Assembly: GCA_004321925.1 (NCBI GenBank) | Contig: SCQH01000058.1 | Location: 1-42,024, forward strand | Reading direction: 5' to 3' | DNA: 42,024 bases | From: Nitrospirota bacterium | GTDB taxonomy: Bacteria > Nitrospirota > Thermodesulfovibrionia > Thermodesulfovibrionales > UBA6898 | In this document: positions 1 through 42,024 of the stretch, piece by piece | How the letters are laid out: the number at the start of each line of letters is the position of its first letter | Position numbering within the stretch: the stretch's first letter is position 1 | The notes under the pieces: model-generated | The model's input: only the letters and a program-made list of their open reading frames with translations | The model's database searches: none | What the model was told of the DNA's origin: nothing | Program-made: the position numbers and the translations under genes

Positions 1-204
1 GAGGTGGAAGCTTTCATCGGGGATAATGATATGAAAGCCAATATCCTTTTTGCTCTGCTGCCTTCACAGGAGACAGGTTTTTTTGTTTTCGTCCTGTGCG
101 ACTCTGCGATGGAAAATTCCAAAAAAGTGGTTCGTGATGCGGTCTATTCTTTCAGGCTGCTTAAAATAGGTTACGAACATGGATCTTCAGAAAGAGGTGT
201 GTGA
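1..204 (+). CDS. C-terminal part of an unidentified protein, cut by the window edge
   Basis: The frame is open from the first base to a TGA at 202-204, and the next gene begins two bases later, so this is probably the end of a gene that starts outside the window. About 67 residues are visible. They are mixed hydrophobic and polar, with a hydrophobic stretch around FFVFVLCDSA, and show no motif I recognise. The tight spacing to the DsbC-like gene suggests one transcript. A GTG at position 4 could be read as a start, but nothing supports it. No function is proposed. Confidence 0.5.
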   Translation, partial: EVEAFIGDNDMKANILFALLPSQETGFFVFVLCDSAMENSKKVVRDAVYSFRLLKIGYEHGSSERGV

Positions 205-205
205 G

Positions 206-784
206 ATGAAAAAGATCGTTCTCGTTTTGGTGATGACGATGATGATGGTAACCACGGGCTTTGCCCTTGAGCGGCCTTGGGAAAAAGAGGCTGGAAAGGA
301 AAGCAAGGGATCATTTCCGGGCAACAGCATGGGGCAAAGCTCTACCCCCTATGAAATACCTCTTGATAATGCCCTGGTAATGGGGAACAGAAATGCCCAG
401 TTCAAAGTGATAGTTTTCACTGATCCTGACTGCCCCTTCTGCGCCAAGCTTCACCAGGAGATGAAAACGGTTTTGCAGCAGAGAAACGACATAGTATTTT
501 TTCTGAAGCTTTATCCGCTGGCGTTTCATAAAGAGGCTTACGGAAAGTCAAAGACTATTGTCTGTGAGAACTCGCTCAAATTGCTGGAGGCCAATTTCAA
601 TAAGGAACTCATACCAAAGACCGATTGCGAAAGCAGAGAGATAGACGACAACATAAAACTTGCCAAAACGCTGGGCATCAACTCCGTGCCGACAATGATC
701 TTCGCCAACGGGGATAAGGTGTCCGGGGCAAAGTCTTCTTACGTCATCATCAAGCTTGTCGAAGAGAATCAGGCGAAACGATAA
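206..784 (+). CDS. Exported DsbC-like thiol-disulfide oxidoreductase
   Basis: This 192-residue protein has an N-terminal signal peptide (Met-Lys-Lys followed by a Val/Met-rich core to about residue 20) and one thioredoxin-fold domain. The redox motif CPFC is at residues 76-79 in the context FTDPDCPFC, which is typical of DsbC/DsbG. A cis-proline loop (SVPTMIF) lies near residue 165. Two further cysteines, in VCEN and DCES, lie between them. Full-length DsbC carries an N-terminal dimerisation domain of about 60 residues that seems to be absent, since only a short polar linker precedes the catalytic domain. I chose the ATG at 206 because it has AGAGGTG just upstream and opens directly on the signal peptide; an ATG at 179 would overlap the preceding gene. 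The expected role is periplasmic disulfide isomerisation or reduction, possibly in cytochrome c or metal-protein maturation. Confidence 0.85.
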   Translation: MKKIVLVLVMTMMMVTTGFALERPWEKEAGKESKGSFPGNSMGQSSTPYEIPLDNALVMGNRNAQFKVIVFTDPDCPFCAKLHQEMKTVLQQRNDIVFFLKLYPLAFHKEAYGKSKTIVCENSLKLLEANFNKELIPKTDCESREIDDNIKLAKTLGINSVPTMIFANGDKVSGAKSSYVIIKLVEENQAKR

Positions 785-868
785 CCGGCAGACCTGTTAC
801 GACGTGCACGGGGAGAGGCGACCCGTCTGACTTGTATTGCCCGGTCGGCCGCTCTTCCGGCGGGCGTG

Positions 869-2233
869 TCATTCAAGGTTGCCGAAGGCCTCGGGGATGA
901 GGTTTGAAAGGGCGGGGAATATATGCATGCAGCCGGTTATGGATTCCACCGTGCCCTTCTGCGCCACTGCATTGACCACTTCCTGTATGAGCATCGCCGC
1001 ATGCGGGCCGATGATATGAAACCCCAGGATTCTCCTGCTGCCCTTTTCGACTACAGCCTTTGCAAAGCCTTCCTGCTCCAGCATGGCCTCGCCCATCACA
1101 ATATCTGAATATTGGGCACGCCCCACGAGGACCTCGTGCTCTTTCCTGGCCTGGCTCTCGGTCAGGCCTACAGAGGCTATCTGGGGACACGTATAGACCG
1201 CATGGGGGACTGAGCCGAAGTCCATTCTCTGCTTCTTTCTCTGTGTGGCATTGTTCCAGGCCAGTTCCGCCTCCCTGTCGCCGGCATGGGTGAACATGGC
1301 CCTGCCTATGGCATCGCCGATTGCCCAGATATGTTTTTTGTTCGTCCGGAGATAGTCATCAACGACGATAAAACCGGCCTTGTCCGTCCCGATGCCGGCC
1401 CTTTCAGGCCTCAGGATATCTGCATTGGACCGTCTGCCTGCCGAGACCATCACCTGCTCTGCCGGGAGCTCCTTTACCAGGACCGTTTCGGTCTCTCTGA
1501 CCAGCACCCGGTATCCACTGCCGGTATGTCGCACCTCAAGGGTTTCGGTCCCCATAAGCAGTTCAGTGCGCTTTCCCATTTCCTTCCTGAGCAGCTCGGA
1601 GATCTCCGGTTCCTCGAAACCAAGGAGGGTGCTGCCCCTGTTCAGGACCGTTACCCTTACGCCCATGGCCGAAAAAAAATGAGCATATTCGAGCGCCACG
1701 AATCCTCCCCCGATAAAGATCATGCTCTCCGGCTTATCTTTGAGTCCTAACACTGTCTCGTTCGTCAGATACTGCACCGTATCAAGCCCCTTGATCGCCG
1801 GGACCGAAGGACGGGCGCCCGAGGCGATAAATATCTTCTTTCCCCTGAGCCTTTCATCACCGGCCTCAAGGGTATGCTCGTCAATGAAATGACATTCCCG
1901 GTCGATGAGATCGAGATCTTCCGAATCCTCAAGGGCCGTTCTTATCGAGTCTCTGCCGCTTGCAACGACCCCTCTCATCCGCTCCATGATGGCGCTGAAG
2001 TCGATACTGCTGACGTCGGACCGGATCCCCAATTTAGTATTTTCGCCTGCCTCGATGATCCGGTCCGCGGTATGGATGAGTGTCTTTGAGGGCACACATC
2101 CGGTATTGACGCAGGTCCCCCCCACGGCTCCCTTGTTGATGAGGGCGACCTTCAGCCCGGCTGATACGGCCTTGAACGTTATCCCCAGGCCGACGTCGCC
2201 TGCCCCGATCACGATGACATCATACCTCTTCAT
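869..2233 (-). CDS. Class I pyridine nucleotide-disulfide oxidoreductase (Lpd/MerA-like)
   Basis: This 454-residue flavoprotein has the class I layout. An FAD-binding GAGDVGLG is near residue 10, the redox pair C41/C46 sits in GGTCVNTGC, an NAD(P)-binding GGGFVALEYA is near residue 185, a second FAD motif (AIGDA) follows, and a C-terminal dimerisation domain ends the protein. The start at 2233 has AAAGGAGAG upstream; a longer frame reaches 2272 without a ribosome site. It lacks the N-terminal HMA domain and the C-terminal Cys pair of true mercuric reductase. The C-terminal motif is CMHIFPALSN, where dihydrolipoamide dehydrogenases have HxHPxLxE, so both members of the His-Glu dyad are replaced (Phe and Asn). 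The substrate is therefore unclear. It may be an NAD(P)H-dependent disulfide, quinone or metal reductase. Confidence 0.9.
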   Translation of the reverse strand: MKRYDVIVIGAGDVGLGITFKAVSAGLKVALINKGAVGGTCVNTGCVPSKTLIHTADRIIEAGENTKLGIRSDVSSIDFSAIMERMRGVVASGRDSIRTALEDSEDLDLIDRECHFIDEHTLEAGDERLRGKKIFIASGARPSVPAIKGLDTVQYLTNETVLGLKDKPESMIFIGGGFVALEYAHFFSAMGVRVTVLNRGSTLLGFEEPEISELLRKEMGKRTELLMGTETLEVRHTGSGYRVLVRETETVLVKELPAEQVMVSAGRRSNADILRPERAGIGTDKAGFIVVDDYLRTNKKHIWAIGDAIGRAMFTHAGDREAELAWNNATQRKKQRMDFGSVPHAVYTCPQIASVGLTESQARKEHEVLVGRAQYSDIVMGEAMLEQEGFAKAVVEKGSRRILGFHIIGPHAAMLIQEVVNAVAQKGTVESITGCMHIFPALSNLIPEAFGNLE

Positions 2234-2281
2234 GGTCACTCTCCTTTTCCCCACGTTGTCATCTCTTGCCAATTCAGGGGG

Positions 2282-2812
2282 CTAAGGGACCTGATCAGCT
2301 TCAAGGTCTATGTAAAGCATGACCTCCCGCCCGAGCATCAGCCCGTTGTCTGCCATGGGCTGGTTCCAGGTCATGCCGAAATCCTCACGGTTTATGACTG
2401 CCGATCCCGTGAAGCCCATACTGATCCCGTCGCCGAAAGGGTCTTTTACCGGGCCATGAAATTCGGCCGCGACCGTCACCTCACGGGTGATGCCATGCAG
2501 GGTCAGGTCCCCGGTCACGGCCGCACGGTTCCCCTTCACTGAATCGACGCGCCTGCTGATGAACGTGATAGCGGGATGGGTAGTGACGTCAAAAAAATCA
2601 GAGCTTCTGAGGTGGTCGTCCCGTTTCTGTATCCCGGTATTGATATGCGCGGCCTCGATGGTCAGCTCCACTGAAGATCCCCCAATATCCTGAGGATCAA
2701 ATTCTATGGTCCCTGCGATCTTGTTGAACTGTCCCCGCACATGGGCGATCATCATGTGGCGGATCGAAAACGCTGCTACCGAGTGGTCAGGATCTACTTT
2801 CCATTGAGCCAT
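2282..2812 (-). CDS. YceI family lipocalin-like protein
   Basis: The 176-residue product begins MAQWKVDPDHSVAAFSIRH, the signature start of YceI proteins. It carries the family features FDP near residue 40, the RDDHLRSSDFFD segment near 65-75, and DLTLHGITREV near 105. YceI proteins are beta-barrel carriers that bind polyisoprenoid or amide lipids. No signal peptide is visible, so this one looks cytoplasmic, unlike E. coli YceI. AAAGGA lies eight bases before the ATG at 2812; an ATG nine bases earlier abuts that ribosome site and is less likely. It sits between two other minus-strand genes with short gaps, possibly one operon with the flavin oxidoreductase. Confidence 0.93.
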   Translation of the reverse strand: MAQWKVDPDHSVAAFSIRHMMIAHVRGQFNKIAGTIEFDPQDIGGSSVELTIEAAHINTGIQKRDDHLRSSDFFDVTTHPAITFISRRVDSVKGNRAAVTGDLTLHGITREVTVAAEFHGPVKDPFGDGISMGFTGSAVINREDFGMTWNQPMADNGLMLGREVMLYIDLEADQVP

Positions 2813-2833
2813 TGCACACATCCTTTCTATGCA

Positions 2834-3883
2834 TTATGATGTCAGAAAACATTGCGGGTCCTCTGCCAGCGAACTGCCTGCGCCGGTTGCCCGGGAAAAG
2901 GCGTACGCTATCGCCCTGCAGCCTCTGCAGCTGGACCAGGCCCCGCACGAGCCGCATCTGCCTTCATAGGCGGATCTATCCCTCAGGCGGTTCAACATTT
3001 CTGAGGATGCCCATATCTCCCTGAGCGAGTCTTGCCGCACATTTCCGAGGGGGACAGGCAGTCTCCTGCAGGGGGTAACGGTGCCGTCAGGGAGTATGGT
3101 CAACCCCGATACCCCTGCCGCACAGCCTCCGGAGGGCCTCGGCTCAGGCCCGTCAGCCTCAGCGGGCACTCTGAACTGCGAGGCGACCGGGTCTCCGGTG
3201 ACGATCTTCAGCCTGCCGGTGTTCAGAGAGAATATTTTTCCGTAGAGGGCCTTTAGTGCCTCTCTTCCGAGCATCGAGTCCAGCAACTTTTCACCGCTGC
3301 CTGAAGGCACCAGCCTTGAAAAGCCGAGCCTCTGCACCCCCAGTGACGATGCCAGCTCTATCACATCCATGAAATAGGGGGCATTCATGCCGGAGAGTGT
3401 GGTATTGAGCGTGACCTCCAGATCTGCATCGAGAAGATTCCTGATGCCTTTCAAAGAGGCCGCGAAACTGCCTCTGCCCCGTATGGCATCATGAACTTCC
3501 TGCGGTCCTTCTATGCTTATCTGCACGCCCTTCAGGCCAAGCCCTGCAAGTGAAGCAGCCATATCCGGGTTTATGAGGGTCCCGTTGGTGAGGAGATAGG
3601 CATCGAACCCCTTGGTCTGCAACTCCTCCAGGACCTTGAAGATATCCTGTCTCAGGAACGGCTCCCCTCCGGTAACATTAAAGCTGGATGTAAAGTCGAG
3701 GTCATATGTCCCGGTCCAGGCCTCAAGCATGTCCGAGACCTCCCCGATTACTGACCGTATCTCGGCCAAGGACATTTCATCAGAGCTGCTGCCTCTATCC
3801 TGATAACAGTGGCTGCAGCTGAGGTTGCAGCGCTCGGTAAGGTGCAGCTGGACAAAGAACTCATAGGGGTTGTTTATGGACAT
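2834..3883 (-). CDS. Radical SAM/SPASM domain protein
   Basis: The protein has 349 residues. The radical SAM cluster motif CNLSCSHC gives C19, C23 and C26 near the N-terminus, followed by the SAM-binding GGEPF near residue 73. The C-terminal part has a Cys-rich SPASM-type region (GGCAAG, TPCRRL, CGSCGAWSSCRGC and a final PQCF) expected to hold auxiliary Fe-S clusters. Related enzymes modify peptides or act in heme d1/heme maturation (NirJ/AhbC/AhbD type), and the sequence alone does not decide which. AGGA lies eight bases before the ATG. Upstream on the same strand is a hairpin and then a 34-residue small gene, which may or may not be its partner. Confidence 0.92.
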   Translation of the reverse strand: MSINNPYEFFVQLHLTERCNLSCSHCYQDRGSSSDEMSLAEIRSVIGEVSDMLEAWTGTYDLDFTSSFNVTGGEPFLRQDIFKVLEELQTKGFDAYLLTNGTLINPDMAASLAGLGLKGVQISIEGPQEVHDAIRGRGSFAASLKGIRNLLDADLEVTLNTTLSGMNAPYFMDVIELASSLGVQRLGFSRLVPSGSGEKLLDSMLGREALKALYGKIFSLNTGRLKIVTGDPVASQFRVPAEADGPEPRPSGGCAAGVSGLTILPDGTVTPCRRLPVPLGNVRQDSLREIWASSEMLNRLRDRSAYEGRCGSCGAWSSCRGCRAIAYAFSRATGAGSSLAEDPQCFLTS

Positions 3884-3926
3884 CTCATTTTCCTGAATAG
3901 GGGTCTTACAGAAACGGTCATATCAA

Positions 3927-3986
3927 TAAAACAGCAGATATGACGGTTCCGGAATGCGTATCCCTTCGCTGCGCCGTCATATCTGC
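3927..3986 (-). terminator. Perfect 13-bp hairpin with T-rich tail between small ORF and radical SAM gene
   Basis: GCAGATATGACGG at 3934-3946 is exactly complementary to CCGTCATATCTGC at 3974-3986, with a 27-base loop. Read on the minus strand, the stem is followed by TGTTTTATT. It therefore looks like an intrinsic terminator or attenuator downstream of the small ORF at 4036-4140 and upstream of the radical SAM gene. The long loop and short T tract make its strength uncertain. Confidence 0.5.
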
Positions 3987-4035
3987 CGTCTCCTTCTTTG
4001 TTGCCTGACCGGCAACGTTAACTCTTTCAACCCTT

Positions 4036-4140
4036 TCATTTGTGGCATACCTTGCCGGGATTCTCCTTGGCCGCTTTTTTGAGGCTGTTCCAGAGCGCCG
4101 CTTCCCGGGCAAGGGCTTTTTCTGACAATGCCTTTTTCAT
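4036..4140 (-). CDS. Small basic protein, 34 residues, unknown function
   Basis: The frame begins MKKALSEKALAREAALWNSL and ends PGKVCHK. It is probably a single amphipathic helix rich in Ala, Lys and Glu, with one Cys and one His at the very end. The start is well supported: GAAAGGAGG lies eight bases upstream of the ATG. It lies between a divergent sigma-54-type promoter and the radical SAM gene on the same strand, separated from the latter by a hairpin. I recognise no family. It may be a small regulatory or structural protein, or, more speculatively, a peptide related to the neighbouring radical SAM enzyme. The evidence is the ribosome site and composition only. Confidence 0.5.
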   Translation of the reverse strand: MKKALSEKALAREAALWNSLKKAAKENPGKVCHK

Positions 4141-4371
4141 TCCTTGTCCCTCCTTTCTTCCTATGGATTTAGGCCTTCCAATAGATGTTGCCTATGTCAT
4201 ATCATCATACCACTGCCTGATGGTTTGTCAATATCATCTGCACGGCAGAAGGAGGCGTCGTCCGTATATCGGATAACTCAATATATCCCCAAATTGTCAA
4301 ATGTTTTCTTATTAGAGGATGAAAAGACCGTTTTATTGCTTAATAAAAGGCAGTTATACATGATTATTGTG

Positions 4372-4388
4372 TTGGCACGTAAATTGTA
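4372..4388 (+). promoter_or_regulatory. Sigma-54-type (-24/-12) promoter of the Lys/Ala-rich protein gene
   Basis: TTGGCACGTAAATTGTA matches the consensus TGGCACG-N4-TTGCW at every defined position except the C of the -12 element, which is T. The predicted transcript start is near 4399, leaving about 40 bases before the ATG at 4439. A sigma-54 promoter would need an enhancer-binding activator. TTGTCAA occurs twice upstream (4225-4231 and 4294-4300), but I cannot tell whether that is a binding site. Confidence 0.75.
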
Positions 4389-4438
4389 TGGTAATGATCC
4401 AGAATATCCAATTTTTAAAAGGAAAGGTGGTGAAAAAG

Positions 4439-4876
4439 ATGAAGAAGATTATAGCCCTTATGACAGCAGTTCTCTTTGTGATGGGCCTTTCAGTTGTTTC
4501 GTTTGCAGCTGATCCGGCAGCTACGAAGGCAGCTGACGACAAGGCAGCAGTCAAGAAAGTGACTGCCGAGGACAAGGCAGCAGTTAAGAAGGTGACTGCC
4601 GAGGACAAGGCAGCAACAGCGAAGATGACTGCCGAAGAGAAGAAGGCGGCCAAGAAGAAGGCAGCTGAAGAGAAGAAGGCAGCCAAGAAGAAGGCAGCTG
4701 AGGACAAGAAGGCAGCCAAGAAGAAGGCAGCCGAAGACAAGGCAGCAGCCAAGAAGAAGGTAGCCGAAGACAAGGCAGCAGCCAAGAAGCTGGCAACCGA
4801 GGACAAGGCAGCAGCCTCAAAGAAGACAACTGAGGACAAGAAGGCAGCAGAAGAGAAGGCAGCACCGAAGAAGTAA
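4439..4876 (+). CDS. Exported Lys/Ala-rich repeat protein
   Basis: The protein has 145 residues. It has a clear signal peptide (Met-Lys-Lys-Ile then a hydrophobic core ending SFAAD near residue 24). The rest is built almost entirely from Ala, Lys, Glu, Asp and Thr in imperfect repeats of about 10-11 residues, such as AEDKAAVKKVT and AAEDKKAAKKK. It is strongly basic and probably forms one long alpha-helix, with no Cys and no catalytic motif. The start at 4439 follows AAAGGTGGT and opens on the signal peptide. It stands alone between a sigma-54-type promoter and a strong terminator, so it is a single-gene unit under dedicated control. Similar low-complexity proteins occur as envelope or polyanion-binding proteins; the role here is unknown. 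Confidence 0.88.
   Translation: MKKIIALMTAVLFVMGLSVVSFAADPAATKAADDKAAVKKVTAEDKAAVKKVTAEDKAATAKMTAEEKKAAKKKAAEEKKAAKKKAAEDKKAAKKKAAEDKAAAKKKVAEDKAAAKKLATEDKAAASKKTTEDKKAAEEKAAPKK
4537..4873 (+). repeat. Imperfect tandem repeats coding for Lys/Ala-rich units
   Basis: Units of about 30-33 bases, such as those around GACTGCCGAGGACAAGGCAG and AGAAGAAGGCAGC, recur through the gene. Because the repeat length is a multiple of three the frame is kept. The copies differ, but the array may still expand or contract by recombination. Confidence 0.65.
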
Positions 4877-4886
4877 GCATTTTTTT

Positions 4887-4930
4887 AGCGGGGAGCCGAT
4901 GATGTGAGGCGGTTCCCCGCTTTTTTTTTT
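4887..4930 (+). terminator. Strong intrinsic terminator
   Basis: AGCGGGGA at 4887-4894 pairs with TCCCCGCT at 4914-4921, with further pairs inside, and is followed by a run of ten T. It lies just after the stop of the Lys/Ala-rich gene and before recQ. Confidence 0.93.
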
Positions 4931-4958
4931 GCCTTCTCCCCCTGTGTTACAGTATACG

Positions 4959-6803
4959 GTGAGCATTGACAGCAGATCAGATCAGACCTCCCTTCATAGC
5001 ATGCTCAGGACCATGTTCGGTTTTGAGGCCTTTCGTCCTAACCAGGAGACCATCATCAGGAGCATCCTTGACCGGCGGGACATCTTTGCCGTCATGCCTA
5101 CCGGGGGAGGCAAATCCCTCTGCTACCAGCTGCCGGCCATGCTGCTGACAGGCACAGCGGTCGTTGTCAGCCCGCTCATCTCGCTGATGAAGGACCAGGT
5201 CGATGCGGCCAATGAGAACGGCATACCGGCGGCCTTCATGAACAGTTCCCTGAATGCCGGTGAGGTGTCCGATGTCTACCGCAGGCTGAAATATAACAAG
5301 CTCAGGCTGCTCTATATAGCTCCCGAGAGATTTGCCCTGCCGCATTTCCAGGAAACGCTCAGGGAGGCTGCACTGTCCTTTTTTGCCATCGATGAAGCCC
5401 ATTGCATATCCGAGTGGGGCCACGATTTCAGGCCTGACTACCTCAGCCTTTCCCGGATCAAAGAGCTCTTCCCTTCTGTTGCCGTGGCTGCCTTTACCGC
5501 AACCGCAACAGAAAAGGTCCAGAGGGATATCATCACAAAGCTTGGCCTCAGGGACCCGCATGTCGTGCGGGCCTCCTTTGACCGGCCCAACCTTTTTTAT
5601 CAGGTCAGGCCGAAGGCGCGGGTGGACGTACAGATCCTCGAGTTCCTGAAAGATCATCCTGCGGAATCAGGTATCATTTACCGGACGACCCGTGACGCGG
5701 TCACGGCCACCGCACAATTGCTGAGGTCAAAGGGGATCGCGGCACTGCCGTACCATGCCGGCCTGCCTGCGGAAGAGCGCAGCAGGAACCAGGAGGCCTT
5801 TAATAAGGACGAGGTGCAGGTGATCGTGGCGACGATCGCCTTTGGCATGGGGATCGATAAATCGAATGTCCGCTTTGTCCTGCATGCCGATCTTCCGAAG
5901 AATATCGAGGGCTACTACCAGGAGACCGGCCGTGCCGGCCGTGACAGCGAGCCTGCCCAGTGCCTTCTTTTTTTCAGCAGGGGAGATATCCCGAAGATCC
6001 GCTATTTCATCGACTCCATGCCGGAGGCCGGCGAGCGTGCCATAGCGGTCGAGAAGCTGAACCAGGTCATCGGCTACGCAGGCCACAACGTCTGCAGGCG
6101 GCGGCAGCTTCTGGGCTTCTTCGGAGAGACCTATCCCCATGAGACCTGCAGCGGTTGTGATATCTGTGCAGGTTCGGTCGAGCAGGTCGATATGACCCTT
6201 GATGCGCAGATCGTTCTGGCTGCCCTCTCTGCCACGGGACAGCGGTTCGGGGCAGGCCACATCCTCGACCTTATCACCGGCGCCGACACAAAGCGCATGC
6301 GCGAACTCAGGCATGACCGGCTTGCGGCATACGGGACAGGCAGGGACAAACAAAAGAAATACTGGCGGTCTGTCCTTGACGAACTGCTTGCACAGGAGGC
6401 CGTCATGCAGGAGGGCGACCCCTATCCGGTGCTGAAGATATCGCCGAAGGGTTCAGGCATCCTTTCAGGCCGGGAACGGGTCACGGCCCTCAGGAAGGAA
6501 GAGGGAACGGCCCAGCCCCGAAAGAAGAAGCATGAGGGTGAGGGCTATGACGAGCTGCTTTTCGGGAGGCTCCGCTCCCTCAGAAAAACGATGGCGGAAC
6601 AACAGCACGTGCCGCCCTACATTATCTTTTCGGACAAGACCCTGCATGAGATGTCCCGCTCTTATCCCCGGACCCTCGAAGACATGAAGATGATCAGCGG
6701 CGTCGGTGAGGTGAAGCTCCAGCGGTACGGCAGGAATTTTGTTCAGGAGATAACGCAGTACCTCGGGGAATATCCGGCGGCGGCCGGGAGTTCCCGGGCC
6801 TGA
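4959..6803 (+). CDS. recQ: ATP-dependent DNA helicase RecQ
   Basis: This superfamily 2 3'-5' DNA helicase acts in recombination and repair. The product of about 614 residues has FGFEAFRPNQ near residue 20, Walker A TGGGKS near 48, DEAH in a typical RecQ context (AIDEAHCISEWGHDFRP) near 145, and the later helicase motifs AFGMGID and QETGRAGRD. An RQC zinc-binding region follows (CRRRQLLGFFGE with CSGCDIC). A C-terminal HRDC domain is recognisable from FSDKTLHEM and ISGVGEVKLQRYG. This is the usual full length and domain order. The start is uncertain: GTG codons at 4959 and 4944 and a TTG at 4929 are in frame, none with a good ribosome site. I chose 4959 because it leaves the usual short N-terminus. 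The gene follows a terminator and appears monocistronic. Confidence 0.95.
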   Translation: MSIDSRSDQTSLHSMLRTMFGFEAFRPNQETIIRSILDRRDIFAVMPTGGGKSLCYQLPAMLLTGTAVVVSPLISLMKDQVDAANENGIPAAFMNSSLNAGEVSDVYRRLKYNKLRLLYIAPERFALPHFQETLREAALSFFAIDEAHCISEWGHDFRPDYLSLSRIKELFPSVAVAAFTATATEKVQRDIITKLGLRDPHVVRASFDRPNLFYQVRPKARVDVQILEFLKDHPAESGIIYRTTRDAVTATAQLLRSKGIAALPYHAGLPAEERSRNQEAFNKDEVQVIVATIAFGMGIDKSNVRFVLHADLPKNIEGYYQETGRAGRDSEPAQCLLFFSRGDIPKIRYFIDSMPEAGERAIAVEKLNQVIGYAGHNVCRRRQLLGFFGETYPHETCSGCDICAGSVEQVDMTLDAQIVLAALSATGQRFGAGHILDLITGADTKRMRELRHDRLAAYGTGRDKQKKYWRSVLDELLAQEAVMQEGDPYPVLKISPKGSGILSGRERVTALRKEEGTAQPRKKKHEGEGYDELLFGRLRSLRKTMAEQQHVPPYIIFSDKTLHEMSRSYPRTLEDMKMISGVGEVKLQRYGRNFVQEITQYLGEYPAAAGSSRA

Positions 6804-6854
6804 TCAGGAGACCGCAGACCCCCTGAACAGACCCGGTCCTTCCGTGCTTGGGCC

Positions 6855-7247
6855 CTATTTGCCGATGCCGACATCCTGCGGGTGGAAGCTTGACAGGAGG
6901 GTCTTCCTGCCGGTGCAGACGCTGATGAACAGCCGTGCGATCAGGTCATGCATGATGATCGTCCTGGTATTCTTCGTCTTTGCCAGCGTGGCCTTGATAT
7001 TCTTTTTGAGCCTGCTGTCCCCCGACACCTCGATCAGGATGTCTATCTCCGCAACCTTCTTGACGAGATCCATCGGCTGGGTGGTCGTATAGATCTTATG
7101 CTTTTTGGCGAGCGTGACGCTTGGGGCCTTCGGGTCCTTATCGGCGACCCCGATGACCGTTACATATGAATACTTGATAAGTTCCTTGAGCAGGGGAGTG
7201 CCTGTCCTGCCCCCTCCGATCAATGCTACCGTAATCTTTTCTGCCAT
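6855..7247 (-). CDS. Small NAD(P)-binding Rossmann-fold protein
   Basis: The 130-residue protein starts MAEKITVALIGGGRTGTPL, with a glycine-rich dinucleotide-binding loop (GGGRTG) after the first strand. A second strand (VIGVADKDP) ends in Asp, which favours NAD over NADP. It corresponds to only the nucleotide-binding half of GFO/IDH-type oxidoreductases, with no C-terminal catalytic domain, so it may be a sensor or accessory protein rather than an enzyme. The start has AGGAGG about seven bases upstream. It is convergent with recQ and divergent from the selenoprotein gene. Confidence 0.75.
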   Translation of the reverse strand: MAEKITVALIGGGRTGTPLLKELIKYSYVTVIGVADKDPKAPSVTLAKKHKIYTTTQPMDLVKKVAEIDILIEVSGDSRLKKNIKATLAKTKNTRTIIMHDLIARLFISVCTGRKTLLSSFHPQDVGIGK

Positions 7248-7404
7248 GTTAAAGCCTCCTGGTATAAAATAGTTACGACCATTATAACCTGAACGACCAT
7301 ATTTTCATATTTAAAAAAGCATGACGGCAGCTCTTCAGCAGACGGTCCCTTGACTTCCCGCCTCCGGCAGACGGAAAATAAATAAAACGAACGAAGGAGT
7401 ATTC

Positions 7405-7716
7405 ATGAAACAGACAACACTGGCAGTCTCCCTTGTTTTGTCCAGCATGCTTTTGCTGAGCAGTGTGAGCGGGACTGCCCTGGCAGCCGACCGGACAATG
7501 AAGTTCAAAGTTCCCGGCATCACCTGAGCAAGCTCCGGCATTGCGGCAAGTTCTGCCGCCCAGTCGATCCCCGGTGTAAGCTTTGCGGACGACAACCCTG
7601 AGGATGCCACACTGAAGATCATCTTCGACGATTCAAAGACGAGCATCACGGAGATCAATGACGCCATGCAAAAGAGCGGCTTTCCGGTCTCCGGGGAACC
7701 TGTCCTGCTTCAATAG
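7405..7716 (+). CDS. MerP-like exported heavy-metal-associated selenoprotein (TGA at codon 41)
   Basis: The ATG at 7405 follows GAAGGAG and opens a signal peptide (hydrophobic core, then GTALAADR at residues 23-30). Codon 41 (7525-7527) is TGA, and the same frame continues 62 codons to a TAG at 7714-7716, giving 103 residues if TGA is read as selenocysteine. Both sides align from memory with mercury-binding MerP: before the TGA comes KFKVPGIT (MerP: VPGMT), and after it GVSF, IIFDDSKTSITEINDAM and SGFP (MerP: VTFDDAKTSVQKL, AGYP). The TGA sits exactly at the first Cys of the CxxC metal site, and the second Cys is Ser, giving UASS. The protein has no Cys at all. A hairpin follows the TGA. It would act in the periplasm, perhaps binding mercury or another soft metal, or in thiol/selenol redox. 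A weak promoter-like TTGACT lies at 7350. The alternative is a pseudogene, but the conserved downstream frame argues against that. Confidence 0.82.
7543..7559 (+). promoter_or_regulatory. Candidate bacterial SECIS hairpin
   Basis: GCGGCA at 7543-7548 and TGCCGC at 7554-7559 form a 6-bp stem with the loop AGTTC. The stem begins 16 bases after the TGA at 7525-7527, and the loop starts 22 bases after it with a G in its second position. This agrees in spacing and general form with bacterial SECIS elements, which lie in the coding region just after the UGA. The loop lacks the classical GGU, so the match is good but not perfect. Confidence 0.58.
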
Positions 7717-7729
7717 CAGGGCAGCAGTA

Positions 7730-8866
7730 TCATGCCCTGATGAACTGCATGACCTCTGCCTTGTTCTCCAGGTGATGCAGGGAGATGTTCGGCACGTCGC
7801 TGTTGCCTGGGACGGCGATCGCATGGATGAACCTCGGGCCCTGGCCGCGCCCCTGCAGGGCTGCGATCAGTTCTTTTTTCGAGGCGGTCTTAAGCGTATT
7901 GCTGATGCCGAACCCCCGTGCCACCGTCTCAAGGTCGACGCAGTCGCCTGTCAGCGTGGGCTGGTTGCCGGTAGAGCCGTATGCACCGTTGTCGATCGCC
8001 AGTATGGTCAGGTTTGCCGGTGCTGCAAACGCAGCAGTGGCAAGGGTCCCGGGGTTCATGAGCAGGCTTCCGTCCCCGTCAATGACCACGACCTCCTTGC
8101 TGGTCGACAGGCTGATGCCGAGTCCGATGGGGGTCGCCATCCCCATGCTGCCGAGCATATAGAAGTTTGACGGCTGATGCCTGACGGCAAAGAGTTCTTT
8201 TGACGGGATCCCCAGATTGCAGACGACGACCCTGGAGGCAAGGAACGGCGCCACTGCCTGTATGAGCTCAAAGCGCGTATACCGCGGAGATACCATGCTT
8301 TTCCTGGCCGGAGGCATTACGGGGATACTGCCTGCCGGGGGCAGGGGGCCTCTCCCCGCTTCTGTCCGGACGTTTGACCCTTCCCAAATGGCCGGACTCA
8401 GCAGAAAGGCCTGGAGCCTGTTCTTCCTGTAAGTCCCTGCCAGTTTTTTCCGTATGATGCTGAAGTCCTCTCCGGATCTGATCACCGAGCAGGGGATGCC
8501 GGCCGCCTGCAGCATCCGCGGCAGCCGCTGTCCCATCGGAAGCTGGGCCTCGATCCGCTCCTTATAGACCCCTCTCTGGCTGACAAAGAGCGCCAGGGGA
8601 AGTTCATAAAAGCCGTTGAGCGAGAGCAGGGCATTGAGCATGTTGCCGACCCCCGAGCTCTGCACGAAGAGGGCCGGCCTCTTCCCAGCCAGGGCGGCCC
8701 CGGCGCAGATGCCGGCGCCCTCCTCCTCACGCGTCAGGGGGAGGTGCTGAAAGCTCCCGGCAACCAGCTCCAGAAGGACCTTTATCTTTTCGCAGGGGAG
8801 TGAGGCCATAAAGTCCGTTCCCGCCTCATGAAGCAGCCCGATCAGTTCTTTTTCAGGACAGTGCAT
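7730..8866 (-). CDS. comDE: Fused sulfopyruvate decarboxylase ComDE (coenzyme M synthesis)
   Basis: This TPP enzyme converts 3-sulfopyruvate to sulfoacetaldehyde and CO2. Its 378 residues carry both subunits in one chain. The alpha (ComD-like) half covers about 1-165 with LTREEEGAGICAG (catalytic Glu near 47-49), QSSGVGNMLNAL and the segment RGVYKERIEAQLPMG. A linker of about 30 residues follows. The beta (ComE-like) half covers about 195-378 with NLGIPSKEL, NFYMLGSMGMA, the TPP motif GDGS...N from residue 264, and DNGAYGSTGNQPT. These segments match methanogen ComD/ComE closely as I remember them. GGAGG precedes the ATG. The start lies 25 bases inside cysteate synthase, implying translational coupling, and the gene ends the block. 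Phosphonopyruvate decarboxylase is the nearest alternative; the cysteate synthase neighbour favours sulfopyruvate. Confidence 0.92.
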   Translation of the reverse strand: MHCPEKELIGLLHEAGTDFMASLPCEKIKVLLELVAGSFQHLPLTREEEGAGICAGAALAGKRPALFVQSSGVGNMLNALLSLNGFYELPLALFVSQRGVYKERIEAQLPMGQRLPRMLQAAGIPCSVIRSGEDFSIIRKKLAGTYRKNRLQAFLLSPAIWEGSNVRTEAGRGPLPPAGSIPVMPPARKSMVSPRYTRFELIQAVAPFLASRVVVCNLGIPSKELFAVRHQPSNFYMLGSMGMATPIGLGISLSTSKEVVVIDGDGSLLMNPGTLATAAFAAPANLTILAIDNGAYGSTGNQPTLTGDCVDLETVARGFGISNTLKTASKKELIAALQGRGQGPRFIHAIAVPGNSDVPNISLHHLENKAEVMQFIRA

Positions 8867-10098
8867 AGCAGTTCCTCCAGCTCTTTGTCGGATGCCTTCT
8901 TTGAGATGGCCATAGGGACAACGTCCTTCACCTGTTTTTCCCTTCCGAGCCTCTTCTCACCGCCGCCGGTGATGTTCAGCAGAATGAGGTCCTCCGGCTT
9001 AACAAAACCTCCGGAAACTGCCTGCTTCAGAGCAGCGGTCGCCACGCCGGCCGCCGGCACAATATCGATGCCCTCTGTCGCGGCAAAAAGCTCCATGGCC
9101 GCATAGACCTCGTCATTGACGACCCCGTACATCCTTCCTCCGGCAGCCTTCATGACATCATAGACGCCGCCCTGGATCGAATATGCCGGGTAGCGGGTTG
9201 AAAGGACGCGCGTGGTGATCTCGGCGATCAGCTCAGGCCTCAGGTCTTCGGGGAAGAGCGTCCTGCTCTCTTTCTGCCAGGCCCTGACCATCGGGGCAAA
9301 GGGCAGGTTCTGTGCAAGATGCATCCGGGGCAGGACCTTACCGAAGCGTCCGTCCCTGATCAGCCGCTCCGACATCTCCCAGACGCCGATGCCTCCGGTC
9401 CCGCTCCCCACCGCCTGAAAATAGTGGTCAGGGAGCCTCCTGGTCTCTGCTACCGCAGCCAGTATGGTCGTACCGAGGCCGTCACGCTTGGCGATGTTCT
9501 TGACCCCTCCTTCAAACGGGAAGTTGAAGAGTCCGGCGATCCTGCGGGCGACGTCAATGGAGTCAGAATAATCTCCGTCGGTAACGGCAACGGTCGGCAC
9601 TGCCGAAGATTCTTCAAGGTACCACATCTCCTGGAGGCAGACGCCCGGAACGACGATGACGACCGGGTAGCCGGCAACCGTCGAGAGATGGGCAAAGGCC
9701 CGTGCCGTGTTCCCGGCCGAGGCCACGACCAGCCCGTCAATGCCGTTCTCAAGGGCATTCTGGAGCACGACAGCGGCCTCAAACTCCTTAAAGGTGCAGG
9801 TCTGAAGCCAGGCGCCCTGCTCCGGCCAGTAGCCGTTAAAGGCAATATAAAGGTTCCCGAGGCCAAGGGCGCTTCCGAGTCCCCGGGACCGGTAGACGAT
9901 CGTTCCGGGTTGCGCAAAAGAGGGGGTATGGACCGGCAGCCAGCGGTACTTCCATATGCCCTCGCCGCGATCGTCCCTGAATTCGGCGTCCTTGTAAACG
10001 GTCACCAGCAGCGCATCCATGCAGTGCTCGCAGAAGGCGCAGTAGACCTCGGTGAGTTCCTTGCCGCATTTTCTGCAGCGTATCGTAAAATGGCTCAT
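8842..10098 (-). CDS. Cysteate synthase (PLP-dependent, threonine-synthase fold)
   Basis: This enzyme makes L-cysteate from O-phospho-L-serine and sulfite, the entry to coenzyme M in Methanosarcina-type archaea. The 418-residue protein has an N-terminal zinc-ribbon-like set C8, C11, C20 and C23. Next comes NLYIAFNGYWPEQGA near residue 82, then TCTFKEFEA with the probable PLP lysine K104, VVASAGNTARAFA near 125, and DHYFQAVGSGTGGI near 225. It ends with ILLNITGGGEKRL. The GYWPExGA and DHYFQAVGSGTGG segments are characteristic of cysteate synthase and not of ordinary threonine synthase. The start overlaps the end of the HdrD-like gene by four bases, and its end overlaps comDE, so the three are coupled. 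No aspartate aminotransferase, needed to turn cysteate into sulfopyruvate, is in the window. Confidence 0.92.
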   Translation of the reverse strand: MSHFTIRCRKCGKELTEVYCAFCEHCMDALLVTVYKDAEFRDDRGEGIWKYRWLPVHTPSFAQPGTIVYRSRGLGSALGLGNLYIAFNGYWPEQGAWLQTCTFKEFEAAVVLQNALENGIDGLVVASAGNTARAFAHLSTVAGYPVVIVVPGVCLQEMWYLEESSAVPTVAVTDGDYSDSIDVARRIAGLFNFPFEGGVKNIAKRDGLGTTILAAVAETRRLPDHYFQAVGSGTGGIGVWEMSERLIRDGRFGKVLPRMHLAQNLPFAPMVRAWQKESRTLFPEDLRPELIAEITTRVLSTRYPAYSIQGGVYDVMKAAGGRMYGVVNDEVYAAMELFAATEGIDIVPAAGVATAALKQAVSGGFVKPEDLILLNITGGGEKRLGREKQVKDVVPMAISKKASDKELEELLCTVLKKN

Positions 10099-11321
10099 TG
10101 CTCTTCCCTTTCAATATATTCGGCAAATAGTTCCATGATGTCAACGATCGTTATTTTTTTGTCGTGGTCCTGCATGGCCTCATTGACCTTGCCATAGCAG
10201 GCTGGACAGCTCAGGACCAGCCTGTCGGCCTTTTTCCTGACCGCCTCATCGATCGCCAGTCTTCCGATGGCGACCGCATTGTCATGAAAGACCTTCCTGA
10301 CCGCGCCGCCCGCGCCGCAGCAGCGGGAATTCAGCCCATGCCGCTCGAATTCAAGGAGCTCCACGCCGGGGATGCTTCTGAGCACCTGCCGCGGCTCCTC
10401 GGTGATGCCGACCCCGCGGCTGAGATAGCAGGGGTCGTGGTAGATCAGCCTTTCGTGCAGCTCTTTTTTGACCCGGATCTTCCGCTTCCTGAGCGCGTCG
10501 ACGACGAACTGCGTGATATGCAGGACCCGGAACGGGAGTTCCTTTCCGTAGAACAGGGGCCAGTCCCTGGTCATGACGTTCACGCAGCAGGGGCAGGAGC
10601 AGAGGAGGGTCTTAACCCCGAGTGCCTTATAGGCCTCAACAAGTTTTCTGGTCAGCTCCTCCATAAGGTCATGCTGGCCCGATACAAAGAGCGGAAAGCC
10701 GCAGCAGACCTCTTCCTCCTCCGGAAGCATGGTGAACGGGTCTCCGATGACCCCAAGGACAAGGGCATCACCCCGCACCATCGGCTGGGCGCCGTAGGCC
10801 CCCGAACAACCGGCATAATAGGCCAGGTCGGCCCGCTTTGAGACCTTGACCGATTCAGGGAACCAGGGTCTGTACCTGTCAGCGGTCGGGAAGTTATACG
10901 GGTTGCCTGTCTTCTGTATCGCCTCCGGCATCTTGGTCAGGATCTCGTAATCGACCAGGCCGCGTTCTATCATCTCTTTGCGGAGATACGGCCAGAGCCG
11001 CTGCGTGAAGAGGCCGACCGTGCAGTGCTGGCCGCAGGCCCCGCAGGTGGTGCATTCAAAGACCGCCCGGGTGAATTCTTCAAGGAGCTTTTTGTCGATG
11101 TCCCCTTTTTTGAAAAGCCGCGCCTTGAGGCCGTTGGTCGCCTTGAGGAACTTCCGGAACATCCGTATCTTCTCAGGCGGTGAGACCGCAGGGTTCCCGG
11201 TCACCTCCTGCACCGGGCAGACCTTAAGGCACTCCCTGCACTGGCTGCAGGCATCGAGCTCTATCAGCTGCAACGCGGTCAGGCTGCCGCCAAACGAGGC
11301 GCTGCAGGGTTTCTTGCTCAT
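10095..11321 (-). CDS. HdrD-like heterodisulfide reductase catalytic subunit
   Basis: The protein has 408 residues. Two [4Fe-4S] motifs lie at the N-terminus: C25/C28/C31/C35 (CSQCRECLKVCP) and C90/C93/C96/C100 (CTTCGACGQHC). Two CCG domains follow. The first has YYAGCSG, EEVCCGFPLF and CSCPCC; the second has YHDPCYLSRG, SRCCGAGG and LSCPACYG. This is the order of HdrD of methanogens and of related DsrK/GlpC-type proteins. In HdrD the CCG domains hold the special cluster that splits a heterodisulfide. I chose 11321 because GAGGAG lies upstream and it avoids a 41-base overlap with the membrane subunit; the frame is open to 11375. With the HdrE-like partner just upstream, and coenzyme M genes just downstream, it probably handles CoM-related disulfide or thiol chemistry. 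Confidence 0.9.
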   Translation of the reverse strand: MSKKPCSASFGGSLTALQLIELDACSQCRECLKVCPVQEVTGNPAVSPPEKIRMFRKFLKATNGLKARLFKKGDIDKKLLEEFTRAVFECTTCGACGQHCTVGLFTQRLWPYLRKEMIERGLVDYEILTKMPEAIQKTGNPYNFPTADRYRPWFPESVKVSKRADLAYYAGCSGAYGAQPMVRGDALVLGVIGDPFTMLPEEEEVCCGFPLFVSGQHDLMEELTRKLVEAYKALGVKTLLCSCPCCVNVMTRDWPLFYGKELPFRVLHITQFVVDALRKRKIRVKKELHERLIYHDPCYLSRGVGITEEPRQVLRSIPGVELLEFERHGLNSRCCGAGGAVRKVFHDNAVAIGRLAIDEAVRKKADRLVLSCPACYGKVNEAMQDHDKKITIVDIMELFAEYIEREEQ

Positions 11322-11334
11322 CTGCCGCCTCTCC

Positions 11335-12051
11335 TCACCCATGTGCTCCCGGACCTGCGGCGGCATGTTCTTCATGCATCAGAGAATTCAGGGACTGCTC
11401 GCGCCTCCGCGCCTCCATGGTGACGACCGGCGCCGAGAAGATATGTGAGGGCAGCAGGAGGACCAGCAGGAGGACGGCAAGGAAGTGGAACAGAAAAAGA
11501 TATTCTCCCCGGAGCGGTCCAGGCCGAAAGACAAGCAGACCAAAGGCGAACTCTTTTATCAGGACCAGGTCAGGCCTGAATACGGTTGTCATGAGGAGCC
11601 CGGTGAGACCGATGACGAAGACCAGCCCGAGGATCAGGTAGTTGTCATAGGTGAGGTACCGGTCCTTTGAAGAAAATACGCGTATGGAGAGCAGCCAGAG
11701 GACGGCGACCGGCAGGATATAGCCTGAGATGAGGCCGCAGGTCTGCAGGTCCTGCACCCATACCGGGACCGGCTCCATAAAGTACCGGAGATGCCGCAGC
11801 AGGACCAGGAGAAAAGAGAGGTGAAAGGCGAACGAACCGGTCCAGAGCATCCCGTTGGCCACGAATACCCTGCGGAAGAAGATGACATCAAGGGTCATAA
11901 GCATACGGGTCCCGAACGATGTCCTCTGGTTTACGGCAGAGGGTAACTTCAGCAGACGGGTTGCCCGTGTCCAGGACCAGAAGTGCCAGAGGAGCCGGAG
12001 ACCGAAGAGCAGATAGACGGTATATGCCAGCAGGGCGAGCGATCGCGACAT
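11335..12051 (-). CDS. HdrE/NarI-like membrane cytochrome b subunit
   Basis: The protein has 238 residues and about five predicted membrane helices. Likely heme b ligands are the helix-borne His pairs H77/H87 (AFHLSFLLVLLRH) and H189/H203 (FLFHFLAVLLLVLLLPSH), the arrangement seen in NarI and HdrE. Such subunits pass electrons between a quinone (or methanophenazine) and a cytoplasmic Fe-S partner. It sits directly upstream of the HdrD-like gene with a 13-base gap, forming a membrane pair. The start ATG follows GGGAGCAATA. Together they could feed electrons from thiol oxidation into the quinone pool, or use quinol to reduce a disulfide; the direction cannot be told from sequence. Confidence 0.86.
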   Translation of the reverse strand: MSRSLALLAYTVYLLFGLRLLWHFWSWTRATRLLKLPSAVNQRTSFGTRMLMTLDVIFFRRVFVANGMLWTGSFAFHLSFLLVLLRHLRYFMEPVPVWVQDLQTCGLISGYILPVAVLWLLSIRVFSSKDRYLTYDNYLILGLVFVIGLTGLLMTTVFRPDLVLIKEFAFGLLVFRPGPLRGEYLFLFHFLAVLLLVLLLPSHIFSAPVVTMEARRREQSLNSLMHEEHAAAGPGAHG

Positions 12052-12063
12052 TATTGCTCCCGG

Positions 12064-12144
12064 TCACCGGACATGGTGACGGAGTTTCATATACCCTGCC
12101 GGGCAGCCTTTCTTCAGCCTGTAGCGCTTCATACTGTATATCAT
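12064..12144 (-). CDS. Possible 26-residue basic peptide ahead of the HdrE-like gene
   Basis: In the 155-base gap between the unknown 107-residue protein and the HdrE-like gene, an ATG at 12144 preceded by CCGGAGAG opens a 26-codon frame. It begins MIYSMKRYRLKKGCPAGYMK and ends in TGA 12 bases before the HdrE-like ATG. It is very basic with one Cys. The ribosome site is good but there is no other support. It could be a leader peptide that couples translation of the membrane subunit, or chance. Confidence 0.33.
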   Translation of the reverse strand: MIYSMKRYRLKKGCPAGYMKLRHHVR

Positions 12145-12206
12145 ACTATCTCTCCGGAAAAAATATTGTCATCGTCAGGCAAGTATCAGCATATAGGCAG
12201 GAGAGG

Positions 12207-12530
12207 TCAGCCTGCAGTGTCTTTGACAAAGGACATGGTCACGTCCCTCGGCACGTTAAGTCCTGCCTCAACCTCCAGCGCCTTCAGGATGCCGCAGGGC
12301 ACCGGGCAGGCAGCATGCTTCAGGCATGCTGCCCCCTTGATGAACACCGGATTTTCGACCAGCTGCTTAAAGGCGTCCATCGTCGTCAGCTCGGTCAGCG
12401 TGGTCCCGAGCTTTTGCACCATGGTGCATTCCGAGGTGACCGTGAGCGAAAAGGTCTTATTGTCCTTCTGCTCAACGTCAACCTGCACCAGCATGCCGCA
12501 GGCCCCGGGGTTGATAAGGAGTCGTGTCAT
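12207..12530 (-). CDS. Conserved-looking Cys-containing protein of unknown function
   Basis: The 107-residue soluble protein begins MTRLLINPGACGMLVQVDVE. Five cysteines are visible: one in GACG, one in SECT, and a cluster in GAACLKHAACPVPCG near residues 68-80. It probably has an alpha/beta fold and has no signal peptide or membrane segment. It lies 11 bases downstream of the corrinoid activator and in the same block as the methyltransferases and Hdr genes, so it is likely a small accessory protein of the pathway, perhaps metal or Fe-S binding through the Cys cluster. I do not recognise the family with certainty and propose no reaction. Confidence 0.8.
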   Translation of the reverse strand: MTRLLINPGACGMLVQVDVEQKDNKTFSLTVTSECTMVQKLGTTLTELTTMDAFKQLVENPVFIKGAACLKHAACPVPCGILKALEVEAGLNVPRDVTMSFVKDTAG

Positions 12531-12541
12531 GAAGGTCCCGG

Positions 12542-14533
12542 TCAGCCCTTGATCCCTGAGCTTATCGGCGCCTTCTGCTCCTCAAGCATCGCCTTCAGGT
12601 TCGGGAACTTGTCCTTCATATGCGGTATATGCATTGCCATCATGAACTCCTTCTCGAAGGCAGGCTCGGTCGCGATCTCGACAAATTCGACCCACCGGGC
12701 GCGTTCGTTCGCCTCTTTTCTCTTGTTCTTGTTCAGCAGGGCCATCCGGGACCCGTCACCGGCTGCATTGCCGACGACGACGACCTTGTCGATCGGGACA
12801 TCGGGGAAGAGGCCCAGGGTGAGAGAGGCCTCCCGGTCGATATGGCTGCCGAAGGCCCCGGCCAGTTCCACGCGGTCGAGCTTGGCAACGCCCATCTTCT
12901 GCATCATCAGCTTGGTCCCTGCATAGAGAGCGCCCTTGGCAAGCTGAAGCGCCCTGACATCCCCCTGGGTGACCGTGATGTCCTGGTCGATGGATGTCTC
13001 AGCCGCCCAGGCAAGGACATACTCCGGCTTCCCCTCTGCATTTTTTCTGACCCTGTTGGTCCCGGCGTCAGGAACGAATTTGCCGGTCTTGTCGATGATG
13101 CCCGCCTTGAACATCTCGGCTATAACATCGATGATCGCCGAGCCGCAGATGCCCTTTGCGTTGATCTTTCCCTCGATATGGGTATGCCAGTCGGCCTTGC
13201 CGATGACCTTGTACTTCGGTTCCTTTGTCTCGTAGTCTATCTTCACTTTTTCGATCGCGCCCGGGGCAGCCCTCATGCCGAACTTTATCTGTGCGCCCTC
13301 AAAGGCAGGGCCGGTTGCGCAGGAGGTCGAGCAGACCCTGTCCTTGTTCCCCAGGAGGAGCTCCCCGTTCGTGCCGATGTCGATGATCAGGACCATATCG
13401 TCCTGGAAATACTGTTCCTGGGCGATCAGGACGCCGACATTGTCGGCCCCGACGAACCCTGCCTCGATCGGCAGCACATGGATGAAGGCGCCGGGGTTTA
13501 TCTTCAGCCCCAGGTCGCGGGCCTTGATATCAAGGGACTGCTGGACCGCGGGGATGAAGGGCGAACGGCCGATATAGACCGGGTTCAGCCCGAGGAATAT
13601 GTGGTGCATTGCCGTGTTGAAGACGATGGTGAGGTCATCGATCGCAAACCCCGGATGAGGCCCGTCCTTCCTGATCTCGGCCACCACCTTGTCGATGATC
13701 TCATTGAGGCCTGCTATGATCGCATCCTGCATGGTCTTGAGCCCTTCAGGGTTCGTCATGGCATAGGTTATTCTGGACATGACGTCCTCGCCATAGGGCA
13801 CCTGAGGGTTCATGATCGATTCGGTGTTGATGACGTTGCCCGTGGACATGTCGCAGAGATAGCCGACACAGGTGGTCGTCCCTATGTCGACGGCAAGACC
13901 ATAACAGACATCGACATGGCCGGGTTCGACCTTGATGATCTCTTTATCCATCCAGACGGTGACCGTGATCGTCCAGTCGCCGTTGCGCAGGGCATCCTGG
14001 AGCTGCAGCAGCGCCTCAAAATCGAACGTCAGGCCCTTGATGCCGTAGATCTCCTCCATCCTGTTTGCGACCCGCTCATAGTCGCCGGTCGTCATGTCAT
14101 GCAGGGTGGGCGGAGTGAAGGTCAGTACGTATTTCTTCACCGCCGGATCAAGCGCTATGACAAGCTCTTTCGCCGCCTTTCTGACCACCTGCTTCCCTGC
14201 CCTGGACCTCTCGGGCACAAAGACCTTGAGGTCACCATGGATCTCGCAGGAGCAGGCCAGTCTGATGCCCGGCCCGTCCTCGGGTTTGATATGCTTCAGC
14301 TCTTCCGGGGTCGGCTCCAGCGGCGTGATATGCGCCATGCCTGATTCGAGGTTGTCCTTTTCAAAATAACCTTCTTCGATCCTGACCTTGCATTTGCCGC
14401 AGACCTTCTTGTCTCCGCAGAGCGCCTCAAGGTCAACGCCGAGGCGCTGGGCAGCCTTGAGTATGGTCGTTCCTTCTTCTATCTCTCCGCGCCGGCCGGC
14501 CGGCTGGAATATTACCTTGAATGTGCGGCTCAT
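12542..14533 (-). CDS. Corrinoid protein reductive activator (RACE/RamA-like, 2Fe-2S + ASKHA)
   Basis: The protein has 663 residues. An N-terminal plant-type ferredoxin domain holds a [2Fe-2S] cluster with C39, C45 and C48 (CGDKKVCGKC) plus C94 or C96 (LACSC). A linker domain follows. The large ASKHA-fold ATPase part has phosphate-binding loops GLAVDIGTTTCVGY near residue 210 and LIIDIGTNGELLLG near 385, and AGAFGSH near 575. Proteins of this family use ATP to drive reduction of inactive cob(II)amide on corrinoid proteins back to cob(I)amide. Here it would serve the corrinoid protein encoded four genes downstream in sequence coordinates. Its length and order match bacterial RACE proteins. The gene is followed 11 bases later by the unknown 107-residue protein. 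Confidence 0.95.
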   Translation of the reverse strand: MSRTFKVIFQPAGRRGEIEEGTTILKAAQRLGVDLEALCGDKKVCGKCKVRIEEGYFEKDNLESGMAHITPLEPTPEELKHIKPEDGPGIRLACSCEIHGDLKVFVPERSRAGKQVVRKAAKELVIALDPAVKKYVLTFTPPTLHDMTTGDYERVANRMEEIYGIKGLTFDFEALLQLQDALRNGDWTITVTVWMDKEIIKVEPGHVDVCYGLAVDIGTTTCVGYLCDMSTGNVINTESIMNPQVPYGEDVMSRITYAMTNPEGLKTMQDAIIAGLNEIIDKVVAEIRKDGPHPGFAIDDLTIVFNTAMHHIFLGLNPVYIGRSPFIPAVQQSLDIKARDLGLKINPGAFIHVLPIEAGFVGADNVGVLIAQEQYFQDDMVLIIDIGTNGELLLGNKDRVCSTSCATGPAFEGAQIKFGMRAAPGAIEKVKIDYETKEPKYKVIGKADWHTHIEGKINAKGICGSAIIDVIAEMFKAGIIDKTGKFVPDAGTNRVRKNAEGKPEYVLAWAAETSIDQDITVTQGDVRALQLAKGALYAGTKLMMQKMGVAKLDRVELAGAFGSHIDREASLTLGLFPDVPIDKVVVVGNAAGDGSRMALLNKNKRKEANERARWVEFVEIATEPAFEKEFMMAMHIPHMKDKFPNLKAMLEEQKAPISSGIKG

Positions 14534-14607
14534 CTATAACTCCTCCTGATACGATGCATTTAAAGAATGGTCCCGGACAGGCCGGGATGAACAACGTGCA
14601 GGCAGCG

Positions 14608-15261
14608 TCACTGCCGGATGCTTTTTCTTCTGCTGCTCTTTCGCGAATAGGGACAGACCGTTATGCAGAAACCGCAGTTCGGCCTCTCATCGAGGGCGGT
14701 CCTTCTGCTTTTCAGGGCCCGGCATTTGTCATACTGGACCAGGACCCTCAGCGGGTCACGCACGGACCAGAGATGCCCTTCCAGTGCCTGCGACGGGCAG
14801 TGCGTCACGCAGAGCTCGCAGGTCCCGCACTCTGATTCCGAGGTCGGCTCATCCGGGACGAACGGCGCATTGGTCAGCACCGTTGCCCAGGACAGCTTCG
14901 AGCCATACTGCCTGTTGATCAAAAGCCCGTTCTTGCCGATCCAGCCGAGTCCCGAGCAGGTGGCCGCGGTCTTGTGGCAAAAGAGCTTATACAGCTTTGT
15001 GATGTACTTGGCCTTGCGTCTGTCAGAGTCCGGCGGTATCAGCAGGCTCCTGAATCCCCTGACCTTCAGCCAGCCCGAGGCCAGGTCCTGCAGCCCTGAG
15101 AGCAGTTCCACGGTCTCTGCCCCGAGGCTCCTGTTGACGGCGATCGCGATGCCCCGGTTGAGGTGGCTGATCTCGGCCGACAGGGCCGGGGTCACATCAC
15201 CGACCCCGACGAGCGTTGCGCCCTCCCTCAGCAGGAAACGCTTCAGGGGCTCTGTCTCCAC
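14608..15261 (-). CDS. QueG-like double [4Fe-4S] protein, corrinoid-pathway accessory
   Basis: The protein has 217 residues. Its first part resembles the N-terminal region of epoxyqueuosine reductase QueG (GLGWIGKNGLLINRQYGSKL near residue 105). Two [4Fe-4S] motifs follow: CGTCELCVTHCP near 145 and CGFCITVCPYS near 196, with an extra Cys (DKCRA) near 180. It lacks the C-terminal HEAT-repeat domain of QueG. QueG-type proteins bind cobalamin and reduce through Fe-S clusters. In corrinoid methyltransferase operons such short relatives probably supply electrons to, or maintain, the corrinoid. It lies three bases after the corrinoid protein gene, supporting that role over tRNA modification. Confidence 0.85.
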   Translation of the reverse strand: METEPLKRFLLREGATLVGVGDVTPALSAEISHLNRGIAIAVNRSLGAETVELLSGLQDLASGWLKVRGFRSLLIPPDSDRRKAKYITKLYKLFCHKTAATCSGLGWIGKNGLLINRQYGSKLSWATVLTNAPFVPDEPTSESECGTCELCVTHCPSQALEGHLWSVRDPLRVLVQYDKCRALKSRRTALDERPNCGFCITVCPYSRKSSRRKSIRQ

Positions 15262-15264
15262 GGT

Positions 15265-15948
15265 CTACTTCTTCAGTTTCTCTTCCCTGAGCTTCTTGAG
15301 GAAGGCGACCATCTTGATGGCTTCCTTGAGCGCGTTGCTTGCGTCCTCGGCATACCCGTCAGCGCCCCATTTGTCGGCAAGCTCCTTGGAGGTCGGGGCC
15401 CCGCCGATCATGATCATGCAGTCGGGGTTCTTTGCCTTGATCTTCTCGATGATCTTCGGCATGCCGACCATGGAGGTGGTCATCATGGCCGACAGGCAGA
15501 CTATCTCGGAGTCTGTCTTGAGCTGCTCATCGACGAACTTGTCCAGAGGCACGTCCCGGCCGAGGTCATAGACATTGAAGCCTGCGACATCGAACATCAT
15601 CTTCACGAGGTTCTTCCCGATATCATGGACGTCCCCTTCGACCGTGCCGATGACGACCGACCCCTTGACCCCGAGGTCCATCTGCTTGCAGTGCGGCTTC
15701 AGGATGTCGAGTCCGGCATACAGGGCGTCGGCGCACATCAGGATCTCAGGGACAAAATATTCCTGGGCCTCAAAGAGCCTGCCGACCTCTTCCATGCCGG
15801 AGACGAGGCCGTCGAAGATGGCCTCGTTGGCGTCCAGCCCTGCGTCGACCGCTTCCTGGGCGCCCTCCCTGCAGGCGTCCTCGTCATACTGGATGACCCC
15901 GTTCTTCAGTTTTTCATAGATCTCATTCTTTCTCGCGTCATCAACCAT
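15265..15948 (-). CDS. Methyltransferase corrinoid-binding protein (MtaC/MtbC/MttC-like)
   Basis: The protein has 227 residues in two domains: an N-terminal helical B12-binding cap (about 1-90, with EALFDGL-like and EEVGRLFEAQEYFVPEIL segments) and a Rossmann B12-binding domain. The cobalt-ligating motif D106-x-H108-xx-G111 sits in GDVHDIGKN. The other base-binding segments are SAMMTTSM near residue 155 and IGGAPTS near 185. It carries the methyl group between the methyltransferases of the cluster on its cobalt. The ATG overlaps the stop of the MtaA-like gene (TAATG), so the two are tightly coupled. This is the only corrinoid carrier protein in the block. Confidence 0.96.
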   Translation of the reverse strand: MVDDARKNEIYEKLKNGVIQYDEDACREGAQEAVDAGLDANEAIFDGLVSGMEEVGRLFEAQEYFVPEILMCADALYAGLDILKPHCKQMDLGVKGSVVIGTVEGDVHDIGKNLVKMMFDVAGFNVYDLGRDVPLDKFVDEQLKTDSEIVCLSAMMTTSMVGMPKIIEKIKAKNPDCMIMIGGAPTSKELADKWGADGYAEDASNALKEAIKMVAFLKKLREEKLKK

Positions 15949-16976
15949 TACTTTTTACCTCCGTATTTTTTTACTTCATCCATCATCGCTTCCATATTCT
16001 GCGGCGGCACGGTCGGCCAGATGTCGCAGCCGGGCCATACCCCGCTCACCCCGTCGTCAATGCACTTTCTGACCGACTGCCGCACGATCTCCTCACTGCC
16101 TGAGACCAGCACGTTGTAGGCGTCCATATTGCCGAAGATGATGGCATCAGGACCGAGCTTCTTCCTCGACTCTGCAACATCGTTCTTCTGCTCGACGCTG
16201 ATCGCCGTGGGGCCTGCCTCCATCATGGACGTGACGATCTCGTTCGTCTTGCCGCAGATATGCAGGACGGAAAAGACGGAGAGCGCCTTCATCACCTTCT
16301 GGAGCGGCGGCAGGATAAGGCTCTTGAAGACCCGCGGGCTGAGCACGTCGCTGGTCGCGCCCATCTCCCTGACCGTGATGAAGTCCACCCCTGCCTTCTC
16401 ATACTCCTTTGCGACCAGGATGATGGCGTCGGCGCAGAGGTCCAGAAGCTTCGCGACCTTATCCGCCTTCTTGAACGAAAGCTTCAGGAGATCGTTCAGT
16501 TCCATGATCTGGCCGGCCAGGGTGAAGGGCCCGAGGACGTAGGAGCCGATCGCGACCTCCTTCCCGATATCGGCCTTAAGGAGCCCGATCGCTTCCCGCA
16601 TCAGCGGGATCCTGCCCTTTTCGGACAGGCCCTCCGGGAGTTTGATCGTATCCATCTCTGCCTCGTTATGGATCAGTTTTTCCTTGATCGTCGGATAGAG
16701 GATGCCTTCCGCCTGCGGGTAGACATTGATCACGCAGCCCATGGCCTCTGCCTCGACACAGAGGTCGACCGGCACGACCCCGCACTCGTAACCGAACAGT
16801 TTGTAGGTGGTCGCCGCGGTCTCTGCCATCTGCTTCGCGTCAAGGTGGATGCCGGCAAAGCGGTACCCGAGCTTATTGATGCCGGTCTCGGTGATATTTC
16901 CCATGCCGCTGAAGCAGGGCACCCTGTCGACCGGTTCCTTCCTGAAGACCTTTAATACTCTCTCTCGTGAATTCAT
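15948..16976 (-). CDS. MtaA/MtbA-like methylcobamide:coenzyme M methyltransferase (UroD fold)
   Basis: The 342-residue TIM-barrel protein begins MNSRERVLKVFRKEPVDRVP, the usual opening of MtaA/MtbA. It contains VEAEAMGC near residue 75 and the zinc site of the family: H239 and C241 in LHICGKTN plus C317 in GCDIWPTVPPQN. In methanogens, zinc in this HxC...C site activates coenzyme M thiol for attack on methyl-cobalamin. The presence of coenzyme M synthesis genes in the same block strongly favours CoM as the thiol substrate here. The ATG at 16976 has AAAGGAG upstream; a TTG extends the frame 21 bases further. It is fused by a TAATG overlap to the corrinoid protein gene and lies 26 bases after the MtrH-like gene. 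Confidence 0.9.
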   Translation of the reverse strand: MNSRERVLKVFRKEPVDRVPCFSGMGNITETGINKLGYRFAGIHLDAKQMAETAATTYKLFGYECGVVPVDLCVEAEAMGCVINVYPQAEGILYPTIKEKLIHNEAEMDTIKLPEGLSEKGRIPLMREAIGLLKADIGKEVAIGSYVLGPFTLAGQIMELNDLLKLSFKKADKVAKLLDLCADAIILVAKEYEKAGVDFITVREMGATSDVLSPRVFKSLILPPLQKVMKALSVFSVLHICGKTNEIVTSMMEAGPTAISVEQKNDVAESRKKLGPDAIIFGNMDAYNVLVSGSEEIVRQSVRKCIDDGVSGVWPGCDIWPTVPPQNMEAMMDEVKKYGGKK

Positions 16977-17002
16977 TAACGATGATTCTCCTTTCAACCT
17001 GA

Positions 17003-17962
17003 TTATTTGCCTTTTTTCCTTGACCCGCCCTCCTGGAGCTTGGTGATGAACTCGCCGAAATACTTTCTCAGCGGGAGGTTGGGGTTGTCATATATTATTC
17101 CGGACTCGTCATAGACGAGGGTGGTCAGCAGCATATGCGCGCTTGCCACTGCCGGGAAGACCCGGGGCGCGGTGATCACCGGTCCGCAGAAATTGAAATC
17201 GGACCAGAGCGCCGACGCCATGCCCTGCACCACGGCATCCATGGCCTTGAAACCGTCAAGCCCCCAGATGTCCTTGATCTCCTTCCACATATGGGTGCCG
17301 TTAGAGTAGGCCCCGCCGCAGGGCAGGCCATGTTTTTCCTTGATCATCCTGTTGGCAACGAGCGAGAACGAGGTCGAGGGGAGGTTCATGACCGAGGTGT
17401 CGACGATGACCGTCTCAAAGGAGTCCGCCCCCTGCGCCATGATCGCCTCAAGGGATTTCACCCGCCCCGCAGGCGACTGGTCCTGGTCGTCGAACGCCTG
17501 TATGACCACATGTTTTATCCCGAGGTCCTTCAGTCTCTGGACCTGGCCTTTGATGTCCTTGTCCCAGGGGGTGATGCTGTTATACAGGAATTTGTCCTGG
17601 ACGCCGAGCTGGGCGACATATTCCGTCGCCTTTGCCCTCTGATCGGCCACCCACATGTCGATGCCAAAGGGCATGGAGGTATTCTCAAGATAAAAATCAA
17701 TATAGGTCTTCGCCTCGTCCGGAGTGTTGGCAACCATGGCGATCATGGCAGGAACGCCGGTGGCCCCGGAGATCTGCTCGACCTGTTTTAACATCTCCTT
17801 TGTCCTGACGCGGTCGAAATTGCCCTTCCGGTCGGTCTTGCTGACGCTGTCCTTGTTATGGAACAGCGAAGCTATCATAAGCGGCGGGTTCTCACCGGGC
17901 TGGCCGCCCACGGGGATGCCGCTGAAGTTGAATACCTTTTGCTCTTTATCAAATCTGAACAT
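17003..17962 (-). CDS. MtrH family methyltransferase (tetrahydrofolate/pterin:corrinoid)
   Basis: The 319-residue protein begins MFRFDKEQKVFNFSGIPVGG, the standard opening of MtrH. It has the family segments PPLMIASLFHNKD near residue 25, GVPAMIAMVANTP near 70, and the late GLPCGGAYSNGTH. In methanogens MtrH moves methyl between methyl-tetrahydromethanopterin and the corrinoid of the Mtr complex. Bacterial relatives, such as glycine betaine and related demethylation systems, use tetrahydrofolate. No membrane Mtr subunits are present, so it must work with the soluble corrinoid protein encoded nearby. AAAGGAG precedes the ATG. Paired with the CoM methyltransferase it would complete a soluble methyl-pterin to CoM exchange. 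Confidence 0.93.
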   Translation of the reverse strand: MFRFDKEQKVFNFSGIPVGGQPGENPPLMIASLFHNKDSVSKTDRKGNFDRVRTKEMLKQVEQISGATGVPAMIAMVANTPDEAKTYIDFYLENTSMPFGIDMWVADQRAKATEYVAQLGVQDKFLYNSITPWDKDIKGQVQRLKDLGIKHVVIQAFDDQDQSPAGRVKSLEAIMAQGADSFETVIVDTSVMNLPSTSFSLVANRMIKEKHGLPCGGAYSNGTHMWKEIKDIWGLDGFKAMDAVVQGMASALWSDFNFCGPVITAPRVFPAVASAHMLLTTLVYDESGIIYDNPNLPLRKYFGEFITKLQEGGSRKKGK

Positions 17963-18014
17963 TACGTCTCCTTTTTCCGAAATTGTGCTAATATACTATA
18001 TCTCTCATCTCTGG

Positions 18015-18057
18015 GCAGCTCTTCTCCATCCTAATGAAGAGAGCTGCTCTCTTTTTT
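18015..18057 (+). terminator. Terminator-like hairpin oriented against the operon
   Basis: GCAGCTCT at 18015-18022 pairs with AGAGCTGC at 18040-18047. On the plus strand it is followed by TCTCTTTTTT, the form of an intrinsic terminator. All genes here run on the minus strand, where the hairpin has an A-rich side first and no T tract after it. It could end an antisense transcript or act as an mRNA-stability hairpin in the 114-base gap between the CMD-like and MtrH-like genes. Confidence 0.5.
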
Positions 18058-18076
18058 ATTATTTCAGTTCACATCC

Positions 18077-18523
18077 CTAGAATACGCCGTGGTCGAACTT
18101 CGGTGCCGGCAGGTATTCCCACTTCTCGCCCTTGCGGTATTTTGCCTCGATGTCAAGGCACTTCAGGGCATACTCAAATGCATAGGGGATGCCGGGGCCG
18201 CCCGGGACAAAGCCTGCCAGGATCATGCCGACCGAGGCCGCCTCGAAGATCTCGCCGGTGGTAGCGCCTGCATTGATGGCCGGGATCACATGGATGATGC
18301 AGCGCGGTGAGCAGTAGGCAACGCCGCCTGACATGAACATGAGTTCCTTGGTCTTCCGCGAGAGCGCGCCGTCTCCGAATATGCTTTCATAGAAGTCTGC
18401 GAAGGTCCTTCCCGGATCAGGGGTGACCGTGTTGATGATCTGGAACATCCGCGGGACGAACCCGCATTTCTTCTGCATGTACTCGTTAACTTCCTCTACG
18501 GTCATTTTTTTTGCATCTGCCAT
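18077..18523 (-). CDS. CMD/AhpD-like small protein in the methyltransferase block
   Basis: From the ATG at 18523 the product has 148 residues. It resembles the carboxymuconolactone decarboxylase/AhpD fold: ALSRKTKELMFMSGGVAYCSPRC near 65-85, then INAGATTGEIFEAASVGMILAG. The Cys pair is CSPRC (three residues apart) followed by IIH, whereas AhpD has CxxC then His, so it may bind a cofactor or perform thiol redox in a different way. Two good in-frame starts exist: 18523 (GGGAGG upstream) and 18595 (also GGGAGG upstream), the latter adding 24 residues. Such proteins are common companions in bacterial methyltransferase clusters; the exact role is not known. Confidence 0.8.
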   Translation of the reverse strand: MADAKKMTVEEVNEYMQKKCGFVPRMFQIINTVTPDPGRTFADFYESIFGDGALSRKTKELMFMSGGVAYCSPRCIIHVIPAINAGATTGEIFEAASVGMILAGFVPGGPGIPYAFEYALKCLDIEAKYRKGEKWEYLPAPKFDHGVF

Positions 18524-18698
18524 TGGTGTTTCCTCCCTTTGTGTGCTTTCCGGCCCCAGGGCCAGGAATTTCCTGATAACATCAATAATTCCCATTGCTT
18601 CCTCCCAGGTGAAACGGGTCATGCGCCTCGTTGATCTTTATGCCTCCACCTCCTTTCATCGGTCTATTCATCGCTCGGGGCCTTGCTCCGGGCAGTGC

Positions 18699-19742
18699 TC
18701 AGTATTTCCAGTTGAACGCCGTATCATGGAAGATCCTGAGGTTCTCATACGGTATGGTCGGGGGGATATCACAACCGGGGACGAGGATGAAGCCGCCGTC
18801 TGCGCCGGCTATCCCGATCACCTCTTTGCAGGCTGCCTCGACCTCGGCCGCGGTCTTGTTCAGCAGGACATGCACCGGCGCGACGTTGCCGCCGAAGCTC
18901 ATCTTGCCCTGGAGGACCTCTTTGGCCTTTGCGATATCGACCTTCTGGTCGAAGAATATGCTGCTGCAGCCGGTGTCGATGAACTGTTCGAGCCGGTCTC
19001 CGGTATTGCCGCAGATATGCAGGATGGTATGGGCATTTTTGGACTTTGCCCAGTCGCTCATCTTTCTGAGCGGGGGCACGGCGAATTTCGCCATCTGCTT
19101 AGGATTGATCAGGTCTCCCGAGGCCGTCGGATCGGCGATGCTCAGGCAATTAATGCTGCCGTCGGCGATCAGGGGCTCATACAGATGGATAAGCAGGTTG
19201 GCGCAGAAGTTGACCATTGCCTCCACAAAGGCAGGCTTCTTGAACGTATACTTCATGAAGGCCTCTTCCCCGACGAACCGGGCGGCCAGGGTGAACGGGC
19301 CCCAGCAGGTCATCGTCACCAGGTACTTCCTGCCGATCGCCTTGCTGACGAGCCGTGTTGCCTCCATGACATTATTGATGACCGGGTCCTTGAAAAGGTC
19401 GTCCATATTCAGCTTGGCGATCTCCTCTTCAGCCGTGACGAAATGTGCGGTAAGGTCGGGAGCCCCGATCTCACGGTATTTGATGCCGGCTCCGAAGGCG
19501 GTCCCGAGCGCAGAGGCATGAAAGTTATTGAAGCCGGAGCCGACATAGACCACGTCGGACCGGATCCTCTCTGCCTCCTTTATGCACATGTCCGCCATCT
19601 TTGCCGCGTCCTTTGCAAGCTCCTCGAAGGTCGAGCCATAGTCCTTGATGCTCCACATGCCGCCGCCGAAGATAGTCACCGGGACACGCTCTGTTTTGCC
19701 GCCTTCAAATGCCTTCAGAATGATCTCTCTTGGTTCCATCAT
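18699..19742 (-). CDS. UroD/MtaA-family zinc methyltransferase
   Basis: The 347-residue TIM-barrel protein begins with two Met codons just after AAGGAGG. The family zinc site is present: H242 and C244 in LHICGNTGDR and C324 in GCDIPPTIPYEN. It also has the barrel segment TMTCWGPFTLA near residue 145. It is clearly diverged from the other UroD-type protein in the block and lacks its VEAEAMGC segment. It may therefore be the substrate-specific enzyme that takes a methyl (or alkyl) group from an external donor to the corrinoid, or an alternative CoM methyltransferase. It is the first enzyme gene of the block. The zinc ligands indicate a methyltransferase, not uroporphyrinogen decarboxylase. Confidence 0.9.
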   Translation of the reverse strand: MMEPREIILKAFEGGKTERVPVTIFGGGMWSIKDYGSTFEELAKDAAKMADMCIKEAERIRSDVVYVGSGFNNFHASALGTAFGAGIKYREIGAPDLTAHFVTAEEEIAKLNMDDLFKDPVINNVMEATRLVSKAIGRKYLVTMTCWGPFTLAARFVGEEAFMKYTFKKPAFVEAMVNFCANLLIHLYEPLIADGSINCLSIADPTASGDLINPKQMAKFAVPPLRKMSDWAKSKNAHTILHICGNTGDRLEQFIDTGCSSIFFDQKVDIAKAKEVLQGKMSFGGNVAPVHVLLNKTAAEVEAACKEVIGIAGADGGFILVPGCDIPPTIPYENLRIFHDTAFNWKY

Positions 19743-19758
19743 GCCTCCTTGGTTTTTA

Positions 19759-20103
19759 TTAGTTCAGATGCCTGAGTCTCGGAAGTTCGTGTATCGTCTG
19801 CCTGAAGGCCGCAAGGTCGAGCGGCGCCTCGATGCTGAGCGCATCCGTATCAAGCTTGTCATATCCTATGAAAATGACAAGCAGCTCCGGCAGGACAGCC
19901 TTGAAGATCTTTATGGCGGCCTCGACCGACAGGCCGAAGGGTTCGGCGTCCATGACGACCGCCGTGTAATCCTCCCTGAGGACCATCTGGACGGCCAGGG
20001 AAGGGTGGTCAGCGGTCTCGACCGAATACCCCTCGTCCCTGAGCATCCCGTAAAGGTTCTTGGTCAGCAGCTGGTTATTCAGGCATAAAAGCAGGTCGGT
20101 CAT
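19759..20103 (-). CDS. Degenerate receiver-like protein heading the methyltransferase block
   Basis: The 114-residue single-domain protein has the strand/helix pattern of a response-regulator receiver: MTDLLLCLNNQLLTKNLYGMLRDEGYSV, then AVVMDAEP with a possible phospho-acceptor D52, then LLVIFIGYD. The N-terminal acidic pair is replaced (LCLNNQ), the Thr/Ser after the fourth strand is Gly, and the C-terminal Lys is missing, so normal phosphorylation is doubtful. It lies 16 bases before the first methyltransferase gene and just downstream of a sigma-54-type promoter. The predicted transcript start is only about two bases before the ATG, which has no good ribosome site, so translation may be leaderless. 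It may be a regulatory or scaffold protein. Confidence 0.7.
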   Translation of the reverse strand: MTDLLLCLNNQLLTKNLYGMLRDEGYSVETADHPSLAVQMVLREDYTAVVMDAEPFGLSVEAAIKIFKAVLPELLVIFIGYDKLDTDALSIEAPLDLAAFRQTIHELPRLRHLN

Positions 20104-20115
20104 ACCTAATAATTG

Positions 20116-20131
20116 TGCAAGTACGGTGCCA
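20116..20131 (-). promoter_or_regulatory. Sigma-54-type promoter of the methyltransferase/CoM operon
   Basis: On the minus strand the sequence TGGCACCGTACTTGCA matches TGGCACG-N4-TTGCA at all defined positions but one (C for G at the seventh). The -12 base falls at about 20117, so transcription should start near 20105, immediately before the first gene. Control by an enhancer-binding activator and a substrate signal would suit a methyl-utilisation operon; no such activator gene is in the window. Confidence 0.75.
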
Positions 20132-20195
20132 CGGAAATTATTCCAGATATATCAGTAGGTTATAAAACAGAGCACTTCAGAATGCGGAAAAAACG

Positions 20196-20243
20196 TAGAA
20201 AAATACCCCGCCCGCTGGGGAATATTTACTCAAACCGGCGGGG
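20196..20243 (-). terminator. Intrinsic terminator of the cbb3 oxidase operon
   Basis: On the minus strand CCCCGCC (20243-20237) pairs with GGCGGGG (20212-20206) across a 24-base loop, followed by TATTTTTCT. It lies 25 bases past the ccoS stop and before the next minus-strand promoter. Confidence 0.75.
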
Positions 20244-20267
20244 CTTCATTGCATGGCTCATTTCTTA

Positions 20268-20450
20268 TTATCCGGTCTTATTGTCCGGCGGGGCAGGCTT
20301 CTTTTTTTCATCCTCATCGTCCTCGAGCATCCGGTATTTCGGCCCCTCGGGGTCGTCGTACTGGCCGCTTTTGACCGACCAGACAAAGAAGAGCCAGGCC
20401 CCGATCCCGAGGACCAGGGAGAGAAATATCAGGAAGGTGATCGTCCACAT
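20268..20450 (-). CDS. ccoS: cbb3 oxidase maturation protein CcoS
   Basis: The protein has 60 residues: one N-terminal membrane helix (about 3-26), then the CcoS hallmark FVWSVKSGQYDDPEGPKYRML and an acidic/basic tail. CcoS is needed for insertion of heme and copper into the catalytic subunit of cbb3 oxidases. It is the last gene of the operon, four bases after ccoI, the usual ccoI-ccoS pairing. Confidence 0.92.
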   Translation of the reverse strand: MWTITFLIFLSLVLGIGAWLFFVWSVKSGQYDDPEGPKYRMLEDDEDEKKKPAPPDNKTG

Positions 20451-20454
20451 CAGG

Positions 20455-22917
20455 TCAGTCCCCCCCTGCTTTATGGTTTCTGATCCTCAGCGAGTTGCCG
20501 ACCACGAAGAGGGAGCTGGCCGCCATTGCCCCGGCAGCCACGATCGGGTGGAGCAGTCCGGCAACGGCCAGGGGGATGGCAAGCAGGTTATAGATGAAGG
20601 CCCAGAAGATGTTCTGCCTGATCACCGCATAGGTCCTGCGCGAAAGGCCGATGAGATAGGGCACCAGCCGCAGGTCGTTCCTGAGCAGGACGACGTCGGC
20701 GCTCTCGATGGCGATGTCGGTCCCCCGTCCCATGGCGACCCCGGCGTCGGACTGCGTCAGGGCAGGGGCGTCGTTGATGCCGTCGCCGGCCATGAGGATC
20801 CGTCTGCCTTTTTCCTGCAGCTCCCTGATGCGCTCCTTTTTTGCCTGAGGCGATGCCTCATACATGATCGTCCCGATGCCGGCCTTTGCCGCAATCGCCT
20901 CGGACGTCCTCCTGTTGTCGCCGCTCACCAGCGAAATGCCGAGGCCCATCGCCTGCAGTTCCGCCGTGATATCCGCTGCCTCGTCCCTGATGATGTCGGA
21001 GACTGCCATGACCGCGCGGAGCCTGCCTTCCCAACCGATGAAGACAACCGTCTCTCCGTCGCTTTCGAAACCCTCGAGGGTCCCTTCCAGGTCGGCGGGG
21101 AGCGGGATATGGTCGTCCGCCATCATGGCCCGGTTCCCGATCGAGACCTGCCTTTGGCCCACCATCCCGCGGATGCCCCTGCCCGGCACTGCGCAGAAGT
21201 CGGTGACCGCAAGTTCCTGCCCTGCCTGAGCCCAGGCCCCTGCCTGTAAAATGGCGTGACCTATGCTGTGTTCGGAAAGCCGCTCCAGCGCCCCGGCAAC
21301 GGCGAGGACATCGTCCCGGGTGAGGGAGGCATCAAGGATATGGAGCGTCTTGAGAAAGGGCCTGCCCTGTGTCAGCGTTCCGGTCTTGTCAAAGATCACA
21401 TCCGTTATCCCGGCCGTATTTTCGACCACATCCCCCCGCCTGACCAGTATCCCCCGCTGCGAGGCCATGCCGGTAAAGACGAGGACGGCCAGGGGGGTCG
21501 CAAGGCCGAGGCTGCAGGGGCAGGCGATGACCAGCACCGATATCCCGGTCATCAGCGCCTTAGCTGCCGGGGCGCCGGCTGCCAGATAATAGATGAGCGT
21601 GGCCAGGGCCAGCAGGAGGATGGCCGGGACAAATATGCCGACGACCCGGTCGGCCGAGGTCTGGATGGCAGGACGCGCTGACTGGGCCTCTTCGACCGCC
21701 CTGATGATCCCGGAGAGCAGCGTCTCTTCGCCGGTGCGGGTCACCTCAAAGATCAGCGTGCCGTGAAGATTGATGCTCCCGCCGATGACCGGGGAGCCTT
21801 CCTCCTTCATCACCGGTTTCGACTCCCCGGTGATGAGCGACTCGTCAACCTCTGAGCGGCCGCTGAGGACCGTCCCGTCGAGCGGGACCCTCTCCCCCGG
21901 GATGACCTCCACCCGGTCGCCCTTTTTGACCGCTTCGAGCGGTACGTTCTTTCTCTCGTATTGGCCTTCATCCCGGTCCTGTCCGGACCTGACGACCAGC
22001 CGCGCCTCCCGCGGGTTGAGCTCAAGGAGCCGGGAGATGGTTTCGGAGGCCTTTCCCTTTGCCGTCAGCTCGATATATCTCCCCAGAAGGATCAGGGTTA
22101 TGATCATCGCGGCCGTGTCGAAATAGACCTCAGCCCCCACGGCCATGGCGTAAACACTGTAGAAGAAGGCGGACCCCGCCCCGATGGTTATGAGCGAATC
22201 CATCGTGAACCTGAAATGCCTGAGGCTGCTGACAGTGTTCCGGATGAAGTCGCTGCCCGCATAAAAAAGGACCGGCACGGTCAGGACCATTGCGATGAGC
22301 TCAAGGATGACCCTGGTCGCTCTGTCCATGCCCTGGAAATAGCCGGCATAAAGGGCGATGCTGTAGATCATGAGCTGGGACGAAAGGAAGCCCGCTGTCC
22401 CGAGCTTTACCAGGGTATCGCGTATCTCGCTCTTCCTGCGCCGCACCTGGTCCGTCTCCGAGTAGGGCCTCGGGGTGTAGCCGACGGCCTGTATCCTTTC
22501 GAGGATCCGAACGATCCCTGTCTCTGCCGGGTTCCACCTGATGCGCGCCCGGTGCGTCGCATAATTGACGCGCACCTGCTCGATGCCCGGGGTGCGTGAG
22601 AGGACCTTCTCGTTGAGCCAGACGCAGGAGGCGCAGCGGATCCCTTCGATATACAGGTCGGTCTCTTTCATCTCCCCCGCATCCCGCACCTTTTCTTCGA
22701 AGGGCCGGGGATCGATCTTTGCCGTGAAGAGGGAGCGTTCGATGCCTGCTTCGTCCCAATGCCTCCTGCTGTAGAAGTCGTCCAGCCCTTCTGTATGGAT
22801 CAGCAGGTAGACGCCCCTGCAGCCTGTGCAGCAGAAGACCTTCCGGACCCCGTCGATCTCTTCGGCGACGGTGTCCCGCGGGGGGCAGGCCCCGAGGCAG
22901 TGGTCACATTGTTCCAT
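20455..22917 (-). CDS. ccoI: Copper-translocating P-type ATPase CcoI
   Basis: The 820-residue membrane ATPase supplies copper for cbb3 oxidase assembly. In order it has an N-terminal Cys-rich zinc-ribbon-like part (CDHCLGAC and CCTGC), an HMA domain with GIRCASC near residue 95, about eight membrane helices, the TGES phosphatase loop, the transport motif CPC (IACPCSLGLATP), the phosphorylation site DKTGTLTQG, and GDGINDAPAL near the end. This architecture is that of CcoI/FixI rather than of a detoxifying CopA. I chose the ATG at 22917, which overlaps the SafE-like gene by 14 bases; the frame is open further upstream to 22968 with no better start. Confidence 0.94.
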   Translation of the reverse strand: MEQCDHCLGACPPRDTVAEEIDGVRKVFCCTGCRGVYLLIHTEGLDDFYSRRHWDEAGIERSLFTAKIDPRPFEEKVRDAGEMKETDLYIEGIRCASCVWLNEKVLSRTPGIEQVRVNYATHRARIRWNPAETGIVRILERIQAVGYTPRPYSETDQVRRRKSEIRDTLVKLGTAGFLSSQLMIYSIALYAGYFQGMDRATRVILELIAMVLTVPVLFYAGSDFIRNTVSSLRHFRFTMDSLITIGAGSAFFYSVYAMAVGAEVYFDTAAMIITLILLGRYIELTAKGKASETISRLLELNPREARLVVRSGQDRDEGQYERKNVPLEAVKKGDRVEVIPGERVPLDGTVLSGRSEVDESLITGESKPVMKEEGSPVIGGSINLHGTLIFEVTRTGEETLLSGIIRAVEEAQSARPAIQTSADRVVGIFVPAILLLALATLIYYLAAGAPAAKALMTGISVLVIACPCSLGLATPLAVLVFTGMASQRGILVRRGDVVENTAGITDVIFDKTGTLTQGRPFLKTLHILDASLTRDDVLAVAGALERLSEHSIGHAILQAGAWAQAGQELAVTDFCAVPGRGIRGMVGQRQVSIGNRAMMADDHIPLPADLEGTLEGFESDGETVVFIGWEGRLRAVMAVSDIIRDEAADITAELQAMGLGISLVSGDNRRTSEAIAAKAGIGTIMYEASPQAKKERIRELQEKGRRILMAGDGINDAPALTQSDAGVAMGRGTDIAIESADVVLLRNDLRLVPYLIGLSRRTYAVIRQNIFWAFIYNLLAIPLAVAGLLHPIVAAGAMAASSLFVVGNSLRIRNHKAGGD

Positions 22918-23578
22918 ATGCCCTGACCCCCCTGATGATGAAGAGTATGCCCATGAGTATGACCGCAAGACCGCCGAGCTTATAGAGCAGTCCGCGCATC
23001 TTCAGGCTCAGGGCCGTTGCCGCGATCCCGAAGACGAGAAGGGCGGGGAGGGTGCCCAGCCCGAAGAAGAAGGCAAAGAGCCCGCCCTGCAGCAGGCCGC
23101 CGGTTGCGGCAGCGCCCATGAATATCGAGTACGAAAGCCCGCAAGGCATGAACCCCAGCAGGAGCCCCAAAGGATAATATTTCCAGATGGTGGCGCCCTC
23201 CAGGATCAGCTTCAGGCCTTTGACGAGGGTGCTGCTCTGCCCCTCCCAGGCCATCCTGCCCTTGAGGAACCCGGTGATGCCGGCGCCCATCAGGACCATG
23301 ATCAGACCGGCCAGGATCGAGACCATGTCCTGGATGCCGGCGATCCTCCCGGTCAGGTTCAGGAACGAGCCGGTCAGGCCTGCAACTGATCCGAGGACCG
23401 TATAGGTGGTGATCCTGCCGGCGTTATAGATGAACTGGGGGGCAAGCGTTGCCAGGGACAGGCTCCCGGTCCTTTCGTAGAGGATATAAGAGGTGACGAA
23501 AGGGCCGCACATACCCATGCAGTGACCGAAGCCTCCGAAGATGCCGGCAGAGAAGGCAAGGAGATACCCGGGGTCCAC
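22904..23578 (-). CDS. SafE/TauE-like membrane protein of the cbb3 cluster
   Basis: The 224-residue protein has six or so membrane helices. It has the motif GGFGHCMGMCGPF at residues 15-27 and a matching GFMPCGLSYSIFMG segment near 140-155, the pseudo-repeat of the sulfite exporter TauE/SafE superfamily. Members next to ccoI/ccoS are thought to help copper or heme delivery to the oxidase, and the Cys/Met-rich motifs are consistent with copper. It overlaps its upstream neighbour by one base and ccoI by 14 bases, so the genes are translationally coupled. Confidence 0.85.
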   Translation of the reverse strand: MDPGYLLAFSAGIFGGFGHCMGMCGPFVTSYILYERTGSLSLATLAPQFIYNAGRITTYTVLGSVAGLTGSFLNLTGRIAGIQDMVSILAGLIMVLMGAGITGFLKGRMAWEGQSSTLVKGLKLILEGATIWKYYPLGLLLGFMPCGLSYSIFMGAAATGGLLQGGLFAFFFGLGTLPALLVFGIAATALSLKMRGLLYKLGGLAVILMGILFIIRGVRAYGTM

Positions 23579-24030
23579 TATTGTGTTACCCTGAAGAAAA
23601 AAGGCGTCGTGAGGACGTCATCTGCCGACCTTCCCGGTCTCCTGACCGACACCTCGGCCTTCCAGACCTTCTTCCCGCTCGTGCATCTGACGATGACCCC
23701 TTCGCCGGTGTACAGGCCTGCCGCATCGCGCCTCAGGCTGACCCTGTTTTCTGCCATGGTCATGCCGGGCATCGAAAGGTCAACGAAAACATCGGTAGTG
23801 GCATCGGTATTTGCTTTGACATCGGAATTGGCAGCAGCTGATGCGCTGTCCTGCAGAGCTATCCTGAAAGAAAGCCTCTTCATCGTCCTGACAGGTTTCG
23901 GGCCGATATCAAGAACCACCTGCAGCTTCTGGTCTCCAAGCACCTTGCTGCATGGCCCGTCATCGATCCTGCAGTCAACGGGATGCTCAGGGGACGTGCT
24001 GCCGCAGGCAAACAGAAGCGGCAGCAGCAT
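23578..24030 (-). CDS. Lipoprotein with FixH/YtkA-like domain
   Basis: The visible start at 24030 gives 150 residues beginning MLLPLLFACG, with a lipobox ending at Cys9. The mature part has a beta-sandwich pattern with SMPGMTM and a terminal FFFRV, like FixH/YtkA and other copper-associated exported domains. In frame upstream lie the codons for IAIPRTVLLL, which would give a more typical signal peptide with an Arg. They begin at an ATA at 24060 with GGAG nine bases before it, so the true start may be a non-standard codon. It sits between a cytochrome c and the SafE-like gene in the cbb3 operon, suggesting a role in oxidase metal assembly. Confidence 0.7.
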   Translation of the reverse strand: MLLPLLFACGSTSPEHPVDCRIDDGPCSKVLGDQKLQVVLDIGPKPVRTMKRLSFRIALQDSASAAANSDVKANTDATTDVFVDLSMPGMTMAENRVSLRRDAAGLYTGEGVIVRCTSGKKVWKAEVSVRRPGRSADDVLTTPFFFRVTQ

Positions 24031-24056
24031 CAGCAGCAGGACTGTCCGTGGGATGG

Positions 24057-24410
24057 CTATTTTTCGAGGCTCCGGAGATAGGTGACGATCTTCCAGATCT
24101 TCTCGGTGCCGAGGGTCTTGTCCCAGTTCGGCATGCCGCCGGGCTGACCCTGCGCGATCGTCTTGAAGAGCTCGGTGTCGGAGTTGCCGTACTTTTTCTT
24201 CTTTACCGTGAGGTCGGGGCAGACATCGCCCTTGGCCCCTTCCCCGTGACAGCTCTTGCAGTTATAGTCATAGAGCTTCTGCCCTTCCTTGACCATCTTC
24301 GCCTTGCCTTCATAGGGGTTCTTTGTCTGATGTTCGGCCCCGAACGAGGTCCCTGAAACGCCCAGCAGCAGGCCTGCCGTCAGCATACCTGCAATAAATG
24401 TTCTCTTCAT
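24057..24410 (-). CDS. Periplasmic monoheme cytochrome c
   Basis: The 117-residue protein has a signal peptide (to about residue 24) and one class I cytochrome c domain. The heme site is CKSCH near residue 52 and the probable Met ligand is in GGMPNW near 92. A second Cys in DVCPDL is unusual. It may serve as an electron donor to the oxidase or substitute for a heme domain missing from the CcoP-derived subunits. It overlaps fixH by four bases. Confidence 0.93.
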   Translation of the reverse strand: MKRTFIAGMLTAGLLLGVSGTSFGAEHQTKNPYEGKAKMVKEGQKLYDYNCKSCHGEGAKGDVCPDLTVKKKKYGNSDTELFKTIAQGQPGGMPNWDKTLGTEKIWKIVTYLRSLEK

Positions 24411-24865
24411 TTCTTATCCTCCTCGGAAATATATATTCTCTTATCAAATGATACACTTTTTTGGTCCTTAGATACAGTTATTTTAAGGTCCCAGAGGCCA
24501 TGGACCGGAAAGGTCACCGGGGCACTGTACAGGCCGGGGGCCGCCTCGGCCGCAGTGTAGGTGCGGTCGAGCTTTACCGTATTGGGCCTGCTGACCTTTA
24601 TGCCCACTGCCGCGTCCCTCAGCAGCTGCCTGCTGCGGTCGGTGACGGTCACGGCCAGAGGGTTCTCTCCCTGCCGGAGCTTTTCGTCGGCGAGGGCAAT
24701 GTCCCAGCCGCTGGCCTCTTTTTCTTTTCTGGTCCTGTCCCAGGCCAGGCCGGCCTCATAAGGCTTCTCGGTGACGAGGCCGTCAAAGCTCCTGCTGCCG
24801 ACAATGATCGTCCCTGCGACTGCAGCGAGGACAATGGCGGTAATTATCATGAGTATGATCTTCAT
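24407..24865 (-). CDS. fixH: FixH family protein
   Basis: The 152-residue protein has one N-terminal membrane helix (ILMIITAIVLAAVAGTIIVG) and a periplasmic beta-rich domain. It has EKPYEAGLAWD near residue 35, the typical FixH/CcoH opening after the helix, and FPVHGLWDLKITV near 120. FixH (CcoH) is an assembly or stabilisation factor of cbb3 oxidases. Its ends overlap the cytochrome c and ccoG genes by four bases each. Confidence 0.8.
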   Translation of the reverse strand: MKIILMIITAIVLAAVAGTIIVGSRSFDGLVTEKPYEAGLAWDRTRKEKEASGWDIALADEKLRQGENPLAVTVTDRSRQLLRDAAVGIKVSRPNTVKLDRTYTAAEAAPGLYSAPVTFPVHGLWDLKITVSKDQKSVSFDKRIYISEEDKK

Positions 24866-26073
24866 TTCATCTCCGGGACCACGAAGGTCGTCTTTTTTGA
24901 TATGCGGCCGCCTGCTGCGGTCCCGAACGAGGCCTGCAGATCGACCGGTATGGCGGCTGTTCCAGCCGCTGTCTTTGCATCCGCAAAGATCGTCCTTTTT
25001 TTATGTTCCCCCGGACCCAGGACCATCCTCTCCGGGTTCAGCCTGAAGGGGATCGCCCCGCCGGTCAGGAGCAGCCTGACCTCCAGTTCCCGGCGGGACC
25101 TGTTCTCAAGGGTCACCGTAAAGGCGTTGACGACCCTTCCGTCAGGAGTGATGCGCGGCGGAAGGCCGGCGGTCAGAGTGACCGTCATGTCGACCGGGGA
25201 TCTGTTGACCGAAAGATAGACAAAAAAGAGAAGGAAGAGCAGGGTCACCGAAGCGACCAGAAGTACGCTCCTCCTGATCAGCGGATGCTCCTCCCCGGGC
25301 CTGCCGAAAAAATAGCCGATGAGCCCCGGCCTGCCCGCCTTCTCCTTCATGTCCCTGCATACATCGAGGCAGGCGGCGCAGCTGATGCAGGCGGGGTCCA
25401 GGCCCTTGCGGATATCGATGCCTGTCGGGCAGACCCTGACGCAGGCAGAGCAGTTCATGCATTCCTCTTTGCGGCCGGGATCGAACTGTATGGCCATGGT
25501 GCTGCTGTCAAAGAGCGTCGACTGGATCCGCGAGTAGGGACAGACCGTTGCACAGAAACGGCGGCGCACGAACGCGAGGTCTGCAAAGATCACGATGGTC
25601 AGCAGGCCCCAGGCCCAGGAGACCGCCTCAGCCGGATGCAGGGACATGACCTGTCCGAAGAATTCGGAGGGCGGGACAAAATACCAGACGAGGGTCGCCG
25701 CCACAAAGAGACTGAGGCCGAAGGTCAGCAGGTAGAAGGCCGCCCTGGACGCGACACCCGGGCGCCCGAGGCGGTCCATAAAGCCGGTGTAATCCGCAAG
25801 GACGGTCTGCGGACAGACCCAGCCGCACCAGATCCTGCCGAACAGGAGCGTCACCAGGAGTATCAGGAAGACCAGAAAAAGAAGGCCGACCAGCAGGATA
25901 AAAGATTCCTGCATCCAGAGGGTGGCGCCGAAAAAATGGAGCTGCAGGGACGGGACATCAAAGCGCAGGGCGCTCTCCCCGTTGATCTTCAGGAAGGGGA
26001 GGCCGATGAGGAGGACCGCCTGGACCGCTTCTGCCAGCCGCCTGAACGGCCGGACCCGGTCAGTCCTCATCAT
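24862..26073 (-). CDS. ccoG: CcoG (FixG/RdxA) membrane ferredoxin-like protein
   Basis: The 403-residue protein has about five membrane helices, WCGWVCPQTV near residue 85 and CATVCPYSRIQ near 170. Two [4Fe-4S] motifs follow (CMNCSACVRVCPTGIDIRKG and CISCAACLDVC near 205-240), and a C-terminal periplasmic immunoglobulin-like domain ends the protein. CcoG reduces copper for assembly of the cbb3 active site. It overlaps the end of the CcoQ-like small gene by 14 bases and the start of fixH by four. Confidence 0.95.
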   Translation of the reverse strand: MMRTDRVRPFRRLAEAVQAVLLIGLPFLKINGESALRFDVPSLQLHFFGATLWMQESFILLVGLLFLVFLILLVTLLFGRIWCGWVCPQTVLADYTGFMDRLGRPGVASRAAFYLLTFGLSLFVAATLVWYFVPPSEFFGQVMSLHPAEAVSWAWGLLTIVIFADLAFVRRRFCATVCPYSRIQSTLFDSSTMAIQFDPGRKEECMNCSACVRVCPTGIDIRKGLDPACISCAACLDVCRDMKEKAGRPGLIGYFFGRPGEEHPLIRRSVLLVASVTLLFLLFFVYLSVNRSPVDMTVTLTAGLPPRITPDGRVVNAFTVTLENRSRRELEVRLLLTGGAIPFRLNPERMVLGPGEHKKRTIFADAKTAAGTAAIPVDLQASFGTAAGGRISKKTTFVVPEMK

Positions 26074-26203
26074 CGAACATCGTGAACTTTGCTTCTTCGA
26101 CCTTATGCCGGCGTTTTTTTGAGTAGTAGAACCCGATGATCACGCCGAAGAGAACGACGAGCGCCAGCCCGAACAGAAAATATGCCATGCCCTGAATGTT
26201 CAT
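26060..26203 (-). CDS. CcoQ/FixQ-like small membrane protein
   Basis: The 47-residue protein begins MNIQGMAYFLFGLALVVLFG, has a single membrane helix, and then has YYSKKRRHKVEEAKF and an acidic end. The helix followed by a short basic stretch is the pattern of CcoQ, which stabilises the oxidase. It is positioned between the structural genes and ccoG, the normal place for ccoQ. The ribosome site is weak (GGGAAC). Identification rests on size, topology and position. Confidence 0.7.
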   Translation of the reverse strand: MNIQGMAYFLFGLALVVLFGVIIGFYYSKKRRHKVEEAKFTMFDDED

Positions 26204-26218
26204 ACGAGCTGTTCCCGG

Positions 26219-26311
26219 CTATTTCTTTTTACTCGCCTGATAGAAGAGGAACAGGGCTGCCATGGTCGGCAGCACCGTAAACGCGATCGTTGCCATGATA
26301 GATATGTCCAT
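26219..26311 (-). CDS. 30-residue single-helix membrane peptide in the cbb3 operon
   Basis: From the ATG at 26311, with AGAGGT upstream, the frame encodes MDISIMATIAFTVLPTMAAL followed by FLFYQASKKK. It is a single membrane helix with a positive C-terminal end. It lies 15 bases before the CcoQ-like gene. Very short helices of this kind occur as extra oxidase subunits, and it may be one; no family is recognised. Confidence 0.55.
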   Translation of the reverse strand: MDISIMATIAFTVLPTMAALFLFYQASKKK

Positions 26312-26368
26312 ACGTACCTCTTTTCTTTTTTTGCTGCGGGACCGGCTTTCGGCCGGTCCCGTCAGTCC

Positions 26369-26554
26369 TTATTTTTTGATCGATTCCTGGTATGCCTTTT
26401 CCTGGGTCCAGCCGCTGATAGCGGGCGAGTAGGTCACGAAATAATAGACCCCCCAGAGGATCAGGCCCCAGAACAGGACAAGCCATCCTATCGGCAGCTT
26501 GTGCGACGTCTCCTTTGCCTCGAATGCGTCAATATTATCAAGATCTTCAGCCAT
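26369..26554 (-). CDS. Stand-alone CcoP N-terminal membrane domain
   Basis: The protein has 61 residues. The sequence LPIGWLVLFWGLILWGVYYFV followed by SPAISGWTQEKAYQES is the N-terminal helix and linker of CcoP/FixP (FixP_N domain). In normal CcoP this is followed by two cytochrome c domains; here the gene stops, and a cytochrome domain is instead fused to CcoO. GGAGG precedes the ATG, and the gene starts 10 bases after the CcoO fusion gene. It probably anchors or positions the cytochrome domain in the complex. Confidence 0.86.
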   Translation of the reverse strand: MAEDLDNIDAFEAKETSHKLPIGWLVLFWGLILWGVYYFVTYSPAISGWTQEKAYQESIKK

Positions 26555-26564
26555 ATATCCTCCG

Positions 26565-27503
26565 TTATTTGCCTTTTATCGACCGTAGATACGCCACGAT
26601 CGACCAGATGTCGTCCTTGCTCAGCGAGTCCTTGAAGCCCGGCATGCCGCCCTTGCCGACACGGCCGTCCTCGGTATATCCCTCCGACGTTCCGTTGTTG
26701 GTCACCTCAAAGTAGTCGTCGTCAGGCAGATCGCCCTTCTCGTAGAAGAACTCATCGTCCACAAGGCTCGGTCCGATATCACCCTTGGCGTTTGCCCCGT
26801 GGCAGGTGGCGCAGTTCTTCGCATACAGGTCTTTGCCTTTGGCGATTGCCTGGGGATTGCCGGCAAGCGGGTTCTCAAAATGCTTCTCCTTGACGGTCGA
26901 GGCAACGGCTGCTGCAGGGGCCGCGGCCTTCTTCACCGCAGTCCCGATGACCTGCATATAGGCCACAAGCGCATCCATGCCGGTCTTGCCGGAAAGGGCG
27001 GCCATCTCCTCGGTGGTATAGGGCATGCTGAGCCCCTTCATATGGGCCTCGATACTTGCCGGGTCCAGCTTTTCGTCCTTCAAAAAGGTATAGGCCGGCA
27101 TATTCGATTCAGCGAACATGGCCTGCGGTTTATCAAAATGCTTGTAATGCCAGGCATCAGGATATTTGCCGCCGATCCTGGCCAGGTCCGGACCGGTCCT
27201 CTTTGAGCCCCAGAGGAAGGGCCGGTCATAGGCGAACTCGCCTGCCTTCGAATACTCGCCGTATCGCATGACCTCGGACTTCAGCGGCCGCACGGTCTGG
27301 GTATGACAGTTGACACAGCCCTCGCGCTGATAGATATCGCGTCCGGCCAGCTGCAGGGCGGTGAAGGGTTTAAGGTTCTCAAGCTTCGGATGCATCTCCG
27401 GCGTCAGCATGGGGTAGAACATCGTGACTGCCGTCCCGATGAGGATGACGACGGTCGCGGTGAGTGCAAATACTATCGGTTTATTATAGATCCCGCCTGC
27501 CAT
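26565..27503 (-). CDS. ccoO: CcoO fused to a CcoP-type cytochrome c domain
   Basis: The protein has 312 residues. Residues 1-190 are CcoO: an N-terminal membrane helix, REGCVNCHTQTVRPL (heme site near 62-66), RYGEYSKAGEFAYDRPFLWGS and the Met ligand region NMPAYTFL. After an Ala-rich linker (about 190-205) a second cytochrome c domain follows, with CATCH near 231 and GGMPGFKDS near 288, ending IWSIVAYLRSIKGK. That domain resembles one of the two heme domains of CcoP. The oxidase thus appears to have a diheme CcoO-P hybrid plus a separate CcoP N-terminal segment. It lies between ccoN (nine bases away) and that segment. Confidence 0.93.
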   Translation of the reverse strand: MAGGIYNKPIVFALTATVVILIGTAVTMFYPMLTPEMHPKLENLKPFTALQLAGRDIYQREGCVNCHTQTVRPLKSEVMRYGEYSKAGEFAYDRPFLWGSKRTGPDLARIGGKYPDAWHYKHFDKPQAMFAESNMPAYTFLKDEKLDPASIEAHMKGLSMPYTTEEMAALSGKTGMDALVAYMQVIGTAVKKAAAPAAAVASTVKEKHFENPLAGNPQAIAKGKDLYAKNCATCHGANAKGDIGPSLVDDEFFYEKGDLPDDDYFEVTNNGTSEGYTEDGRVGKGGMPGFKDSLSKDDIWSIVAYLRSIKGK

Positions 27504-27512
27504 GTCGCCCCC

Positions 27513-28907
27513 CTATGCCTTTGCCTCCGCAAGGGAACCCCTGCGGATGGTCATGTAGATGTTATAGATAAAGAAGAGCATGCCGACGGTGAAGATCAGC
27601 CCGCCGACCGTCCTGAGCTGCCAGAACGGATAGTTCTTCGTGAGCGTCTCGACGAAGGAATATTTCAGGCTCCCGTCGTCATTGACCGCCTTCCAGAGCG
27701 CCCCCTGCTGTATGCCGGTGATCCACATCGTGATCGAAAAGATCAGCTGGCCGATCAGGACGAGCCAGAAATGGATATTGGCGACCTTGATGCTGTAGAT
27801 CTCCGTATGATAGATCTTCGGGATGACGTAGTAGATCGAGGCCGCGGTCGTCATCGTGACCCAGCCCATCGTCCCCATATGCACATGCCCGGGGACCCAG
27901 TCGGTGTAATGGATAAGCTGGCTCACGACCCTCAGTCCCTGGGTCGGACCCTGGACCGTCTGGAGACCGTAAAAGGTGATCCCCATGATAAAGAACTTCG
28001 TCAGGTACTGCGTGTTCATCTTGTCCCAGTCGGAGCCGACGGTGTAATAGCCGTTGACCACCGAGCCCCAGGACGGCGCGATCAGGAAGATGGTAAAGAC
28101 GATGCCGAGCGTCTGTATCCAGTCCGGCAGCGGCGTATAGACCAGGTGGTGCGCCCCGGTCCAGAGATAGGCAAAGACCAGGGACCAGAACGAGATGATC
28201 GAGAGCCGGTGGCTGAAGATCGGGATGCCGGTCGACTTCGGCAGAAAATAATAGAACATCGCCAGGATCGGCGTGGTGAAGACAAAGCCGACCGCGTTAT
28301 GGCCGTACCACCATTCCACATTCGCGCTGTTCACCCCGGCAAAAAGATGATAGGACTTGAAGGGCCCGACCGGGATCGAGAGGTTATTGATGATATAGAG
28401 CACTGCCACTGCAATGACCGTCGCGATGATATACCAGAGCGAGATATACATCTGCTCTTCCTTCCGCTTGATGATCGTGCCGAAGACATTCACGGCGAAC
28501 ATCACCCAGAGGATGACGATCGCGATGTCGAGCGGCCATTCCAGTTCCGCATACTCCAGCGACTGGGTCATGCCCATAAAGAGCGTCACTGCGGCTGCCG
28601 CTATTCCGATATTAAAGAGGTAGAGCTGTATGCGGGCCAGCTTCGGAAAGAGCAGCGGCCGTTTCGTCAGCCGCATAAGGATGTAATACGAGAGGCCGAA
28701 TATGGCCCCGACGCCGAGCCCGAAGGCCAAACTGTTGGTATGGACCGTCCTGAGCCGACCGAAGGTGAAGAAGGGCGCGAAGTTGAACTCGGGCCGCCAC
28801 ATCTGGATCGATATGAGAAGCCCGATCACGATCCCGACCACACCCCAGAAGACCGAGGAGACGACAAACCCCTTGACCGTCTGATTATCATATTGATAAT
28901 CGTTCAT
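27513..28907 (-). CDS. ccoN: cbb3-type cytochrome c oxidase catalytic subunit CcoN
   Basis: The 464-residue protein has about 12 membrane helices. The expected heme and copper ligands are present: His in RTVHTNSLAFG (low-spin heme), VEWWYGHNAVGF (CuB region and cross-linked Tyr area), GAHHLVYTPLP, and the pair in DWVPGHVHMGTMGW. It is the oxygen-reducing subunit of a high-affinity terminal oxidase, indicating respiration at low oxygen or oxygen detoxification. Its start overlaps the end of the Rrf2 regulator by four bases, so regulator and oxidase are on one transcript. Confidence 0.97.
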   Translation of the reverse strand: MNDYQYDNQTVKGFVVSSVFWGVVGIVIGLLISIQMWRPEFNFAPFFTFGRLRTVHTNSLAFGLGVGAIFGLSYYILMRLTKRPLLFPKLARIQLYLFNIGIAAAAVTLFMGMTQSLEYAELEWPLDIAIVILWVMFAVNVFGTIIKRKEEQMYISLWYIIATVIAVAVLYIINNLSIPVGPFKSYHLFAGVNSANVEWWYGHNAVGFVFTTPILAMFYYFLPKSTGIPIFSHRLSIISFWSLVFAYLWTGAHHLVYTPLPDWIQTLGIVFTIFLIAPSWGSVVNGYYTVGSDWDKMNTQYLTKFFIMGITFYGLQTVQGPTQGLRVVSQLIHYTDWVPGHVHMGTMGWVTMTTAASIYYVIPKIYHTEIYSIKVANIHFWLVLIGQLIFSITMWITGIQQGALWKAVNDDGSLKYSFVETLTKNYPFWQLRTVGGLIFTVGMLFFIYNIYMTIRRGSLAEAKA

Positions 28908-29359
28908 GTCTTTTTCCTCCTGACCGTTAAGATATTTTGTGCCATTGCTTCCTGTCTCCTTTCTTTTTTCAGTTTTTCGAACGTTATATCCTTCATATAC
29001 GTTTCAACGATCGTCCTGAGCCTTCTCCAAACCGGGTGCACGACGCAGGTCTTCTTAAAATCGCAGAGACTGCCCTCCCGGGTGCAGCGATTCATGGCGA
29101 CAGGCCCCTCGACCGCCTCGACCACCTGCAGGAGCGTGATCTCTTTCGGCGGCCGCGACAGCCTGAAGCCCCCCTTGACCCCGCGGTAGGACCTGACGAT
29201 GTCGGCCTGCGTGAGCTTCTGGAGGATCTTGGCCAGAAAGCTCCTGGGTATCTGCATCTCTGCCGCTATCTCCTCGATCCTGACCGTCTGCTCAGGGCCG
29301 ATGGACGAGAGGTAGAGCACGCAGCGTACGGCATAATCTGTTTCCTGGGTTATTTCCAT
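28904..29359 (-). CDS. Rrf2 family iron-sulfur transcriptional regulator
   Basis: The 151-residue protein begins MEITQETDYAVRCVLYLSSI and has a winged helix (IPRSFLAKILQKLTQADIVRSYRGVKGGF), both standard for Rrf2. Three cysteines, C92, C99 and C105 (RCTREGSLC, KKTC), lie where IscR and NsrR bind an Fe-S cluster. It may sense oxygen, nitric oxide or Fe-S status and regulate the oxidase operon it heads. A strong promoter lies directly in front; with the predicted start point only about six bases before the ATG and no ribosome site, the mRNA may be nearly leaderless. Confidence 0.94.
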   Translation of the reverse strand: MEITQETDYAVRCVLYLSSIGPEQTVRIEEIAAEMQIPRSFLAKILQKLTQADIVRSYRGVKGGFRLSRPPKEITLLQVVEAVEGPVAMNRCTREGSLCDFKKTCVVHPVWRRLRTIVETYMKDITFEKLKKERRQEAMAQNILTVRRKKT

Positions 29360-29371
29360 AATACGAGACTA

Positions 29372-29400
29372 ATTTTATCCTGTTTAGAAAATTCTGTCAA
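29372..29400 (-). promoter_or_regulatory. Sigma-70-type promoter of the rrf2-cbb3 operon
   Basis: On the minus strand TTGACA (29400-29395), a 17-base spacer and TAAAAT (29377-29372) form a near-consensus promoter; transcription should start near 29365. An imperfect dyad CTAAA/ATTAG brackets the -10 region and is a possible site for autoregulation by Rrf2. Confidence 0.72.
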
Positions 29401-29413
29401 GTAAAAAAACGGA

Positions 29414-29959
29414 TCATGTCCGCTTGATATCGTCGAGCGATGCCCGGACCTTCTCCGCGCAGTCAGGGCAGATCCCATGGGTGAACTCAGCCTCCGAGTT
29501 GTCACGGATATATTCCTCCACCTTCTTCCAGTAGCCCTGGTCGTCCCGAATGCTTTTGCACCAGGCGCAGATCGGCAGGAGACCCTTGAGGGTCCTGATA
29601 TTTTCGATGAGCAGCCGCTGCTTCTCCGTTTCGAGCGAGAGCCTCTCGTTCAGCTCCCTCATGGCCTCCCGGGACTCCCTGATCGAGGCCAGGACGGGTC
29701 GTATCAGGTAGAGCCCGATGACCATCAGGAGCGAGGTGATCAGGCCGACGGTCTCAAACAGCGGGTCAAGCGGGTGAGGGGTCCCCCCGGAAAAGATCCA
29801 GGAAAAGGCAATCGACCTTCTTAAGGCCATGCCCAGCACTGCCGCTGCCACCAGCGCCCAGCCGGTCCGCCCCCCGGTTATCCATATCATCCGAATCGCC
29901 ATGATGGCAGCCACGAACTGCAGGATGACGGAGCTGATCAGGAGTATGGTCATGTACAT
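29414..29959 (-). CDS. Membrane protein with C-terminal CxxC...CxxC sensory-output domain
   Basis: The 181-residue protein has an N-terminal part with three or so membrane helices (to about residue 90) and a predicted coiled coil (SREAMRELNERLSLETEKQR). Its C-terminal domain has ICAWCKSIRDDQGYWKKVEEY and FTHGICPDCAEK. That domain is often found at the end of response regulators and sensor proteins, and its two CxxC pairs probably bind zinc. It reads as a small membrane sensor or signalling adaptor. It lies 14 bases upstream of the oxidase promoter on the same strand, but is probably a separate unit. Confidence 0.75.
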   Translation of the reverse strand: MYMTILLISSVILQFVAAIMAIRMIWITGGRTGWALVAAAVLGMALRRSIAFSWIFSGGTPHPLDPLFETVGLITSLLMVIGLYLIRPVLASIRESREAMRELNERLSLETEKQRLLIENIRTLKGLLPICAWCKSIRDDQGYWKKVEEYIRDNSEAEFTHGICPDCAEKVRASLDDIKRT

Positions 29960-30186
29960 GATCCACTTATACCACTATCCGGGCCGGTTCTCAATAAAAG
30001 ATTCATTAACGCTGCTGTCCGGGAAGCAGGGATCGGACGCACGGCATACTACACAATGTATGACCAGGACTATTCGGACTTGTATGCGGTTTTTCGTATT
30101 ATTCCCATTCAGATCTCACTGTCACTAAAAAAATCACATGGTTGCAATATTTGGTTTGCAGTATAATAAAAACAGCATAGTGTGTC

Positions 30187-31506
30187 ATGAGCCCATGTAT
30201 GAAAAAAATCAGAACTGGCCGGCCGGATTCTTCTGACAACGCATCCGGGACCGGCAGGCCACGGGAAAAGGATGTTGCAATTGATCTGCTCATGGCCGTT
30301 CTGGGTGGAAGGCGGGACGAGGTACCATCCGGACGGCTTCAGGACCTGCCTGCTGAGACATGGCACGCCTTCGTTGAAGAGGCGAACAGGCACCGGGTGA
30401 CGCCCCTGCTATACCACTATCTTTCTGCTTCAGCCGATGCAAAGCTTATCCCCGGTCCGGTCCTTCAGACAATGCGCAAGGCCTACTACCTCACGCTGGC
30501 CAGGAACATGCTCCTCTTTGACGGCCTTAAGAAGGCCCTCGCAGCCTTAAAAAGTGCAGGCATCCCTGCCGTGCCGCTGAAGGGCGCCCATCTTGCCCTT
30601 GCCGTATACAAGGACATTGGCCTGCGGCCGATGTCTGATATTGACCTGCTGCTGCGCAGCCGTGACCTTGACCAGGCCGTTCCTGCCCTGGCCGAAGCCG
30701 GCTTCCTCCCGGCCCGGAAATTTTTCATAGATGATCAGGTCCTTCTCCATCAGCACCTGACGCCCTTGCAGAGCAAAGAAGGGGTTGTCCTTGAGCTCCA
30801 CTGGAACATCTCAAATCCACTGGCGTCCCACCCTATCATGCCGGAGGAGCTTTGGGAGAGGGCCGAGGTCAGGCAGGTCGACGGGATGGACCTGCTCCTG
30901 CTCTGCCCGGAGGACCTCCTGATCCATATCTGCCTCCACGCCGCCCGCCACCGGTTTAATTTCGGACTTCTGCATCTTGCTGACATTACCGAGATCCTGG
31001 TCCGCCATGGAGAGACCCTGGATTGGGACAGGCTCTGCCTCACCGCCCAAAAGTGGCAGGCGACCAGGACGGTCTACCTCTGCCTGCTCCTTGCAAAGGA
31101 CCTGCTCGGGGCGGCGGTATCTGAAGCCCTGCTTGAGAGGTTCCGGCCTGCCCATGCTGAGCCTCAGCTCATGGCCTGGGCCCGTGAGCTTGTCAGGGAG
31201 GGCTGCTTCAATACAGTCCCCATGACCTTCAGCCTCCCGCAGGTGATGGCTGTCCGGACGCTCGGCGGCCGCATCAGAAAATTGCTGCAGATCTTATTGC
31301 CGGCGAAAAAAGTGCTTGCAATGCAGTATTGCGTGCGCTCAGATTCACCCCTTCTTTATTTCTACTACATCAAACGCCTGAAGGATATTTTTGCCAGGCA
31401 CACCGGCACGGTCCTGAGACTGACCCTAAAGGAAAAAAAGACCACTGAAAAATACGACCTCGTCTCAAAAGGAAACGCGGTCTACGAGTGGCTGTCAGGG
31501 GCCTGA
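30187..31506 (+). CDS. Nucleotidyltransferase family protein (NTP_transf_5 type)
   Basis: The 439-residue protein has the signature LKSAGIPAVPLKGAHLA near residue 130, then LRPMSDIDLLL near 155 (the DxD metal-binding pair of the nucleotidyltransferase fold). ELHWNIS near 205 and HICLHAARHRF near 240 follow. Proteins of this type are regularly found with PqqD, HPr-kinase-like and signal-peptidase-like genes in peptide or polymer biosynthesis loci; the substrate is unknown. A TATAAT at 30162-30167 may be its promoter. The ATG at 30187 has no strong ribosome site, and an ATG four codons later is an alternative. Confidence 0.88.
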   Translation: MSPCMKKIRTGRPDSSDNASGTGRPREKDVAIDLLMAVLGGRRDEVPSGRLQDLPAETWHAFVEEANRHRVTPLLYHYLSASADAKLIPGPVLQTMRKAYYLTLARNMLLFDGLKKALAALKSAGIPAVPLKGAHLALAVYKDIGLRPMSDIDLLLRSRDLDQAVPALAEAGFLPARKFFIDDQVLLHQHLTPLQSKEGVVLELHWNISNPLASHPIMPEELWERAEVRQVDGMDLLLLCPEDLLIHICLHAARHRFNFGLLHLADITEILVRHGETLDWDRLCLTAQKWQATRTVYLCLLLAKDLLGAAVSEALLERFRPAHAEPQLMAWARELVREGCFNTVPMTFSLPQVMAVRTLGGRIRKLLQILLPAKKVLAMQYCVRSDSPLLYFYYIKRLKDIFARHTGTVLRLTLKEKKTTEKYDLVSKGNAVYEWLSGA

Positions 31507-31548
31507 TGCTGTCAGACGTTAGGTGTAAGACGTGCGGTGTTAAAACAT

Positions 31549-31607
31549 TTCACGCTTCACGCTTTACGATTCACGACCGTAAGCACGCTTCACGATTCAC
31601 GGACCGT
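31549..31607 (+). repeat. Intergenic heptamer repeats (TTCACGN)
   Basis: Between the nucleotidyltransferase and PqqD genes lie six near-identical heptamers: TTCACGC, TTCACGC, TTTACGA, TTCACGA and, after a short interruption, TTCACGA and TTCACGG. They may be a dispersed intergenic repeat of this genome or a binding array upstream of the PqqD promoter. Confidence 0.68.
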
Positions 31608-31616
31608 CAGTCAGTA

Positions 31617-31644
31617 TTGATGTTTTCCGGGATCTTTGTATAAT
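31617..31644 (+). promoter_or_regulatory. Sigma-70-type promoter of the PqqD/radical SAM operon
   Basis: TTGATG at 31617-31622, a 16-base spacer and a perfect TATAAT at 31639-31644. The predicted start is about 31651, one base before the PqqD ATG, which has no ribosome site, so the transcript looks leaderless. Confidence 0.68.
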
Positions 31645-31651
31645 CTAATTT

Positions 31652-31939
31652 ATGGACCTCTCAGCCGACAGCATCCTCAGAAAAAATGAAAAGGTCGTCT
31701 TCAGGAAACTCGGAGGGGAGTACGTCCTCGTGCCTCTGTCGTCGTCTGTGGCCGATGTTGAGGCCATCTTCAATCTCAACGAGACCGGGGCGTTCGTCTG
31801 GGAGAGGATCGACGGCAGAAGGAGGCTCGGCGAGATACTTGAGGAGATGAAGGCGGAATACGAGGATGATGGCCGGCTCGAAGCCGACGCCATTGCCTTT
31901 GTTGCCGAGATGCTCGAAGCCAAACTGCTGGAGGTCTGA
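31652..31939 (+). CDS. PqqD-like peptide-binding chaperone (RRE domain)
   Basis: The 95-residue protein has the PqqD fold pattern: a strand-rich N-terminus (VVFRKLGGEYVLVPL), then FNLNETGAFVWERIDGRR, and a C-terminal helical part ending FVAEMLEAKLLEV. In peptide-modification systems this domain binds the leader of the precursor and presents it to the radical SAM enzyme. The stop overlaps the ATG of the radical SAM gene (TGATG), so the two are coupled. Translation probably starts on a leaderless mRNA. Confidence 0.92.
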   Translation: MDLSADSILRKNEKVVFRKLGGEYVLVPLSSSVADVEAIFNLNETGAFVWERIDGRRRLGEILEEMKAEYEDDGRLEADAIAFVAEMLEAKLLEV

Positions 31940-33060
31940 TGCAGACCCTGGCATACAACGATCTCAGCGGGAAGATCCGGGCCGCCTCTGTTAATAAACG
32001 TATTCCCCTGTACGGGATGATCGAGGTCACCCGGCGCTGTCCTCTTACCTGTGTCCACTGTTACAACAATCTGCCGCTTACCGACCGGGAGGCGGCCCAA
32101 AATGAACTCTCCCTTGACGAACATTGCCGCATCCTCGATGAGATCACTGATGCCGGTTGTCTCTGGCTCGCTTACACCGGCGGAGAGATCTTTGTCAGGG
32201 AGGATTTCCTTGAGATCTATGCGTATGCCCTGAAAAAGGGCCTCCTTGTCACGCTCTTTACGAACGGCCTTCTGCTCACTCCGGAGATAGCCGACTATCT
32301 GGCCAGGCATCGGCCTTACGGCATCGAGATCACTCTCTACGGCGTCACCCGGGAGACCCATGAGCGGGTCACCGGGGTCCCCGGTTCTTTTGACCGGTGC
32401 ATGGAGGCTGTCCGGCTCCTCACCTCGCGCAGGCTCCCGCTGACCCTCAAGACCATGGCCCTGACGATCAATGAACACGAGCTCTGGCAGATAAAGGCCT
32501 TTGTGGAAGAGGAGCTGGGGCTGCGTTTCAGGTACGATCCCATGATAACCCCGCGCCTCGACCGTTCCCGGGGACCGCTTGCTGTCCGGCTCTCACCGCG
32601 CAGGGTCGTCGAACTGGACATGCATGACCCGCGCATCAGGTCCGAGTGGGGGAAATATGCAGAAAGCTGTGTCAGTGCCCAGCGGTCCGAAACCCAGGTC
32701 TATTACTGCAATGCCGGGATCACCGGCTTCGGCATCGATCCTTACGGGGGTCTGAACGTCTGCCTTTTTTCGCCGGGAGGCAAATATGACCTGCGGACCG
32801 GGAGTTTCCTGCAGGGCTGGGAAGGTCTGCTCAGGCAGGAACGCATCCGTTCAATATCGAAACAGACGAAATGCACTGCCTGCGGCATAAGGGAGATCTG
32901 CGGCATGTGTCCGCCCAACAGTGAGCTCGAAGAAGGCGGACCTGAGAATCCGGTGGACTTTTTCTGCGAGGTGGCCCATCTAAGGGCCCGGGCCCTCGGC
33001 CTTTCCGTAAAACCCCATGGTAAATGCGCCTATTGCAGTTCTTCCGGAAATAATATATAA
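31939..33060 (+). CDS. Radical SAM/SPASM peptide-modifying enzyme
   Basis: The protein has 373 residues. The radical SAM motif is CPLTCVHC (C34, C38, C41), with YTGGEIFVREDF near residue 85 as the SAM-binding GGE. The C-terminal SPASM region has VYYCNAG, LNVCLFSPGG, CTACGIREICGMCPP near 315 and FFCEVA, then an extra CAYC near the end, giving enough cysteines for two auxiliary clusters. With the coupled PqqD gene before it and a small Cys-containing peptide gene after it, the likely job is modification of that peptide (thioether or C-C crosslink, or epimerisation); the chemistry cannot be read from sequence. Confidence 0.95.
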   Translation: MQTLAYNDLSGKIRAASVNKRIPLYGMIEVTRRCPLTCVHCYNNLPLTDREAAQNELSLDEHCRILDEITDAGCLWLAYTGGEIFVREDFLEIYAYALKKGLLVTLFTNGLLLTPEIADYLARHRPYGIEITLYGVTRETHERVTGVPGSFDRCMEAVRLLTSRRLPLTLKTMALTINEHELWQIKAFVEEELGLRFRYDPMITPRLDRSRGPLAVRLSPRRVVELDMHDPRIRSEWGKYAESCVSAQRSETQVYYCNAGITGFGIDPYGGLNVCLFSPGGKYDLRTGSFLQGWEGLLRQERIRSISKQTKCTACGIREICGMCPPNSELEEGGPENPVDFFCEVAHLRARALGLSVKPHGKCAYCSSSGNNI

Positions 33061-33146
33061 TGTAAATAGTATATAAAAGCCTGAATATGCGGCTTTAATA
33101 TAATAATTATAATTAATTTGATATAATGATTGCAGGAGACTGAAAG
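33061..33146 (+). promoter_or_regulatory. AT-rich spacer with hairpin and promoter-like boxes before the precursor peptide gene
   Basis: AAAGCC at 33076-33081 and GGCTTT at 33091-33096 form a 6-bp hairpin just after the radical SAM stop. It is followed by a strongly AT-rich stretch with two TATAAT boxes (33099-33104 and 33122-33127). GGAGA lies before the peptide ATG. This suggests the peptide gene has its own promoter or that mRNA processing gives it higher expression than the enzymes. Confidence 0.45.
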
Positions 33147-33329
33147 ATGGACCAGGGACAGGAAAAAGAGGCATCTCAGAAGAAACCATATCTCGCCCCT
33201 AAGGTGATGGTCGTTCACCTGACCCCTGAAGAGGTCTCCCTCGGCGCCTGCAAGGCTCTCTTCACCTCCCAAGGCAGCAGGTCTCCCGGCCAGTTGTGCA
33301 GTTTATGCGGCGGGGCCCTCGGTTCATAG
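33147..33329 (+). CDS. Candidate RiPP precursor peptide (60 residues)
   Basis: The peptide starts MDQGQEKEASQKKPYLAPKV and continues MVVHLTPEEVSLGACK. The charged N-terminal part with KKPYLAPKV and the LTPEEV element looks like a leader recognised by a PqqD-type domain. The C-terminal part has three cysteines, C35, C51 and C54, among Gly, Ser and Leu (QLCSLCGGALGS), and would be the modified core. It directly follows the radical SAM gene and has a good ribosome site (AGGAGA). No family name is assigned. It could also be a small structural protein, but size, composition and position support a precursor. Confidence 0.75.
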   Translation: MDQGQEKEASQKKPYLAPKVMVVHLTPEEVSLGACKALFTSQGSRSPGQLCSLCGGALGS

Positions 33330-33352
33330 GGATATCTTCATACGGATACTCT

Positions 33353-34303
33353 ATGAATATACCCGGATCCATAATGTCTGAACCGGCGCATGCTGTTCTT
33401 GACAGCGGTCCATCCAGGGGCTTTTTGTTAAAGATCGGCGGCCTTATGCTTTCTGTCACCGGTGACGGCACGTTCCCTCTCGGGGTCGAAGGTGAGAAGA
33501 CAAAATTCATTGTTTCCGAAGGTCAGGCCGACATAAGCCTCAGGGCCTTTCTTGGCAGGCTCCCTGCGCTTTCTGCAGACGAAATTGTTTTTGACGCCGG
33601 CCCTGTCTGGCAGCTCTATCGTCACAAAGGGGCATATCTCTTCAGTTTCAGTTCGCTCTCTTTCGGGCCCGGTCCGTATAAGCTTGCACTCATCGACCAG
33701 GCCTTCTCCCGGGGCGAGGTCTATGTCCATCCCGATTTCCAGGGGCCGGGCCAGGAGGTCGATCCTCTCTGGAGCCCGCTCGATCAGCTGCTGATCAGCA
33801 GCATGCTCGGCCGGGGCAGGGGGGCCGAGATCCATTCCTGCGGGGTCATCGACAGCCAGGGTTCCGGACACCTCTTTGTCGGGGTCTCAGGCGCAGGCAA
33901 GACCACCATGGCAAGGCTCTGGCAGGGGCTTCCGGGGGTCTCGATACTCAGCGACGACAGGGTCATCCTGCGCCGCTTGGAAGGAAACATCCGGATGTAC
34001 GGCACGCCCTGGCATGGGGAAGGGGGCATGGCCGCGGCTTCAGATGCCCCCCTGAAACGGATATATTTTCTGAATAAGGCAGACCAGAATGCGCTTCAGC
34101 CCCTGAAAGGCGCCGGCGCAGCGACACGTCTTTTTTCCTGCTGTTTCCCGCCTCTTTACGACCGGGAGGCAGTGGATTATACGCTCGGGTTCCTGGGCCA
34201 GGTGGCTCAGGAGGTCCCCTGTTATGAACTGAGCGTCTTTCCTGATGAGAGGGTGATCGGGTTTATTAATTCCGTAACAGAGAGCGGAGGGAGCTCATTA
34301 TGA
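33353..34303 (+). CDS. HPr-kinase/phosphorylase-like P-loop protein of the RiPP-like locus
   Basis: The protein has about 316 residues from the ATG at 33353. The Walker A loop GVSGAGKTT lies near residue 185 after an N-terminal domain of roughly 170 residues, and ILSDDRVIL near 212 resembles the HprK Asp region. The end has FLGQVAQEVPCYEL. It is related to the HprK-like kinases that accompany PqqD and nucleotidyltransferase genes in what has been called the HPr-rel-A system. The frame is open upstream to 33296, overlapping the peptide gene; 33353 avoids that, but no start has a clear ribosome site. Its stop overlaps the next ATG (ATGA). Confidence 0.85.
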   Translation: MNIPGSIMSEPAHAVLDSGPSRGFLLKIGGLMLSVTGDGTFPLGVEGEKTKFIVSEGQADISLRAFLGRLPALSADEIVFDAGPVWQLYRHKGAYLFSFSSLSFGPGPYKLALIDQAFSRGEVYVHPDFQGPGQEVDPLWSPLDQLLISSMLGRGRGAEIHSCGVIDSQGSGHLFVGVSGAGKTTMARLWQGLPGVSILSDDRVILRRLEGNIRMYGTPWHGEGGMAAASDAPLKRIYFLNKADQNALQPLKGAGAATRLFSCCFPPLYDREAVDYTLGFLGQVAQEVPCYELSVFPDERVIGFINSVTESGGSSL

Positions 34304-37300
34304 TAAAGAAGATATCTTCAAATAGATGGCCCGAAGCGTTTCATCCGGGCAGGGTGATCCTTTCATTGTTCTTCCTCCTCCTCCTGCTCTTTGCTGCAGC
34401 AGGACCGGCGTATGCGCTGAATTGCATTTCAGCCGGCACGGGGACCTGGACAGCCATCACCTGGACCAACTGTGCCGGTAATCCGGGCGGTGATCCGGCA
34501 GCAGGCGATACCGTGACGATCGCGAATGGCACCACGGTCACTGTAAATGCAAATACCGCCAACCTTGCCGGTCTCACTGTCAACGGGACACTCACGATCG
34601 GCAATAACGGCACGGCCAGAACGGTGACAGTTTCCGGGAATGTAACAAATACCGGTACAATTCAACCTGGAGCGAACAATGCCGCCCATGTGTTGATCAT
34701 CAGTGGCAATTTTACGAACAATGGCACGTTCAGCGGCCGTCCAACTGCAAACCGCGTTATCAACGTAACATTCAACGGAGCAGCCAATCAAACGGTCAGC
34801 GGCACAGGAGCCACCACTGCGTTCAACAACATCACGATAAACAACACCGGCGCTGCCAACAATAACATTGTTGAGATCGCGTCCACCGCTTTTACTGCAA
34901 ATGCAGGGTTCCTCACGCTCACCCGCGGAGTGCTCAAGATGTCGGGGACATATGCTTTCAGTAATGCATTTTTTAATGCAGCAGCATACACCATCCCGGT
35001 TAATGGCGGGATCTGGCTGAACAACGCCAACGTCACGGTGACCGCCCAGGCCGGGACGGTGACGCTGAACGGCCTGCTCCGGGTCGACGCAGGGACATAC
35101 AACGTCGGGACGTTAAACTCCCATCTCATCCAGTACGGAAACGGGGCAGTGTTTACGATGGGCGGCGGCAGCCTCAACCTTTCGGGCGGCTTCAGCCCTG
35201 TTCTGGTCGCCAATACCATCACCTATACCCAGAGCGGCGGCACCTTCACCCTCGCCACCCAAGGGACCAATTCCAATACGCGGGCAAGTTTCGACATAAA
35301 CAACGCCGGCTCGTCCTTTACGATGAGCGGCGGGACTATCATCCTCCAGAGGATGAACGCTCAGACCTATTCCGATTACCGCAACATCGCCGGCACCGTG
35401 AACATTACCGGCGGAACGCTCCAGATCGGCAACGCTTCGACCCCTGCGGCCCAGATCTACTGGATCGGCCAGCCCACAGAACCTGCAAACAGTGTCCCGA
35501 ACCTTGTTGTCAGCTCTACCAATTCGCCTGTCGTGCGCACCAAGGTGGCAACAACGGTTTACGGAGGCGTCACCATCAACACCGGCGCAACGCTCGACTG
35601 GAACGGACAGGATATCAACCTGAGCGGCAATTGGTCTAACAGCGGCACCTTCTCAAACACCGGCACAGCAGGCGTCGGCACCGTGACCTTCAACGGCACG
35701 ACAGCCCAGACCATCGGCGGCACCTCGTTAACAGCCTTCAATAACCTGACCGCATCCAACGCGGCCGGTGTTACGCTCAACAGGGCAACGACCGTAACCA
35801 ATGCCCTGTCGATAACCTCCGGCACCTTTGATCAGGGGGCTGCGAACAATCTGACTGCCGGATCGGTCTCGATCAGTTCCGGCGCCACGTTCCAGAACAC
35901 CGGCACCGGCAGCCTCACCCTCGGCGGCAACCTTGTCAATAACGGGTTATTTAATCTTGATGGCGGAGGCGGAGGCTGCAATGCGGGCGACGTGCAGATA
36001 GCGCTCACCGGCGCGGCCACACGGAACTGGTCCGGGAGCGGGGCCTTCCAGCTCTTCAATGTCAGCCTGACCAATCAGAATGCCTCAGGCATCGGCACTA
36101 TCGCTGCCTTCGGCGGCACGGACAACGGCGGCAACTCCGGTTTCCTTTTTGATATCTGTGCCAACGCACCGACAGCCGTCAAACTCATCTCCTTCGATGC
36201 CACGAACCACAACGGCAAGGTCGTCATCCAGTGGAGGACCGGGCATGAGGTGAATAACCTCGGCTTCAACCTCTACCGGCAAGGGCGAGGAGTGAGGCAT
36301 CTTATTACGCCGCAGCCGGTCGCTGGCTCTGCCCTGATGGCAGGGCCTGGCATTGCCCTCTCCGGCGGCAAGCCGTACACCTGGGTTGACGATCTTTCTC
36401 TGGGGCCTCAGGCCTCATCCGCCGGGACTGCCACATATTGGCTCGAGGACCTGGACCTCAACGGGGAACGCACCCTCTACGGCCCGATCACCGCAACGGA
36501 TGCTGAGACACCGCTTCCGGCGATAGAACAGGCAGCGACGCTGGGCCAATTGTCAAAACTGCAGGCTGCCGGCTCGAACGCCCCTCTGTCACTTCAGCCG
36601 AGACTATCAGTGACCCCTGCCCCTGAAGCAGTAGCAGTAGCGCTGAGCGCCCCTCCGTCTCCGCAGCAGCTGCAGTGGATACTGGCCAATGCTTCTGCGG
36701 TCAAGATATTCATACAAACAGAGGGCTGGTACCGGATAACCCAGCCTGAGCTGGCAGCTTACGGATTCGGCAACGTCGACCCTGCCAACCTGCAGCTGTA
36801 TGCCGGCGGCAGGCAGGTGCTGCTTAAACAGAGGCCGGGGAGCAGCTGGCGTTTAGCGCCTCAGGATTATATCGAGTTCTATGCAAAGGGGCTCGACACC
36901 CCATCGACAGATGTTCAGACCTACTGGCTGGTTTTGGCCACAACAAAAGGCCAGCGCATACCGCTCGTCTACGGGGGCACAACTGTGCCGCAGCCCTCCG
37001 GCTTCGCCTTCACAACAGAGGCTCGGCCGAGGGTGCTCTATGCCCCGGCCCTCCCGAAGAACAGCAACGGTGATAAGTTCTACGGACCTGTCGTCTGGAC
37101 AGACCCCGCGGTTGTAAAGCTGGATGTCCGGCATCCTGATACGGCAGCCACTGCCAGGGCGGTGCTTGAGGTCTCCCTGCAGGGAATCATGGACGGGGAG
37201 CACAAGGTCGGGGTCATCCTCAACGGCAGCCAGGTCGGCCAGGTCGTCTTCAGCGGAAAGACTAAGGGGAAGGCCTCGCTTCAGTTCAGCCAGTCCGGGT

Positions 37301-38712
37301 CCCTGCGGGAGGGCGAAAACGTTCTGCAGTTAATAGGCCAGGGCAGCGCCATGGACCTGAGCCTGCTTGATGCGGTCAGATTGACCTACCAGCATGCCTA
37401 TACGGCCGACAGCGACAGCCTGCGTTTCACTGCTAACGGGGGCGGCAGTATCGCGGTCGGCGGCTTCAGCTCCCCGGAGATTAGGGCAGTTGACATCACG
37501 GACCCGAACTATCCGCTGGAATTGCCCGTAAAGGTTGCGGCGCAGGGGATGGTCAATACCGTTACCGTCAGTGTCCCTATGACCGGGGTCCGGACCCTGC
37601 TGGCCTTTACCACACCGAATAAACCTGCGGCCATGACAGCCAATAACCCCTCGACACTGAATGCAGCGGCTAACGCGGCAGACATGCTGATGATCAGCAC
37701 GAGCGATCTCATGGGGGCTCTTGCCCCGCTTAAGCAGCTGCGGGAAGGCCGTGGACTCTCGGTCTCCCTTATCGATATCGAGGACATTTACGACGAGTTC
37801 AGCTTCGGGAATAAGGACCCCCGGGCGATCCAGGACTTTCTCCAGAGGACCTCACTGGCATGGAAAAGGCATCCGCGTTTTGTGCTGCTGACCGGAGATG
37901 CAAGCGTTGACCCCCGCGATCACCTCGGCTTCTCTCATCCGGACCTTGTTCCGACGAACCTTGTCGAGACGGCCTTTAACGAGACCGCATCGGACGACCA
38001 GTTTGCGGACTTCAATAGTGACGGGATTCCTGAAATGGCCCTCGGCCGTATCCCGGCAGGCACCTCTGCCGAGGCAGCCGCCGTTGTCTCGAAGATCATC
38101 GGTTATGAGAAGCAGCAGGAAGACACGTCCTGGACAGAGAAGGCGCTGCTGGTATCCGACAAAGGCAGCCCCGATGTCTTTGATTTCGAGACCGCCAGCA
38201 CAGAAGTGGCCGGACTGCTTCCTTCCGGTTTTGCGCTGGACTCGGTCTACCTCCGCGATTACGCCGGCGGTGCTGCAGCCGGTCAGGCCATCCTCAACAG
38301 CATCAACGAGGGCGTCCTGCTGGTGAACTATATAGGACATGGCTCAGAGGACACCTGGGGCGGCGATCTCTTCACCGCTGCCTCTGCGGAAACGCTTACC
38401 AACGGCCTGAAACTGCCCTTCTTCATCAACATGACCTGCTGGAACGGCTGGTTCCCCAACCTCTATACCGTGACCCTGGCCGAGACGCTGTTAAAGACCG
38501 CGCAGGGCGGCGCGGTGGCGGTCTGGGCCTCCTCCGGCCTGACAGAACCGGACAGACAGCTCATCATGAACAAGGAGCTGATGCGGCTCCTCTTCGACGG
38601 CAGAGGACTTACCATCGGTGAGGCCGCAGCAGCGGCAAAGGCGGCTGTCGGCAATATGGATGTCCGGCGCACCTGGATCCTCTTCGGGGATCCCGCGACA
38701 CGGTTAAAATAG
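34300..38712 (+). CDS. Large secreted protein with beta-repeat region and C-terminal C25 (gingipain-type) peptidase
   Basis: The protein has 1470 residues with a signal peptide (hydrophobic core 19-35, AYALN near 40). Residues about 45-620 are Asn/Gly/Thr-rich beta-strand repeats (repeated VTFNGTxxQTxxG and AFNNxTxxN), the pattern of a beta-helix adhesin. A region opening KLISFDATNHNGKVVIQWRT near 630 is a fibronectin-like domain, followed by further beta-rich domains. The last 350 residues are a C25 cysteine peptidase: ADMLMIST opening, GDASVDPRD, catalytic H1347 in NYIGHGSEDTWGG and C1380 in NMTCWNGWF, ending WILFGDPATRLK. No C-terminal sorting domain follows. Gene coupling (ATGA) to the HPr-kinase-like gene places it in the peptide locus, where it could cleave the precursor outside the cytoplasm or be itself a modified surface protein. 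Confidence 0.93.
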   Translation: MIKKISSNRWPEAFHPGRVILSLFFLLLLLFAAAGPAYALNCISAGTGTWTAITWTNCAGNPGGDPAAGDTVTIANGTTVTVNANTANLAGLTVNGTLTIGNNGTARTVTVSGNVTNTGTIQPGANNAAHVLIISGNFTNNGTFSGRPTANRVINVTFNGAANQTVSGTGATTAFNNITINNTGAANNNIVEIASTAFTANAGFLTLTRGVLKMSGTYAFSNAFFNAAAYTIPVNGGIWLNNANVTVTAQAGTVTLNGLLRVDAGTYNVGTLNSHLIQYGNGAVFTMGGGSLNLSGGFSPVLVANTITYTQSGGTFTLATQGTNSNTRASFDINNAGSSFTMSGGTIILQRMNAQTYSDYRNIAGTVNITGGTLQIGNASTPAAQIYWIGQPTEPANSVPNLVVSSTNSPVVRTKVATTVYGGVTINTGATLDWNGQDINLSGNWSNSGTFSNTGTAGVGTVTFNGTTAQTIGGTSLTAFNNLTASNAAGVTLNRATTVTNALSITSGTFDQGAANNLTAGSVSISSGATFQNTGTGSLTLGGNLVNNGLFNLDGGGGGCNAGDVQIALTGAATRNWSGSGAFQLFNVSLTNQNASGIGTIAAFGGTDNGGNSGFLFDICANAPTAVKLISFDATNHNGKVVIQWRTGHEVNNLGFNLYRQGRGVRHLITPQPVAGSALMAGPGIALSGGKPYTWVDDLSLGPQASSAGTATYWLEDLDLNGERTLYGPITATDAETPLPAIEQAATLGQLSKLQAAGSNAPLSLQPRLSVTPAPEAVAVALSAPPSPQQLQWILANASAVKIFIQTEGWYRITQPELAAYGFGNVDPANLQLYAGGRQVLLKQRPGSSWRLAPQDYIEFYAKGLDTPSTDVQTYWLVLATTKGQRIPLVYGGTTVPQPSGFAFTTEARPRVLYAPALPKNSNGDKFYGPVVWTDPAVVKLDVRHPDTAATARAVLEVSLQGIMDGEHKVGVILNGSQVGQVVFSGKTKGKASLQFSQSGSLREGENVLQLIGQGSAMDLSLLDAVRLTYQHAYTADSDSLRFTANGGGSIAVGGFSSPEIRAVDITDPNYPLELPVKVAAQGMVNTVTVSVPMTGVRTLLAFTTPNKPAAMTANNPSTLNAAANAADMLMISTSDLMGALAPLKQLREGRGLSVSLIDIEDIYDEFSFGNKDPRAIQDFLQRTSLAWKRHPRFVLLTGDASVDPRDHLGFSHPDLVPTNLVETAFNETASDDQFADFNSDGIPEMALGRIPAGTSAEAAAVVSKIIGYEKQQEDTSWTEKALLVSDKGSPDVFDFETASTEVAGLLPSGFALDSVYLRDYAGGAAAGQAILNSINEGVLLVNYIGHGSEDTWGGDLFTAASAETLTNGLKLPFFINMTCWNGWFPNLYTVTLAETLLKTAQGGAVAVWASSGLTEPDRQLIMNKELMRLLFDGRGLTIGEAAAAAKAAVGNMDVRRTWILFGDPATRLK

Positions 38713-38735
38713 AGCGAAGCCTGCGGGAGAATGCG

Positions 38736-39194
38736 ATGATAACCTCTAAAGACATTTCAGAGCTCCTTCTGACAGACGGTTTTGATGTCCGCATGCATGC
38801 GGCCGGGGCATCCATGTTCCCGGTCATCAGCAGCGGCGACAGGATCATCGTCAGCAGGGAAAGAGAGTATGCTGCCGGGGATATCGTTGTCTTCCGGAGG
38901 AACGATATCCTGGTCTGCCACAGGATCATAAAGATATACGAGACAGACGGCATCAGATATTTTCGGACCCGGGGGGATTCCTTCCTCAGTCCTGATGAGC
39001 CGGTGCCTGCCGGCCAGGTCCTGGGGAGGGTCGTCCGGATCGATAAAGAGAGCACTTCCCTCAGGAGGAAGGTCCTCCTCTGGCTGTCCCCCGCTCTTCA
39101 TTTCGGAAGACTGAACGCCTTTGTCGTATCAGCCCTGGTCTCGATCACAAATCTGTTTGCGGTTCCTCATAAAACCCGCTCTCTTCTGAAATAA
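38736..39194 (+). CDS. Sec11-like signal peptidase (S26 family)
   Basis: The protein has 152 residues. The nucleophile Ser is in GASMFPVI near residue 26, GDIVVF is near 48, a His in ILVCHRIIKIY near 60 and RGDSFLSPDEPV near 85. The Ser-His-Asp arrangement is that of archaeal/ER-type (Sec11) signal peptidases rather than the Ser-Lys bacterial type. The C-terminal part has one hydrophobic segment. GGGAGA precedes the ATG, 23 bases after the C25 peptidase. Signal-peptidase-like genes are regular members of PqqD/HPr-kinase-like loci and may mature the peptide or its carrier. Confidence 0.88.
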   Translation: MITSKDISELLLTDGFDVRMHAAGASMFPVISSGDRIIVSREREYAAGDIVVFRRNDILVCHRIIKIYETDGIRYFRTRGDSFLSPDEPVPAGQVLGRVVRIDKESTSLRRKVLLWLSPALHFGRLNAFVVSALVSITNLFAVPHKTRSLLK

Positions 39195-39497
39195 TAGACC
39201 GGCCCCGGGCCGGCGCATATCACAAACAGTACAGTTCCCGGCCGGCCGGGCCCTCACTGTCCCCCCAGAGGCCCCGAAAACGGCTGGGGAAAAGCGTAAC
39301 AGTATGGCATTATGGTCAACATTACCCCTCCCCGGGCAACTCATGTGAACTAAATGAATTATTGACTACACCTCCGATCCATGGTAGTGTCTAACTGTAG
39401 AGCTATGTGTGGTACAGAGTGGAATGGGGAAAATAATAACAGTTATTGATTCACAAGAGGTTACGAATGCTTGTCGGCAGGTTAAACAGGGGAGGGC
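39195..39497 (+). other. Gene-free stretch with GC-rich palindromes
   Basis: After the signal peptidase gene there are two GC-rich palindromes, CCGGCCCCGGGCCGG (39199-39213) and CCCGGCCGGCCGGG (39237-39250), neither followed by a T run. The rest becomes AT-rich toward the next gene, with a TTGACT at 39362-39367 and a poor TAGTGT 17 bases later as a weak promoter candidate. I see no gene here. The palindromes may act as a factor-independent end of transcript or as protein-binding sites. Confidence 0.4.
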
Positions 39498-40529
39498 ATG
39501 AGGGTGCATCCAGCCAATAGAAAGCAATGGTTTCCCCTGAGAAGTAATTCCATAATACTCCTGATCTCTATTTTGTTGTTCAGTCTCGTGTCCTGTAATA
39601 AACCGGAAAAGTCCGCGGGGCCGCGTGAGAAGATCACTATTGCGTATTCGACCGCAGTAAATGCGATTCTCGTATATATCACTTTCGCGAAGGGGTACTT
39701 TGCGGAAGAGGGGCTGGATGTAACGCCACAGGCCCACGCCTTTGGAAAATCAGCCCTCAATGCAGTTTTTGAGGGAAAGGCTGATCTGGCGACAGTGGCG
39801 GATACTCCAATCGTATTTGCTGTCATGAACGGGAAAAAGATCACAACCCTCGCAGTCATCCAGACCGCAAACAGAGATAATGCCATTGTCGCGAGGCAGG
39901 ACCGGGGGATTGCAAAGCCCGCTGACCTCAAAGGGAGAAAAGTCGGCGTTACCCTGGGGACAAACGCTGATTTCTTTCTGGGTGCATTCCTGCTTGCCCA
40001 TGATCTCGACAGGGGGAAAGTCAAGATCATTGATCTGAAGCCGGACGAGATGGCGGCGGCGCTCGACGCGGGAAAGGTTGATGCCGTCTCTGCATTTAAC
40101 CCCACACTGAACCTGCTGAAAAAAGGACTGGGAAACAAAGGGACCGTCTTCTTTGGCGAATCTCTCTATACCGAAAACTTCTGCGTCGTCGCCATGCAGG
40201 AATATGCAAGGAAACATCCCGCAGCAATAACAAAAATACTTCGGGCACTCCTCAGGGCCGAGACCTTTGTACAACAGAACCCGGAGGAAGCGCGGCGCCT
40301 CGTGGCCAACTTCATAAATATTGACAGGGCCCTGCTTGACGAAATATGGTCTATTTTCACGACGAAAGTAACTCTGGACCAGGGCCTGCTTGTGGATTTT
40401 GAGGCGCAGACGCGCTGGGTGCTGAAGAATCAATTGACATCCGGAACGAGTATGCCAAATTATCTCGGTTATATTTATTTTGATGGTCTCCATGCAGTCA
40501 AGCCTGAGGCTGTCAGGATAATCAGGTAA
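39498..40529 (+). CDS. ABC-type substrate-binding lipoprotein (NMT1/SsuA-like)
   Basis: The 343-residue protein has a lipoprotein signal (hydrophobic core, LFSLVSC lipobox with Cys near 33). The periplasmic-binding fold of the NMT1/SsuA/TauA type shows KITIAYSTAVNAILVYITFAKGYFAEEGLDV, then GKADLATVADTPIVFA and LKGRKVGVTLGTNADFF. Relatives bind sulfonates, nitrate/cyanate-like anions, pyrimidines or other small molecules. No permease or ATPase gene follows; instead a sensor kinase starts eight bases after the stop, so it may be the ligand-sensing partner of that kinase. GGGGAGGG precedes the ATG. Confidence 0.9.
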   Translation: MRVHPANRKQWFPLRSNSIILLISILLFSLVSCNKPEKSAGPREKITIAYSTAVNAILVYITFAKGYFAEEGLDVTPQAHAFGKSALNAVFEGKADLATVADTPIVFAVMNGKKITTLAVIQTANRDNAIVARQDRGIAKPADLKGRKVGVTLGTNADFFLGAFLLAHDLDRGKVKIIDLKPDEMAAALDAGKVDAVSAFNPTLNLLKKGLGNKGTVFFGESLYTENFCVVAMQEYARKHPAAITKILRALLRAETFVQQNPEEARRLVANFINIDRALLDEIWSIFTTKVTLDQGLLVDFEAQTRWVLKNQLTSGTSMPNYLGYIYFDGLHAVKPEAVRIIR

Positions 40530-40537
40530 GAGAACCG

Positions 40538-42024
40538 TGCAGATAAAGAAGAGGCTCTGGTACAACACCATCATCTCTCTCTGCACGGTTTTCCTTGTTC
40601 TGCTTTCCCTTGCCTGGTCTTTCCGGGAGATATTTATTGCGGACCGGAATATGAAACTGGTCGATGAAATGCGGAAGGTCGCCTTTGAGATGATCTTGCT
40701 GCGGGACGAATATCTCTTATATCAGGAAGCTCGCGCGAAAACTCAGTGGTATACCAAGTCCGGGGCCCTCCGTGAGCTCCTTGCACTGGCCGATGCACGC
40801 TTTAACCAAAAGAAAGATAACACATTTCTGCAGGCCGCGCGGAAGGACTTTGAGACCACGACCTCCGGATTTTCCAGGATCATGGAGGGCAGCGCAAGGC
40901 AGGCCGCCGGCGCAGATACAAAGCCCGCCTTCACCGAGGCTGAATCGCAGTTGATCAGCCAGGTATTTTTAAAGGCATATTCCCTGAACGATAACATCGA
41001 CAGACTGCATGAATCGGCTCAAACAATGGCAACAAAGGCCCGCAACAGAGGAGCTTTCATTGTTATCGGTTTAATTATAGGCGGGATCATCGTGCTCATA
41101 ATAAATTCGGCAGTTATCCGCAGAACGCTGGTGGACCGCATTACAGCACTCAACAAGGGCGTGGAGATCCTCGGAGCCGGTGATCTTGATCATCGCATCG
41201 CCGTAGAGGGCGATGACGAGCTTGCCGACCTGGCCAAAGCGAACAATGAAATGGCCGCCAAACTGAGGAATTCCTATACCTCCGTAGAAAATTTGCAGAA
41301 GGAGATAGCAGAACGCAGGCGGACGGAGAAGGCACTGCTGGCGAGCGAAGCAAAACTGAGCGAAGCCCAGAAAATGGCTCAGTTGGGCAACTGGGTCTGG
41401 GACGTGAGGACCGGCAATGTTGAATGGTCGGAGGAAACATACCGTATCTTCCATCGTGACCCAGGCACATTCACCCCACACATCGACTCGATCCTGTCAT
41501 TGTCGCCATGGCCCGAGGATCACGAGCGAGACAAAGAGTTGATACGGAAAGCGATGGAGTCTCACGAAAAGGGCAATTACGAACAACGGTTTCTTCGTCC
41601 GGATGGGAGCACCGGTTACTACTACTCGACCTTTCAGGGCAAGTATGATGACGAGGGCAAACTCAGTTCCATTGTCGGGACAGTGCTGGACATTACCGAG
41701 CGCAAAAAAGCGGAGGAAGAGATCCGGAAACTCAACGAGGAGCTCGAGCAGCGCGTCCGCGATCGCACTGCGCAGCTTGAGGCGGCGAACAAGGAGCTGG
41801 AGGGTTTCAGCTATTCTGTTTCTCACGATCTGCGGGCGCCGCTCAGGCATATCACCGGCTTTGCAGAGCTTTTGATCAGGAAGGCCCCTGCGGAGCTCGA
41901 TGACAAAAGCCGGCACTACCTGACTGTCGTTTCTGATTCGGCCCGGCAGATGGGAAAACTGGTGGACGATCTTCTCTCCTTTTCGAGGATGGGGCGCGCG
42001 GAGATGCTGCAGGCGACGATGGAT
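40538..42024 (+). CDS. Membrane sensor histidine kinase, truncated by the window end
   Basis: The start is a GTG at 40538, eight bases after the substrate-binding protein gene (GTAAGAG upstream). Visible domains, about 495 residues: a membrane helix (IISLCTVFLVLLSLAW), a helical sensing region, a second helix (FIVIGLIIGGIIVLIINSAVI near 175-195), and a HAMP domain (LGAGDLDHRI). A PAS domain follows (AQLGNWVWDVRTGNVEWSEE to VGTVLDITERK), then a coiled coil (EELEQRVRDRTAQLEAANKELE) and the HisKA motif FSYSVSHDLRAPLRHITGF with the phospho-acceptor His. The ATPase domain would lie beyond the window. It is probably activated through the adjacent binding protein. Confidence 0.93.

Follow-up and report, generated by a model that had tools for sequence, protein, structure and literature searches.

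Coenzyme M (CoM) is textbook methanogen chemistry, while bacterial CoM is known mainly from epoxide metabolism and arises there by a different route. Xanthobacter, a bacterial CoM maker of this kind, uses a phosphoenolpyruvate-derived pathway, with starting enzymes other than those encoded in the Nitrospirota gene block studied here. That block shares neighbouring genes and enzyme families with the CoM synthesis of Methanosarcina (cysteate synthase, ComDE, and MMP16/ComF), yet it occurs in genomes that lack MMP16/COG1900 and methyl-CoM reductase (MCR), and a cytosolic sulfonate-binding-fold protein, SBP312, possibly takes the place of MMP16. It also recalls the MtaA/MtbA/MtsA enzymes and corrinoid proteins of methylotrophic methanogenesis, but without MCR, with a possible exit for methyl groups to H4folate via MtrH, and with methyltransferases (MtaA1 and MtaA2) that form clades of their own with Hydrothermarchaeota. 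Among bacterial loci, type 1 mlp gene clusters are similar in combining multiple MtaA-like proteins and S/Se-type zinc sites with a single corrinoid protein and a single RACE, and were first described without an H4folate methyltransferase (Kountz & Balskus, PMC10418091), whereas the block adds a regular MtrH, CoM genes, and HdrDE, and is found in other taxa. Hydrothermarchaeota were likewise reported to have MtrH and methyltransferases without mcr, and an alternate fate of methyl-CoM was proposed for them (Carr et al. 2019, PMC6775978); that study reported no CoM synthesis genes, whereas in the Hydrothermarchaeota analyzed here such genes adjoin the gene for SBP312. The open literature searched yielded no account of a bacterial system like this, in keeping with the original prediction of an undescribed one, though its word "bacterial" proved too narrow given the Hydrothermarchaeota orthologs.

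The window (the whole stretch of 42,024 nucleotides analyzed) belongs to a Nitrospirota (Thermodesulfovibrionia) MAG, which was searched family by family. The block lies on its minus strand at positions 7730–20103 (Table 1). All genes named in the original prediction were found on that strand at about the positions expected, including cysteate synthase and fused ComDE as overlapping genes (25 bases); HdrD and cysteate synthase overlap by 4 bases, and HdrE and HdrD by 41. Genes for DUF6951, the AhpD/CMD-family protein, and the response-regulator-like protein were absent from that earlier list, and all three recur in the block.

Table 1. Genes of the block, in window coordinates
Feature	Position	Strand	Evidence
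ComDE, fused sulfopyruvate decarboxylase (alpha+beta)	7730..8866	-	TIGR03845, TIGR03846 scores; Hydrothermarchaeota BLAST
Cysteate synthase (phosphoserine + sulfite to cysteate)	8842..10098	-	TIGR03844; tree
HdrD-like iron-sulfur protein, two CCG (cysteine-rich) domains and two 4Fe-4S motifs	10095..11375	-	PF02754, Fer4
HdrE/NarI-like membrane cytochrome b candidate	11335..12051	-	Position and BLAST to block members
DUF6951 small cysteine-rich protein	12207..12530	-	PF22263 (99 bits)
RACE, reductive activator of corrinoid protein (RACo type)	12542..14533	-	PF14574, PF17651, PF17650, Fer2
QueG-like double 4Fe-4S protein (truncated QueG/reductive-dehalogenase-like)	14608..15261	-	PF13484
Corrinoid (B12-binding) protein	15265..15948	-	PF02310, PF02607
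MtaA1, methylcobamide:CoM-type methyltransferase (probable CoM enzyme)	15948..16997	-	NF004889; zinc ligands; co-occurrence
MtrH-family methyl-corrinoid:H4folate (or H4MPT) methyltransferase	17003..17962	-	PF02007 (157 bits)
AhpD/CMD-family protein with CxxxCxxH	18077..18622	-	PF02627; neighbourhoods
MtaA2, second UroD/MtaA-type methyltransferase, thiol- or selenol-type zinc site	18699..19742	-	TIGR01463; own clade
Response-regulator-like protein, head of block	19759..20103	-	Recurrence; function inferred

Cysteate synthase scored 468.3 bits against TIGR03844 (equivalog cut-off 324.9). In the tree, the bacterial sequences form one clade (support 100/100) that groups with cysteate synthases of non-methanogenic Hydrothermarchaeota, their closest kin (95/94), and a branch of 3.67 (100/99) splits the cysteate synthases from ThrS-like sequences, so that the placement with archaeal enzymes holds and a threonine synthase is ruled out. 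ComDE exceeded the cut-off of the alpha model TIGR03845 (176.6 vs. 148 bits) and fell ~2 bits under that of the beta model TIGR03846 (219.3 vs. 221.5), which an archaeal ortholog (L140) passed with 236 bits; it is 50–54% identical to Hydrothermarchaeota ComDE adjoining cysteate synthase. For ComDE, misidentification as phosphonopyruvate decarboxylase was rejected on model scores (199 bits, cut-off 312). Judged by these comparisons, the cysteate synthase is authentic and both enzymes belong to the phosphoserine/cysteate route of archaea. The protein p200, about 200 residues long and in many cases encoded divergently from ComDE, had no Pfam match.

Both UroD/MtaA-type proteins retain the predicted zinc site, i.e., the His-Cys-Cys ligands (HxC and PGC) present in every bacterial relative tested. 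MtaA1, whose nearest solved structure is MtaA (4ay7), passed the CoM-methyltransferase subfamily model NF004889 (255.2 bits, cut-off 244) and stayed below the stricter MtaA/MtbA equivalogs (239 of 400 and 171 of 600 bits); it is 32–33% identical to the closest methanogen enzymes, with the zinc site kept. MtaA2 scored 193 bits against TIGR01463, below the cut-off of 235, and forms its own clade with an archaeal sister. Profile matches likewise bore out the MtrH-type protein (NF002142, 314 bits, cut-off 287), the single corrinoid protein (TIGR02370, 205 bits, cut-off 215), RACE, and the QueG-like protein, the last far under the cut-offs of TIGR00276 (64.6 bits) and TIGR02486 (52 bits). For cysteate synthase, ComDE, the corrinoid protein, RACE, MtrH, and the MtaA families, sequence thus supports the family identity, as it does their linkage and co-occurrence and the absence of MCR and COG1900; which thiol each MtaA uses is inferred. 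MtrH accompanies MtaA1 in 43 loci (≤300 bases apart in 42 of them), and DUF6951 adjoins RACE in nearly all loci.

The block spans many genera, and its gene order, predicted to recur in relatives, is kept in dozens of genomes, with at least 11 of 12 genes in order in 30 of 67 named bacterial loci. Cysteate synthase marks 59 of the 396 genomes of the phylum. Among 80 genomes, an MtaA1 ortholog was present in 45/45 with cysteate synthase and in 0/35 without it, a match that holds across nine families containing both states and that, together with the single block, agrees with CoM-route and methyltransferase genes forming one unit. Archaeal contamination or misassembly was ruled out because dozens of Nitrospirota MAGs, independent of one another, contain the block; three MAGs bearing it are deposited as chromosomes (CP070669, CP070737, and CP070788). 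The MCR alpha subunit (PF02745), which the original prediction proposed to look for, was present in 0/45 Nitrospirota and 0/4 Hydrothermarchaeota genomes, with Methanolobus positive. Hydrothermarchaeota without MCR nonetheless carry orthologs of CysS-ComDE, MtaA1, MtaA2, the corrinoid protein, RACE, the AhpD-like protein, and HdrDE, and by this orthology of most parts the system appears not to be confined to bacteria. FolD lies within the block in 9/67 loci, and CODH/ACS was found in 76/80 genomes. Unsupervised clustering for recurrent ORFs gave mostly shadow ORFs.

Of the predicted HdrE/HdrD-like subunits, HdrD is backed by two complete CCG motifs and two 4Fe-4S motifs, with all cluster ligands invariant in bacterial and archaeal relatives, though it reaches no NCBIfam equivalog cut-off (best TfrB, 173 of 385 bits); HdrE was called from position and BLAST and has no Pfam match of its own, while one block relative (L041) matches NarI (PF02665). 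The pair directly precedes CysS-ComDE in most loci, with two short ORFs intervening in Ca. Hydrothermarchaeum profundi. At least three loci (L120, L135, and L136) have the rest of the block with no HdrDE in it, and in one family (f12) HdrDE sits beside the methyltransferases, separate from CysS-ComDE. The suggestion that CoM redox state is handled at the membrane, drawn from HdrE/HdrD likeness, did not gain ground. The AhpD/CMD-family gene is among the most conserved of the block (62–96%).

The thiol-forming step, expected elsewhere in the genome, was not recovered as a known enzyme: MMP16/COG1900 (PF01837) was absent from the host and 79 relatives (0/80), with controls positive. To our knowledge, no CoM synthase family other than PF01837 has genetic support; with it absent, the methanogen-type route is incomplete by known enzymes and its thiol step conjectural. 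Two PF01837 proteins in G409/G410 were rejected as a hidden ComF, as their MMP16 scores (113–120 vs. 364 bits) are far under the cut-off and a homocysteine type is therefore likelier. SBP312, encoded elsewhere in the host genome at positions 6841–7761 of contig C99, is a candidate replacement on grounds of distribution and neighbourhood. It occurs in 43/45 genomes with cysteate synthase (it is missing from G201, and the sole relative in G334 is divergent and carries a signal peptide) and in 1/35 without (G221), and it adjoins ComDE in bacteria and archaea. Its nearest structures are taurine- and alkanesulfonate-binding proteins, then the enzymes Thi5 and DszB; Cys74, His79, and Glu81 are invariant and Cys257 nearly so, and no electron-carrying cluster was seen. 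In an archaeal survey covering the Hydrothermarchaeota phylum and 22 further records, SBP312 of Methanolobus profundi lay beside ThiS, ThiF, and sulfate-assimilation genes and coexisted with COG1900 proteins. Selenocysteine was rejected, the in-frame TGA flags in four genomes being ordinary C-terminal stops. We tentatively suggest, at somewhat less than even chances, that SBP312 is a second, non-homologous CoM synthase, a sulfonate-binding fold recast as a cytosolic enzyme. Using Cys74, His79, Glu81, and Cys257, it would turn the aldehyde of sulfoacetaldehyde into a thiol, drawing the sulfur from a persulfide or ThiS-type thiocarboxylate, and would thereby allow bacteria and non-methanogenic archaea to cycle methyl groups on CoM in the absence of MCR. 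It may instead serve in binding or sensing.

We consider it likely that the block is a conserved system making and using CoM without methanogenesis, with CoM most likely serving as a methyl-thiol carrier that feeds H4folate. Cysteate synthase would combine phosphoserine and sulfite into cysteate, which a general aminotransferase would convert to sulfopyruvate; ComDE would yield sulfoacetaldehyde, and a thiol-inserting enzyme outside COG1900, for which SBP312 is the best candidate, would yield CoM. MtaA1 would shuttle methyl groups between CoM and the one corrinoid protein, which RACE would maintain in its active state with the QueG-like protein and DUF6951 as putative helpers. MtaA2 may act on another thiol or selenol compound, and MtrH would exchange methyl groups with H4folate, leading to FolD and the Wood-Ljungdahl pathway. 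A putative role for the HdrD/HdrE-like pair and the AhpD-like protein is the handling of CoM disulfide or persulfide, or electron exchange with quinone. Methyl flow is probably oxidative, into H4folate. A single corrinoid protein could also let MtaA2 hand methyl groups on to MtrH, bypassing CoM, which leaves unexplained why a CoM carrier is needed. MttB-type methyl donor proteins were found in neither the host nor any cysteate-synthase-positive genome bar two, and the lack of an obvious donor gene in the host speaks against the proposed system. The original prediction that the bacterium makes CoM for its own methyl transfer is thus favored by the archaeal-route enzymes, their single block, and the co-occurrence with MtaA1, and weakened by the missing COG1900/MMP16.

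That missing synthase also suits a route that stops short of CoM, with sulfoacetaldehyde going to isethionate, taurine, or another sulfonate and MtaA/MtrH working as a conventional thiol or selenol demethylase linked to H4folate, as do the kinship of SBP312 to taurine/alkanesulfonate binders and the MtaA-like proteins of many bacteria not known as CoM makers (Kountz & Balskus, PMC10418091). We regard it as unlikely, since MtaA1 passes the CoM-methyltransferase subfamily cut-off and tracks cysteate synthase perfectly across nine families, a pattern not expected if the product were an unrelated sulfonate. Alternatively, the CoM made might serve chiefly as a low-molecular-weight redox thiol or as a carrier of persulfide, with HdrDE and the AhpD-like protein recycling it and the methyltransferases salvaging S-methylated CoM or other methyl-thiols. 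The position of HdrE-HdrD before CysS-ComDE and the disulfide-type motifs of HdrD and the AhpD-like protein fit this, as does a report that comDE overexpression protects methanogens against oxidative stress (PMC12713407); the blocks without HdrDE, its separation from CysS-ComDE in f12, and the greater constancy of MtaA1 make it decidedly unlikely. A kinship with type 1 mlp clusters, with which the block shares multiple MtaA-like proteins, a corrinoid protein, RACE, and His-Cys-Cys zinc sites, seems more improbable still, as MtrH is a fixed member here and CoM genes are not reported with those clusters.

If the system making and using CoM is real, methyl-CoM metabolism does not depend on methyl-CoM reductase and is common to members of this phylum and non-methanogenic Hydrothermarchaeota, giving the "alternate fate of methyl-CoM" suggested in the latter a concrete gene set. 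The data suggest an undescribed use of CoM in a widespread uncultured Nitrospirota group and possibly a new last-step enzyme; with COG1900 consistently absent and SBP312 nearly constant, the origin of the CoM thiol becomes directly testable in a laboratory strain. Finding CoM, or genes for its synthesis, in a subsurface sample would then no longer be a safe marker of methanogens. At the head of the block, the response-regulator-like gene stands directly upstream of MtaA2 in several further loci (L090, L118, L119, L122, L129–L132, and L135).

The gene block is read from the minus strand as 13 genes (see table), among which the heterodisulfide-reductase-like HdrE and HdrD overlap by 41 bases, HdrD and cysteate synthase (CysS) by 4, and CysS and the fused sulfopyruvate decarboxylase (ComDE) by 25, fitting the expectation for translationally coupled genes. 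Against profile models, CysS scored 468 bits (equivalog cut-off 325), and ComDE passed the alpha model, was 2 bits short of the beta cut-off, and fell far under the phosphonopyruvate decarboxylase cut-off. In a midpoint-rooted CysS tree with several long outgroup branches, the bacterial proteins formed a single clade (100/100) sister to Hydrothermarchaeota CysS (95/94), with methanogen CysS outside this group and threonine-synthase-like proteins far off, which upholds the original prediction of a cysteate synthase. The two UroD/MtaA-type methyltransferases, MtaA1 and MtaA2, likewise formed two clades, each paired with a Hydrothermarchaeota partner, and MtaA1 shares 53-56% identity with these partners versus 32-33% with the closest MtaA-like proteins of methanogens.

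Coordinates of the block, its associated genes and neighboring features
Feature	Location	Strand	Content
Block	Window 20103 down to 7730	minus	In transcription order: response-regulator-like protein, MtaA2, AhpD/CMD-family protein, MtrH-type protein, MtaA1, corrinoid protein, QueG-like 4Fe-4S protein, RACE activator, DUF6951, HdrE-like, HdrD-like, CysS, fused ComDE
Flavoprotein region	Window 869-3883		Dihydrolipoyl-dehydrogenase/mycothione-reductase-like flavoprotein; radical SAM/SPASM protein
Oxidase region	Window 24862-28907		cbb3-type cytochrome oxidase subunits; CcoG-like protein
PorU relative	Window 34300-38712		1470 residues
SBP312, window's genome	G000:C99:6841-7761		61% identical to query
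SBP312, G221	G221:C9:14718-15650		62% identity
SBP312 homolog, Methanolobus profundi	L276:9812-12235		Beside ThiS-like carrier, ThiF-like E1, sulfite reductase and PAPS-reductase-family genes
Chemotaxis insertions	L074:6477; L083:6512; L094:5788		Methyl-accepting chemotaxis protein between HdrE and RACE
p200	L043:13947-14546 and relatives		~200 residues

The window belongs to a 3.2-Mb genome of 120 contigs, rated 100% complete, and its named relatives are Nitrospirota/Thermodesulfovibrionia MAGs, three deposited as chromosomes. CysS exceeded the cut-off in 59 of 396 sampled genomes of the phylum. Further copies of the block are present in L133, a MAG labelled Thermoleophilia, and in L136, an unclassified bacterium. 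A single operon had been proposed from the window, and its order is indeed kept in relatives: among 67 bacterial loci retrieved by CysS alone, 30 carry at least 11 of 12 block genes in order on one strand, while many others stop at contig borders. Where both neighbors are visible, adjacent genes mostly lie <300 bases apart (HdrD-CysS, 56/59; CysS-ComDE, 61/65), the loosest pair being DUF6951-HdrE (32/48), between which FolD or a chemotaxis receptor can intervene. At least three loci (L120, L135, L136) lack HdrDE in the block, and L079, L085, L086 and L100 have tandem HdrE-HdrD pairs, of which the second shares only 26-30% identity with the window HdrD. Separately, p200, usually divergent from the block and with no Pfam match, lies near ComDE or SBP312 (see below) in ~25 loci.

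In a comparison set chosen as 45 CysS-positive and 35 CysS-negative genomes, MtaA1 orthologs (identity ≥66%) were present in 45/45 versus 0/35 (Fisher p 2e-23, same-lineage genomes not being independent), and MtaA1 tracked CysS in every one of the nine families holding both states. Physical hitch-hiking alone would not account for this, since family f12 has CysS-ComDE-SBP312 at one site of the genome and the MtaA2...HdrE-HdrD cluster at another.

The original prediction also advised looking elsewhere in the genome for the final thiol-forming step. In Methanosarcina this step is MMP16/COG1900 (PMC12068725), but PF01837, which includes that family, was found in 0/80 Nitrospirota-phylum and 0/4 Hydrothermarchaeota genomes, with methanogen controls positive; bacterial CysS carriers of the 80-genome set differ from Methanosarcina in missing COG1900. 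G409 and G410, two further bacterial genomes positive for CysS, do encode PF01837 proteins, which score far below the MMP16 cut-off. A candidate is SBP312, a sulfonate-binding-fold protein first found as a ComDE neighbor, which occurs in 43/45 CysS-positive versus 1/35 CysS-negative genomes and adjoins CysS-ComDE in 8/8 Hydrothermarchaeota genomes having it; the window's own genome encodes it on a different contig. The exceptions are G201, which has CysS without SBP312, G334, with only a divergent signal-peptide-bearing relative, and G221, with SBP312 but neither CysS over cut-off nor MtaA1, for which recent loss, an assembly gap or a different role are the alternatives.

SBP312 begins at the fold's first strand and is therefore read as cytosolic. 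Its invariant residues include Cys74, His79, Glu81, His121, and Asp122; Cys257 shows no variation among 17 sequences and almost none among 38. The AlphaFold model (pLDDT 90) best matches TauA and SsuA, then Thi5 and, lower, DszB, the last two being enzymes of the same fold. We infer that SBP312 transfers sulfur or handles sulfonates, and hypothesize that it is an alternative coenzyme M (CoM) synthase standing in for COG1900, with a distinct chance that it represents a CoM synthase of a new kind. The methanogen Methanolobus profundi, which has an SBP312 homolog, also has two COG1900 proteins.

A counterpart occurs in non-methanogenic archaea. Candidatus Hydrothermarchaeum profundi encodes, on one strand, HdrE-HdrD-(two short ORFs)-CysS-ComDE-SBP312, and the same contig holds MtaA1-corrinoid protein-RACE-MtrH; a second Hydrothermarchaeota genome also carries this MtaA1 cluster, close to relatives of HdrD, the AhpD-like protein, and MtaA2, and Hydrothermarchaeota MtrH is only 37-39% identical. 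These Hydrothermarchaeota genomes have no methyl-CoM reductase (MCR), which matches the findings of Carr et al. (PMC6775978), who reported mtrH and methyltransferases without mcr and proposed a possible alternate fate for methyl-CoM, with cysteate unmentioned in their main text.

The zinc ligands HxC and PGC are retained in both MtaA1 and MtaA2. Following Kountz and Balskus (PMC10418091), who argued that such ligands mark sulfur- or selenium-methyl enzymes, both proteins fall in that class. From family knowledge, MtaA1 would methylate or demethylate CoM from the archaeal-type route on the single corrinoid protein, MtaA2 would act on a second thiol or selenol, and MtrH would connect the corrinoid protein to H4folate. 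FolD within the block (9/67 loci) and CODH/ACS (76/80 genomes) indicate that methyl groups can be oxidised or carbonylated, and the presence of a chemotaxis receptor within the block at some loci suggests that the substrate is external. As the window's genome has no MttB-type donor enzyme, the methyl groups may come from a methyl-sulfur or methyl-selenium compound on which MtaA2 acts; transfer from MtaA2 could also pass directly to MtrH, bypassing CoM. The HdrD-like protein, with both CCG motifs kept, may have a CoM disulfide or persulfide as its substrate, or supply electrons to thiol formation. All enzyme families involved are already known; the open papers searched do not describe their combination, its occurrence in MCR-less bacteria together with the archaeal first steps, or the absence of COG1900.

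The oxidase genes near this anaerobic-looking block suggest a host that encounters oxygen. The flavoprotein region is also nearby, outside the conserved unit, and the window of this Nitrospirota genome further encodes a protein related to PorU, the sortase of type IX secretion, which scores 252 bits, below the cut-off of 420.

Follow-up and report, generated by a model that had tools for sequence, protein, structure and literature searches.

A radical SAM cassette with a three-cysteine precursor and an HprK-like kinase: an apparently unrecognised family of modified bacterial peptides

The DNA analysed here, referred to as the window, is a stretch of 42,024 nucleotides from a Nitrospirota bacterium (assembly GCA_004321925.1, contig SCQH01000058.1). 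A first-pass annotation had listed seven genes between positions 30187 and 39194, and an ORF check together with family scans found all of them where it had placed them. The locus comprises the following features:

30187..31506, plus strand: NTP_transf_5 nucleotidyltransferase-like protein (PF14907, 205 bits)
31652..31939, plus strand: PqqD-type RiPP recognition element, RRE (PF05402, 64 bits)
31939..33060, plus strand: radical SAM/SPASM peptide maturase (PF04055 and SPASM cysteines)
33134..33139, plus strand: ribosome-binding site AGGAGA of the precursor gene, 7 nt upstream of the peptide ORF (from the sequence)
33147..33329, plus strand: precursor peptide of 60 aa, with Y15xxP18, Cys35, Cys51, Cys54 and a C-terminal Gly-Ser (78-member alignment)
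33237..33326, plus strand: predicted core peptide, with the leader putatively cut at about V30/S31
33353..34303, plus strand: HprK-like kinase, with its start at 33353 or 33374 (long ORF 33296-34303; 62-member alignment and AlphaFold2)
33833-33835, 33881-33907 and 33953-33958, plus strand: H180, P-loop and D220/D221 of the HprK-like kinase (numbering of the ORF from 33296)
34300..38712, plus strand: secreted C25 (PorU/gingipain-like) peptidase with an N-terminal signal peptide (PF01364, 271 bits)
38338 and 38437, plus strand: predicted catalytic His1347 and Cys1380 of the C25 peptidase (homologue alignment)
38736..39194, plus strand: Sec11-type S26 peptidase without an N-terminal anchor (TIGR02228; Ser26, His62, Asp81/Asp87)

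In the window sequence, the stop codon of the PqqD gene overlaps the start codon of the radical SAM (rSAM) gene, and both PqqD and the C25 domain were found once in the genome, within the window. Short degenerate TTCACGATTCACG-type repeats occupy positions 31520-31640, just before PqqD, where a promoter-like TTGATG-16-TATAAT is also present; promoter-like sites, taken together, stay within what chance would give. The minus strand at 2834-3883 encodes a further radical SAM protein, which is only a distant relative (E 2.6e-38 against the family profile).

With the peptide as query, related genomes yielded homologues that adjoin the same set of enzymes. When GTDB representative contigs were scanned with an alignment of the radical SAM enzyme, 80 loci emerged, and a peptide profile built from these loci and from a phylum search retrieved 78 distinct precursors, of which 55 come from loci found through the rSAM. 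Among the 10,465 ORFs of the collected loci, the profile has 64 matches below 1e-5, and the matches that were inspected all lie within the rSAM cassette, mostly between rSAM and HprK. The precursor alignment shows a Y..P leader motif (Tyr15 in 76/78, with Trp in 2, and Pro18 in 78/78), three near-invariant cysteines (Cys35 in 78/78, Cys51 and Cys54 in 77/78 each) and a lysine, Lys36, that follows Cys35 in 71/78, together with a highly variable stretch between the cysteines of the core. The last residue is Ser in 69 of the 78 precursors (Thr in 5, Pro in 3, Tyr in 1), compared with a C-terminal Ser in just 7.8% of 844 other ORFs from the same loci, and this is the only conserved serine of the alignment. 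In eight close peptide pairs, dN/dS ranges from 0.06 to 0.5. Its homologues and their conservation mark the 60-residue ORF as a genuine gene and not a chance reading frame.

A gene-encoded precursor with a conserved leader and a variable core, placed beside predicted modifying enzymes, is the hallmark of RiPPs, and the locus has each of these elements. The proposal of a RiPP cassette with its own three-Cys precursor finds strong in silico support in the leader motif, the near-invariant cysteines and the recurrence beside the rSAM. Pfam and NCBIfam scans of 49 precursors returned no family, with single, unrelated weak matches only, and the peptide cassette appears to represent a family of modified bacterial peptides that has gone unrecognised. 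One 3-kb locus (L034) holds, besides its precursor, a small Gly/Cys-rich ORF on the minus strand (215-433), which has a Y..P motif and ends in Asp.

Of the 80 loci that carry an rSAM of the family, 65 showed a precursor. Six close loci in which it at first seemed missing were re-read from stop to stop: five have a precursor, all five ending in Ser, and one (L042) is without. In the remaining precursor-less loci, the rSAM is distant, stands alone with no other cassette gene (L094) or is cut off by the end of the contig (L095). The first-pass annotation had reasoned that its interpretation would fall if homologous loci consistently lacked the small peptide gene; such loci were looked for, and this objection fails because only L042, out of about 70 cassettes with a sequenced slot, lacks the peptide.

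The gene order PqqD-rSAM-peptide-HprK(-S26)(-NTP5) recurs in about 19 phylum-level bacterial groups, a count that follows MAG titles and is subject to possible mis-binning. The 65 precursor-bearing loci include PqqD in 61, HprK in 59, S26 in 48, C25 in 30 and NTP5 in 22, all lower bounds owing to contig ends; the absence of NTP5 and C25 from many cassettes counts against the explanation that we favour below. In plasmid collections, the rSAM and HprK proteins had distant matches only. Several variants of the arrangement were observed. In a second Nitrospirota family (f29), loci L119 and L120, to which a precursor match in L118 can be added, show the order PqqD-rSAM-rSAM-precursor-HprK-rSAM-NTP5-S26, with three rSAM-profile matches; the precursors of this group have ‘Cys-Ser’ in place of ‘Cys-Lys’ and a C-terminal DSGPR[AQP]S, and one genome of the family (G172) is a single-contig chromosome. 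Loci L102, L103 and L112, from Coatesbacteria and Elusimicrobia, have the order HprK-PqqD-(S26)-rSAM and different Y..P peptides, again with a terminal Ser, and locus L123 (genome G005, 1750-10519) contains two adjacent PqqD/rSAM/HprK sets beside an ABC-exporter-like ORF.

The radical SAM enzyme carries C34, C38 and C41 (CX3CX2C) and the SPASM cysteines C257, C275, C312, C315, C321, C324 and C343, which are kept in 64-67 of 67 homologues. Its relatives in the PDB include PqqE (6c8v) and SkfB (6efn). For no characterised maturase model does the enzyme come near the curated cut-off, which we count against our preferred explanation: the AhbD, MftC and PqqE models give 87-103 bits, and the sactipeptide maturase models fall short with AlbA at 69 of the 850 bits required, StsB at 67 of 625 and SkfB at 51 of 300. 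The second-best NCBIfam match of PqqD is lasso_PqqD_Bac, also below its cut-off. The near-invariance of the three cysteines argues for a central rSAM step, in a set of loci that was itself collected through the rSAM, and the Cys-containing core is probably cross-linked by this enzyme, most likely through Cys-based thioethers.

For the HprK-like protein, family scans found a P-loop and weak matches to HprK_rel_B and ScmC. Its AlphaFold2 model (pLDDT 89.5) adopts the PEPCK/HPrK-P fold, matching PEPCK 1xkv (Z 14.2, 256 aligned, rmsd 5.2) and HPrK/P 2qmh (Foldseek E 1.2e-4), and its alignment keeps H180 and K202 in 62/62 and D220 and D221 in 60/62 each; by its fold, catalytic His, P-loop Lys and Asp pair, the protein belongs to the HPr kinase/PEPCK superfamily. 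The low pLDDT (<50) of residues 1-37 of the long ORF points to 33353 or 33374, and not 33296, as the probable start of the gene, which would then be without overlap with the peptide gene. HprK occurs in nearly all cassettes, so that the collected loci offer hardly any contrast of serine conservation with and without the kinase, a point that we count against our explanation. In the lasso clusters of paeninodin and pseudomycoidin, HprK homologues phosphorylate the C-terminal Ser and a nucleotidyltransferase adds hexoses (PMC8498205). By analogy, the C-terminal serine is probably phosphorylated by the HprK-like kinase, and the phosphate is perhaps glycosylated, as NTP_transf_5 may transfer a glycosyl or nucleotidyl group. 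The choice of phosphosite rests on the lasso kinases, since the HprK-like kinase of the linear polyphosphorylated peptides (LPP; lppAKBSDN of Paenibacillus alginolyticus, Bacillota, described in 2026) polyphosphorylates Ser3 of the core and not the C-terminus (PMC13381572). Four kinases have an altered DDR motif, and three of these, changed to EDQ or DEY, come from Chloroflexota loci (L073, L075 and L101) in which the peptide has a terminal Pro or Thr, a pairing within one lineage that fits a coupling of kinase and peptide end.

The S26 peptidase scores 54.1 against the archaeal-type signal peptidase I model TIGR02228, above the curated cut-off of 51.85. Ser26, His62 and Asp81 are conserved in 42/42 aligned sequences and Asp87 in 32/42, and the structural model has a signal-peptidase/LexA fold with a long C-terminal helix that matches SipA 4n31 (Z 12.8, 93 aligned, rmsd 2.5); the Ser-His-Asp active site and the SPase fold are those of a type I signal peptidase of the Sec11 type. 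The enzyme had been regarded as an export signal peptidase, an assignment made less likely by the lack of any hydrophobic segment, and hence of an N-terminal membrane anchor, before the catalytic Ser, so that a cytosolic leader peptidase is more likely. In LPP, where the leader motif is YxxPxVLxHQxIxFETxxS, an SpI-type Ser/His/Asp peptidase removes the leader with the assistance of the RRE (PMC13381572). The Glu at Y+14 of the precursor aligns with the Glu of the FET cleavage motif of LPP, which predicts a cut at about V30/S31.

Like PorU, the sortase of type IX secretion, the C25 protein of the window has a C25 domain with a His-Cys dyad (present in 30/30 homologues covering it) and matches PDB entry 6za2 (E=5.5e-18). 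It differs from PorU in its N-terminal region and, at 252 bits, does not reach the PorU cut-off of 420, although it does belong to the C25 family itself. The description of this peptidase as a dedicated one holds in that C25 is a recurrent part of the cassette, but it is an optional part, present in fewer than half of the precursor-bearing loci. In most loci C25 lies upstream of PqqD, and it lies downstream of precursor/HprK in the clade of the window and some Chloroflexota. On a quick rSAM tree the C25 label changes 11 times, at least 6 of them forced by well-supported branches, which means repeated gain or loss of the association. Of the 11 C25 domains in 27 genomes from the family of the window, 9 are found on the same contig as a precursor at a distance of at most 5 kb; the remaining two lie close to contig ends, and so does the precursor in those genomes. 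A Lys-specific cleavage by C25 after the conserved Cys-Lys was considered and rejected, since loci L073 and L075, with ‘Cys-His’ peptides, also have C25 and no correlation between Lys and C25 remains. The export part of the earlier interpretation fares less well: no conserved exporter was found among the cassette neighbourhoods, which we count against our own explanation too, and an MsbA-like ABC gene is near only 10 loci, one of them also with C25 (Fisher p 0.014, uncorrected for relatedness). In our best reading, the C25 peptidase would act outside the cell.

A cassette, a precursor family, intact active sites and a conserved C-terminal Ser can be read from the DNA, and we consider it probable, with good though not full confidence, that they belong to a RiPP pathway combining RRE-guided rSAM modification, serine phosphorylation, leader removal by the S26 peptidase and an extracellular C25 step. 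The PqqD-type RRE would bind the 60-aa precursor by its Y..P leader and hand it to the radical SAM/SPASM enzyme, which would modify the Cys-containing core, most likely by Cys-based thioether cross-links. The HprK-like kinase would phosphorylate the C-terminal serine, on whose phosphate the NTP_transf_5 protein may put a sugar or nucleotide. The RRE would then offer the leader to the anchorless Sec11-type peptidase for a cut at about V30/S31 and, after export, the secreted PorU-like C25 peptidase would trim the product or join it to a surface acceptor. We infer all of this chemistry for the organism of the window, above all the rSAM product and the role of C25; RRE-YxxP binding, Ser polyphosphorylation and S26-type leader cleavage have been established by experiment, in Bacillota relatives only.

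A bolder version, in which the cross-linked peptide with its C-terminal Ser phosphate or phosphosugar is attached to the cell surface by C25 acting as a transpeptidase, and which would define a separate RiPP class, is in our opinion unlikely. Somewhat less credit still goes to the notion that the cassette is a member of the LPP family with an accessory rSAM, making a linear peptide whose main modification is phosphate. The common RRE, HprK, S26 and NTP-transferase module, the Y..P leader and the Glu at the LPP cleavage-motif position speak for it. However, the full LPP leader motif is absent: what the two leaders share is limited to YxxP, the Glu at Y+14 and a hydrophobic residue at Y+5; the three near-invariant Cys imply a central rSAM step (with the same proviso on how the loci were collected), and LPP have been reported only from Bacillota (PMC13381572).

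PQQ and mycofactocin systems likewise pair PqqD with a PqqE/MftC-like radical SAM/SPASM enzyme, and an intracellular peptide-derived redox cofactor or signal of that type would agree with the scores against the AhbD, MftC and PqqE models and with the lack of a conserved exporter. Such a product is nevertheless very improbable, given a variable core between the Cys and a kept C-terminal Ser, unlike PqqA or MftA, the co-occurrence of a secreted C25 peptidase, and 81 neighbourhoods with no recurrent oxidoreductase. Some relatives adjoin exopolysaccharide genes (L008/L062, L039), as could be expected if the target of the rSAM and kinase were not the peptide but, say, a polysaccharide or the C25 protein, with the small protein serving only as carrier or regulator; the peptide, however, nearly always adjoins the rSAM, its leader motif belongs to a type with proven RRE binding and its kinase-type C-terminal Ser is kept, which makes this the idea to which we give hardly any weight.

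If the RRE-guided, radical SAM-modified and phosphorylated peptide that we favour is correct, phosphorylated RiPPs, until now demonstrated in Bacillota and kinase-bearing lasso clusters, would extend to about 19 mostly uncultivated phyla and would gain both a PorU-like peptidase and a step catalysed by a radical SAM enzyme. Neither Pfam nor NCBIfam has a profile of the precursor; the one built here makes the family minable and testable at once, and the relatives with complete chromosomes in the second Nitrospirota family may offer tractable hosts. Should the transpeptidase role of C25 hold true, surface-anchored modified peptides would be expected in many uncultivated phyla.

Among known systems, the SynChlorMet cassette (NCBIfam TIGR04248-04251) combines a PqqD-like ScmD, an HprK-like ScmC and the radical SAM/SPASM proteins ScmE and ScmF, and it is not known to have an identified precursor. 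The window cassette shares its PqqD-like, HprK-like and radical SAM/SPASM components, whereas SynChlorMet has two rSAMs, and the scores stay below the SynChlorMet cut-offs (ScmD 26.6 bits of 100, ScmC 23.6 of 125, ScmE 77 of 400). With the sactipeptide maturases SkfB, AlbA and StsB the window has in common a radical SAM/SPASM enzyme and a Cys-rich core, at the below-cut-off scores given above. The likeness to lasso clusters of the paeninodin type extends to the RRE, a [Y/W]xxP leader, the HprK homologue and the nucleotidyltransferase, and their pairing of a precursor ending in Ser with an intact kinase active site recurs here. The window cassette differs from them in having an rSAM and three conserved Cys. 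The asparagine-synthetase-like cyclase and the B2 protease of those clusters were not seen among the cassette genes or annotated recurrent neighbours.

A close parallel in gene content is LPP, in which a discrete RRE binds the YxxP leader and the operon includes an NTP transferase and an MsbA-like exporter, with no radical SAM enzyme and no C25 (PMC13381572). Both systems have an RRE, a YxxP leader, an HprK-like kinase, an archaeal-type SpI peptidase and an NTP transferase, the RRE, kinase and peptidase lying in one cluster. LPP clusters are further defined by an exporter and by the absence of any other core-modifying enzyme; the window operon, in contrast, has a radical SAM/SPASM enzyme, a C25 peptidase and no exporter. 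Sets of PqqD, HprK and nucleotidyltransferase are accordingly not known by association only, as had been stated, since phosphorylation and RRE-guided leader cleavage were demonstrated in LPP (PMC13381572) and, before that, in paeninodin-type lasso peptides (PMC8498205). Our literature search, of partial coverage, found no description of a peptide cassette with rSAM, PqqD and HprK, and an earlier description is possible. To the RRE/kinase/S26/NTP-transferase module known from LPP, the window cassette adds an rSAM and a C25 peptidase. In our best reading, the cassette is a radical-SAM branch of the phosphorylated RiPPs and not an LPP.
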